A stretch of 39,728 bases of DNA from an uncultured Bacteroidota bacterium (GTDB lineage Bacteria; Bacteroidota; Bacteroidia; Bacteroidales; GWA2-32-17), in the NCBI GenBank assembly GCA_903872185.1, contig CAIQJL010000159.1, forward strand, positions 1 to 39,728. Direction: 5' to 3'. Shown here one piece after another: positions 1 through 39,728 of the stretch; within the stretch, counting starts at the first letter, position 1; every line of letters starts with the position of its first letter. The translations under genes and the position numbers were made by a program. The notes under the pieces are model-generated. The model had not been told where the DNA came from and searched no databases. It saw only the letters and a list, made by a program, of their open reading frames with translations.

Positions 1-2
1 TA

Positions 3-95
3 AATAAAATAGATTTAAATGAATATAAAGATATCGTCTGTTATTCTAGTCTTATCTATTCGAAGTTTAAAAGATATGCTATTAAATATAACTAG
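3..95 (+). CDS. C-terminal end of an unidentified protein (partial)
   Basis: An open frame runs in from the left edge and ends at a TAG at 93-95, giving about 30 residues that end in YAIKYN. The composition (Y, K, S, I, L mixed, no low-complexity run) is protein-like, but the piece is too short to place in a family. The frame has no start inside the window, so if real it is the end of a gene lying upstream. It could also be a chance open frame in AT-rich DNA. Confidence 0.35.
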   Translation, partial: NKIDLNEYKDIVCYSSLIYSKFKRYAIKYN

Positions 96-392
96 TCAAA
101 TTATTGAATTTAGTTAGGCTAATTCATCATTTTAAAAGTTTAAAAACATTTTTTTAATGATAATTTGAATACTCTTTTTTTCAAACTAATTGTAAATTAA
201 TAAGTAGAAGTATTTTTGTAAATCTTGCTTTTCGTTTAAACTTTATTGTTTATTTGTGATTTAGAAAATAATTTTACCTTTGCAGCCTTAACAAGTAAAG
301 GTGCTTTCATTAATTCAAAGATTAATATTTAATTATTTAATCACGAATTAAAAAAGTCTTTAATATTAATCAATGCAAAAAACACAATTATC
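96..392. other. Intergenic region
   Basis: This stretch of nearly 300 bases holds no convincing gene. A weak inverted repeat lies at 106-125 with one bulged base and no T-run, so it is a poor terminator candidate. The only clear signal is the promoter at 253-282. Confidence 0.5.
253..282 (+). promoter_or_regulatory. Bacteroidota-type promoter of the four-helix-bundle gene
   Basis: TACCTTTG at 275-282 matches the Bacteroidota -7 element TAnnTTTG. TTTG at 253-256 sits 18 bases upstream, close to the usual -33 spacing. The start codon follows about 110 bases downstream. Confidence 0.65.
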
Positions 393-785
393 ATGTTTGA
401 TTTCGAAAAGTTGGATGTATACCAGGTAGTGAAGGAGCAAAACAATAAGGTTATTCAGTTTCTAAGCTCAAATAATGAAATAGATTCTTTATTAAAAGAT
501 TATTGGAAAAAATCTAGTTTAAGCAGCGTTTTAAATTTAGCAGAAGGAACTGGAAGAAAAAATACTGAAGAGAAAAAGGATTTTCTTACCTCTTCTAGAG
601 GAAATATTTTTGAATCAGCAACAATTCTTCAAACTGTAAGAGATTTAGGATGGATAGATGAGATGACTTATATGGATTTTTACGACGGTTACGAGAAGGC
701 TTCAAAAATGCTATTAGGAATGTATCGTAGTTATAGCAAAAGAGATCAGCAACTTATGCCAGTAGAAGAAAATTTTAATTTATAA
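393..785 (+). CDS. Four helix bundle protein (S23/Avd-like family)
   Basis: This 130-residue soluble protein begins FEKLDVYQ, the usual opening of the four helix bundle family. That family was first noted as ORFs in 23S rRNA intervening sequences and is widespread as stand-alone genes in Bacteroidota. The centre has the family's LAEGTGRKN-like motif (around residues 52-60), and the rest is predicted helical. Length matches the family (about 115-130 residues). The cellular role of stand-alone copies is not established; the related Avd protein of diversity-generating retroelements binds nucleic acid, but no reverse transcriptase or template repeat is present here. It lies alone between a good promoter and tRNA-Pro, and no Shine-Dalgarno is visible before the ATG. 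Confidence 0.8.
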   Translation: MFDFEKLDVYQVVKEQNNKVIQFLSSNNEIDSLLKDYWKKSSLSSVLNLAEGTGRKNTEEKKDFLTSSRGNIFESATILQTVRDLGWIDEMTYMDFYDGYEKASKMLLGMYRSYSKRDQQLMPVEENFNL

Positions 786-807
786 TAAAAAATCTAAAAA
801 TCTCTAC

Positions 808-815
808 TATATTTG
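808..815 (+). promoter_or_regulatory. -7 element ahead of tRNA-Pro
   Basis: TATATTTG matches TAnnTTTG and lies about 42 bases before the tRNA 5' end, so the primary transcript would carry a short leader. No good -33 TTG is visible at the proper distance. Confidence 0.5.
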
Positions 816-856
816 CACCTCTTTAAAAAGAGATTTTAATACGTTCTTTATTTAAT

Positions 857-930
857 CGGGGTATAGCGCAGTTGGCTAGCGTATCTGCTTTGGGAGCAGA
901 GGGTCGCAGGTTCGAGTCCTGCTACCCCGA
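857..930 (+). tRNA. tRNA-Pro (anticodon TGG)
   Basis: The 74 bases fold as a tRNA. The acceptor stem is CGGGGTA (857-863) pairing with TACCCCG (923-929), with discriminator A at 930. The anticodon stem is TCTGC/GCAGA (884-888/896-900) around a seven-base loop with TGG at 891-893, and the T-arm carries the usual GTTCGAG-like sequence. CCA is not encoded. The anticodon reads proline CCN codons, mainly CCA. Confidence 0.95.
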
Positions 931-935
931 CAATT

Positions 936-977
936 AAAAGGATTAAGTTGCATAAAATCAGCTTAATCCTTTTTTTT
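936..977 (+). terminator. Intrinsic terminator after tRNA-Pro
   Basis: A perfect 12-base stem (AAAAGGATTAAG at 936-947 with CTTAATCCTTTT at 962-973) runs into a T tract to 977, immediately after the tRNA. Confidence 0.85.
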
Positions 978-1101
978 ATGTCCGATATTTGCCCGGTAAT
1001 TTATTAAATGCTTAAAAAGAGTACAAACTTTTTATCTATTACATCAAACATTGCAATATCAATTATGGTTGAAATGACCTACCTATTTGATTATATCTAT
1101 T

Positions 1102-1971
1102 TTATTTATTGTTATCAATTATGTTTTTTACAACATTGATGATGTCTTTTAACATATTTACGTCTTTGTCTATTTTATTGATTGTTTCAATTTTCTCGTT
1201 TTCAAAGAAATATCCTTTTAAGCTGAAAGAAATAAACAGGTTGTTTTCTATATTTGAAAATTGAATATCTGAATTGTATTTATTACTAAAATCAGTAGTT
1301 ATAGGATAAATACTATTATTAATTTGTGTTAACTTTATTAATTGATGATCAATTAATTTATCAAAAATACATCTAACAAAAATGCCATTAAAAATGGGTT
1401 TAAATAAATTAAATACATGAAGTTCACAAAGTACAAATTCAATACCGTTGTAACAGCCATGCATCCAGTCATCACCATTGTAATCAGAATATTTATTCTT
1501 AAACAATTTTGAAGCGTAAAATGTTCTAGGATGTATTTTTTGAAGAAATGAATATTCAGTTAGCTCAGGTATTTCTTGTTTGAAGCAGTAAAATAAATCA
1601 TCTTTAAAAGAACATTTTGATGCATTTATGTATTTTGAATTAACAAAATACATAGAATTTAAAGTTAATGCAATTAAAATATAACTGATTGTAAGCCCTA
1701 TTGCAATTAATATTATTGTATAATGTGACATAGCTGAATTGCTATGTGCATTTATTTGATTTTGATTAAAAGCATTAACTTCATGATATGATTTATATGA
1801 GGCAGGTATTATTATTAATAATAAAATAAGTTTTAATTTATAACCTCTTTTTCTGAAATCATAAAAAAGTGATACGTACTTTCTTTTAATTTCTTCTGGA
1901 GTAAGGTATCTAAAGTTTTTATTTAAAGGTTTATTCTCGGTAAAATTTGATATTTTATTGATTGTTTGCAA
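1102..1971 (-). CDS. DUF3137-like membrane protein
   Basis: This 289-residue protein has two hydrophobic segments (about 46-58 and 84-108) and a soluble C-terminal part. Around residues 165-205 a G-D-D-x-M-x-G-x-x-x-G-I pattern is followed by an ELH and a GIF.R..FDK segment. This resembles the DUF3137 family, where an analogous stretch has E-H and KGLFF.ADFNK motifs. Function of that family is unknown. The frame opens at a TTG (1969-1971); no ATG occurs before residue 81, which would lose the first membrane segment, so TTG or a non-standard start is assumed. The gene stands alone, facing away from tRNA-Pro's terminator. Confidence 0.6.
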   Translation of the reverse strand: MQTINKISNFTENKPLNKNFRYLTPEEIKRKYVSLFYDFRKRGYKLKLILLLIIIPASYKSYHEVNAFNQNQINAHSNSAMSHYTIILIAIGLTISYILIALTLNSMYFVNSKYINASKCSFKDDLFYCFKQEIPELTEYSFLQKIHPRTFYASKLFKNKYSDYNGDDWMHGCYNGIEFVLCELHVFNLFKPIFNGIFVRCIFDKLIDHQLIKLTQINNSIYPITTDFSNKYNSDIQFSNIENNLFISFSLKGYFFENEKIETINKIDKDVNMLKDIINVVKNIIDNNK

Positions 1972-2014
1972 AATATTATATTGTTATAGCTTCTGTCAAT
2001 TTTTAATGTTTAAT

Positions 2015-2049
2015 AAAAAGGCTAGAACAAAAATTATTCTAGCCTTTTT
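2015..2049 (-). terminator. Intrinsic terminator of the SprB/PKD-repeat gene
   Basis: A perfect 13-base stem, AAAAAGGCTAGAA (2015-2027) with TTCTAGCCTTTTT (2037-2049), lies 22 bases past the stop codon of the large minus-strand gene. The A-run of the left arm reads as a T tract on the minus strand. Confidence 0.85.
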
Positions 2050-2070
2050 ATTAAATTAATAGTATTCTGT

Positions 2071-5000
2071 TTATCTTACAACATTAACAATTCCTGATTT
2101 AATATGTTGAATTTTATCGCCATCATAATATTCAACCATCCAGGTGTATGTGCCAATTGGAGCAATTGATTTGTCTTTTACGCTACCATCCCATCCATAT
2201 TTTGCAGGTTGCTCTGCGTCATATTTATCAGTGTTATAAATAACTTCACCCCATCTATCAAATATGTAAAGTTGAAAATCTTTTGAACTAATGCCATTTC
2301 CTATAATATAAAACACATCATTAATATCATCAAAGTCAGGTGATATTGCATTCGGCGCATAGAAAGTATATTCATCACGAATTACAATTACATTATTAAC
2401 TGTGTCGGTGCAATTCTTTTCAGTGATAGCAATTAGGTAAACAATATAGTTTCCTAAACCAGGATACCAATGCACTGGGTTTTCAATGCTAGAAGAATCG
2501 CCATCTCCAAATGACCAAATATATGAACTTGCAAATTCAGATAAGTTTGTAAAGATAATCTGAGGTTTAATTATGCTTGCGGTTGTTGGGTCGGCAATAA
2601 ACCTTGCATTAGGAGCTGGCCAAACGCTTATCATTTCTGGATGTAATAAAGTGCTAATACAACCTTGAGCAGAGGTAACTGTTAAGGATACATCAAAAAT
2701 GCCATCCTGAGTAAATTCATGAATAGGGTTCATGTCATACGAAATAGCATTATAACTTGCATCGCCAAAATTCCAGAAATAAGTTTGCCCAGGTAAAGAA
2801 GAGCCAGAATTAAATGAAACTGTTAGTGGTTCACAACCTGAAATAGTATCGCTAACAAAACTTATAGGAGGATTAGGATTAACAGTAATGTATATTGAGT
2901 CGTGAGCAACAGAGTTACAACCATCTCTTACATATAAATATTCTAGTCCTGAAGTTGCAGGTGAAATATATATAGGTGGAATCAAAACATCACCTTGTGT
3001 ATTGTAAACCATGTAAGGTGGGCCACCTCCTTGACTAATACTTACGCTAAGTTGAGTCGTATCTCCAGGACAAATTGAAGTTGGAGAAGCTATAACATCT
3101 ACAACAAGTGGCAATGAAACAAGTACGCTAACAATAACTGAATTACTTGTGCATCCACGAGAATCGGTTACAGATACTGTGTAATTTGTTGTAGTTAATG
3201 GATTCACTCCAATTGATGGATTAGATGCAATCCCATCCCAATAGTAAGTATATGCTGGAGTTCCACCAGTTGAGTTAGCGGTAAGGTATGCATATTCACC
3301 AGGGCAAATTGAATGAGTTGTTATTGCAGAAACAATTATTGGTGATGGCTCAAAAAGAGATGTTGAACCAGAAACTGTACATCCATGAGCATCTGTAACT
3401 AAAACAGTATAATTTCCTCCTGATAAATCAATGAAATCTCCTACTGTTTCAATTTGTGAACCCAAAGTGTAAAGATATGTTGGAGTTCCTCCATTTGCTT
3501 CTACTGTGATGGTTCCATCGTTTGCGTCATGACAAGTAATATTCGTTTTAACTATACTTGAAATTACTAATTGAGCTGGTTCTCCAATTATTGCTTGGGC
3601 TGTAGCTGTACATCCAAATACATCAGTTATTGTTACGTATTGAGTTCCATTACAAAGTGTACTGTTAATTGCAGAATTTGGAGTTCCAGAATTCCATTGA
3701 TAACTATAAGGTGGTGTTCCGCCAGAAGGAACTGCAGTTGCTGAACCATTACATTGAAAAAAACAATTTGCATCAATAATATTTGTAGTACTTGCTGTTA
3801 TTTGTACCGGTTGTGATATAATTGCAGTAGCTGTTGTTGAACAACCGTTATTGTCAGATGCAGTTACAATATAAGAACCAACACAAAGATTATTTGCAGT
3901 TGCTCCATTTGCACCACCTGGCCAAGAAAAAGAATAAGGTATAGTTCCATTTGATGCGCTTACTGTAGCACTTCCAGTGCATTGACCAAAACAGTTAATA
4001 TTTGTTGTGTTGGAAATGGATGCTGTAATTGGAGAAGGCTGAGTTATGGTTACTGTTGTTGTAGTTGTACACATGTTTGCATCAGAAGTTGTTACAATAT
4101 AATTTCCTGCACATAAACCAGTGGCGCTAGCTGTCATTCCTCCTCCAGGCCATAAATATCCATATACTCCTGGGGAACCTCCATTAGCAGAAACTGTTGC
4201 CATCCCATCACATATTCCAGAGCATGATGTGTTTGTTGTTGAAACAATTTGTAAGTTTATTTGAGCAGGTTGAGAAATAACAAAATTACTTGTAATGGTA
4301 CATCCATTAACATCAGTTACAGTTACAGTATAATTTCCAGCTGCTAAATTTGATGCTAAAGATGTATTACTTACTCCGCCCGTCCATGTATATGTGTAGG
4401 GGCCAGTACCTCCACTTGCAGTTACCTGAGCAGTACCCGAAGCATTATTATAACAAGTTAAATTGGTTTGATTTGGTAAAACTGTAATATTATTAGGCGA
4501 TGTTACAGTAAATGGGTAACTTTCTGTACAACCTAAAAAATCTGTAACAGTTCCTATATAGTTTCCAGCTGTAAAAGGTGGGCCTGTAACATTTGACCAT
4601 GTATAAGAGTATGGTGGAGTTCCACCACTAGGGACTGGCGTTGCTTGTCCTGTTGAACTAGCACAAGGTAATGTTCCTACATTTATACTATATGTTAAAT
4701 CAGGAGGATTATTTACTTGTACTGTTGTAATAGGACTTAGGCAATGATTATCGCTAACCTGTAATGTTATAGTTTGAAGTCCTGAAGTTCCCCAGTTTAC
4801 TGTATATGGTCCGGCATTAGTACCAGAAACTATAGTTCCACCGCCAAAGGTCCATGAATAAGTTGATCCGACACTAGTAGTACCTGTATAAGTAATTGTT
4901 GAATTTTGTCCAAAACAACTAATAGGAGTAGCTGTAAAAGTAGATGTTGGATTAGCAGTAAAGGTCACAGTTGCATTATCAACACATGTTGTTCCAACTG

Positions 5001-6348
5001 AATTTGTGATACTCCAAGTCAAGTTGTAAACTCCTGAAGCAGTTGCAGTAACTAATGCTGTTGGAGAGTTAGTTGGATTAATAGTAATTCCAGCAGGGCC
5101 TGTCCATAATAAATTATAATCACCAGCCTGTGTTATAGCTGTCATGTTAGTACTTAAACCACATGATGAAACATCTAATCCTGCATTTACAACGCAACCG
5201 CAATTTTGTACAGTAACAGGAACAGTTATCGTAGAAGTACAGGTTCCTCTGGAAGTTGTTAAGGTAACATTGTAGGTACCGGCTGTTGCCCATGAAATAT
5301 TATATGGACCAGCACCAGCACCAGATACTACGGTTCCACCTCCCCAATTCCAGGTATAGGTGTCGGTAGCAACTCCGTTTCCTGTATAAGTTATTAAAGC
5401 ATTAGACCCAGTACATACTGGATTTGGGTTTACTGTAAACGAAGAAGTTGGGGTGTCATATACTGTTACTAAAATTGTTTGAGTAGCATTAAAGCCTCCA
5501 TTAGAAATTGTTACGACAATTGAATGATTTCCTACAGTTGGGTAATACATACCAGGGTCTTCAACTGATGAGAAGAGAACACCATTATCTGTCCAAGTAT
5601 ATACTATACCAGGAACTGGGCAAGTAATTTCTACATTATCAATTCCCCAATGGTCATTTGTAGAAGCAGTAACTTGCTCTTGGTGCCATTGAAATTGCGT
5701 ATTTGGACCAGCTCCTCCGGCAGGCACATTAAAACAATAATTTCCCCATGCATTAAATGCATTAAAACCTGACCAACCTGCATCATAAAGCCCTACCCAA
5801 GAATTTGTTGGATATTGATTTCCATCAGGACAAAAATAAGTTATATCAGTCCAAGTGCCACCACCATTTGTTGAGTATTGTAAGGAAATACCTTCGTCCA
5901 TTTCATCTGGTCCCTCACAAGGTGATGGGTCGCCTTGAGTTGACATTATAAAATCAAAACAAATCTGACAGGAAGCTGTAACTGGATAAGGAACAGTAGT
6001 AAGATTTCTAGGAAATGAACTTGCACTACCTATCCATAAATATGGTGTTCCATCATAAACACTTGTAGCATTAACTATATTAGCACATGGACAAGGGTTT
6101 GTAAATGTTGGAGTACTATTTGACGACCATCCAGCTCCAATTGTTGAAGTATTAAAGTCATTATTCATTAAATAATTCGCACATGAACCTGTCGCTTGTA
6201 AGTTAACGCCAGCGCCCAAACAAATAGTTAACGGACCTACCGGGGTTGCAGATATTGTACATTGAGCAAATGCTGTGTTTGTATGTAAACCTGCTACAAG
6301 CAATGCTATTAACATTAATCCCTTTTGTGTTTTTGATATATTATTCAT
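2071..6348 (-). CDS. Large secreted protein with SprB-like and PKD repeats and a T9SS type B sorting domain
   Basis: This 1425-residue protein begins with a signal peptide (hydrophobic 10-28, likely cleavage after AFA). Residues about 60-245 form a reelin/MAM-like jelly-roll region with a WGIDNVEI ending. PKD-type domains follow (YTWNWGGG, YSWTFGGG; later YFWNFGDA and YIWSFGDG). Between them are seven or so SprB-like repeats with a GGTPPYSYTW-type motif, each about 75-80 residues. The last about 90 residues (NAISPDFDDINDVF, FDRWGEVIY, GTYTWMVEY) are the CHU_C or gliding-motility-associated C-terminal domain, which directs export by the type IX system. It is probably an adhesin-like surface or released protein. 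It stands alone with its own terminator. The ligand is unknown. Confidence 0.9.
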   Translation of the reverse strand: MNNISKTQKGLMLIALLVAGLHTNTAFAQCTISATPVGPLTICLGAGVNLQATGSCANYLMNNDFNTSTIGAGWSSNSTPTFTNPCPCANIVNATSVYDGTPYLWIGSASSFPRNLTTVPYPVTASCQICFDFIMSTQGDPSPCEGPDEMDEGISLQYSTNGGGTWTDITYFCPDGNQYPTNSWVGLYDAGWSGFNAFNAWGNYCFNVPAGGAGPNTQFQWHQEQVTASTNDHWGIDNVEITCPVPGIVYTWTDNGVLFSSVEDPGMYYPTVGNHSIVVTISNGGFNATQTILVTVYDTPTSSFTVNPNPVCTGSNALITYTGNGVATDTYTWNWGGGTVVSGAGAGPYNISWATAGTYNVTLTTSRGTCTSTITVPVTVQNCGCVVNAGLDVSSCGLSTNMTAITQAGDYNLLWTGPAGITINPTNSPTALVTATASGVYNLTWSITNSVGTTCVDNATVTFTANPTSTFTATPISCFGQNSTITYTGTTSVGSTYSWTFGGGTIVSGTNAGPYTVNWGTSGLQTITLQVSDNHCLSPITTVQVNNPPDLTYSINVGTLPCASSTGQATPVPSGGTPPYSYTWSNVTGPPFTAGNYIGTVTDFLGCTESYPFTVTSPNNITVLPNQTNLTCYNNASGTAQVTASGGTGPYTYTWTGGVSNTSLASNLAAGNYTVTVTDVNGCTITSNFVISQPAQINLQIVSTTNTSCSGICDGMATVSANGGSPGVYGYLWPGGGMTASATGLCAGNYIVTTSDANMCTTTTTVTITQPSPITASISNTTNINCFGQCTGSATVSASNGTIPYSFSWPGGANGATANNLCVGSYIVTASDNNGCSTTATAIISQPVQITASTTNIIDANCFFQCNGSATAVPSGGTPPYSYQWNSGTPNSAINSTLCNGTQYVTITDVFGCTATAQAIIGEPAQLVISSIVKTNITCHDANDGTITVEANGGTPTYLYTLGSQIETVGDFIDLSGGNYTVLVTDAHGCTVSGSTSLFEPSPIIVSAITTHSICPGEYAYLTANSTGGTPAYTYYWDGIASNPSIGVNPLTTTNYTVSVTDSRGCTSNSVIVSVLVSLPLVVDVIASPTSICPGDTTQLSVSISQGGGPPYMVYNTQGDVLIPPIYISPATSGLEYLYVRDGCNSVAHDSIYITVNPNPPISFVSDTISGCEPLTVSFNSGSSLPGQTYFWNFGDASYNAISYDMNPIHEFTQDGIFDVSLTVTSAQGCISTLLHPEMISVWPAPNARFIADPTTASIIKPQIIFTNLSEFASSYIWSFGDGDSSSIENPVHWYPGLGNYIVYLIAITEKNCTDTVNNVIVIRDEYTFYAPNAISPDFDDINDVFYIIGNGISSKDFQLYIFDRWGEVIYNTDKYDAEQPAKYGWDGSVKDKSIAPIGTYTWMVEYYDGDKIQHIKSGIVNVVR
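3230..4690 (-). repeat. SprB-like coding repeats
   Basis: Seven degenerate protein-level repeats of about 75-80 residues, each with a G-G-T-P-x-Y-x-Y-x-W core, are encoded here inside the large secreted protein. The DNA copies have diverged (for example TGGTGGAGTTCC versus TGGAGTTCC variants), so recent recombination between copies is not evident. Confidence 0.75.
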
Positions 6349-6732
6349 ACACTTTGAGTTTTTTGTTTATATATTAATTTACAGAATTAAATACTATTGT
6401 CATTGTATACATTTGCATTTAATCTGGTTATATATTTATTTAGTAATAATAATATTTTTAATCGACATAGAGTGCTGTTTATAAATTATTTTTAAAAGTT
6501 TTTTTAATATTATAAAGACGAGAAAAATAATGCATGGTTGCCTTTAAAAGAATATAAATTCATTAAAAAACACAAGAATATTTTCTTGTAATTACGGGTC
6601 TTAAATATATGAATATAAGTAAAATGCATAGTCGTGAGTTTTCTCTATTTGAATAAGTTGTTGTATATGTCAAAAAGATGAAATGTTGCTAAATATAAAA
6701 ATCATGTTAATTATAATTCTTATTTTTATAAC
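6349..6732. other. Divergent intergenic region
   Basis: This 384-base gap separates the divergent secreted-protein gene and the glycosyltransferase operon. Its clearest element is the inverted repeat at 6572-6589. TACATTTG at 6408-6415 fits a -7 element on the plus strand but lacks a -33 partner and is 318 bases from the next gene. No RNA gene or convincing ORF is visible. Confidence 0.5.
6572..6589. promoter_or_regulatory. Inverted repeat, possible operator
   Basis: ACAAGAA-TATT-TTCTTGT is a perfect 7+7 inverted repeat with a four-base centre, between two divergent genes. It is too short and lacks a T-run for a terminator, so a regulator site is possible. Confidence 0.3.
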
Positions 6733-8667
6733 ATGAAATATTTCTTTTCTTCATATTTTGATAAACTTAAACAATACAAATTCTTTTTATTAGCTATTGT
6801 AATTTTATCATTTATACTTTATGGCAATTCTTTAAAGAATCAATATAATATTGATGATTACATTGTAACAGGAATCGACACAACTGTTCAAAAGGGGATT
6901 AAAGCTATTCCAGATATTTTTACTTCAATATATCACGATAACGGAAAAATTAAATTTGGCTATCGTCCAATTGTTAAATCAACTTTTGCAATTGAATACC
7001 AATTTTTTGGTAATAGTCCTTTTATAAGCCACTTTATTAATTTGTTAATTTATTGTTTTACTGGTATTTTCTTATTTTTTCTTTTAAGAAAAATTTTATG
7101 GAAGTATAATGCTTTGTTTTGGTTTACAATTGTGTTTTTATTTATAGCACACCCCATTCATACCGAAGTAGTAAATAGTTTAAAAAATAGAGAAGAATTA
7201 ATTAGTTTTTTAGCGGGGTTGTTTTCATTATATAGATTTTTTAAGTACTCAGAAACTGGTCGCATTAAATATTTTATTTTTGGTCTAGTTTGGTTTGTCT
7301 TCGCTTATTTAACCAAGCAAAGTGTATTAACTTTTATCGCAATTATTCCGCTTTCAATATATTTTTTTACAAACTCTTCTTTTAAAAAGATTTTAATAAT
7401 TACAGGTGCCCTAATACTTGTTGGTTATCTTGTAGCATCAATTCCTTCTTATTTTTTACCTGTAAATTCTAGCGATCAATTTTATCTGGAGAATCCATTG
7501 TTTTTTACTCATGGTAGGTTACATCGGTTTCCAACTGCCATGGTCTCTATATTATTTTATTTGAAATTATTATTTTATCCACATCCATTATTATATTATT
7601 ATGGATTTAATATGATTCCTGTGGTTGGTTATACAAATGGGTGGTTTATATTCTCATTTGTAATTCATATTGCCCTTCTTATTTTTGCAATTTTTAAAAT
7701 TAAAGAAAAAAATATATTATCCTTTGCTATATTTTATTATTTGTTAGCAATTTCAATGTTTTCTAATATATACGTTCCTGTTACAGGAATAATTGCTGAG
7801 CGATTGGTATATTCGGCTTCTTTAGGCTTTTGTATTATTATTGCTTGGATTATTTTTAAATTGTTAAATATAGAGTTAGAAATAAGTTTAATTACAGCAA
7901 AAGCTAGAAATAAGTTAATTATTGTTTTAATTGTTATATTAATACCTTATAGTATAAAAATAGTTGATAGAAATACTAATTGGGAGAACGATATGACACT
8001 TGCAGAAAACGATATGCCATATCTTGAAAATTCTGCAAAAGCAAATGGTGTATATGCTACACAATTGCTATTTAAATTACTTAGTATTAAAGATCCTCAA
8101 GAATTAAAACAAGTCCTTGATTTATCTGAAAAACATTATAAAAAATCTCTTGAGCTTTGTCCAGATTATCCTAGTTCTCAAAATAATTTGGGTTATTTAT
8201 ATTTGATGTATTATAATGATTATAAGAAAGCAATTCCATATTTTCAGAAAGCAATTGAATTAAATCCAAAATATCCTGAAGCATATTTTTATAATGGTTT
8301 AGCTTTAGAAAAAATGCTAAAATTTGAAGAAGCAGTGGCCTGTTACAAAAAAACAATTGAAATTTCGCCAAATTATATAGATGCCATTTCAAAGCTTGCA
8401 AATTGGAGTTTTAGAAATAATAATTTTGATGAAGCAATTAGAATGAATCAGAGAATAATGAAAATTAATCCAACACTTGATCTTCCATATATTAATATCG
8501 GGAATTATTATTTAATGAGAAAAGATACGACTTCTGCAATTAGTTATTGGGAAATCGCTTTTCAAAAAAATCCTGATAATTATCTTATGCAAAATAATTT
8601 ATCAGGCTATTTTAAAGAAAGAGGTAATTTAGAAAAATCGGCTTATTACTCAAATTCAAATAAATAA
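6733..8667 (+). CDS. TMTC-like membrane glycosyltransferase with C-terminal TPR repeats
   Basis: This 644-residue protein has about ten membrane segments in the first 400 residues and four tetratricopeptide repeats at about 460-640 (for example A-I-P-Y-F-x-K-A-I-E-L-N-P-K-Y). The N-terminal loop has a DD pair (Y-N-I-D-D-Y) after the first membrane helix, and FGYRPIVKSTFAIEYQFFG precedes the next helix. This is the layout of the TMTC/DUF1736 and PMT-like GT-C glycosyltransferases, which transfer sugars from lipid carriers to proteins outside the cytoplasm. It is first in an operon, 11 bases before the arylsulfotransferase-like gene. Glycosyltransferase activity is inferred from this architecture; the sugar and acceptor are unknown. 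Confidence 0.7.
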   Translation: MKYFFSSYFDKLKQYKFFLLAIVILSFILYGNSLKNQYNIDDYIVTGIDTTVQKGIKAIPDIFTSIYHDNGKIKFGYRPIVKSTFAIEYQFFGNSPFISHFINLLIYCFTGIFLFFLLRKILWKYNALFWFTIVFLFIAHPIHTEVVNSLKNREELISFLAGLFSLYRFFKYSETGRIKYFIFGLVWFVFAYLTKQSVLTFIAIIPLSIYFFTNSSFKKILIITGALILVGYLVASIPSYFLPVNSSDQFYLENPLFFTHGRLHRFPTAMVSILFYLKLLFYPHPLLYYYGFNMIPVVGYTNGWFIFSFVIHIALLIFAIFKIKEKNILSFAIFYYLLAISMFSNIYVPVTGIIAERLVYSASLGFCIIIAWIIFKLLNIELEISLITAKARNKLIIVLIVILIPYSIKIVDRNTNWENDMTLAENDMPYLENSAKANGVYATQLLFKLLSIKDPQELKQVLDLSEKHYKKSLELCPDYPSSQNNLGYLYLMYYNDYKKAIPYFQKAIELNPKYPEAYFYNGLALEKMLKFEEAVACYKKTIEISPNYIDAISKLANWSFRNNNFDEAIRMNQRIMKINPTLDLPYINIGNYYLMRKDTTSAISYWEIAFQKNPDNYLMQNNLSGYFKERGNLEKSAYYSNSNK

Positions 8668-8678
8668 TAACATATTAC

Positions 8679-10145
8679 ATGAAATTTATTAATTTTTTTA
8701 AAAACTTTGTTTTATTAATTACTTTAAGTGGGTTATTTATAGCTTGCGAAAAAAGTGACAATAATAAGTTAGCAGATATAAAAATTTCTTCTGGTGATTT
8801 AATGCCTGTTTTTAACTCAATGGTAACAGATTATACTATTACTTCTTTAAATAGTTTAAAACAAATTATTGTTACTGCTACTACCGAAGACAGTAAGGCA
8901 GAAATACTAATAAATGATTCAATAGAAAATGGCAAGCCATTTATTGTTAAAGCACTTAATAAAAATGATAAAATAAAAATTAAGGTTACTGCTCCCAATG
9001 GATCTGTTAAAATTTATAATATTTCTGTTTTGCCAAAAGATTTTCCGTTTTTAAGTGCAAAAATATTTAAAGAACCATATAAGGCAAATTTGTTATTATC
9101 AAGTTTTTCTTTTGTAAAGCCAACAGAAAAACCCAATGGAAGATATATTATGATGTATAATGAAAATGGGCAACCTATTTATTATAATAAAATGAAAATT
9201 GCTGCAATGGATTTTAAGAAATATCCTAACAATACATATTCATATAATATTGTAGATTCAGTTATTGGAGGCATTGCTTTTGGGCAAGTTGTTATGATGA
9301 ATTCAAATTTCGAAATAATTGGTTCATACAGAAGCAGCCAAGGTATAACCGAATCGCATGAATTTCAATTATTAAAAAATGAAAATAAACTATTTTTAGC
9401 AACAGATATAAGATTAATGGATTTAACTAAATACGGAGGTCATCCAAATACAAAGGTTTTTGGCGTAATTCTGGAAGAACAAGACTCTAATCAAAAGGTT
9501 GTTTTTACATGGAAAAGTTGGGATGACATAAAAGTAACGGATGTTACTCCTGACATAGATTTAAAATCACTTTTCATTCCAAATCTTCATTCTAATTCTA
9601 TGGCTATAGATAAAGATGGAAATATATTGCTTTCTAGTAGACACCTTGATGAAATAACAAAAATAGATCGAAAGACAGGTAAAATTATTTGGCGTATGGG
9701 TGGCAAACACTGTAAAAATAACCAGTTTAAATTTATTAACGATCCAATGAATGGTTTTTCTCATCAACACTCTGTAAATATTCTTCCAAATGGGAATATC
9801 CTTTTACTTGACAATGGTAATCTTCATAATAAAACAAATCCAAAATCAGTAAATATTGTTGGTAAAAAAACTATAATTAATACAAATGAAATTCCAACTC
9901 ATTTTTCAAGAGCAGTAGAGTATAAAATTGACGAAAAAAATAAAACAGCCGAATTAGTCTGGCAATACAAAGCAAATTTTGGATCAACTGGGATGGGCTC
10001 AGTGCAGCGTTTACCTAACGGAAATACCTTAATTTGTTGGGGATATGCAGTGCCTGCCGTAACTGAAATTAATCCTAAAGGAGAAGTAGTGTTACAATTA
10101 GAACTTCCACCAACATATTTTTCTGATAAAGCGTTAAAATACTAA
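8679..10145 (+). CDS. Arylsulfotransferase-like (ASST) lipoprotein
   Basis: This 488-residue protein starts with a lipoprotein signal (LFIAC, lipid cysteine 23), so it is likely tethered outside the cytoplasmic membrane. Residues about 32-120 form a cadherin-like beta-sandwich. Residues about 125-488 are a beta-propeller of the arylsulfotransferase type, with H227 (ESHEF), H304 (NLHSN), R321 (SSRH), IIWRMGGK and H364 in FSHQH, followed by PNGN and a DNGN motif. In characterised ASSTs the QH histidine carries the sulfate intermediate and sulfate moves between phenolic donors and acceptors without PAPS. The key histidines appear present. Its neighbours are a glycosyltransferase and a PAPS-type sulfotransferase (13 bases downstream). 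True substrate is unknown, and some family members may be non-catalytic. Confidence 0.75.
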   Translation: MKFINFFKNFVLLITLSGLFIACEKSDNNKLADIKISSGDLMPVFNSMVTDYTITSLNSLKQIIVTATTEDSKAEILINDSIENGKPFIVKALNKNDKIKIKVTAPNGSVKIYNISVLPKDFPFLSAKIFKEPYKANLLLSSFSFVKPTEKPNGRYIMMYNENGQPIYYNKMKIAAMDFKKYPNNTYSYNIVDSVIGGIAFGQVVMMNSNFEIIGSYRSSQGITESHEFQLLKNENKLFLATDIRLMDLTKYGGHPNTKVFGVILEEQDSNQKVVFTWKSWDDIKVTDVTPDIDLKSLFIPNLHSNSMAIDKDGNILLSSRHLDEITKIDRKTGKIIWRMGGKHCKNNQFKFINDPMNGFSHQHSVNILPNGNILLLDNGNLHNKTNPKSVNIVGKKTIINTNEIPTHFSRAVEYKIDEKNKTAELVWQYKANFGSTGMGSVQRLPNGNTLICWGYAVPAVTEINPKGEVVLQLELPPTYFSDKALKY

Positions 10146-10158
10146 TTAAAAGAAATTT

Positions 10159-11241
10159 ATGTTTAGGAGTGTTGCTGTTTTATTCTTGCTTTTAGAAACT
10201 TTTGGTTTTAAAATTAAGTATGTTGTTATAATATTTTTTCGTTGGTTAGTTGCTGTATTAATAAAATTAACATTAGCATTAGATTTCTTGTTTTATCCTA
10301 GTAAAAGGAAAAAGAAAATTATTTCACCTGTTTTTTTAATAGGGCACCCCAGAAGTGGAACTACTTTTACTCATAGGTTTATAATGAAGAATTGTCCGCA
10401 ATTTAATAGTTTGTGTTTATTTGATTTTTTATTCCCTGCGTTGACTGCAAAAAGAATGATGCGTTCTTTTAAACCAAAGATGGAAAAAACTAAGCTTGAT
10501 AAATTGTATGATCCAAAAATTCATAAAACTGGATTTTTTATGCCAGAAACAGAAGATGTCGCTTTGTTTTTAAGGTATTTTGATGGTTTGCTTTCATGGA
10601 TGTACTTTTATACCTGGAAAGTTTTTAAAACTCAGGATGAATTTGAAATAGCATTGAATAAAAGACTGGGTCAAAAGAAATTTATCAGTTATTTGAAAAG
10701 AGCACATCACAGAAGTATTTATTTGTCAAATAAAACAATGTTTTCTAAGTCTTTTGCTTTGATTTTTAATTACCAACACATTGTTAAGGAATTTCCTGAT
10801 GCTAAAATATTATTAGTGATTCGTGATCCTTTATTTGCAATTCCGTCTTTTATGTCATTGGTTTCAGGAGTTCAAAGGAAGCTTAATAATTTAGATATTT
10901 TAAGTGATGAATTAAAAAAACGATTTTATAATAATTTCTATAAAACTTCACTTTATTATTATCAGAAATTACATCAAATTGTTTCTGAAAAAAAAGAAAA
11001 CAAAAATCTCCTTGTTATTACACATAAAGAGATTAGCTCTGATTTTCAAAATACTTTCAATAAAGTGATTGATTTTTATAATATTGATAGAACACCTGAA
11101 TTAGAAGAAGCTATAGCTTTGCAGGTTGAAAAGCAGGCAAGCTTTAAAACCGAACATGAATATTCATTAGAGAAGTTCTGGCTTACGGAAACTGCTATCA
11201 AACAGGACTTTGATTTTATTTACAAGCATTATAACGTTTGA
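10159..11241 (+). CDS. PAPS-dependent sulfotransferase family protein
   Basis: This 360-residue protein has the 5'-phosphosulfate loop IGHPRSGTT at residues 61-69 and the 3'-phosphate region LLVIRDPLFAIPSFMS with R222 and S230, both diagnostic of PAPS-using sulfotransferases. A hydrophobic stretch at about 20-46 may anchor it to the membrane with the catalytic domain on the cytoplasmic side, as for Golgi enzymes in reverse. It is the last gene of a three-gene operon with a glycosyltransferase and an ASST-like lipoprotein. The acceptor could be a lipid, glycan or small molecule; the sequence does not tell. Confidence 0.8.
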   Translation: MFRSVAVLFLLLETFGFKIKYVVIIFFRWLVAVLIKLTLALDFLFYPSKRKKKIISPVFLIGHPRSGTTFTHRFIMKNCPQFNSLCLFDFLFPALTAKRMMRSFKPKMEKTKLDKLYDPKIHKTGFFMPETEDVALFLRYFDGLLSWMYFYTWKVFKTQDEFEIALNKRLGQKKFISYLKRAHHRSIYLSNKTMFSKSFALIFNYQHIVKEFPDAKILLVIRDPLFAIPSFMSLVSGVQRKLNNLDILSDELKKRFYNNFYKTSLYYYQKLHQIVSEKKENKNLLVITHKEISSDFQNTFNKVIDFYNIDRTPELEEAIALQVEKQASFKTEHEYSLEKFWLTETAIKQDFDFIYKHYNV

Positions 11242-11248
11242 TTATTTT

Positions 11249-11268
11249 ATGTTTTTTTACAAAAACAT
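11249..11268 (+). terminator. Possible AT-only terminator after the sulfotransferase operon
   Basis: ATGTTTTT (11249-11256) pairs perfectly with AAAAACAT (11261-11268) around TTAC, just past the operon's last stop codon. The stem has one G-C pair per arm and no following T-run, so it is weak. Confidence 0.3.
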
Positions 11269-11280
11269 GAATTTATTCAT
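11267..11280. promoter_or_regulatory. ATG-N8-CAT inverted repeat ahead of glutaryl-CoA dehydrogenase
   Basis: ATGAAT-TT-ATTCAT is a perfect 6+6 inverted repeat ending 21 bases before the -7 box at 11302. It has the same outline and the same 21-base spacing as the repeat ahead of bamB, so a shared regulator is possible. Confidence 0.4.
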
Positions 11281-11301
11281 AGTAAATTTCAAAAAAAAAT
11301 A

Positions 11302-11309
11302 TATATTTG
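11302..11309 (+). promoter_or_regulatory. -7 element of the glutaryl-CoA dehydrogenase gene
   Basis: TATATTTG matches TAnnTTTG, 36 bases before the ATG. The -33 region has no clear TTG, which fits a promoter needing an activator or one recognised mainly by its -7. Confidence 0.5.
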
Positions 11310-11345
11310 ACATAACAAAAATGTAAATTTTAACAAAGTACAATT

Positions 11346-12524
11346 ATGAGCGAAATACAATACAATGCACCCGACTATTTTTTAATGGACGATTTGCTTT
11401 CAGAAGAGCACAAGCTTATTCGTGAGTCTGTTAGAGCTTGGGTTGACAGAAGAGTTAAGCCAGATATTGAAGAATATTTTGAGAATGCTAAATTTCCATC
11501 ACATCTAATAAAAGAGATGGGCGAAAATGGAATGTTCGGTCCGTTTATTCCTGTTGAATATGGTGGTGCTGGTTTAGACTATATTGCATATGGAATTATA
11601 ATGCAAGAATTAGAGCGTGGCGATTCTGGTATACGTTCAATGGCTTCTGTTCAGACTTCATTGGTAATGTACCCGATTTATGCTTTTGGAAGTGAAGAGC
11701 AGAAAAAGAAATTTTTACCAAAATTAGCTACTGGTGACTTTATTGGTTGTTTTGGATTAACAGAACCAAATCATGGTTCCGATCCTGGAAGTATGATAAC
11801 AAATGTTAAAGATAAAGGCGATCATTATATTTTGAATGGTGCAAAAATGTGGATAACAAATTCAACTGTTGCCGATGTTGCTGTAGTTTGGGCAAAAGAT
11901 GAAGAAGGAATAATACGTGGAATGTTGGTTGAAAAAGGAACAAAAGGTTTTACTGCTCCAGAAACACACGGTAAACTTTCATTACGTGCATCTGTAACAG
12001 GCGAGCTCGTATTTGATGATGTAATTGTGCCAAAAGAAAATGTTTTTCCAAATGTTAAAGGATTAAAAGGGCCAATGTCTTGTCTTAACTCAGCAAGATA
12101 TGGTATTGCCTGGGGAGTAATTGGTGCTGCAATGGATTGTTATGATGCTGCTGTTCGCTATGCGTTAGAAAGAAAACAATTTGGAAAACCAATAGCAGGA
12201 TTTCAATTACAACAGAAAAAATTTGCTGAAGCATTAACAGAAATAACAAAAGCACAATTATTGGTTTTACGTTTAGGCCAATTGAGAAATGAAGGGAAAT
12301 CAACACCAGGACAGATTTCAATGGCTAAAAGAAATAATGTAGCAATGGCTTTAAATATTGCAAGAGAAATGCGTCAGGTTTTTGGAGCAATGGGAATTAC
12401 TAATGATTTCCCAATAATGCGACATTCTGCCAATCTCGAATCAGTAATAACATATGAAGGAACACATGATGTTCATTTGTTAATTACTGGGCTTGATATT
12501 ACAGGAATTCCAGCTTTTAAGTAA
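11346..12524 (+). CDS. gcdH: Glutaryl-CoA dehydrogenase
   Basis: This 392-residue acyl-CoA dehydrogenase resembles the glutaryl-CoA dehydrogenase branch closely: RSMASVQTSLVMYPI (97-111), then GCFGLTEPNHGSDP and the end YEGTHDVHLLITGLDITG. E371 is the catalytic base. R97 corresponds to the arginine that binds the distal carboxylate in the human enzyme. The enzyme oxidises glutaryl-CoA with FAD and normally decarboxylates it to crotonyl-CoA, passing electrons to ETF. This is the step after thiolytic cleavage of 3-oxopimelyl-CoA, so the gene belongs functionally with the catabolic island on the other strand 4 kb away. It has its own promoter. Whether it decarboxylates cannot be read with certainty from sequence; some anaerobes use a non-decarboxylating form. 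Confidence 0.88.
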   Translation: MSEIQYNAPDYFLMDDLLSEEHKLIRESVRAWVDRRVKPDIEEYFENAKFPSHLIKEMGENGMFGPFIPVEYGGAGLDYIAYGIIMQELERGDSGIRSMASVQTSLVMYPIYAFGSEEQKKKFLPKLATGDFIGCFGLTEPNHGSDPGSMITNVKDKGDHYILNGAKMWITNSTVADVAVVWAKDEEGIIRGMLVEKGTKGFTAPETHGKLSLRASVTGELVFDDVIVPKENVFPNVKGLKGPMSCLNSARYGIAWGVIGAAMDCYDAAVRYALERKQFGKPIAGFQLQQKKFAEALTEITKAQLLVLRLGQLRNEGKSTPGQISMAKRNNVAMALNIAREMRQVFGAMGITNDFPIMRHSANLESVITYEGTHDVHLLITGLDITGIPAFK

Positions 12525-12553
12525 TTTGTTATTTTTTTCTAATTCAATTATAA

Positions 12554-13828
12554 ATGCCATATTACTATGATGTAATAGTTGTAGGAGCTGGCGCTGCTGG
12601 CCTTTTAGCTGCTGGCAGAGCTGCAGAATGTGGCGCAAAAGTTCTTTTGTTAGAAAAAATGAACAGGCCTGGAAGAAAACTTACAATTACAGGTAACGGG
12701 AGATGTAATATTACCAATACTGCACAGCTTGGCGAGTTCATAAAACATATTGGTCCAGACAGCAAATTTGTTCGACCTTCTTTTTCAAAGTTCTTTTCTA
12801 AAGATATAGTTAATTTACTTGAAAATAATGGCGTTCCAACTGTTGTTGAAGATGAAGAATTTGTTTTTACTAAATCGTGTAAAGCTATTGATGTAGTAAA
12901 TGCACTTGTTAAATGGAATAAAGATTTAAAGGTTGAAATTATTTGTAATTCAAATATCATAGAAGTTGTAAAAAAAGATAATCATATTGAATATGTTGTT
13001 ACGGATAATGATTTAAAATATTATGCAAAGTCATTAATTGTAACATGCGGAGGTGCATCTTATCCAGCAACAGGATCCAGTGGTGATGGATACAAATGGT
13101 TTAAATCACTTGGTCATAAAGTAACACCCATTAGACCTGCATTAGTACCATTAGAAACAAAAGGCAATACTGCCCAGCAATTGCAAGGGTTATCATTACC
13201 TAAAACAAAAATAGTTGTATGGGTTGATGGTAAAAAGAAAATTGAAAGGGTAGGGGATATGCTTTTTACTCATTTTGGTATTACTGGTCCATTAGTGCAT
13301 TCATTAAGCCGACATATTATTGAAGATTTGCAAAAAGGAAAAAATATTGTTTTTGCATTTGATTTGTTATCAGATATACCGGAATGCGAAATTGATGGTT
13401 ATTTGTTAAATCAATTGCTGATTCATGGGAAAAAGTTGTTTTCTAATTTTATTTCTTTGTATTTACCTCCTAAGTTAATCCCTATATGTATAGCTGCTAT
13501 CGGGGTGTTGCCCGATAAAATAAGCAATCATATTTCTGCAGTTGAAAGAAAAAGATTAAGATTGTGGTTAAAAGAATTTAAAATTGAAATTTCGGGTTCA
13601 AGGTCTTTTGCTGAAGCAATGGTAACTTCTGGTGGTGTATCTCTTGAAGAAGTTGATGCAAAAACAATGCAGTCAAAAATAATTGAGAATCTTTATATAG
13701 CTGGAGAAATATTAGACCTAGATGCCGATACAGGTGGATATAATTTGCAAATAGCATTTTCTACAGGTTATGTAGCTGGAGAAAGTGCTGCGAAATATGT
13801 GATAAGTAAAAAACCTTTGTCACTCTGA
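12554..13828 (+). CDS. BaiN/HI0933-family FAD-dependent oxidoreductase (YhiN-like)
   Basis: This 424-residue flavoprotein has the FAD dinucleotide fold VVGAGAAGLLAAGRAAECG, the family's GNGRCNITN signature (around 47-55), and the C-terminal AGEILDLDADTGGYNLQIAFSTG block that closes the FAD site. Length fits the HI0933/YhiN family. A member in Clostridium (BaiN) acts in bile acid dehydroxylation, but most members have no known substrate, so no reaction is assigned. It lies 29 bases after the glutaryl-CoA dehydrogenase and may be co-transcribed. Its stop codon (13826-13828) lies inside an intergenic hairpin repeat, so the last residues may derive from repeat insertion. Confidence 0.85.
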   Translation: MPYYYDVIVVGAGAAGLLAAGRAAECGAKVLLLEKMNRPGRKLTITGNGRCNITNTAQLGEFIKHIGPDSKFVRPSFSKFFSKDIVNLLENNGVPTVVEDEEFVFTKSCKAIDVVNALVKWNKDLKVEIICNSNIIEVVKKDNHIEYVVTDNDLKYYAKSLIVTCGGASYPATGSSGDGYKWFKSLGHKVTPIRPALVPLETKGNTAQQLQGLSLPKTKIVVWVDGKKKIERVGDMLFTHFGITGPLVHSLSRHIIEDLQKGKNIVFAFDLLSDIPECEIDGYLLNQLLIHGKKLFSNFISLYLPPKLIPICIAAIGVLPDKISNHISAVERKRLRLWLKEFKIEISGSRSFAEAMVTSGGVSLEEVDAKTMQSKIIENLYIAGEILDLDADTGGYNLQIAFSTGYVAGESAAKYVISKKPLSL

Positions 13829-13897
13829 GGGCATGTCATGAACTTGACGAAGGACTCGAAGAGTGACAATGTCATACTTCGAGTACCTCAGTATGAC
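13819..13897. repeat. Intergenic hairpin repeat pair overlapping a stop codon
   Basis: Two hairpins sit side by side: GTCACTCT (13819-13826) with AGAGTGAC (13860-13867), and GTCATAC (13871-13877) with GTATGAC (13891-13897). The CACTCTGAGG...GAAGGACTCGAAGAGTGAC wording resembles the TCATTCTGAGCG-type palindromes scattered between Bacteroidota genes. It lies between convergent genes and could also stop transcription from both sides. Confidence 0.65.
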
Positions 13898-13903
13898 TGT
13901 AAA

Positions 13904-15313
13904 CTAACTATTAATAAATTTAGGATTTATTAAATTATCAATAGAGTATATCTCATTCCACTTGTCTTGTGTTATAAGCTTGCGTTCTAATACAACTATT
14001 TCATGTATGCTTTTTCCGGTTTTTAAAGCTTCGCCAGCAATACTAGAGCTTTCTTCATAACCTAAAATTGGACTAAGTTGAGTAACAATTCCAATACTGT
14101 TCATCACCATGTTATATGTTGCATCAGCATTTGCGGTAATTCCATTTATACATTTCTCAATTAAAGTGATAATAGCATTTTTTAAATACTGTATTGAAGT
14201 AAACATTGCAAATGCAATAACAGGTTCCATAACATTTAACTGTAATTGCCCTGCCTCTGCTGCCATTGTTACAGTTAAATCCTGACCAATTACATAGAAG
14301 CAAGTTTGATTTACAACCTCTGGAATTACTGGGTTTACCTTACCTGGCATTATTGAAGAACCAGGTTGACGAGGAGGCAAATTAATTTCATGAAAACCAG
14401 TTCGTGGTCCAGAACTTAATAAACGTAAATCGTTACAAATTTTTGAAATTTTAATTGCAGAACGTTTTAATGTTCCCATTATTTGTACATATGCACCGGT
14501 GTCGCCTGTAGCTTCAATTAAATCTGGTGCTAGTTTAACTGGCACTCCACTCTCTTTCGCAAGGTATTTTACACAAATTTCTCCGTAGCCATTTGGTGCA
14601 TTAACCATAGTGCCAATAGCTGTTGCGCCCATGTTTACTTCTAAAATTAAATGCTGTGCTTCCCGAAGTCTGTGAATATCTTCTCCAATAGTTGTTGCAT
14701 AGGCATGAAATTCCTGCCCCAATGTCATCGGAACAGCGTCTTGCAATTGAGTTCTACCCATTTTTAAAACTTTCTTAAACTCTTTACCTTTTTTTCTGAA
14801 AGCATCTTCAAGTAATGATAGAACTTCAATATACCTGTTTAACTTAAAATATAGTGCAATTCTAAATGCAGTTGGATATGCATCATTTGTAGATTGCGAA
14901 CAATTTACATGATTATTAGGATGCAAGAATTGGTAATCACCTTTTTTATGACCTAAAAACTCTAAACCAAGATTTGCAATAACTTCATTTGCATTCATAT
15001 TGCAAGATGTTCCTGCTCCACCTTGTATTAAATCTGTAACAAATTGTTCGTGATAACTTCCAGAAATTAACTGATCGCAACCATAACAAATTGCTTCAGT
15101 TATTTTTTCATCCAATACACCACAATCTCTGTTTGCAAGTGCAGCAGCTTTTTTAACATAACCTAAAGCTTTAATAAATGTAGGTTGTTTTGATAATTGA
15201 ATACCGGTAATATTAAAATTTTCAAGAGCTCTGAATGTTTGAATTCCATAATAAACGTTTCCTGGAATATCTAATTCTCCTAAAAAGTCATGTTCTTTTC
15301 TTGTTGTATGCAT
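13904..15313 (-). CDS. aspA: Aspartate ammonia-lyase
   Basis: This 469-residue protein has the lyase superfamily signature GSSIMPGKVNP (318-328) and STNDAYPT (141-148). The latter, with PVIPEVVNQ after the signature, favours aspartase over fumarase. The length fits aspartase. The enzyme interconverts L-aspartate and fumarate plus ammonia as a homotetramer in the cytoplasm. In an anaerobe it can supply fumarate for respiration or aspartate catabolism. The gene stands alone, convergent with the flavoprotein gene; a hairpin repeat lies 68 bases upstream of its start. Confidence 0.92.
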   Translation of the reverse strand: MHTTRKEHDFLGELDIPGNVYYGIQTFRALENFNITGIQLSKQPTFIKALGYVKKAAALANRDCGVLDEKITEAICYGCDQLISGSYHEQFVTDLIQGGAGTSCNMNANEVIANLGLEFLGHKKGDYQFLHPNNHVNCSQSTNDAYPTAFRIALYFKLNRYIEVLSLLEDAFRKKGKEFKKVLKMGRTQLQDAVPMTLGQEFHAYATTIGEDIHRLREAQHLILEVNMGATAIGTMVNAPNGYGEICVKYLAKESGVPVKLAPDLIEATGDTGAYVQIMGTLKRSAIKISKICNDLRLLSSGPRTGFHEINLPPRQPGSSIMPGKVNPVIPEVVNQTCFYVIGQDLTVTMAAEAGQLQLNVMEPVIAFAMFTSIQYLKNAIITLIEKCINGITANADATYNMVMNSIGIVTQLSPILGYEESSSIAGEALKTGKSIHEIVVLERKLITQDKWNEIYSIDNLINPKFINS

Positions 15314-15380
15314 TATTTTTATTTTATAATATGTTAAGATTAATTGTAATTCTAAACTAGATTACCTTCGGTGATAAAGT

Positions 15381-15440
15381 TCTTCGCTTCGCTCTGAATG
15401 ACAATATACATTTATGTCATTCAGAATGTAGTGAAACGGA
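15381..15440. repeat. TCATTCTGA-type intergenic palindrome
   Basis: CGCTCTGAATGACA pairs with TGTCATTCAGAATG across a short ATATACATTTA centre, and the outer arms (CTTCGCTTCG, TAGTGAAACG) pair imperfectly. This is the classic TTCGCTTCGCTCTGAATGACA type of dispersed palindrome, between aspA and the next minus-strand gene. Confidence 0.7.
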
Positions 15441-15481
15441 ATGATGAAACTAGTTCGTAATTTTTCGGTTAAATACTATAT

Positions 15482-16102
15482 TTAATTTGTAGCCTCAGCT
15501 TTAATTTTGCTTTCTGCTTCTTTTTCTTTTAATCTACTACCTTTCTTTTGTGGATATGTTCCAGGAAGAATAACATCAATTAGTTTTTTCCCCCATAAAC
15601 CTAATCTGATTGCGCATGCTAATGAAGCCAAACTTAGTAAACTAGTTATAATGCCAAAATTATTAGTTTTTGCAATAAATAACATCGTGAAAGCAAGTAT
15701 AAATATTATAGCAGAAAAAATTATCTTAATCTTTAATAGTGGTGGTGTTAATGATTTAAATCGTGTTAGCCCATCTACAACTCCTGTTATAATTGCTATT
15801 ATTAAAGTAAAAGGAAAGACGTAAATAGAAAACATTAAAACATTCGAAAACATTTCGAAATAAAAGTTGGGAAATACTTTAGTGAAAAATATTAAAATAG
15901 GAATAAGTATTACGAATGTTTGTGATAAATGAATAGCAATAGGATGCATGTCAATACCCAAAAGCATTAATCTGTTTCGTGAAACTTTTTCTCTATATGG
16001 TTCAAAAACTTTTCTGGGCAAACCGCAAGCAGGACAAACATCGCCAAGCTTATCTGATTCAATCACAAAGCCACATGGCCGACACCTAACAAGTTCCTTC
16101 AT
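15482..16102 (-). CDS. Rubredoxin-like zinc-ribbon membrane protein
   Basis: The 206-residue protein opens with a rubredoxin-like metal knuckle (C7-x2-C10 and C23-P-A-C26), followed by four hydrophobic segments (about 51-75, 85-110, 125-145, 150-172) and a charged lysine-rich tail. H52 and H57 near the first helix (MHPIAIHLSQ) recall DUF2231-type membrane proteins that may bind haem. The combination suggests a membrane redox protein, but no partner is evident. It begins 2 bases after the stop codon of the upstream small gene, so the two are likely co-transcribed. Function is not known. Confidence 0.65.
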   Translation of the reverse strand: MKELVRCRPCGFVIESDKLGDVCPACGLPRKVFEPYREKVSRNRLMLLGIDMHPIAIHLSQTFVILIPILIFFTKVFPNFYFEMFSNVLMFSIYVFPFTLIIAIITGVVDGLTRFKSLTPPLLKIKIIFSAIIFILAFTMLFIAKTNNFGIITSLLSLASLACAIRLGLWGKKLIDVILPGTYPQKKGSRLKEKEAESKIKAEATN

Positions 16103-16104
16103 AA

Positions 16105-16371
16105 TTATTTTTGAGGACTTAAATACAATTCTACAATTTTAAACTTTAAATCAACTTTTTCTTTCCATTTATCTGAATTGGTTAATTCAAATTCTGATTT
16201 CATGATAAATTCTTTGAAAACTGACATTATCTCTGCCTTTTTATCATGTTTATATACTCTTCTAAAAACTTCGCCAGAAATTAAATTAGGTTCTTTTTCC
16301 ATGCAAATATCAAAACAAGCTTCTATTATTTTTTCGGCTAATTCGTTTAATTCTTTTTCTGTTAGGTTCAT
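16105..16371 (-). CDS. Small hypothetical protein (88 aa)
   Basis: This 88-residue, charged, mostly helical protein (start MNLTEKELNELAEKIIEACF) has no motif that I recognise. It is kept because it has an ATG start, protein-like composition, and a 2-base spacing to the rubredoxin-like membrane protein gene, which implies a small operon. No membrane segment or signal peptide is seen. A plus-strand frame over the same bases is judged a shadow. Confidence 0.55.
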   Translation of the reverse strand: MNLTEKELNELAEKIIEACFDICMEKEPNLISGEVFRRVYKHDKKAEIMSVFKEFIMKSEFELTNSDKWKEKVDLKFKIVELYLSPQK

Positions 16372-16513
16372 AGGAATTAAATTTAAGTGATTTAATTTGT
16401 TTTCAAAAATAAGATTATTTTATTGATTTTAAATAAAAGTACAAAAAACCGAAAATAATTTGAACTGTTATGTAACAGATTATCTTAATTCTTTATTTAA
16501 AAACAAAAGGATT

Positions 16514-16556
16514 AAAAAAATAGTCACCCTAAAGTACTCAAAGGGCGACTATTTTT
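16514..16556 (-). terminator. Terminator of the catabolic operon
   Basis: AAAAATAGTCACCCT (16516-16530) pairs with AGGGCGACTATTTTT (16542-16556) with one G-T-type mismatch. On the minus strand the hairpin is followed by a T tract (complement of the A-run at 16514-16520). It lies 63 bases past the stop of the last gene of the aromatic island. Confidence 0.8.
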
Positions 16557-16580
16557 ATGTTTAATAATTTTAATAAATCA

Positions 16581-16605
16581 TCATCCTTCGAGTACCTATG
16601 GATGA
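16581..16605. repeat. TCATCC/GGATGA intergenic palindrome
   Basis: TCATCC (16581-16586) and GGATGA (16600-16605) flank TTCGAGTACCTAT. The wording (CCTTCGAGTACCT...GGATGAC) matches the family of palindromes also seen at 13819 and 24060. Confidence 0.45.
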
Positions 16606-16618
16606 CGAAGTATTTATT

Positions 16619-18709
16619 TTATACTTTCCAAGTCTTAGTATATGCTGAACCTACTACACCTTTTTTGCAAAGTTTAGTAGTCATAAAATCTCCAGAATGT
16701 TTTGCTTGTACAGAAATTGCATCAGCTAAAGTAGCTTTACAAGAATTCTGAATGCAAGCCATGATCGCCTTTCTCGCATCAGTTATTGTTTCATCTTCCA
16801 TATTATCAAGTCCTGAAATTTCAGTTGGAATATCTAAAATGCAATTTTCATTTAATTCACGTTTTTTCAATCCATGATCAGCATCTGAAGCTAATTTCCA
16901 TGCCATTTTTATTGAATCTTCCATATTTCCTGCATAATCTGTTAACCAGCCCTTAGCATCTTTTGCTTTTACTGATTTTCCGGATAGAATAAAATATAGG
17001 AAATTTTTATAATTAGTAGAATTCATTTTCCTTAGTGGCCAATGACAACCTTCCATTCCAGGAATTACAGGAAGCGTAACTTCTGGCATTCCTAGTGATG
17101 CATTTTCTTCGGCAACTAAGTAATGACAATGTACCATTAATTCTAAGAATCCACCCAAACAACGTTTGCCATTAATAAAACCTACTGAAGTTTTAAAGTC
17201 AGAATTTAAACGACGTGCAGTAACTGACCATGCTTTGCTTAGTTCAATACCAATATTTGCATCTTCAATTGCAGGGAAAAATTCAGTTGTATCGGCACCA
17301 ACCATTTGCGTTGAAATATGAAAGTCGCCAGTAACAATTACATTTTCTATATTGTTAGATTTTAACCAGTCAATTGCTCTATTTAATTCAGCATTTACAT
17401 CATGATTGTAACTTTCGCGATTAATTGAAATAACACCAACCTTACCATCATGCTCAGCATTTACATATAATTGTTGCCATTCTGGCGAATCAATTTTGTC
17501 ATATACTTCAGGATACCATGCTTGTTTTGCAGCTTCTGGATGAAGTTTATGATAATTGTTAACTATCTTTTTCACTTCAGCAGCACCTAAATTACGGGTA
17601 ACAGCAAGAACTCCTTTACTGAATTGTGCACATAATTCGCCAATTAAATTCATTTGTGAAAGATGTGAACGATTTTCGTGTAACATTATACTTGTCATTT
17701 GGAAAAGCGGACCAAGTATCCATGAATTGAATTCAGCAATTTCTTCTTCATTCATCGACCAGTCAACCATTGGTCTAAAGTGATCAAGCGGATACCAATT
17801 CATTCCACCATCTTTCTTTTCAACTAAAATATCGGTTGGTGTAAATAATTCTCCATAATGTTGACTTAAATGATGTAAACAAGACCAAGTTAAGAAAGTT
17901 GCGCCGGCTGCACCAATAGCATCATGTGCTCTGAATGGATTTGGACCATAAAATTTACGAATATATTTATCTGTTTTCCAGAAAGGCATATTGGTTGCCT
18001 CATTAAATCTTGATGCTGCAAGTGTAAGTCCGCAGAATAAAACATCGAGCACAAATGCCCAGTTATCGCTAACCTGCATAGGAATTAAACCCAATGCCCA
18101 AAGTAGTTTAGAACTTGCAGAAGGTTTTGGTTCAACAATTTCCCATATTTTATTTACTTCATGAGGAAATGCAGGATGGGCAATTCCAACACCTAATTGA
18201 GAACTTGGAAATCCAGATGTTACTGACCAAATATCAATATCTGGAAAATTCTCTCTGAATGTTTTATAATGTTCTTTTTTAATATCAAGTATTTCAGGAA
18301 TTGCTTCGAGTAAAAATTTTGGGTTATGTGTTGCTAATCCTTTAGGAAGAGTTTTTCCATCATAAGAATATTTTATAATGTTACCCATAACTTTATTGGC
18401 ATTTCCTTTACCAAATGCTTTTACAAGACCTGGATATTGTTTTGCAATACCATCTGGAACACCAGGAAAATCGAGTGCTACAATTGGAATTCCAAAAGGC
18501 TCAAGTCTTGATCCAAGCTGCATAGTTTTTCCAGCACCAACTATTCCATTAGCTCCTGAAATAACCAATGCTCCTCTGTTATCAGCTTTTCCAAAAATTT
18601 GTTCTACTAATTCCTCAGCTGTTACAGGTAATTTTCCATTCTGAAATATTTCAAATACAGAACCTAATCCTAAGGTCTGTAATGTTGACGATCTCATTTG
18701 ATTTATCAT
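16619..18709 (-). CDS. 3-hydroxyacyl-CoA dehydrogenase/enoyl-CoA hydratase fusion (dehydrogenase first)
   Basis: This 696-residue protein has an N-terminal Rossmann domain (SGANGIVGAGKTMQLG at 51-66, an altered GxGxxG), then the dehydrogenase catalytic region with TSGFPSS, H178 (IAHPAFP) and E190 (KIWEIVE). The position normally filled by asparagine in PGFIVNR is D222 here. Residues about 420-620 form a crotonase domain with CLGGFLEL (E523) and GMPEVTL (E543), matching both catalytic glutamates of hydratases. The order is opposite to FadB. Likely role: oxidise 3-hydroxypimelyl-CoA to 3-oxopimelyl-CoA, and hydrate crotonyl-CoA or a related enoyl-CoA in the lower pathway. A GGAGGA ribosome site precedes the ATG. 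It is the last gene of the island, 21 bases after the thiolase. Confidence 0.75.
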   Translation of the reverse strand: MINQMRSSTLQTLGLGSVFEIFQNGKLPVTAEELVEQIFGKADNRGALVISGANGIVGAGKTMQLGSRLEPFGIPIVALDFPGVPDGIAKQYPGLVKAFGKGNANKVMGNIIKYSYDGKTLPKGLATHNPKFLLEAIPEILDIKKEHYKTFRENFPDIDIWSVTSGFPSSQLGVGIAHPAFPHEVNKIWEIVEPKPSASSKLLWALGLIPMQVSDNWAFVLDVLFCGLTLAASRFNEATNMPFWKTDKYIRKFYGPNPFRAHDAIGAAGATFLTWSCLHHLSQHYGELFTPTDILVEKKDGGMNWYPLDHFRPMVDWSMNEEEIAEFNSWILGPLFQMTSIMLHENRSHLSQMNLIGELCAQFSKGVLAVTRNLGAAEVKKIVNNYHKLHPEAAKQAWYPEVYDKIDSPEWQQLYVNAEHDGKVGVISINRESYNHDVNAELNRAIDWLKSNNIENVIVTGDFHISTQMVGADTTEFFPAIEDANIGIELSKAWSVTARRLNSDFKTSVGFINGKRCLGGFLELMVHCHYLVAEENASLGMPEVTLPVIPGMEGCHWPLRKMNSTNYKNFLYFILSGKSVKAKDAKGWLTDYAGNMEDSIKMAWKLASDADHGLKKRELNENCILDIPTEISGLDNMEDETITDARKAIMACIQNSCKATLADAISVQAKHSGDFMTTKLCKKGVVGSAYTKTWKV

Positions 18710-18730
18710 AATTTTTCCTCCAATTCTTTG

Positions 18731-19927
18731 TTATGAAACTCTAAAAATACCTGCAGTACCAACGTCGCCGGCTGCACAACCAAAAACTAATACATAACCA
18801 CCACCTAAATCAACAGCTTCTTCTAATGCTTCGATTATAATTCTGGTTAAGGTTGGTGCTTGTGGATGTCCCCATACAAGAGAACAACCAGTGTTATTCA
18901 TTTTTGCCCAATCATAATTCATTGTTTTTGCAAAAATTGCATCATTTACAGCAAAAGGATTGTGATTCTTAACAACTTTCATATCATTCATTGTTAATCC
19001 TGTGCGTTGAAGTAATTTTTGAACTGCCATACCAGGTGCTTCAGGCATTAACCCAGGTAATGTACGAACATCAACTTTGGCAATAAATTCGATATTAATT
19101 TCTGGTCTAGAGCTTAGCTCTTTTGACTTTTCTGGAGATGCAACAAGCAAAGTAGCCATTCCATCAGCAGCATGAGTTTGCGTGCCAGATGTTATACAAG
19201 TATCTAATTCTCTTTGGTCAGTTAATGTTTGTAAAGAAATCTCTCGAACCCCAATATCTTCGTTAATAGTACCAAGAAGTTTTCCTTGAACATTTAATAC
19301 ATCAAATGAAAAAAGAACTCTGTCAAGAAATCCAGAATTTTTTGCGTTAAAATATTGTTTATATCTGAGATATGTTAATTCATCAACTTCTTTTTTATCT
19401 ATTTTATATTTACGAGCTGCTAAACCAGCAGTAGCCATCATTGTTCCACCAGTTGAAGGATCGAAGTTGAAATTATCCCAAACATCAGCTATAACCTCAG
19501 TTCTTCTATATGAACGTCGCTCTGGAAAAACTCCAACTGGTGAATCACTTGTTCTGTCAAATGTTAAAACACCTGCAACATCATATGATTTTGAATTTAC
19601 TTCAGAGCCTGCAATAATTACTGAACTTAATCCAGTAGCACATGCTTGTTCCATTTGAAATCCAGGAATTCTTTGTCCCATGCAACTTGCAACAGCTGGT
19701 CCGTTCCAGAATTTCCAATGCCAGGGAATTGTTGATCCTATAACAAGATACTCAAGTTCTTTACGTGAAACTTTTCTTTTCCCTAAAATATTAGCCATTG
19801 CTTCACCAGCAAATTGACCTATGTTTACTTCTGCCAAAGGCGATGTTTGCCATGCAGGAAAGTAACTACTTCCCCATGTCCCGTAAGGAATTCTCGCATT
19901 TGGAAACATTGATTCGACTACTTTCAT
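18731..19927 (-). CDS. Thiolase family acyl-CoA acyltransferase
   Basis: This 398-residue thiolase has nucleophile C96 in EQACATG, H322 in a NHNPFA motif (in place of NEAFA), H354 in GHPQAP (normally GHPIGASG) and C384 in FGCAAGDVG. The catalytic Cys/His/His/Cys set is therefore present, while the loops are of the divergent SCP-x/archaeal sort. In this context it most likely cleaves 3-oxopimelyl-CoA with CoA to glutaryl-CoA and acetyl-CoA. The start is fixed by an unusually good AAGGAGG six bases before the ATG. Neighbours are the activator ATPase (66 bases upstream) and the dehydrogenase/hydratase fusion (21 bases downstream). Substrate assignment is inference. Confidence 0.8.
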   Translation of the reverse strand: MKVVESMFPNARIPYGTWGSSYFPAWQTSPLAEVNIGQFAGEAMANILGKRKVSRKELEYLVIGSTIPWHWKFWNGPAVASCMGQRIPGFQMEQACATGLSSVIIAGSEVNSKSYDVAGVLTFDRTSDSPVGVFPERRSYRRTEVIADVWDNFNFDPSTGGTMMATAGLAARKYKIDKKEVDELTYLRYKQYFNAKNSGFLDRVLFSFDVLNVQGKLLGTINEDIGVREISLQTLTDQRELDTCITSGTQTHAADGMATLLVASPEKSKELSSRPEINIEFIAKVDVRTLPGLMPEAPGMAVQKLLQRTGLTMNDMKVVKNHNPFAVNDAIFAKTMNYDWAKMNNTGCSLVWGHPQAPTLTRIIIEALEEAVDLGGGYVLVFGCAAGDVGTAGIFRVS

Positions 19928-19993
19928 TTTGTGCCTCCTTATTGATTATTAATATTTTTTTTAGTTATTTTATTTTTTTGTTTATTCGTTATT

Positions 19994-20734
19994 CTAATTT
20001 AGAAGTACGCAACCGTATGCAGCTAAAAATTGAGATTTTGCTGGACTATCACATTTAGGAAATCTCTTTTTGAATAAGTCTACAATTAATGGATGATTAT
20101 CTGGAATACCGCCTGTAATAACTAAAAAATCTTCTACTGGCGATAATTCAACACTTCTATCAATAACGGAATTGTAAATGCCAAGAATAATATTTGGCAT
20201 TGTAGAACCTTTTTTAATCATTCCCACAATTTCTGAAACTGCAAACACTGTGCAGTAACTATTTATTTTTGTTTCTTCTGTAGCTTGTTTTGCAAATGAG
20301 GTAAATTCTTCTGCTGAGATATCTAGTCTAAATGCAATTTCTTCAATAAAAGAACCAGTGCCAGCAGCACATTTGCGATTCATCTTAAATTTATCTACCT
20401 GGCCAGTCTCACCAACAGTAACGTATTTAGTATCCTGACCACCGATATCAATAATTGAACATTTTTTATTGTAATGATTGAAAACTGCTTTTGCAAGAGC
20501 AATAATTTCTGAGTTAGAGACAAAAGGAATTTTTAATTCTTCACGTCCGTATCCACAGGTAAATACCGGATATTGAATTTCATGGTCAACCGAAAATTTG
20601 TCAATTATTTTTTGCGCTGCTTTATTGAAATCGAATCCAGTACGTGTTAAATGATAATCAATAATTTTATTGTTTTCATCAACCAAAACGCCTTTGGTGA
20701 AAGAAGAGCCAAGATCGATTCCTATGCGATACAT
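19994..20734 (-). CDS. BadF/BcrA/HgdC-type activator ATPase
   Basis: The predicted 246-residue protein has the ASKHA fold motifs: IGIDLGSSFTKG at the N-terminus, IDIGGQDTKYV (95-105), and KCAAGTGSF with C122, plus NSYCTVFAVSE with C161. These two cysteines match those that hold the [4Fe-4S] cluster between the subunits of HgdC. The family hydrolyses ATP to push a low-potential electron onto a 2-hydroxyacyl-CoA dehydratase, class I benzoyl-CoA reductase or double-cubane partner. The start was set at the second methionine (20734), because MYRIGIDLG is the normal opening and the upstream 12 residues fall in a repeat. Its partner is the HgdB-like protein immediately upstream. Confidence 0.88.
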   Translation of the reverse strand: MYRIGIDLGSSFTKGVLVDENNKIIDYHLTRTGFDFNKAAQKIIDKFSVDHEIQYPVFTCGYGREELKIPFVSNSEIIALAKAVFNHYNKKCSIIDIGGQDTKYVTVGETGQVDKFKMNRKCAAGTGSFIEEIAFRLDISAEEFTSFAKQATEETKINSYCTVFAVSEIVGMIKKGSTMPNIILGIYNSVIDRSVELSPVEDFLVITGGIPDNHPLIVDLFKKRFPKCDSPAKSQFLAAYGCVLLN

Positions 20735-20746
20735 AAAGTTGATTTT

Positions 20747-20837
20747 TGCCACAAATTCACTAAGGCACAAAAAATCACTAAAGTAAATTTAGCAACTAGT
20801 AATTTGTGAAATTTAGTGTTTTTGCGTTTTAGTGGCA
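20747..20837. repeat. Degenerate CACAAA-type inverted repeat
   Basis: Arms beginning TGCCACAAATTCACTAAGGC and ending TTTTGCGTTTTAGTGGCA pair imperfectly over about 35 bases each. The wording (CACAAA...CACTAAGGCAC) resembles a dispersed hairpin element common in Bacteroidota intergenic DNA. It fills the gap between the HgdB-like gene and its ATPase. Confidence 0.65.
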
Positions 20838-20841
20838 TAAT

Positions 20842-22080
20842 TTATTTTCTTGATGATAATTGTTTAATAAATGTTTCGATCGCGATTAAGCTTTGTTCTT
20901 CACTATAACAACGTGAATCACATAAATCTCCATTGATTTCTAAGAATGGAATTTTGTTTTTATCATTTAATCTGTTTTGTAATCCAAAGCGATTGTTTGA
21001 ATTTCGTCCACAGGTTTTTGCATCATGATAAATAATACCATCTATAGAAAAATCTATCATTAATTTCTCTAGAACATTTTGCTTTGCATCGTCAGACCTT
21101 ACAATAAATAATTTACAATATGCAATTGCTGAAGATTCAAAAGGATCTTTTGGGTCAAGGTCGTCAAATACCCAGCTATTGCAATATGTTGAAGCAACAA
21201 CGCAAGTATCCATTCCTGCAAAAAGTTTTGACATACTGCTGAGTTTATACCATAATGGCATTCCGTCCCAGTATAATCTTAGTTTTTCACTTGGAATAGA
21301 GCTAATATTATTTTTAATTCTATTTTCAAGTTCAGCAAGAAGAATTTTGTAATAATCAACAGCATATTGGGTACCACGCATTATAACAATAGGTCCCATA
21401 TGAATTGCAGAATCAAAAAAGTTAATAGGAGATGGTTTGTGTTTTGCTGTTTCCAATACTTTTCGCCATAAAACACATCCTTCGTGTGACAATCTAACAG
21501 TTTCGCGGAATTTTTCTAAATCAAATTTTTGAGTAGCAACTTTTTCTAATTCTGGAACTAGATCTTTAAATTGATTTGCAATTCCGTTTATTATGCTCGG
21601 TGTTAATTCATTTATCCAAAGCGGAGTGTTTACCCCAAGTATTGGAACTTTAAAATGTTTTGCATAATACATAAACCAATCACCAACTTCGTGGCATTGA
21701 TTAGTGTTATAAACTAAAATATCGGGTTTGGGAACCGATTTAAATCCACTTTTTTGAAGTGGTGTTTCGTTTTGTAAAAATGCACCAATGTCAGCTGTTA
21801 AGTATGAACAAATATCAGGTGAATAGCCATGAGCAACAGCAGTTGGAATATATTTATCTGCTAATTTTGAAGCTCCTAACATTGCGCCGTGATTCTCAGG
21901 AAAGTAAACTTCAAAACCCATGGAATATAAAAGCTCTGCAGGTCCAACGCTTGTGCACCATGCAATTTTTTTATTTCCAGTTTCAGTAGCAATTCTTAGA
22001 CGAGAAAAATAATCGTCCATAGTTTTCCGTAAAGCATTTACGGATTGCAATTTTGCTACTTCTTTAATTTCTGAACTCAT
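20842..22080 (-). CDS. HgdB/BcrC-family 2-hydroxyacyl-CoA dehydratase or benzoyl-CoA-reductase-like subunit
   Basis: This 412-residue protein has the HgdB/BcrC/DCCP framework: WCTSVGPAELL (C42), FPENHGAMLGA, GYSPDICSYLTADIGAF (C91), VYNTNQCHEVGDWF (C129), and a C-terminal HDAKTCGRN (C357) and GDLCDSRCYSEEQ (C387, C391). C42, C91 and C129 are in the usual cluster-ligand positions; the late cysteines are candidates for a larger cluster. Class I benzoyl-CoA reductase and HgdAB need two different such subunits, but only one is present. It may therefore act as a homodimer, as in double-cubane proteins. The substrate is unknown. It sits 20 bases after dch and 107 bases before its ATPase gene. Confidence 0.8.
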   Translation of the reverse strand: MSSEIKEVAKLQSVNALRKTMDDYFSRLRIATETGNKKIAWCTSVGPAELLYSMGFEVYFPENHGAMLGASKLADKYIPTAVAHGYSPDICSYLTADIGAFLQNETPLQKSGFKSVPKPDILVYNTNQCHEVGDWFMYYAKHFKVPILGVNTPLWINELTPSIINGIANQFKDLVPELEKVATQKFDLEKFRETVRLSHEGCVLWRKVLETAKHKPSPINFFDSAIHMGPIVIMRGTQYAVDYYKILLAELENRIKNNISSIPSEKLRLYWDGMPLWYKLSSMSKLFAGMDTCVVASTYCNSWVFDDLDPKDPFESSAIAYCKLFIVRSDDAKQNVLEKLMIDFSIDGIIYHDAKTCGRNSNNRFGLQNRLNDKNKIPFLEINGDLCDSRCYSEEQSLIAIETFIKQLSSRK

Positions 22081-22100
22081 GCTTTAATTGTTTTTTAAAA

Positions 22101-22874
22101 TTAACAATTTTTCCACTCAGCTTTTCTTTTTTCCATGAAAGAATTAATTCCTTCATTAGCATCATTAGTTTCCATCAAGTCTTTTACAAAAAGATTATGA
22201 AAAACAGGAAGATTTTTTAACATAAAATAGTCAAATGATGCTCTTGCTGCCTTAGTTGCATAACGTAATGAAATTGCAGATTTAGGACAAATATTTTTTA
22301 TTATCCATGCTTCAACTTCACGTTCTAAAGTTTCTTTATCTTCGAATACTTCATTTAAAAGACCAATGTTTTTAGCTTCTTCTGCATTAATTATTTTTCC
22401 AGTAATCAAAAGTTCTTCAGCTCTTGCATTTCCAATTTTTAAAGGCAGCATTATTGATGCTGGAGGTGCAAAAACACCTAACACAATTTCTGGCTGACCT
22501 AGTTTAGCTGTTTTGTCTGCAAAAAGGAAATTACACATTAATGGTAATTCGAGTCCACCGCCTAAGCATTGGCCAGAAATTTTAGCCATTGTAGGAATAT
22601 GTAAATCAAGAAGTGTAAAAAATATTTTGTGAAATGTTGTAAGCATTTCATCAGCTTTTTCTTTAGTGTGTTCCTCAACACTTGCACCGAAAGAAAAGTT
22701 TTTTCCTGCTCCTTCAAAAGTAATAAGTTTAATGTTATTATTTGTTTTGAAAGATTGAAGCAAAGGAATTAACTCATTCATCATAATATTGTCAAGAACA
22801 TTTCCTTTACCATCGTCAAGAATGATTCTTGCAACAGAATTATCGTGAGTGTACTCTACTTTTATTTTTTGCAT
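22101..22874 (-). CDS. dch: Cyclohexa-1,5-diene-1-carbonyl-CoA hydratase
   Basis: This 257-residue crotonase-family protein carries FSFGASVEEH (around 60-69), a stretch characteristic of dienoyl-CoA hydratases of benzoyl-CoA degradation, then CLGGGLELPL for the oxyanion hole and GQPEIVLGVFAPPAS. It would hydrate the diene made by benzoyl-CoA reductase to 6-hydroxycyclohex-1-ene-1-carbonyl-CoA. The immediate neighbours are oah (47 bases upstream) and the HgdB-like gene. The gene set makes this a firmer call than the sequence alone. A more general enoyl-CoA hydratase is the alternative. Confidence 0.85.
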   Translation of the reverse strand: MQKIKVEYTHDNSVARIILDDGKGNVLDNIMMNELIPLLQSFKTNNNIKLITFEGAGKNFSFGASVEEHTKEKADEMLTTFHKIFFTLLDLHIPTMAKISGQCLGGGLELPLMCNFLFADKTAKLGQPEIVLGVFAPPASIMLPLKIGNARAEELLITGKIINAEEAKNIGLLNEVFEDKETLEREVEAWIIKNICPKSAISLRYATKAARASFDYFMLKNLPVFHNLFVKDLMETNDANEGINSFMEKRKAEWKNC

Positions 22875-22921
22875 TTCTTATGAATTACTAATTTAACAAA
22901 ATGTAATATTATATTTATTAC

Positions 22922-24016
22922 TTAGTCTTTTTTATAATTTGGAGATGTAACTTTTATTAATTCGTCATTCCATTCGTGACCTTTTGCTAGCATCTGACGA
23001 AGTTTAACAAAGTCTACCTCACGGTTTTCTTTTGGTCCTTCGTTGAAAGCACGGAATCCGGCTTTACCTTCGGTCATCATGTTTAATGCTAACCAATCTC
23101 TGTGACCTTCTTTATTAATATCCCATAAATTTAATTTATGAATACGAAGAGTGTTTATTGTTTTGCTTAAACAGTTTGGCATTGTATAAAGCAATTTGGT
23201 GCAATATTTATCAACAACTTCATCTAATGCAGTTAAATCAATTGTACCAGATTTCATAATTTCTTTTCCTTTTGCTAAATCTTCACCCTTTTTTGATTTT
23301 CCATATACAAGCTGTCCTTTATCGTCAACCCATTTATCAACTACCACCATGGGATTTGCAACATATTCGCCATTTACTTTTAAAGCAGGAACAACTTCAG
23401 TAAGTAATCCAAATCTTAAAGCTTCGTGAGCTGACCAAGGTTCACAAACGGTACATGAAAACATTGCATTTTCAATACCAACATAAAGTGGTAAAAAGTC
23501 TGTAGCACCTCCGATAGGAGCACTTCCGTGTTTAGGTCCGGCCTGGCCAAAACGAGCTAAATCCGAAGCAATTGAAAAATCGCAAGCCATTCCAATTTCC
23601 TGACCACCGCCGATTCTCATTCCGTTTACACGGCAAATAACTGGCTTATCATGCATCAATATTGATGAAACCATATCATTGAATATTCGCATATACTGTT
23701 TATATTCCTGTGGATTTCCTGCATAATATTCTGCATATTCTTTAGTGTTACCGCCTGTACAGAACGCTTTGTCGCCAACACCTGTAAAAACAACAGCAAC
23801 TACACTGCGATCGTTTGAAGATTCGCGCATAGCAAGAATTACTTCTTTTACTGCACTTGTAGTATAAGAGTTATACTGAGAAGGATTGTTAAGAAATATC
23901 CATGCATTAAATAAACCTTCTATTATATTTCCTTGGTTATCTTTTGCTGGACGTTTTTCGTAAATAATTTCTTTGTAAGTTGTTTCAACTAAATTGTGGC
24001 TTGATAATCCTGACAT
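22922..24016 (-). CDS. oah: 6-oxocyclohex-1-ene-1-carbonyl-CoA hydrolase (BamA/Oah)
   Basis: This 364-residue crotonase-family protein is longer than normal hydratases and carries the ring-hydrolase hallmarks: KRPAKDNQGNIIEGLFNAWI, NPSQYNSYTT, GDKAFCTGGNTKEY, NGMRIGGGQEIGMACDFSIA and FGQAGPKHGSAPIGGATDFLP. It adds water to the double bond and opens the ring of 6-oxocyclohex-1-ene-1-carbonyl-CoA to give 3-hydroxypimelyl-CoA. This family is a recognised marker gene of anaerobic aromatic degradation. It lies between had and dch, and a pair of GC-rich hairpins (24060-24137) separates it from had. Confidence 0.95.
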   Translation of the reverse strand: MSGLSSHNLVETTYKEIIYEKRPAKDNQGNIIEGLFNAWIFLNNPSQYNSYTTSAVKEVILAMRESSNDRSVVAVVFTGVGDKAFCTGGNTKEYAEYYAGNPQEYKQYMRIFNDMVSSILMHDKPVICRVNGMRIGGGQEIGMACDFSIASDLARFGQAGPKHGSAPIGGATDFLPLYVGIENAMFSCTVCEPWSAHEALRFGLLTEVVPALKVNGEYVANPMVVVDKWVDDKGQLVYGKSKKGEDLAKGKEIMKSGTIDLTALDEVVDKYCTKLLYTMPNCLSKTINTLRIHKLNLWDINKEGHRDWLALNMMTEGKAGFRAFNEGPKENREVDFVKLRQMLAKGHEWNDELIKVTSPNYKKD

Positions 24017-24059
24017 AGTTATTTATTTTTAAGTTGTTATTATTTTATTTAGTTTTTAA

Positions 24060-24137
24060 GCCCGTGTCTTCGACTCCGCTCAGACTGACGGGCAATCAGT
24101 CATCCTGAGCGTCCGCCGCGGCTGATCGAAGGATGAC
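24060..24137. repeat. GC-rich double hairpin between had and oah
   Basis: GCCCGT (24060-24065) pairs with ACGGGC (24088-24093), and GTCATCCT (24099-24106) pairs with AGGATGAC (24130-24137). The GC content is far above the neighbourhood, and the wording (TCATCCTGAGCG...CGAAGGATGAC) is that of dispersed palindromes. In the transcript it could stabilise or separate the had and oah messages. Confidence 0.7.
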
Positions 24138-24138
24138 T

Positions 24139-25200
24139 TTATTTAAAATCCGGAACTAATACTGAACGTTTTTTATATTTGTGTTCCAGAGTATTTTTAA
24201 ATACTTCATTAATTTGTGACATTGGAAATGTTTCTACAAAATCATGAATTTTTAATTTACCAGAAGCAATTAATTCAACTACTTCAGGGTATAATTCAGG
24301 TTTGCAACCCCATGTTCCAATTACTTTTGCATCAAATGCCATTAAGTTACTTAAACGAACTTCTGGTTTTTCCATTGTAAATCCAACAATAGACAGAGTA
24401 GATGTATAAGTTATTAAATTATATCCTAATTCTTGTCCCGCTTTTGTTCCAGAAACTTCAAATATTTTCCAGCCATAACGTGATACTCCAAGAGTTTTTG
24501 TTATTTCTCTAATTTGTTCTTTTACTGCTTTAATATCTAATCCTTTTACATTTAATGTTGCATCTATACCATTAGCTTTTGCAGAATTTAATTTATCATC
24601 GTCAATATCTAAAGCCAAAACTTTTGCTCCCATAATTTTTGCAATTAGAGCAGCATAAACACCAACCCCACCAATTCCAATAACAATAGCTAAATCGCCA
24701 CTTTCAAGTTCAGATTTTTTAATAACCTGATAAGGTGTTGATATAGCGTCAGCAATTACTGCAAGTTGTTCTAAAGTGTAGTTATCAAGAATCTTTTCGG
24801 GAACTGGACATAAATATTTTGAAGGAACTTTTATATGTGATGCAAACCCACCATGGAAATCGTTACCTGGCATTAGTTGTTTTTGGCACATATTGCTACG
24901 TCCTTTTTTACAAAGTTCGCATTCGCCACAAGGTAAAACTGCAGGAATAATTACTTTTTTACCAATCCATTCTGATGGTCCGGCAATTACTTCACCTGAA
25001 ATTTCATGACCTAATGTTAACGGCAATTCTTTTTTTGTTTTTACTCCAAAATGCCAAAAACTTAAATCGGTATGACAAACTCCACAACCAGCAATTTTAA
25101 CTAATGCTTCGCCTTCAGCTAATTCAGGAAACGCACTTTCAACTAATTTAAAATCGGCTTTTAATTCTGTCATTTGCCATGAATACATCTTTCCTTCCAT
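24139..25200 (-). CDS. had: 6-hydroxycyclohex-1-ene-1-carbonyl-CoA dehydrogenase
   Basis: This 353-residue zinc alcohol dehydrogenase has catalytic-zinc residues in GCGVCHTD (C42 and H43) and GHE (H65, E66), structural-zinc cysteines C91, C94, C97 and C105, and an NAD fold with GIGGVGVYAALIAK near residue 175. YSWQMTELKADFKL and SFWHFGVKTKKELP match the Had/BamQ type. It would oxidise 6-hydroxycyclohex-1-ene-1-carbonyl-CoA with NAD+. Translation may instead start at the second methionine (25188), which follows an in-frame GGAAGG. The gene is 33 bases after the ketopantoate-reductase-family gene. Confidence 0.88.
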   Translation of the reverse strand: MEGKMYSWQMTELKADFKLVESAFPELAEGEALVKIAGCGVCHTDLSFWHFGVKTKKELPLTLGHEISGEVIAGPSEWIGKKVIIPAVLPCGECELCKKGRSNMCQKQLMPGNDFHGGFASHIKVPSKYLCPVPEKILDNYTLEQLAVIADAISTPYQVIKKSELESGDLAIVIGIGGVGVYAALIAKIMGAKVLALDIDDDKLNSAKANGIDATLNVKGLDIKAVKEQIREITKTLGVSRYGWKIFEVSGTKAGQELGYNLITYTSTLSIVGFTMEKPEVRLSNLMAFDAKVIGTWGCKPELYPEVVELIASGKLKIHDFVETFPMSQINEVFKNTLEHKYKKRSVLVPDFK

Positions 25201-25233
25201 ATTTTAATATTTATTTGTGTTATATGTTATAGT

Positions 25234-26217
25234 TTATTCAAATCTGAAAGTATCTTTCTTTTTATAATTATTTACGCCGTTTTTGTGTCCGATTGCATTT
25301 ACTAGATTAGTGAATGTTAAATTTAACGGAGTTCGTATATAATGTTTTCTTCCGTATTCAACAATTTTTCCATTCATGTAATCGATTTCGGTTTCTTTAT
25401 TGTTAATTAAATCTACTGCAAGTGATGGCATATGATTACCTGCTGCCATTAAATAACGAATACATAATTTAACAAAATTTTCAGGCAATTTAATTTCTTC
25501 TGCTTTTGCGACTTCAACAGCTTCGTATAAAAGTTGCTCAACAATTTCTAATGTGTCTGGATGACTCATTGCTTCTTTCATAGTTAGCTTTGAAATGGCA
25601 CAAAGAGGACTAAGAGCAGCATTAAGAATGGTTTTTTCCCATATTTTATCAGCAATAACAAATGAGTCTGTCATTTTTGTTTCAAGATTTACGCTTGATA
25701 AAGTATCAGCAATCCATTGTGCCATCTCTTTTTGTGAATCGTCAATAGATCCAACAAAATTAGGTGGATTAAAGAAATTTATATTTACCACATTTGGTGC
25801 TTGTAAATTTCCTGCAAAGTTAACTACCATTCTAAAAATTCTTGAATCTGTAAAATGGTTTAAATATTTTTTTCTGATGTCAATTCCATTTTGAGCACTT
25901 AATAAAAATAGATCTTTTTTACCACTTTTATCTAGTTCATCTAAAATTGAATCAACGTGGTATGCTTTTACAGCACTTATTAATAAATCAAAATCATGCT
26001 CCATTAATTCTTCGATAGAATTATAAACATGTTTGAAATATGATTTTTTTTCTACTTTGCCACATAATTCAATGCCATGAGATCTTATTAAACTTAGTTT
26101 CTCTCTGTCAAGATCTGTTATTGCAACTTCACAACCAGCTTCGTTAAAATGAACTGCAAGCGTTTGTCCAATCGGTCCTAATCCAATTATCCCAATTTTG
26201 GAAAGTTGTTTTTTCAT
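25234..26217 (-). CDS. Ketopantoate reductase-family NAD(P) dehydrogenase
   Basis: The 327-residue protein has an N-terminal GLGPIGQTLA Rossmann motif and a C-terminal helical domain with WEKTILNAALSPLCAI, in which K and N match the catalytic pair of 2-dehydropantoate 2-reductase (ApbA/PanE). The sequence is complete and the key residues are kept, so it is probably active. It sits in the aromatic operon, 33 bases from both neighbours, with no pantothenate genes nearby. It may act on a 2-oxo or 3-hydroxy intermediate of the pathway rather than ketopantoate. This is inference; real PanE activity is possible. Confidence 0.75.
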   Translation of the reverse strand: MKKQLSKIGIIGLGPIGQTLAVHFNEAGCEVAITDLDREKLSLIRSHGIELCGKVEKKSYFKHVYNSIEELMEHDFDLLISAVKAYHVDSILDELDKSGKKDLFLLSAQNGIDIRKKYLNHFTDSRIFRMVVNFAGNLQAPNVVNINFFNPPNFVGSIDDSQKEMAQWIADTLSSVNLETKMTDSFVIADKIWEKTILNAALSPLCAISKLTMKEAMSHPDTLEIVEQLLYEAVEVAKAEEIKLPENFVKLCIRYLMAAGNHMPSLAVDLINNKETEIDYMNGKIVEYGRKHYIRTPLNLTFTNLVNAIGHKNGVNNYKKKDTFRFE

Positions 26218-26250
26218 AGTTGTTTATTATAAAATTGAAATTAATATTAT

Positions 26251-28338
26251 TTAAAGAATTATTCTTGCATCTACAGCACAAACTCTATCCTCAAAAGCAA
26301 ATACAGGGTTAATGTCAAGCTCTTTTATTTCAGGGTTATCTGTTACAAGTTTTGAAACTCTTTGAATTAATTCGATTAATAATTTCTTGTTAACTCCTTT
26401 GTTTCCTCTATAACCATCAATTAGTTTTACTGCTTTTATTGTTTCAACCATTTCTTGTGCTTCTACATCAGATATTGGCGCTATGTTAAATTTTACATCT
26501 TTAAATATTTCAACAAAAATACCACCCATTCCGAACATAATCAAATGGCCCAATCCTTCTTCTTTTTTTGCTCCAATAATAAGTTCTAATCCTTTAGGTT
26601 GTTGCTTTTGAATGAAAAATTTCAAGTTGTCAACTTTTAATTTCTCCTGCATATCCTTAACAGCAATTATTACCTGATCTTCATTAGAAATATTTAATGC
26701 AACACCTCCAACATCACTTTTATGAATAACTTTTTCTGAATCGGCTTTTATTACAACTGGGAAACCAATTTTAGTTGCAGCATCTACTGCGTCTCTTGCA
26801 TCATTTGCAATTCTCCATTCTGAAACTGGAATTGAATATGCACCCAATATTGAATAAACTTCATTTGCAGTAAGAACTTCACGATTTGCAGATTTTGCTT
26901 TTTCAATTATAATTTTTGAAATATTTTTGTCTGAATCTATAAATTGTTTTATTTCGCCCTTATTTCTTGAACGGATGTCATTATATCTTACCATTGCAGC
27001 AAGTGCTTTTGCAGCAGTTTCTGCAAAATCAAAACAAGGAATAGAACCATCTTTTAAAATTTTTGAAGTTCCTTGCCATTTTTGTTTATCTGTCATATAA
27101 TTACAGACAATAGGCTTTTTACTGTTTTTAGCAGCTTCTGCAAACTCTCTGGCAACACTTTCACAATCAACAAAAGGTGGTGTAACAAAATTTACATAAA
27201 TATTATCAATATTTTCTTCGTTCATCATAACTTCAAAAGCCGATTTGAAATGTGATGCTCCTGCTGTTGCAACAACGTCCAAAGGATTATTGATTGAAGC
27301 AGATTCAAGCATTGTAGTTTTTAAAATTGCTTTTGCTTTATCTGAAAGTTGAGGAACTTCTAAGCCATTACTGACTAATTCATCAATTGCAATTACTGAA
27401 GGACCTCCTGTATTGGTGATTATACCAACTCTTTTTCCGTGGGGAATAGGTTGGCAAGAGAATGCTACAGCAGCATTACACAAATCTTCTAAGTTTGTAA
27501 ATGAAAGAATTCCAACTTTTTTGAAAATAACTTCCATTGAAATACTTCCTGCTAAACCTCCAATATGTGAACGTGATGCTTCTGCACCTTTATCAGTGCG
27601 TCCTGCTGTCATCGCTAAAATTGGCTTTTTAGCTGAAACTTCAAGTGCAACATCCATGAATTCTTTCGGATCAGTTAGGCTTTCAACATAAAGCACAATA
27701 GCCCTGGTATTCTCATCGTTTCCATAATAACGAATAATTTCAGGAATAGAAACATCAGAAGCGTTTCCATTTGAGGTATACATTCTCATTCCTATTCCCC
27801 AGTCGTAGAATGCTTGCATAATTACTGCACCAACACCACCACTTTGAGCTACAACAGAAATAAAACCTGGTTCGGGAAAAGTGAATGTAAAATTGCAATA
27901 TGCATTAAATTTTGGATCAGAATTTATAGTACCCTGACAATTTGGACCAATGATACGAATATTATATTTTTTAGCACGAGCAAGAAAGTCATCTTCAAGA
28001 GCCTGGCCTTCTTTACCCATTTCTTTAAATCCAGCAGTGTTTATAATTATAACTTTTACTCCTTTTTTTCCACAATTTTCAACTTCTTCGGGTACAAAAG
28101 GCGGTGGAATAACGATATGTGCCAATTCAACTTCTCCAGGAACATCTAAAATGGAAGGGTATGCTTTTAGTCCACGGATTTCATCTATTTTTGGATTAAT
28201 TGGATAAATTGGGCCGGTAAATCCGTAATGTAAAAGGTTTTTTATGATAACATTTCCGATAGAAAGTTCTTTAACTGAAGCACCTATTAAAGCTATTGAT
28301 TTTGGTTCGTAGAAATAATTTAAGCCGTTGCTACCCAT
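26251..28338 (-). CDS. ADP-forming acyl-CoA synthetase (fused alpha and beta)
   Basis: This 695-residue protein has the CoA-binding domain (FYEPKSIALIGAS, 10-21), the two succinyl-CoA-ligase-like domains, the phospho-histidine H258 in SRSHIGGLAG, and a C-terminal ATP-grasp domain from about 475 (FPVVIKADSEKVIHKSDVGGV). It is the fused form of acetate--CoA ligase (ADP-forming), which interconverts acyl-CoA, ADP and Pi with acid, CoA and ATP. In this operon it could activate benzoate, or make ATP from acetyl-CoA or another thioester. An AAGGAA lies before the ATG. It heads the second transcription unit behind its own promoter-like sequence. Confidence 0.9.
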   Translation of the reverse strand: MGSNGLNYFYEPKSIALIGASVKELSIGNVIIKNLLHYGFTGPIYPINPKIDEIRGLKAYPSILDVPGEVELAHIVIPPPFVPEEVENCGKKGVKVIIINTAGFKEMGKEGQALEDDFLARAKKYNIRIIGPNCQGTINSDPKFNAYCNFTFTFPEPGFISVVAQSGGVGAVIMQAFYDWGIGMRMYTSNGNASDVSIPEIIRYYGNDENTRAIVLYVESLTDPKEFMDVALEVSAKKPILAMTAGRTDKGAEASRSHIGGLAGSISMEVIFKKVGILSFTNLEDLCNAAVAFSCQPIPHGKRVGIITNTGGPSVIAIDELVSNGLEVPQLSDKAKAILKTTMLESASINNPLDVVATAGASHFKSAFEVMMNEENIDNIYVNFVTPPFVDCESVAREFAEAAKNSKKPIVCNYMTDKQKWQGTSKILKDGSIPCFDFAETAAKALAAMVRYNDIRSRNKGEIKQFIDSDKNISKIIIEKAKSANREVLTANEVYSILGAYSIPVSEWRIANDARDAVDAATKIGFPVVIKADSEKVIHKSDVGGVALNISNEDQVIIAVKDMQEKLKVDNLKFFIQKQQPKGLELIIGAKKEEGLGHLIMFGMGGIFVEIFKDVKFNIAPISDVEAQEMVETIKAVKLIDGYRGNKGVNKKLLIELIQRVSKLVTDNPEIKELDINPVFAFEDRVCAVDARIIL

Positions 28339-28378
28339 AAATTCCTTAGTAATAAATAAGACATTAAATGTTGGAGTT

Positions 28379-28386
28379 CAAACTTA
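28379..28386 (-). promoter_or_regulatory. -7 element of the acyl-CoA synthetase unit
   Basis: On the minus strand the sequence reads TAAGTTTG, matching TAnnTTTG, about 40 bases before the ATG. A -33 TTG is not visible at the usual spacing. Confidence 0.45.
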
Positions 28387-28427
28387 CATAAAAATTTATA
28401 AAATAAACTTATTTAAGAGAAAATAAT

Positions 28428-28441
28428 ATGTTAATTAACAT
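28428..28441. promoter_or_regulatory. ATG-N8-CAT palindrome ahead of the acyl-CoA synthetase unit
   Basis: ATGTTAATTAACAT is a perfect 14-base palindrome, 41 bases upstream of the -7 box (about two helical turns further than the 21 bases at the other two sites). It is a candidate activator or repressor site. Confidence 0.4.
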
Positions 28442-28637
28442 GAAATATTTTTTAGCCTGTATTCTTTTTAAATTATGCATATTCATTAGTGAAATAGATA
28501 ATATGTAATACGATATTGAAATTTTAACGATTTATAAAATATGTTATATAGCATCTTATTGTTGCGGATTATAATATAATTAAGTATTTTATTTTATAGT
28601 AAAATTTTATTCTAAGTTAATCTAATTTTATTTTTTA

Positions 28638-29228
28638 TTAATGTTCAGGAAATGAAAGAGCTTCAGTTAATACAAAAACTGCCTGAAGATAAGATGTTGG
28701 GCAAAGAGGGAAACATTCTTTACATGAATTACATTCTTTTGCTGCTATTTCGGGAATAAAACTTATTTCTTTATTTATTCCTCTGTCAATAAACCCAACT
28801 GCATTTAATTTTTTAACTTCAGAACAGTATCTTACACATAGTCCACAATGAACACAAAAAGAAGCTTCTTTTTCAAAACGATTTTTATCGGCACCATATT
28901 CATGAGCGAGTTCTTGTAATGCTAATGAATTTGGAGCATGGGCAAGAAGTAATTCTAAAATAGTTTTTCTTATTCTATCAATTTTCTCAGACCTTGTTTT
29001 CACTACCATATTCGCTTCGGCCTGATAAACACATGAGACAACAAGTTTAGTCCATCCTCCAGCATCAATTTCAACAATACAAAGACGACAACCGCCAAAA
29101 GGTATTAATTTCTCATGGTGACAGAGTTTTGGAATAAATATACCAGCACTTTGAGCTGCCTCTAGGACGGTCATGCCCTCATTGGCTTTAATTATTTTTC
29201 CGTCAATATTTAAGTTGATAATTTTCAT
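28638..29228 (-). CDS. bamI: BamI-like (NuoG N-terminal-like) iron-sulfur subunit
   Basis: This 196-residue protein has a [2Fe-2S] domain with C36, C47, C50 and C66 (PKLCHHE, FGGCRLC, VSCV). A helical segment (LLAHAPNSLALQELAHEYG) with possible histidine ligands follows, and then two [4Fe-4S] motifs (SFCVHCGLCVRYC and CNSCKECFPLC). This equals the N-terminal part of complex I subunit G without the molybdopterin-like domain. In the class II benzoyl-CoA reductase complex such a subunit would pass electrons between the NuoF-like flavoprotein and the Hdr-like core. Spacing is 5 bases from the NuoF-like gene. The letter BamI is assigned by gene order. Confidence 0.82.
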   Translation of the reverse strand: MKIINLNIDGKIIKANEGMTVLEAAQSAGIFIPKLCHHEKLIPFGGCRLCIVEIDAGGWTKLVVSCVYQAEANMVVKTRSEKIDRIRKTILELLLAHAPNSLALQELAHEYGADKNRFEKEASFCVHCGLCVRYCSEVKKLNAVGFIDRGINKEISFIPEIAAKECNSCKECFPLCPTSYLQAVFVLTEALSFPEH

Positions 29229-29233
29229 TTTAT

Positions 29234-31147
29234 CTATCTGGTTATTATTCTTTCTTCTTCAGTAATAGGAGAGGGTAGAGGTTCTCCAGAAATTTTCTTT
29301 ACTGCGCCAAATTTAGTTGGACAAACTTCGAAACAAGTTCCACAATTTGTGCATTTCTCTTGATTAATTACATGTATTTTTTTCTTTTCGCCATCAATTG
29401 CATCTACAGGACATTTTTTTAGACAAATCATACATGCAACACACTTATCAGTATCAATATGATATTTTATAAGCTCTTTGCAATACAAGGACGGACATTT
29501 CTTTTCTTTGATGTGAGCCTCATATTCATGTCTGAAATATTGTAAAGTACTTAAAAATGGATTCGGTGCAGATTTTCCTAATGCGCAAAGCGAAGCCTCC
29601 ATCGCAGTTTCAGAAAGTACTTCTAAAAGTTCAATATCACCTTCTTTTCCTTTTCCTTCTGTGATATTTGTTAAGATTTTATTCATCTGTCTTAATCCTT
29701 CACGACAAGGAATACATTTCCCACATGATTCCTCGGTTAAAAAGTTAATGAAATATCTTGCTACATCGACCATGCAAGTATCCTCATCCATGATAATCAT
29801 TCCACCAGAACCCATCATTGAACCGGCTTTTGTTAGCTCATCAAAACCCACTTCAAGATCAAGTTTGTCTTCTGGGATACAACCTCCGGAAGGACCTCCG
29901 GTTTGTACAGCTTTAAATTTTTTACCTCCAGGAATACCACCACCAATTTTATAAATAATATCTCTTAAAGTCATACCCATTGGTATTTCTACAAGACCTG
30001 TATTGGTGATTTTTCCAACTAGTGAGAAAATCTTAGTTCCTTTACTGCTTTCTGTTCCTATTTTATTATACCAGTCGGCTCCTTTATTGATAATTAGCGG
30101 AACATTTGCCCATGTCTCAACATTATTCAAAACGCTTGGTTTATTCCAAAGTCCAACAATGTTTGAACGCACATATTTTGGTCTTGGTTCTCCAACTCTA
30201 CCTTCCAATGCTGTCATTAATGCAGTTGATTCTCCACAAACGAAAGCACCCGCACCTTGATGTACTTTTACAACAAAGTCGAATCCAGAGCCAAGAATAT
30301 TTTTTCCTAGCAAGCCATATTGTTCTGCCTGCTTAATTGCTAAATTAATATTAACAACAGCCAAAGGATATTCTTGTCTAACATAAACATATCCTTCTTG
30401 AGCACCAACAGCATAACCTCCGATAATTAATCCTTCAAGAATGGAATGTGGATTTCCTTCAAGTAAAGCTCTATCCATGAATGCTCCGGGATCACCTTCA
30501 TCAGCATTAACAATTACATATTTTGTTTTTTCAGGATCGTTTCTTGAGCCCTCCCATTTTTTCCCTGTTGGAAAACCTGCACCCCCACGGCCTCTCAGGT
30601 TGGATTTTTTAACTTCATCCAAAACCAGCTCAGGAGTCATCTTAGAAAGAGATTTTACTAAAGCCGAATAACCATAAATTGCTATATAGTCATCAATGCT
30701 TTTGGAATCTATTTTTATATTGTTACAAATCACATTTCTTTCCTGATTTTTATAAAAAGGAATATCATATTCATGTATTGCTTTTTCGCCATTTGAGGAG
30801 TCAACATAAAGTAAACGGTCAACTACTTTCTTTTCTTTAATGGTTTGCGAGACAATTTCAGTAACATCCTGTGGAGTTACTTGTAAATAACAAATTTCTT
30901 CAGGATAAATAACAACAACAGGTCCTCTTTCACAAAAACCAGGACAACCCGTTCCTTTTATATCAACACTTGCACTTAAGTTTTGATTTTCAAGTTCAGA
31001 TTTAAATGCTGCAATTACTTCATTTGCGCCAGAAGCTAAACAACCGGCACCTGCACAAACTGAAATACAAGGTTTATTAGGATCTCTTTTGGATAAAATA
31101 TCTTGTCTGAATTTTTCTAATTCTTCTGCGGTCTTAAACGATTCCAT
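29234..31147 (-). CDS. bamH: BamH-like (NuoF-like) NADH-binding flavoprotein with extra ferredoxin domain
   Basis: This 637-residue protein has an N-terminal thioredoxin-like [2Fe-2S] domain (CAGAGCLASG and CPGFCERGP), then the NuoF core with GRGGAGFPTGKKWE and NADEGDPGAFMDR for FMN/NADH and ESCGKCIPCREG for a [4Fe-4S] cluster. The C-terminal tail has two [4Fe-4S] motifs (DKCVACMICLKKCP and EKCTNCGTCFEVCP). This is the HydB-like layout seen in flavin-based electron-transfer complexes. It would exchange electrons with NAD(H) for the benzoyl-CoA reductase complex. A GAGG site precedes the ATG. Assigned as BamH by order and content. Confidence 0.86.
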   Translation of the reverse strand: MESFKTAEELEKFRQDILSKRDPNKPCISVCAGAGCLASGANEVIAAFKSELENQNLSASVDIKGTGCPGFCERGPVVVIYPEEICYLQVTPQDVTEIVSQTIKEKKVVDRLLYVDSSNGEKAIHEYDIPFYKNQERNVICNNIKIDSKSIDDYIAIYGYSALVKSLSKMTPELVLDEVKKSNLRGRGGAGFPTGKKWEGSRNDPEKTKYVIVNADEGDPGAFMDRALLEGNPHSILEGLIIGGYAVGAQEGYVYVRQEYPLAVVNINLAIKQAEQYGLLGKNILGSGFDFVVKVHQGAGAFVCGESTALMTALEGRVGEPRPKYVRSNIVGLWNKPSVLNNVETWANVPLIINKGADWYNKIGTESSKGTKIFSLVGKITNTGLVEIPMGMTLRDIIYKIGGGIPGGKKFKAVQTGGPSGGCIPEDKLDLEVGFDELTKAGSMMGSGGMIIMDEDTCMVDVARYFINFLTEESCGKCIPCREGLRQMNKILTNITEGKGKEGDIELLEVLSETAMEASLCALGKSAPNPFLSTLQYFRHEYEAHIKEKKCPSLYCKELIKYHIDTDKCVACMICLKKCPVDAIDGEKKKIHVINQEKCTNCGTCFEVCPTKFGAVKKISGEPLPSPITEEERIITR

Positions 31148-31155
31148 ATATTCCT

Positions 31156-31608
31156 CTATTTGTAGCTATTTAAAACTTCTGCTGTTTCACTTACTGAAAT
31201 CTTTCCGTGAGTTTTTCCATTGATTTCTATTACTGGTCCTAAAGCACAGCAACCAAGACAGTTAACCGTTTCTAGACTGAATTTCATGTCAACATCAGTT
31301 TCTCCAGGCTTTATTCCGGTAAGGTCTTCGACTGTTTCTAATACACGTTTTGCACCACGAACATGACAAGCAGTGCCCATGCATATATGAACTTCATGGC
31401 GTCCTTTAGGTACTAAACTAAAAGCTTTATAAAAACTTGCAATATGCATTGTTCTGGTTAACGGAATTTGTAATTTTTCACTTACTCTTTCTAATGCTTC
31501 TTTTGGTAGCCAATGATTTTCACTTTGAATATCAAGTAAAATCTGAATAAGCGAACTGGCTTCACTATTATGTTTTTCGATTAAATAATCTATTTTTTTG
31601 TTATCCAT
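31156..31608 (-). CDS. bamG: BamG-like (NuoE-like) [2Fe-2S] subunit
   Basis: This 150-residue protein has a helical N-terminus and a thioredoxin-like domain with cluster ligands C76, C81, C117 and C121 (ICMGTACHV and VNCLGCCALGP). This is the 24-kDa type subunit that pairs with NuoF. The gene is 8 bases from the NuoF-like gene and 9 from the MvhD-like gene, which fits one complex. Length is normal for NuoE. Letter assignment follows the G. metallireducens gene order as I recall it. Confidence 0.86.
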   Translation of the reverse strand: MDNKKIDYLIEKHNSEASSLIQILLDIQSENHWLPKEALERVSEKLQIPLTRTMHIASFYKAFSLVPKGRHEVHICMGTACHVRGAKRVLETVEDLTGIKPGETDVDMKFSLETVNCLGCCALGPVIEINGKTHGKISVSETAEVLNSYK

Positions 31609-31617
31609 AGTAATATT

Positions 31618-32385
31618 TTAAGCAAGCGCGTAACTTTTGTTATTCATATCATATCTTACTAATCCTTGTTTTGAGGAATCGTTCATATGTTTTGCAACTT
31701 CTGAAGGAGTAAGACCTAAAGATGCTGAAATTTCACCAGTAGAAAGATTTTTTTTCTGTAAGAGTATAGTTATTTGAGCTTTTATTAATTTATCTAAAAT
31801 TAACTCATTAAATAATTTCTCAAATTCTTCACTGTTAAAAAACTTATGATATGCTTCTTCAGTTCTTTCTGAAACATGAAGCCTTTGAGTTAATACAAGT
31901 TTAATGTATGGAATAATTTTTTTAATTGCCTCGAATTTAAATGCTAAAGTTTCAGCATCTATACCTTCGGCTTTACCAATAGGACCCATTTTAGTGAGTT
32001 CTGTGCTATATTCATTCATGAAATTTGCAAAACGTATTCCTTCACCTGCCGAGACCCATTCAATTCTCAGACGTTCAGGATAAATACCTACATGTTTTAA
32101 TAGTTTTCTAAAAACTTGCACCATGCTAAATGCATTAAAGTTGCCATTTGTTACATAATGACAATCGCACAGATGACAACCTCCAACAAAAACTCCATCT
32201 TGTCCGTTTGATAAAGCCCGATGAATATGAAGCATGTCAACGCGAGCAGAACACATTACTCTGATAAGTCTGATATGTGGTGGATATTGAAAACGGGAAA
32301 CGCCACATAAGTCTGCCCCACCGTAACAACACCAATTGCATATTATTCCTATTATTTTTGGTTGAAAATTATGATCTGAACTCAT
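31618..32385 (-). CDS. bamF: BamF-like (MvhD-like) subunit with C-terminal helix-turn-helix-like extension
   Basis: The first about 130 residues match the MvhD/FlpD delta subunit: CNWCCYGGADLCGVSR (C16, C19, C20, C27), IRVMCSARVD (C45), and GGCHLCDCHY (C70, C73, C75). Such subunits hold a [2Fe-2S] cluster and link HdrA to the electron donor. All cysteine positions are ordinary Cys codons, with no in-frame TGA. An extra about 120 residues follow, ending in a winged-helix-like segment (LSTGEISASLGLTPSEVAKHM, then QGLVRYD). The extension may be structural rather than DNA-binding. It lies 36 bases after the HdrA-like gene. Confidence 0.85.
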   Translation of the reverse strand: MSSDHNFQPKIIGIICNWCCYGGADLCGVSRFQYPPHIRLIRVMCSARVDMLHIHRALSNGQDGVFVGGCHLCDCHYVTNGNFNAFSMVQVFRKLLKHVGIYPERLRIEWVSAGEGIRFANFMNEYSTELTKMGPIGKAEGIDAETLAFKFEAIKKIIPYIKLVLTQRLHVSERTEEAYHKFFNSEEFEKLFNELILDKLIKAQITILLQKKNLSTGEISASLGLTPSEVAKHMNDSSKQGLVRYDMNNKSYALA

Positions 32386-32421
32386 TATTTATATATTGTT
32401 ATCAATATTGTTTTATACATT

Positions 32422-35400
32422 TTATCTCATATCTAATACTGCATCTATCTGGCCGAGTAGTTCTTCATCGGTATAATGCTTAAGTGAAATTGCAGAAGTA
32501 GGACAAACAACATTACAAAGCCCATCTCCCTTGCAAAGCACAGAATTAACTGCTGCAAGATTTTTTTCATTAAAAGCAATTGCACCATAAGTGCAAACTG
32601 AAATACAAGCTCCGCATGACACACAAGTGTTTTCATTTACTTCGCAAACAGAACCTGAAGCTGTAACTGTGTCTTGTGAGAGAAGAGCTACTGCTCTGCC
32701 TGCAGCACCATATGCCTGACTTATTGCCTCTGAAATATGCTTTGGATAATGAGCTGTTCCACATAAATAAATCCCTTCAGCTGAAAAATCAACAGGTCTT
32801 AGTTTCATATGAGCTTCTTGGAAAAAGCCATCCTGATTTAATGTTACTTTAAACTGTCGCGATGCTTCATAAGTTCCTTCCGAAGAAATAACAGCAGCAG
32901 CAAGAGATACTATGTCAGCATCAATTATTAGATCTTTTCCTAGAATAGGATCGGCAACGCAAACTCTAATAACTTCTTTACCACTTTCAGTTATTGATTC
33001 TAACTTTGGTTTATTCTCTGGTTCATAGCGAATAAATTTCACGTTTTTGCTTGCAGCTTCGCGATAATAATCCTCGCTATAACCATAAGTTCTTATATCT
33101 CTGAAGAGAATATAAATATCAAGTTCAGGGTTTATCTCTTTTAATTTTAAGGCATTTTTAATAGAATGCGAACAACATACACGGCTACAATAATTTCTAT
33201 CTGGTTGTCTACAACCAACGCATTGTATCATTACCAGACTTTTTGCCTCAGTAAGTTTTTCGTTTTTAAGCGCTAATTGTTCACCCATTTCAACAGATGT
33301 CATTACCTTTTCTGTTGTTCCATATAAATATTCAGTTGGCTTATATTCAACAGCACCTGTTGCTAATACTGCTGCACCATGTTTTATTACTTTTGTTCTT
33401 CCTTCAGTTGTAACAGTTGTAACAAAATTCCCGACATAACCAGAAACATCAGTTATAGATGCACTATGAGATACAAAAACCAAAGGATGCTGATATATCT
33501 TTTTTATTAAATCGGCAATAAATTCCTGCACATTTAGACCTTCAAGAGTTGTTGGGATTCTTAGAGCCATTCCGCCAAGATTTGCCTCTTTTTCTAACAA
33601 ATGAACTTCAAATCCCTGATTAGCGATACTTAAAGCACTTGTCATGCCAGCTATACCACCACCAACAACTAAAGCAGTTTTATTTACAGGCAAATCAAAC
33701 TCCTGTAAAGGTTCTAGATAACCAACTCTGGCAACAGACATACGAACTAAATCTTTTGCTTTTTTTGAAGCTTCTTCTTTTTGTTTGGAATGAACCCATG
33801 AACAATGTTCACGAATATTTGTAAAATCGAAAAAATATTGATTTAAGCCAGCTTCTCTAAGTGTATCACGAAATAGAGGTTCATGTGTTTTAGGTGTGCA
33901 TGCTGCAACAATTACACGATTCAACTTTTTCTCTCTAATTGTATTTGAAATTTGTTGTGCAGCATCGGTAGAACAAATAAATAATCCTTCTTCAGCATGA
34001 ACAACTGTATCAAGACTTTTAGAATAATCTACCAATCCTGGAATATCAACAACACGACCAATATTTGCACCGCAATGGCAAGCAAAAACGCCAACTCTAA
34101 GTTCTTCTTCAGAAACATCTCTTTCTTCTGGATAAACACGTTCTTTAGAAAGCTTACCACGTCTTGCACTTAAAAGCTCACCAACCATCGCATTTGCTCC
34201 GCTCGCTCCAACTACAGATTCTGGAATATCTAAAGGCCCTTGAAATGCACCACTAATAAAAATTCCAGGTCTTGAAGTTTTTATTGGGCTAGTTGGGTTT
34301 ATTTCGCAAAATTGGTGATGGTTAAGCTCAATGCCAAAGATGTCGGCAAAATTTTCAACATTAGCTGGAGGAATTAATCCTACACCTAATACAACAAGGT
34401 CGAATTCATCTTCTTTAACTCCATCGTTGGGTGTAGAATATTTAATTGTTACATTTTGTGAACCAGGTATTTCTTTTCCTACTGTCACATAACTTCTAAT
34501 AAATGTAACACCTGGTAAATTTTCAGCTCTTTGATAAAATCTTTCAAAATCTTTCCCATAAGAACGGATATCATTATGGAAAATAGTGGCTATCATATCC
34601 GCATCATGATCTTTGGATAAGATAACTTGTTTTTGAATATATGTGCAACAAACTGAAGAACAATAACTGTTACCACCTTCTGTTGTTTGTCTTGAGCCAA
34701 CGCAATGTATCCAAGCTATTTTTTTAGGATGTTTATGATCAGATGGTCTTAAAATTTCACCAGTATGTGGTCCAGTTGAACATAATAACCTTTCGAAATC
34801 GAGACTAGTAACAACATTCTTATATTTTCCATAACCATAATCACCTCTTACTTCAGGATGAAAAACATCATAGCCTGGGGACAACACTATTGCTCCAACT
34901 TTTACAATTCTTTTCTCAGCTTTCTGATGTAAATCAATGGCATTGTTTTTACATACACCAACACAAATAGAACATTTTCCACTTTTAAGGTAAGAACAGG
35001 CATCGTCAATATATGGTACTAATGGAACTGCCTGTGAAAAGTAAATATGTACTGCTTTGTTATTTGAAAGCTCCTGATTAAAAGGATCTGGAATATTTAT
35101 AGGACAATACTCAGCACATACAGTACAACCGGTACATTTATCCTCAATAATATATCTTGGTTTCTTGTTTAATGTTACGGTAAAGTCTCCTGCCTCTCCT
35201 TCAACTTTTTCTACTTCAGTATAAGTAAGAATTTCAATATTAGGATGCCTGTCGCATTCAATAAATTTAGGAGACTCAATACACATTGAGCAATCGTTTG
35301 TTGGAAATGTTTTGTCGAGTTGAGCCATTTTACCTCCAATGGTAGGCGATTTATCGACAAGATAAACCTTATAGCCCGTTGTAGCAAGATCAAGAGCAGC

Positions 35401-35484
35401 CTGAATTCCGCTTATCCCACCACCCACAACTACAACATCTCCAAAATTATTTTCCTCAGAAATATTTATTTGTTTTTCCTCCAT
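32422..35484 (-). CDS. bamE: BamE-like (HdrA-type) FAD and iron-sulfur subunit
   Basis: The 1020-residue protein has two HdrA-like FAD folds, at about 17-45 (VVVVGGGISGIQAAL) and about 605-640 (ALVVGGGIAGMTSALSIANQG). The first half holds CSMCIESPKFIEC, a [4Fe-4S] motif CTGCTVCAEYCP and a further KCSICVGVCK set. A C-terminal pair reads TCVSCGACISVC and LCKGDGLCNVVCP. HdrA-type subunits of this doubled size can bifurcate electrons at a special FAD. Here it would serve as the centre between BamDBC and the Nuo-like module. No selenocysteine codon interrupts the frame. This length is well above ordinary HdrA (about 650). Confidence 0.88.
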   Translation of the reverse strand: MEEKQINISEENNFGDVVVVGGGISGIQAALDLATTGYKVYLVDKSPTIGGKMAQLDKTFPTNDCSMCIESPKFIECDRHPNIEILTYTEVEKVEGEAGDFTVTLNKKPRYIIEDKCTGCTVCAEYCPINIPDPFNQELSNNKAVHIYFSQAVPLVPYIDDACSYLKSGKCSICVGVCKNNAIDLHQKAEKRIVKVGAIVLSPGYDVFHPEVRGDYGYGKYKNVVTSLDFERLLCSTGPHTGEILRPSDHKHPKKIAWIHCVGSRQTTEGGNSYCSSVCCTYIQKQVILSKDHDADMIATIFHNDIRSYGKDFERFYQRAENLPGVTFIRSYVTVGKEIPGSQNVTIKYSTPNDGVKEDEFDLVVLGVGLIPPANVENFADIFGIELNHHQFCEINPTSPIKTSRPGIFISGAFQGPLDIPESVVGASGANAMVGELLSARRGKLSKERVYPEERDVSEEELRVGVFACHCGANIGRVVDIPGLVDYSKSLDTVVHAEEGLFICSTDAAQQISNTIREKKLNRVIVAACTPKTHEPLFRDTLREAGLNQYFFDFTNIREHCSWVHSKQKEEASKKAKDLVRMSVARVGYLEPLQEFDLPVNKTALVVGGGIAGMTSALSIANQGFEVHLLEKEANLGGMALRIPTTLEGLNVQEFIADLIKKIYQHPLVFVSHSASITDVSGYVGNFVTTVTTEGRTKVIKHGAAVLATGAVEYKPTEYLYGTTEKVMTSVEMGEQLALKNEKLTEAKSLVMIQCVGCRQPDRNYCSRVCCSHSIKNALKLKEINPELDIYILFRDIRTYGYSEDYYREAASKNVKFIRYEPENKPKLESITESGKEVIRVCVADPILGKDLIIDADIVSLAAAVISSEGTYEASRQFKVTLNQDGFFQEAHMKLRPVDFSAEGIYLCGTAHYPKHISEAISQAYGAAGRAVALLSQDTVTASGSVCEVNENTCVSCGACISVCTYGAIAFNEKNLAAVNSVLCKGDGLCNVVCPTSAISLKHYTDEELLGQIDAVLDMR

Positions 35485-35522
35485 GGATTTTCTATTAAAT
35501 CACTTTATCTTTTTACAATTAA

Positions 35523-36680
35523 TCAGGATATTGCTTCCTGAATTATTTCAGTTATATCTTTTATTACGATAGTTTCTTTGCTCTTATGAGATAACAAACT
35601 ATCCTCAAAATTTGCAATACAATATGGACAAGAAGTCGCTAATACTTCTGCTCCTATTTCTGCTGCTTGGTCTAATCTTAAATCGGAAAATCTTTCTCCT
35701 TTTGGTGTATCCATCCAAATTCTTCCACCACCACCACCACAGCAAAGACTATTTTCTTTTGAGTCGGTCATTTCTTTCAATTCCAAACCAGCAATTTTCT
35801 TTAAGATATTTCTTGGTTCGTCATAAATATTATTATGTCTGCCCAAATAACAAGGATCATGATAAGTTACTTTTTTAGCGAATTCAGTATTGTTTAATTT
35901 GAGTCTGCCATTATTTATTAGTTCAGAAACATACTGAGCCATATGAACTATTTCAAAATGAACCATGAATTCTGGATACTCATTTTTAAAAGTATGATAA
36001 CAATGAGGAGAAGAAACAAGAATTTTCTTTACGCCATTATCAATAAAAGTTTTAATGTTATCTTTTGCAAGTTGTAAGTATAATTCTTCGTCTCCTGTTT
36101 TACGAATACTTTCTCCACAGCAATTTTCTTTAGAGCCAAGTATTCCAAAATTTACTCCTGCGCTATTCAATATTTTTGCTGTTGCAATAGCCACTTTTTT
36201 TAATCTTGGATCATAGCTTAAATAACAACCTGGATAATATAAAATTTCCATGTCCTTGGTAAACTCTTTTACAGAATGATCTTTTGCCCAATCTCCTCTT
36301 TTTTTGCGTTCTTCAAAGAATGGATTTCCTTCGCCACTCAAACCAGATCTTACTGCGCGTATAGGATTTACTGAAGCTGGATAAACCCCATATTCGGTGG
36401 CAATTCTGCGTAATGCAATTCCTGCTTCTACTTGCTTCACATCTCTTGGACAGGCTTTTGAACACATACCACAGGTAGTACATTTCCAAATATCTTCACC
36501 TTCAATCTCTGACATTCCAAAGGTTGCCTCACGAACTAGCTTACGCATGCTAAATTTGCTCTGCCTATTCCATGGACAAACAACATCACATTTACCACAT
36601 TGGTAACAATATTTAAAAGTGTCTCCACCTTTCTCTTTTATGATGTCTATAATTTCTTTATAATCGGCAACTTTTTCCAT
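35523..36680 (-). CDS. bamD: BamD-like (HdrD-type) CCG-domain subunit
   Basis: The predicted 385-residue protein has two [4Fe-4S] motifs (CYQCGKCDVVCP and CTTCGMCSKACP) and two cysteine-rich CCG domains (YPGCYLSYDP...ENCCGES, and HDPCYLGRH...SLCCGGGGG, then SCPYC). This is the HdrD/HdrBC-like layout that would feed electrons to the catalytic BamBC unit. The start was set at ATG 36680; a longer frame opens at a TTG (36695) in a repeat-like region, which seems less likely. The gene is 38 bases before bamE. Confidence 0.86.
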   Translation of the reverse strand: MEKVADYKEIIDIIKEKGGDTFKYCYQCGKCDVVCPWNRQSKFSMRKLVREATFGMSEIEGEDIWKCTTCGMCSKACPRDVKQVEAGIALRRIATEYGVYPASVNPIRAVRSGLSGEGNPFFEERKKRGDWAKDHSVKEFTKDMEILYYPGCYLSYDPRLKKVAIATAKILNSAGVNFGILGSKENCCGESIRKTGDEELYLQLAKDNIKTFIDNGVKKILVSSPHCYHTFKNEYPEFMVHFEIVHMAQYVSELINNGRLKLNNTEFAKKVTYHDPCYLGRHNNIYDEPRNILKKIAGLELKEMTDSKENSLCCGGGGGRIWMDTPKGERFSDLRLDQAAEIGAEVLATSCPYCIANFEDSLLSHKSKETIVIKDITEIIQEAIS

Positions 36681-36689
36681 TTTTTTAAA

Positions 36690-36725
36690 TTCCAAGTTTC
36701 AAATCACAAGTACCAAATTCCAAGT
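36690..36725. repeat. CCAAGT/CAAATC short-word repeat
   Basis: The words TCCAAGTTTCAAATC, ACAAGTACCAAATTCCAAG repeat a CAAGT-CAAAT theme directly between bamC and bamD. Such strings recur in Bacteroidota intergenic DNA; copy number elsewhere cannot be seen here. Confidence 0.4.
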
Positions 36726-36768
36726 TATTTTCTTAACTTCTCTTGGTTTTTAGAACTTATAGCTTTCT

Positions 36769-37320
36769 TTAACCCTTCTTTGATTCAGACATTTTTGCAA
36801 TTATTTCAGCTAACTTTTGTATTCCATATTTATTAGCTAAAGATTCTAATCCTATTTCTAATTCTTCTTGTTTTACATCATCTTCATCATCAACTTCTCT
36901 TTCTTCAAATATTAATGCATCATTTAAGCACCATTCAACACACAAAGGTCTTTCTAGTGTGGGATCACTTTCACACATATCACATTTTAGCGGAAGTCCT
37001 GAGTCAGGTTCTTTAAACAAATCTCTTGAAGGACAAGAAGCACGACAAAATGCACATTCGTCATATTCTTTTCCGTCAATTGTATATTTATCTCTTCCAG
37101 CGCATTCAGCAACTGCATACTCACCGGCGTAAACAGGAACAAAAATATCTGCAAGAGGATCACGAATTACTCGAATTCTAGATCTAGCAGGATTGTTACT
37201 ACTATATTTTGGGTTTGAATGAAATGCAGAACAAACTACTTCACAAGCTCTGCAACCATTGCATTTATCAACATTAATTCTTATTGATTTTACGATTTTC
37301 TTTTTCTTTTCATCCTTCAT
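36769..37320 (-). CDS. bamC: BamC-like ferredoxin-type electron-transfer subunit
   Basis: This 183-residue protein has three [4Fe-4S] cysteine groups: C20, C23, C26, C30; C89, C92, C96; and C113, C116, C127, C131. The CNGCRACEVVCSAFH opening and CVEWCLNDAL motif match BamC, the tight partner of the tungsten catalytic subunit. The acidic tail (DDEDDVKQEELE) is unremarkable. A strong GGAGGG ribosome site precedes the ATG, and the gene is 17 bases after bamB, so both are co-translated. It would carry the low-potential electrons to BamB. Confidence 0.9.
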   Translation of the reverse strand: MKDEKKKKIVKSIRINVDKCNGCRACEVVCSAFHSNPKYSSNNPARSRIRVIRDPLADIFVPVYAGEYAVAECAGRDKYTIDGKEYDECAFCRASCPSRDLFKEPDSGLPLKCDMCESDPTLERPLCVEWCLNDALIFEEREVDDEDDVKQEELEIGLESLANKYGIQKLAEIIAKMSESKKG

Positions 37321-37337
37321 GATTTTCGCCCTCCACT

Positions 37338-39344
37338 TTAATTTGTTTCGTTATTTGTAGAAGTTTCTTTAGATGAAGCACTCTCAGTTTCTGAATAAAT
37401 TCCTCTTTTTTGGAATTCTTCGGCAACGTAACCTAATCCCATTTCATTTAAATATTCTTTAGTTGGAATGCCATCATTATTCCAACCTTTAAATTTGTAA
37501 TAAGTATCTAATAATTCTTTTTCAAGTTCTGGAAATCTTTTTTTCCAATGATTTTCTGGAGGTTTTTCATCTTTTCTTCTCATCCCCCTGCTAATATTTA
37601 TTGCTCTAACTAAAGTGCGATATCTTTTTGCAGCATTTGTTAATTTTTCTTCATCCATTTCAATTCCTGCACCAAGGGAAATAAATTTAGGATAATTATG
37701 AATATGATATGGCGGTTTTAAAGGGAAAGAAGATAAACCAGAGCACATTCCAAGTGCATCATCTATATAATGCATTCTTTCTTGCCAATCAACAATATCA
37801 CAGCACATTTGAACAGTTGGATAAAGTGGCATTGATTTTTCACCACGTGGTTCCCAATCTAACAATATTTGCTTAAATTTATCATCAGGAACCTGAAACC
37901 AATCTTTTACAAACTCTTCTCTTTCTTCCATTGTAGGCCATGGTGCCTGCGGAAATTGTCCTTCTATCTGTGTAATGTTAATTTTTTCACCAGTTGAATA
38001 CATCAAGAAATAAATAGGATTCAACATTGAAAGCTTTAATGGCAATTGCTCATGTTTTTTAATATTGTTATGAGCAAATGCGTTTGCGCCGTTACCAATT
38101 TGTTCGGCGGCCCAATATGTTCCATTTGCTAAAATATCACCTATTCCTTCACGTCTAACTATTCTATCTAACAACCAGTAAAATTTCCCATCATTATCAG
38201 TTGGCATTCCTTCAAAATCTTTGTCAGTTAAAATCCCATTTTCGAGAAGTTCAAGAGCAAATGCCATAACCTGTGGAGCCGAGAATCCATCTACACCATA
38301 TTCGGTAGCACGTTGAGCTATTTTCAAACCAAAATCCAGGTTTGACATAGCGGCCATTGTATATGTTAATTTTGAGAAGCACTTCATCATGTATGTAGGA
38401 AGCCCTGGCATAGATATAGTTGCACCACATTGCATCGGACAATTATAGCAACTAATAAGCCTTGTTCGTGCTTTATCCATTGTATTTGTCCATTCCTTTT
38501 CCACATCATCGTTCCAAAAATCTTTTCTACGATGGCGTGAATTTCCCCACATGAAATTTTCAGTATGCCATTTTTCGTCATGTACTCTCATTTCCTGAGG
38601 AGAACCTAATCCTGCCAAAATAGGCATTACCCCAGGAATAGGATTTTCATTTCTGAACTTAATATATTTTAGTACATCATTACACAACTTCATATATTCG
38701 GCTGGCTGGGCCATATTTACGTCCTTTGTGCCACGAACAACAATTGCTTTTACGCCTTTATCACCCATAACAGCACCAATTCCACCACGACTAGCGCTTG
38801 ACCTACCTTGTTCTATCGAAGCAAAAAACACCTTATTCTCGCCTGCAAGACCAATTGCAGCAACCTGAGCTTTTGGTTCTTTTAATTCAGCACGAAGAAG
38901 TTCTTGAGTTTCAACTGCACCTTTACCACTTAAATGAGAAGCATCGCGAATTTCAACTTTATCATTATGTATCAAAATATATACAAGCTTTGGAGACTTG
39001 CCTCGAAGTATTACTTTATCATAACCTGCGTATTTCAATTCCGGAGCCCAAAAACCACCCATCATTGAAAATGCCATTAATTTCGTTTGTGGAGAAATAG
39101 TTGATACAATTGTACGATTACATCCCGGAGCGGGTGTGCCGCATAAAAGTCCTGCAGCAAAAATTAAAAGATTTTCTGGAGAAAAGGCATCCACTTCAGG
39201 GGCAACCCTATCCCATAATATTTTTGCATTAGTGCCTAATCCTCCAAGATAAAGTTCCGTGTCTCTTGGATCAGTAGCAACTCTCTCGATATTTCCTCGG
39301 GTTAAATCAATTTCTAAATTAAAACCAGTTTCTGCGTACCTCAT
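37338..39344 (-). CDS. bamB: Class II benzoyl-CoA reductase catalytic subunit (tungsten, AOR family)
   Basis: This 668-residue member of the aldehyde ferredoxin oxidoreductase family has the N-terminal domain (GFNLEIDLTRGNIE), RGGIGAVMGDKGVKA, and the cluster motif CYNCPMQC (C299, C302, C306). E251, H260 (KWHTENF) and C322 (MMKCFSK) fall at the numbers I recall for the Geobacter metallireducens BamB active site, where the cysteine and histidine lie at the tungsten centre. It would reduce benzoyl-CoA by two electrons to cyclohexa-1,5-diene-1-carbonyl-CoA without ATP. It is the first gene of the island. The family also includes AORs of other substrates; the following bamC-I and had/oah/dch genes make BamB the strong choice. 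Confidence 0.93.
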   Translation of the reverse strand: MRYAETGFNLEIDLTRGNIERVATDPRDTELYLGGLGTNAKILWDRVAPEVDAFSPENLLIFAAGLLCGTPAPGCNRTIVSTISPQTKLMAFSMMGGFWAPELKYAGYDKVILRGKSPKLVYILIHNDKVEIRDASHLSGKGAVETQELLRAELKEPKAQVAAIGLAGENKVFFASIEQGRSSASRGGIGAVMGDKGVKAIVVRGTKDVNMAQPAEYMKLCNDVLKYIKFRNENPIPGVMPILAGLGSPQEMRVHDEKWHTENFMWGNSRHRRKDFWNDDVEKEWTNTMDKARTRLISCYNCPMQCGATISMPGLPTYMMKCFSKLTYTMAAMSNLDFGLKIAQRATEYGVDGFSAPQVMAFALELLENGILTDKDFEGMPTDNDGKFYWLLDRIVRREGIGDILANGTYWAAEQIGNGANAFAHNNIKKHEQLPLKLSMLNPIYFLMYSTGEKINITQIEGQFPQAPWPTMEEREEFVKDWFQVPDDKFKQILLDWEPRGEKSMPLYPTVQMCCDIVDWQERMHYIDDALGMCSGLSSFPLKPPYHIHNYPKFISLGAGIEMDEEKLTNAAKRYRTLVRAINISRGMRRKDEKPPENHWKKRFPELEKELLDTYYKFKGWNNDGIPTKEYLNEMGLGYVAEEFQKRGIYSETESASSKETSTNNETN

Positions 39345-39458
39345 TTTTATTATGTTATTAACTGAATAAATATTGTAATTCAGTAGTATTAAACCTTTCT
39401 GTAAATTTTTATAGTATTAATTCTTTTTATGTTCTAAAAATTTTAATTCAACACTTAA

Positions 39459-39471
39459 AATCGTAACGATT
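39459..39471. promoter_or_regulatory. AATCG-TAA-CGATT inverted repeat in the bamB leader
   Basis: A 5+5 inverted repeat with a three-base centre, 115 bases upstream of the bamB start and within the predicted leader. It could be an operator or nothing; short repeats are common in AT-rich DNA. Confidence 0.2.
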
Positions 39472-39568
39472 AAATTAATTGATAATTAGAATGTTGAATT
39501 TATGTAAAAAATCAGATAAATCTAGTAATGAAGATAATAAAAAGAACATTTAATTAAAAATTAACTAC

Positions 39569-39576
39569 CAAAAGTA
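39569..39576 (-). promoter_or_regulatory. -7 element candidate of the bam operon
   Basis: The minus strand reads TACTTTTG, matching TAnnTTTG. No -33 TTG is seen. The 21-base spacing to the ATG-N8-CAT repeat upstream equals that at the glutaryl-CoA dehydrogenase promoter. Confidence 0.35.
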
Positions 39577-39597
39577 ATAATTATATTTAAAATAAAT

Positions 39598-39611
39598 ATG
39601 CTTTTTAGCAT
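39598..39611. promoter_or_regulatory. ATG-N8-CAT inverted repeat ahead of bamB
   Basis: ATGCT-TTTT-AGCAT is a 5+5 inverted repeat, 21 bases upstream (on the minus strand) of the -7 candidate. Together with the sites at 11267 and 28428 it may be an operator of the pathway. Confidence 0.35.
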
Positions 39612-39728
39612 AAATTTCACAAAATTTAAAAATGTTTTTTTTGATAATTTCATATGTGGTTTTAATAAAAAAACATATATCCTAATTTTCTTACATTTAC
39701 CAAATTTATTAATTAAAATTATTATTAA

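Follow-up and report, generated by a model that had tools for sequence, protein, structure and literature searches.

Two adjacent genes of an uncultured member of the Bacteroidota, one for an HGD-D catalytic protein and one for an activator ATPase, would in our preferred reading encode an ATP-activated ketyl-radical (R)-2-hydroxyacyl-CoA dehydratase, i.e., a homodimer served by its own archerase, which perhaps acts on aryl-lactyl-CoA and feeds benzoyl-CoA. We give this reading a probability of about 45%. Judged by its sequence, the HGD-D protein is a member of a well-supported clade that has no curated model of its own, and this clade tracks the ring hydrolase Oah/BamA across genomes. A literature search conducted largely outside the subscription journals found no prior description of the pair.

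The window (the whole 39,728-nucleotide stretch of DNA that was analysed) holds both genes on the minus strand, as an ORF check established (Table 1). The initial annotation had placed them between dch and a thiolase gene in an ATP-independent (Bam) benzoyl-CoA setting, and both statements hold: the two ORFs are present, their profiles match and the neighbours are those claimed. The class II setting is real because BamB scores 1273 bits against 4z3w, a benzoyl-CoA reductase from Geobacter, and both Had and Oah lie above the cut-offs of their equivalog models. The Bam letters C to I were given from gene order and domains, and a Pfam search at 1e-5 with the 183-amino acid BamC candidate returned no match. 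In the intergenic stretch 20735-20841, one 16-base word was searched for repeats, and its sole match was itself.

Table 1. Genes of the window and codons of the HGD-D protein discussed in the text.
Feature	Positions	Strand	Evidence
HGD-D (HgdB/HadB-like) catalytic protein, 412 aa	20842..22080	-	PF06050, 204.5 bits (Pfam cut-off 28.4)
Archerase activator ATPase, ~246 aa from the probable ATG at 20734	19994..20734	-	TIGR00241, 160.7 bits (cut-off 125.4); PF01869, 114.4 bits (Pfam cut-off 31.5)
Dch, dienoyl-CoA hydratase	22101..22874	-	TIGR03189, best NCBIfam match, 207 bits, under the cut-off of 292.5
Oah/BamA ring hydrolase	22922..24016	-	TIGR03200, 597 bits (cut-off 464)
Had/BamQ	24139..25200	-	TIGR03201, 456 bits (cut-off 339)
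PanE/ApbA-type 2-oxoacid reductase, 327 aa	25234..26217	-	TIGR00745, 160.9 bits (cut-off 141.35)
ADP-forming acyl-CoA ligase, 695 aa	26251..28338	-	ATP-grasp_5, Succ_CoA_lig and CoA_binding_2 domains
Thiolase (398 aa; 18731-19927) and 696-aa protein with C-terminal crotonase domain	16619..19927	-	Profile/domain matches
Class II reductase genes bamI-bamB	28638..39344	-	BamB match to 4z3w; domains
Codon of C42, family-invariant; absent from HadB, BcrB and the sister rows compared	21955..21957	-	Alignment
Codon of C91, universal cluster ligand	21808..21810	-	Alignment
Codon of C129, universal cluster ligand	21694..21696	-	Alignment
Codon of C300, family-invariant; aligned with a YjiM cysteine	21181..21183	-	Alignment
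Codon of C357, universal cluster ligand	21010..21012	-	Alignment
Codons 387-391	20908..20922	-	Alignment

The activator ORF was listed from a TTG at 20770 (258 amino acids), and judged by eye its start is probably the ATG of Table 1. The cysteines of both KCAAGTG and CTVFA are there (C134 and C173 of the 258-amino acid ORF), so the protein combines the CoA_E_activ family ATPase with the two cysteines for a bridging [4Fe-4S] cluster by which an archerase is recognised.

The HGD-D protein scores under every NCBIfam equivalog cut-off among its matches: 210.7 bits against 750 for the HadB model, 157.7 against 486.55 (TIGR02260) and 88.7 against 448.6 (TIGR03191) for the BcrB/BzdO models, and 52.9 against 350 for the double-cubane model NF040772. 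In an AlphaFold2 model (pLDDT 89.4) its closest fold is the HadB catalytic subunit 3o3m_A (Z 47.2, 391 residues aligned, 1.9 Å, 27% identity), and a phmmer search likewise gives HadB at E 1.1e-47 versus MbdO at 4.5e-29. The HGD-D fold and the three cluster-binding cysteines (C91, C129 and C357) by which component D is recognised are thus present, and the curated HadB model is not passed. The motifs W-x-T-S-V-x-P and P-E-N are common to the HGD-D protein and HadB, in place of which BcrB carries V-P-G-N and P-E-I-N; S44 and E62, aligned with S37 and E55 of HadB, are kept in all 34 family rows. In BzdO, Ser44 and Glu65 have roles beside the open iron (PMC11971306). In the tree, the family rows lie on one side of a branch with a support of 98/100 that leaves out BcrB, MbdO and BzdO, while BcrB groups with MbdO in a clade of its own. 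Long branches lead to both BzdO and MbdO. BzdO was entered with its middle part as X, and its joining with HadB was flagged as a long-branch join and is not relied on. A dehydratase-type function, one of the options first proposed, fits the HadB-like fold and motif as well as the partner genes described below.

Beyond the three universal ligands, the HGD-D protein carries cysteines that HadB lacks. C357, C387 and C391 had been proposed as extra candidate ligands; C357 is instead a universal ligand together with C91 and C129, C387 and C391 do stand out but alternate in the family (at least one is present in 77 of 78 readable sequences), and the invariant C42 and C300, without counterpart in HadB, had been missed. 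The outcome is a set of six cysteines, three per half of the protein (C42, C91, C129, C300, C357, and C387 or C391), that differs from YjiM at one position and is suggestive of a double-cubane cluster, the presence of which is possible. This set is the main argument for a rather unlikely alternative, a DCCP-like reductase, homodimeric and with a double-cubane [8Fe-9S] cluster, that would act on a CoA-ester or small-molecule substrate and perform no dehydration. It would resemble BzdN, whose double cubane is held by two sets of three cysteines (PMC11971306); furthermore, C300 aligns with a YjiM cysteine, C42 falls one column from another, and one gene with one activator is also the arrangement of yjiM/yjiL. 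We take the latter to be of the DCCP type. However, the score for the double-cubane model is far below its cut-off, DCCP is structurally more distant than HadB (Z 33 versus 47), and no cysteine matches those of YjiM at window columns 326/328. The acid next to Fe-OH2 in BzdO is conserved here as E62, whereas YjiM and BcrC have a gap in its place. Moreover, extra cysteines alone prove nothing, because the BcrB proteins of the same loci have extra conserved ones too, although their relative BzdO holds a single cubane, with Trp46 and the substrate ring filling the place of the second (PMC11971306). MbdO has a cysteine at the position of C42 in the HMM alignment, which lies one column off in the MAFFT alignment.

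The initial annotation had spoken of one HgdB-like protein and had argued against a spare class I enzyme, and both points stand at the scale of the genome. The window's assembly (G000) contains a single PF06050 gene, and since BcrB and BcrC from a related locus score more than 210 bits with this model, a second subunit should have shown up; the idea that one is encoded elsewhere in the genome is thus rejected for G000. Class I reductases need two HGD-D and two ATPase subunits, and the protein also lies apart from the BcrB clade. Among 15 other carriers examined, a single HGD-D gene is present in two (G457 and G467) and the remaining 13 possess 2 to 5, some of the surplus genes belonging to class I reductases (G059, G294), so the single-gene argument is strict for 3 of 16 genomes only, in which a heterodimer would lack its second HGD-D subunit. 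Known 2-hydroxyacyl-CoA dehydratases are described as heterodimers (PMC8473912, PMC11574389). For the HGD-D protein, a homodimer would be the simplest assembly. In a more elaborate version, which we regard as speculative and rather improbable, each subunit would hold the catalytic [4Fe-4S] site plus a second, electron-storing sub-cluster (C42, C300, and C387 or C391) that does the job of the second subunit, and with PanE and the CoA ligase the enzyme would open a reductive route from aryl-2-oxo acids via cinnamoyl-type CoA esters to anaerobic ring cleavage.

The distribution of the clade links it to ring cleavage and not to one type of reductase. In 345 genomes sampled from the window's phylum, the same four carry the HGD-D protein and an Oah above the cut-off (hypergeometric probability 1.7e-9). 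In the phylum of G350 (148 genomes), where a carrier is defined by an HGD-D protein at 50% identity or more, Oah occurs in 16 of 21 carriers versus 34 of 148 genomes overall (2e-8), 5 of the 21 carriers having no Oah match and 18 of the 34 Oah genomes not being carriers. The clade is found next to reductase genes of either class: of 80 related loci, 45 include a class I BcrB-like gene in the stretch examined and 2 include bam genes. As the class I BcrB-like gene is present separately in those 45 loci, the pair being a relic of a class I cluster is rejected. The same pair does stand beside bam genes elsewhere (L017 and L018), so the window is not its only bam locus. It had further been suggested that the pair may serve the Bam complex as a coupled low-potential electron step, for which its position in a class II locus speaks. 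However, the occurrence beside both reductase classes argues against this for the clade, as does Geobacter metallireducens, a Bam user reported to lack a catalytic HGD-D subunit (PMC1924859), and the suggestion is thus very improbable.

PanE is likely a functional partner of the pair: it passes its family model and has the catalytic residues of the family (N110, K195, S265 and E277), and in 34 of 80 related loci a PanE-activator fusion is encoded at most 900 bases from the HGD-D gene (domains of one checked). The entry 3wfi, a D-mandelate dehydrogenase, does not enter into the evidence. In L102, L150 and L151, PanE is flanked by a PaaK-like gene and IorA, with Oah close by (IorA of L102 being over the cut-off), an arrangement that points to aryl-2-oxo acids. 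Both PanE and the HGD-D protein occur in 11 genomes of the phylum of G350; in counts covering ten of them (G461 was left out), the PanE context fits this chemistry in 4, and in 6 of the 11 no linked gene was seen beside PanE, whose orthology there is unsure because identity is only 31-37%. At E 1e-60, 9 of 10 genomes have an IorA match; 4 are over the cut-off, all in the phylum of G350, the IorA-like genes of G000, G160 and G294 in the window's phylum are under it, and none was found in G059. Of 20 loci from the phylum of G350, 5 have a GlcD-GlcF-like ORF of 860-880 amino acids no more than 3 kb away (domains of one checked).

The CoA ligase is likewise a likely partner, and 11 of those 20 loci have a ligase next to the pair. 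In the window, had, oah and dch separate the ligase and PanE from the pair, so the ligase could equally be a benzoate ligase. The benzoate-CoA ligase model TIGR02262 matches in 6 of 8 genomes at E 1e-60, never over its cut-off and without telling which ligase makes benzoyl-CoA; no match at this threshold was found in G000 and G160. The ADP-forming ligase adjoining HGD-D would also be accounted for by the dehydratase running in reverse, with glutaconyl-CoA from benzoate degradation hydrated to (R)-2-hydroxyglutaryl-CoA, the ligase making ATP and PanE oxidising the acid to 2-oxoglutarate for biosynthesis, and the clade's tie to Oah alongside either reductase class would be explained as well. Nevertheless, we consider this improbable, as the adjacent ligase is AMP-forming in G294 and, by likeness, in G059, which favours acid activation, and the TRAP genes of L130 suggest acid uptake. 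This locus, with the order DctP-DctM-PanE-activator-HGD-D-CoA ligase-thiolase (DctP and DctM by Pfam), also bears on the equally improbable idea that the enzyme takes the hydroxyl off a hydroxylated CoA ester, aromatic or alicyclic, that arises during ring reduction, since no ring-reduction gene was seen within 6.5 kb on each side of it. PanE-type and GlcD-type enzymes, moreover, act on 2-oxo/2-hydroxy acids and not on ring ketones. Such a role would nevertheless suit the placement of the HGD-D gene among dch, had and oah, and a molybdenum-hydroxylase-like gene (by eye and likeness, perhaps a hydroxybenzoyl-CoA reductase) near the pairs of L008, L108 and L110.

In the preferred reading, that of a one-gene 2-hydroxyacyl-CoA dehydratase, the PanE-type enzyme would form the (R)-2-hydroxy acid by reduction of a 2-oxo acid, and the neighbouring CoA ligase would convert it into the thioester. 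The activator would then deliver one electron to the HGD-D protein at the expense of ATP, and the [4Fe-4S] site of that protein (C91, C129 and C357, with E62 and S44 beside it) would remove the alpha-hydroxyl by way of a ketyl radical to give a 2-enoyl-CoA. The likeliest substrate would be an aryl-lactyl-CoA, e.g., phenyllactyl-CoA, and shortening of the cinnamoyl-type product would yield benzoyl-CoA, to be dearomatised and opened by the products of the same gene cluster. Of this picture, the genes, the single HGD-D gene, the motif, the clade, the partner genes and the joint occurrence with Oah are observed, and the homodimer, the radical chemistry, its direction and the substrate are inferred.

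In all, a clade of what would be ATP-primed radical enzymes, named by no NCBIfam model and hosted by uncultured Bacteroidota, Ignavibacteria and deltaproteobacteria, tracks anaerobic ring cleavage whichever benzoyl-CoA reductase is present, and may channel aromatic acids towards the benzoyl-CoA pathway. Its members could be mistaken for benzoyl-CoA reductase or HgdB subunits, inflating counts of class I reductases. Like HadBC and its activator (3o3m, 4eht), the pair has the catalytic-subunit fold, the three cluster cysteines, the S37/E55 motif and an archerase partner; unlike HadBC, it has one HGD-D gene in the genome, the invariant C42 and C300 and the alternating C387/C391, and G46 where HadB has F39. 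A one-gene dehydratase would test the need for the second subunit, the electron store of known dehydratases. With BcrB, BzdO and MbdO of class I the HGD-D protein shares the HGD-D fold, the cluster cysteines and the equivalent of E62, but those enzymes need two HGD-D and two ATPase genes, BcrB has a different motif and His131 of BzdO is V132 here. The single HGD-D gene with a single activator recalls DCCP and YjiM-YjiL, yet E62 is kept here and the YjiM cysteines at columns 326/328 are unmatched, the cysteine set standing between those of dehydratases and double-cubane proteins. Finally, a route from phenylpyruvate to benzoyl-CoA has been proposed for BzS1, with the dehydratase left without assignment (PMC13416013), and the HGD-D pair is a testable candidate for this alpha-dehydration step. 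As in FldBC and the BzS1 route, a 2-oxo acid would pass via a 2-hydroxyacyl-CoA and an enoyl-CoA to benzoyl-CoA; unlike Fld, described with several subunits and a CoA transferase (PMC13416013), the system considered here has one HGD-D gene and a CoA ligase, and the likeness is one of proposed chemistry.

The initial annotation placed one HgdB/BcrC-like protein and one activator ATPase between dch and the thiolase gene, and both were located there on the minus strand; in the surroundings are oah, had, genes for a PanE-type reductase (PanE) and an ADP-forming CoA ligase, and class II reductase genes, including a BamB that scores 1273 bits against 4z3w. The best reading of the pair is a putative homodimeric 2-hydroxyacyl-CoA dehydratase-like enzyme that forms its own clade and makes up one module together with PanE and a CoA ligase; on this reading, pair and module are tied to benzoyl-CoA breakdown and not to the Bam reductase. 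The genome (100% complete, 2.21% contamination) contains one PF06050 gene, and since this model picks up both class I BcrB and BcrC of another locus, L005 (215 and 213 bits), class I reductase genes and a gene for a second dehydratase subunit are both absent, which bears out the earlier view that the pair is not a spare class I enzyme.

Features of the window
Feature	Position	Strand	Location
HGD-D protein, 412 aa	20842-22080	-	between dch and thiolase
BcrA/HgdC-type ATPase	ORF 19994-20770, probable ATG at 20734	-	between dch and thiolase
Gap between the two genes, 107 bases	20735-20841
696-aa protein	16619-18709		after thiolase
Rubredoxin-like fusion	15482-16102		close to pathway genes

The gap contains TTCACAAATT and TTAGTGAATTTGTGGC, and a 16-base word from it occurs once across the window. 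The 696-aa protein has weak Pfam matches, restricted to its C-terminal crotonase domain, and no Pfam match in its N-terminal ~400 aa; its position suggests a role in 3-hydroxypimelyl-CoA oxidation. In the third protein, a rubredoxin-like domain is fused to a hydrophobic stretch that, judged by eye, probably spans the membrane.

The window HGD-D protein falls under the cut-off of all four NCBIfam equivalog models matched (bits/cut-off: HadB, 211/750; BcrB, 158/487; BzdO, 89/449; double-cubane, 53/350), a pattern shared by family members at L039, L130 and L047. When its phylogeny was checked against dehydratase, Bcr and double-cubane relatives, as had been proposed, the family came out as a distinct clade: the tree has 61 rows, and a branch supported at 98/100 sets the 34 belonging to the family apart from 8 BcrB, 5 BcrC and 10 sister rows (sisters 35-38% identity), with YjiM, BzdO, MbdO and HadB on long branches. 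The closest fold to the AF2 model (pLDDT 89.4) is HadB (Z 47.2, 1.9 A over 391), followed by BzdO (Z 44.5), MbdO (39.9) and DCCP (33.2). C357, previously listed as an extra candidate ligand, proved to be a universal cluster ligand together with C91 and C129. In alignments, the family has W-C-T-S44-V-G46-P and P-E62-N-H where HadB has W-S-T-S37-V-F39-P and P-E55-N-Q, and BcrB of L005 has V-P-G-N and P-E-I-N. Active-site roles are described for BzdO Glu65, Ser44, His131 and Trp46 in PMC11971306; in a phmmer alignment the window protein retains the first two, whereas V132 and G46 replace His131 and Trp46.

A scan returned 118 relatives, the best 80 loci being retained. In 62 of these 80, the available stretch includes one or more of the genes oah, had and dch (>45% identity), many of the contigs being short. 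Among the 28 loci of at least 60% identity, the activator lies within 400 bases in 21 and a BcrB-like gene is present in 12; the search for the pair beside other bam genes succeeded at two (L017, L018; among the best 80 of 118 relatives). The 52 loci below 60% include 33 with a BcrB-like gene and 34 with a PanE-activator fusion within 900 bases (domains verified in one sequence). The low-potential electron step coupled to Bam that was raised initially is highly improbable, because class I loci also carry the pair and because PMC1924859 reports no catalytic HGD-D subunit for G. metallireducens.

Among 345 genomes sampled from the phylum of the window, 4 carry the HGD-D protein (E 1e-20 or better; best matches at 53-100% identity), and exactly these 4 have Oah above cut-off; all four also have PanE (54-100% identity). 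Of 148 genomes sampled from G350's phylum (Deltaproteobacteria by the record of its locus L080), 21 carry the protein (50-57% identity), 34 have an Oah match at E 1e-90, 31 of which pass the cut-off, and 13 have PanE (E 1e-48), 11 of these 13 being carriers; protein and Oah coincide in 16, with the protein alone in 5 and Oah alone in 18. Hypergeometric values, which ignore relatedness, are 2e-8 for carriers with Oah and 1.9e-9 with PanE. Eighteen genomes from the set of 80 loci were also searched, representing L047 and 17 of the 18 loci without oah, had or dch shown: Oah over cut-off is present in 12 and absent from those of L025, L047, L050, L063, L072 and L079, and PanE matches at E 1e-30 in 15. 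At L047 (G348, Myxococcaceae), the pair is accompanied by dch, had and genes for a BcrB-like protein and an activator; at L108 (G345, Planctomycetota, a genome carrying the family), molybdenum-hydroxylase-like genes adjoin PanE and had. Neither genome has an Oah match at E 1e-60.

In 11 of 20 stretches from G350's phylum the pair adjoins a CoA ligase, ADP-forming, AMP-forming or both (two AMP-forming confirmed by Pfam, others by likeness), and in five (L120, L121, L126, L134, L135) there is a GlcD-GlcF-like ORF no more than 3 kb away (domains verified in one); the HGD-D position at L127 and L134 comes from protein searches of the genomes. L130 reads DctP-DctM-PanE-activator-HGD-D-CoA ligase-thiolase, and at L102, L150 and L151 PanE has IorA (above cut-off in L102) on one side and what by eye and likeness is a PaaK-like ligase on the other, next to dch-had-oah. 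PanE and GlcD-type enzymes are unrelated and both act on 2-oxo/2-hydroxy acids, which points to a 2-hydroxyacyl-CoA substrate. Of the 11 genomes of G350's phylum that have PanE as well as the HGD-D protein, PanE context favours such chemistry in 4, with no linked gene seen in 6. A reverse, hydrating reaction starting from glutaconyl-CoA is unlikely, and removal of a ring hydroxyl equally so. Between dch and had, L103, L105, L150 and L151 contain a ~270-aa ORF (HVHLAxREH start, metal-hydrolase-like by eye). At L039 (11246-11713), HGD-D and PanE-activator are separated by a 155-aa protein that is similar to a portion of the 580-589-aa ligase adjoining HGD-D in G059 and G294 (L110, L113), which in G294 has an AMP-binding domain.

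Across 80 sequences (the window and 79 loci, from the best 80 of 118 relatives), C300 is present in all, C42 in each of the 79 that can be read at that position, and either C387 or C391 in 77 of 78 (exception L055). In the alignment, C42 and C300 are missing from HadB, from 8 BcrB rows and from 10 sister rows, and YjiM has a cysteine in the C300 column and another one column away from C42. The family thus has three cysteines per half; BzdN likewise holds its double cubane by six ligands, with each outer domain providing three (PMC11971306). A double-cubane reductase is a possible but less probable reading: 46 BcrB sequences from these loci carry extra conserved cysteines of their own, YjiM cysteines at columns 326/328 have no match in the family, MbdO also has a cysteine at or beside the C42 position, and the corresponding space in BzdO is occupied by Trp46 and the substrate ring (PMC11971306).

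In known dehydratases, as outlined in the cited portions of PMC8473912 and PMC11574389, the archerase supplies one electron, the catalytic-subunit cluster binds the thioester carbonyl, the alpha-hydroxyl is expelled by way of ketyl radicals, and storage of the electron falls to the other subunit. Unlike these, the window system has no second subunit gene, and the electron would be stored by the partner protomer or by a second cluster on the extra cysteines of the HGD-D protein.
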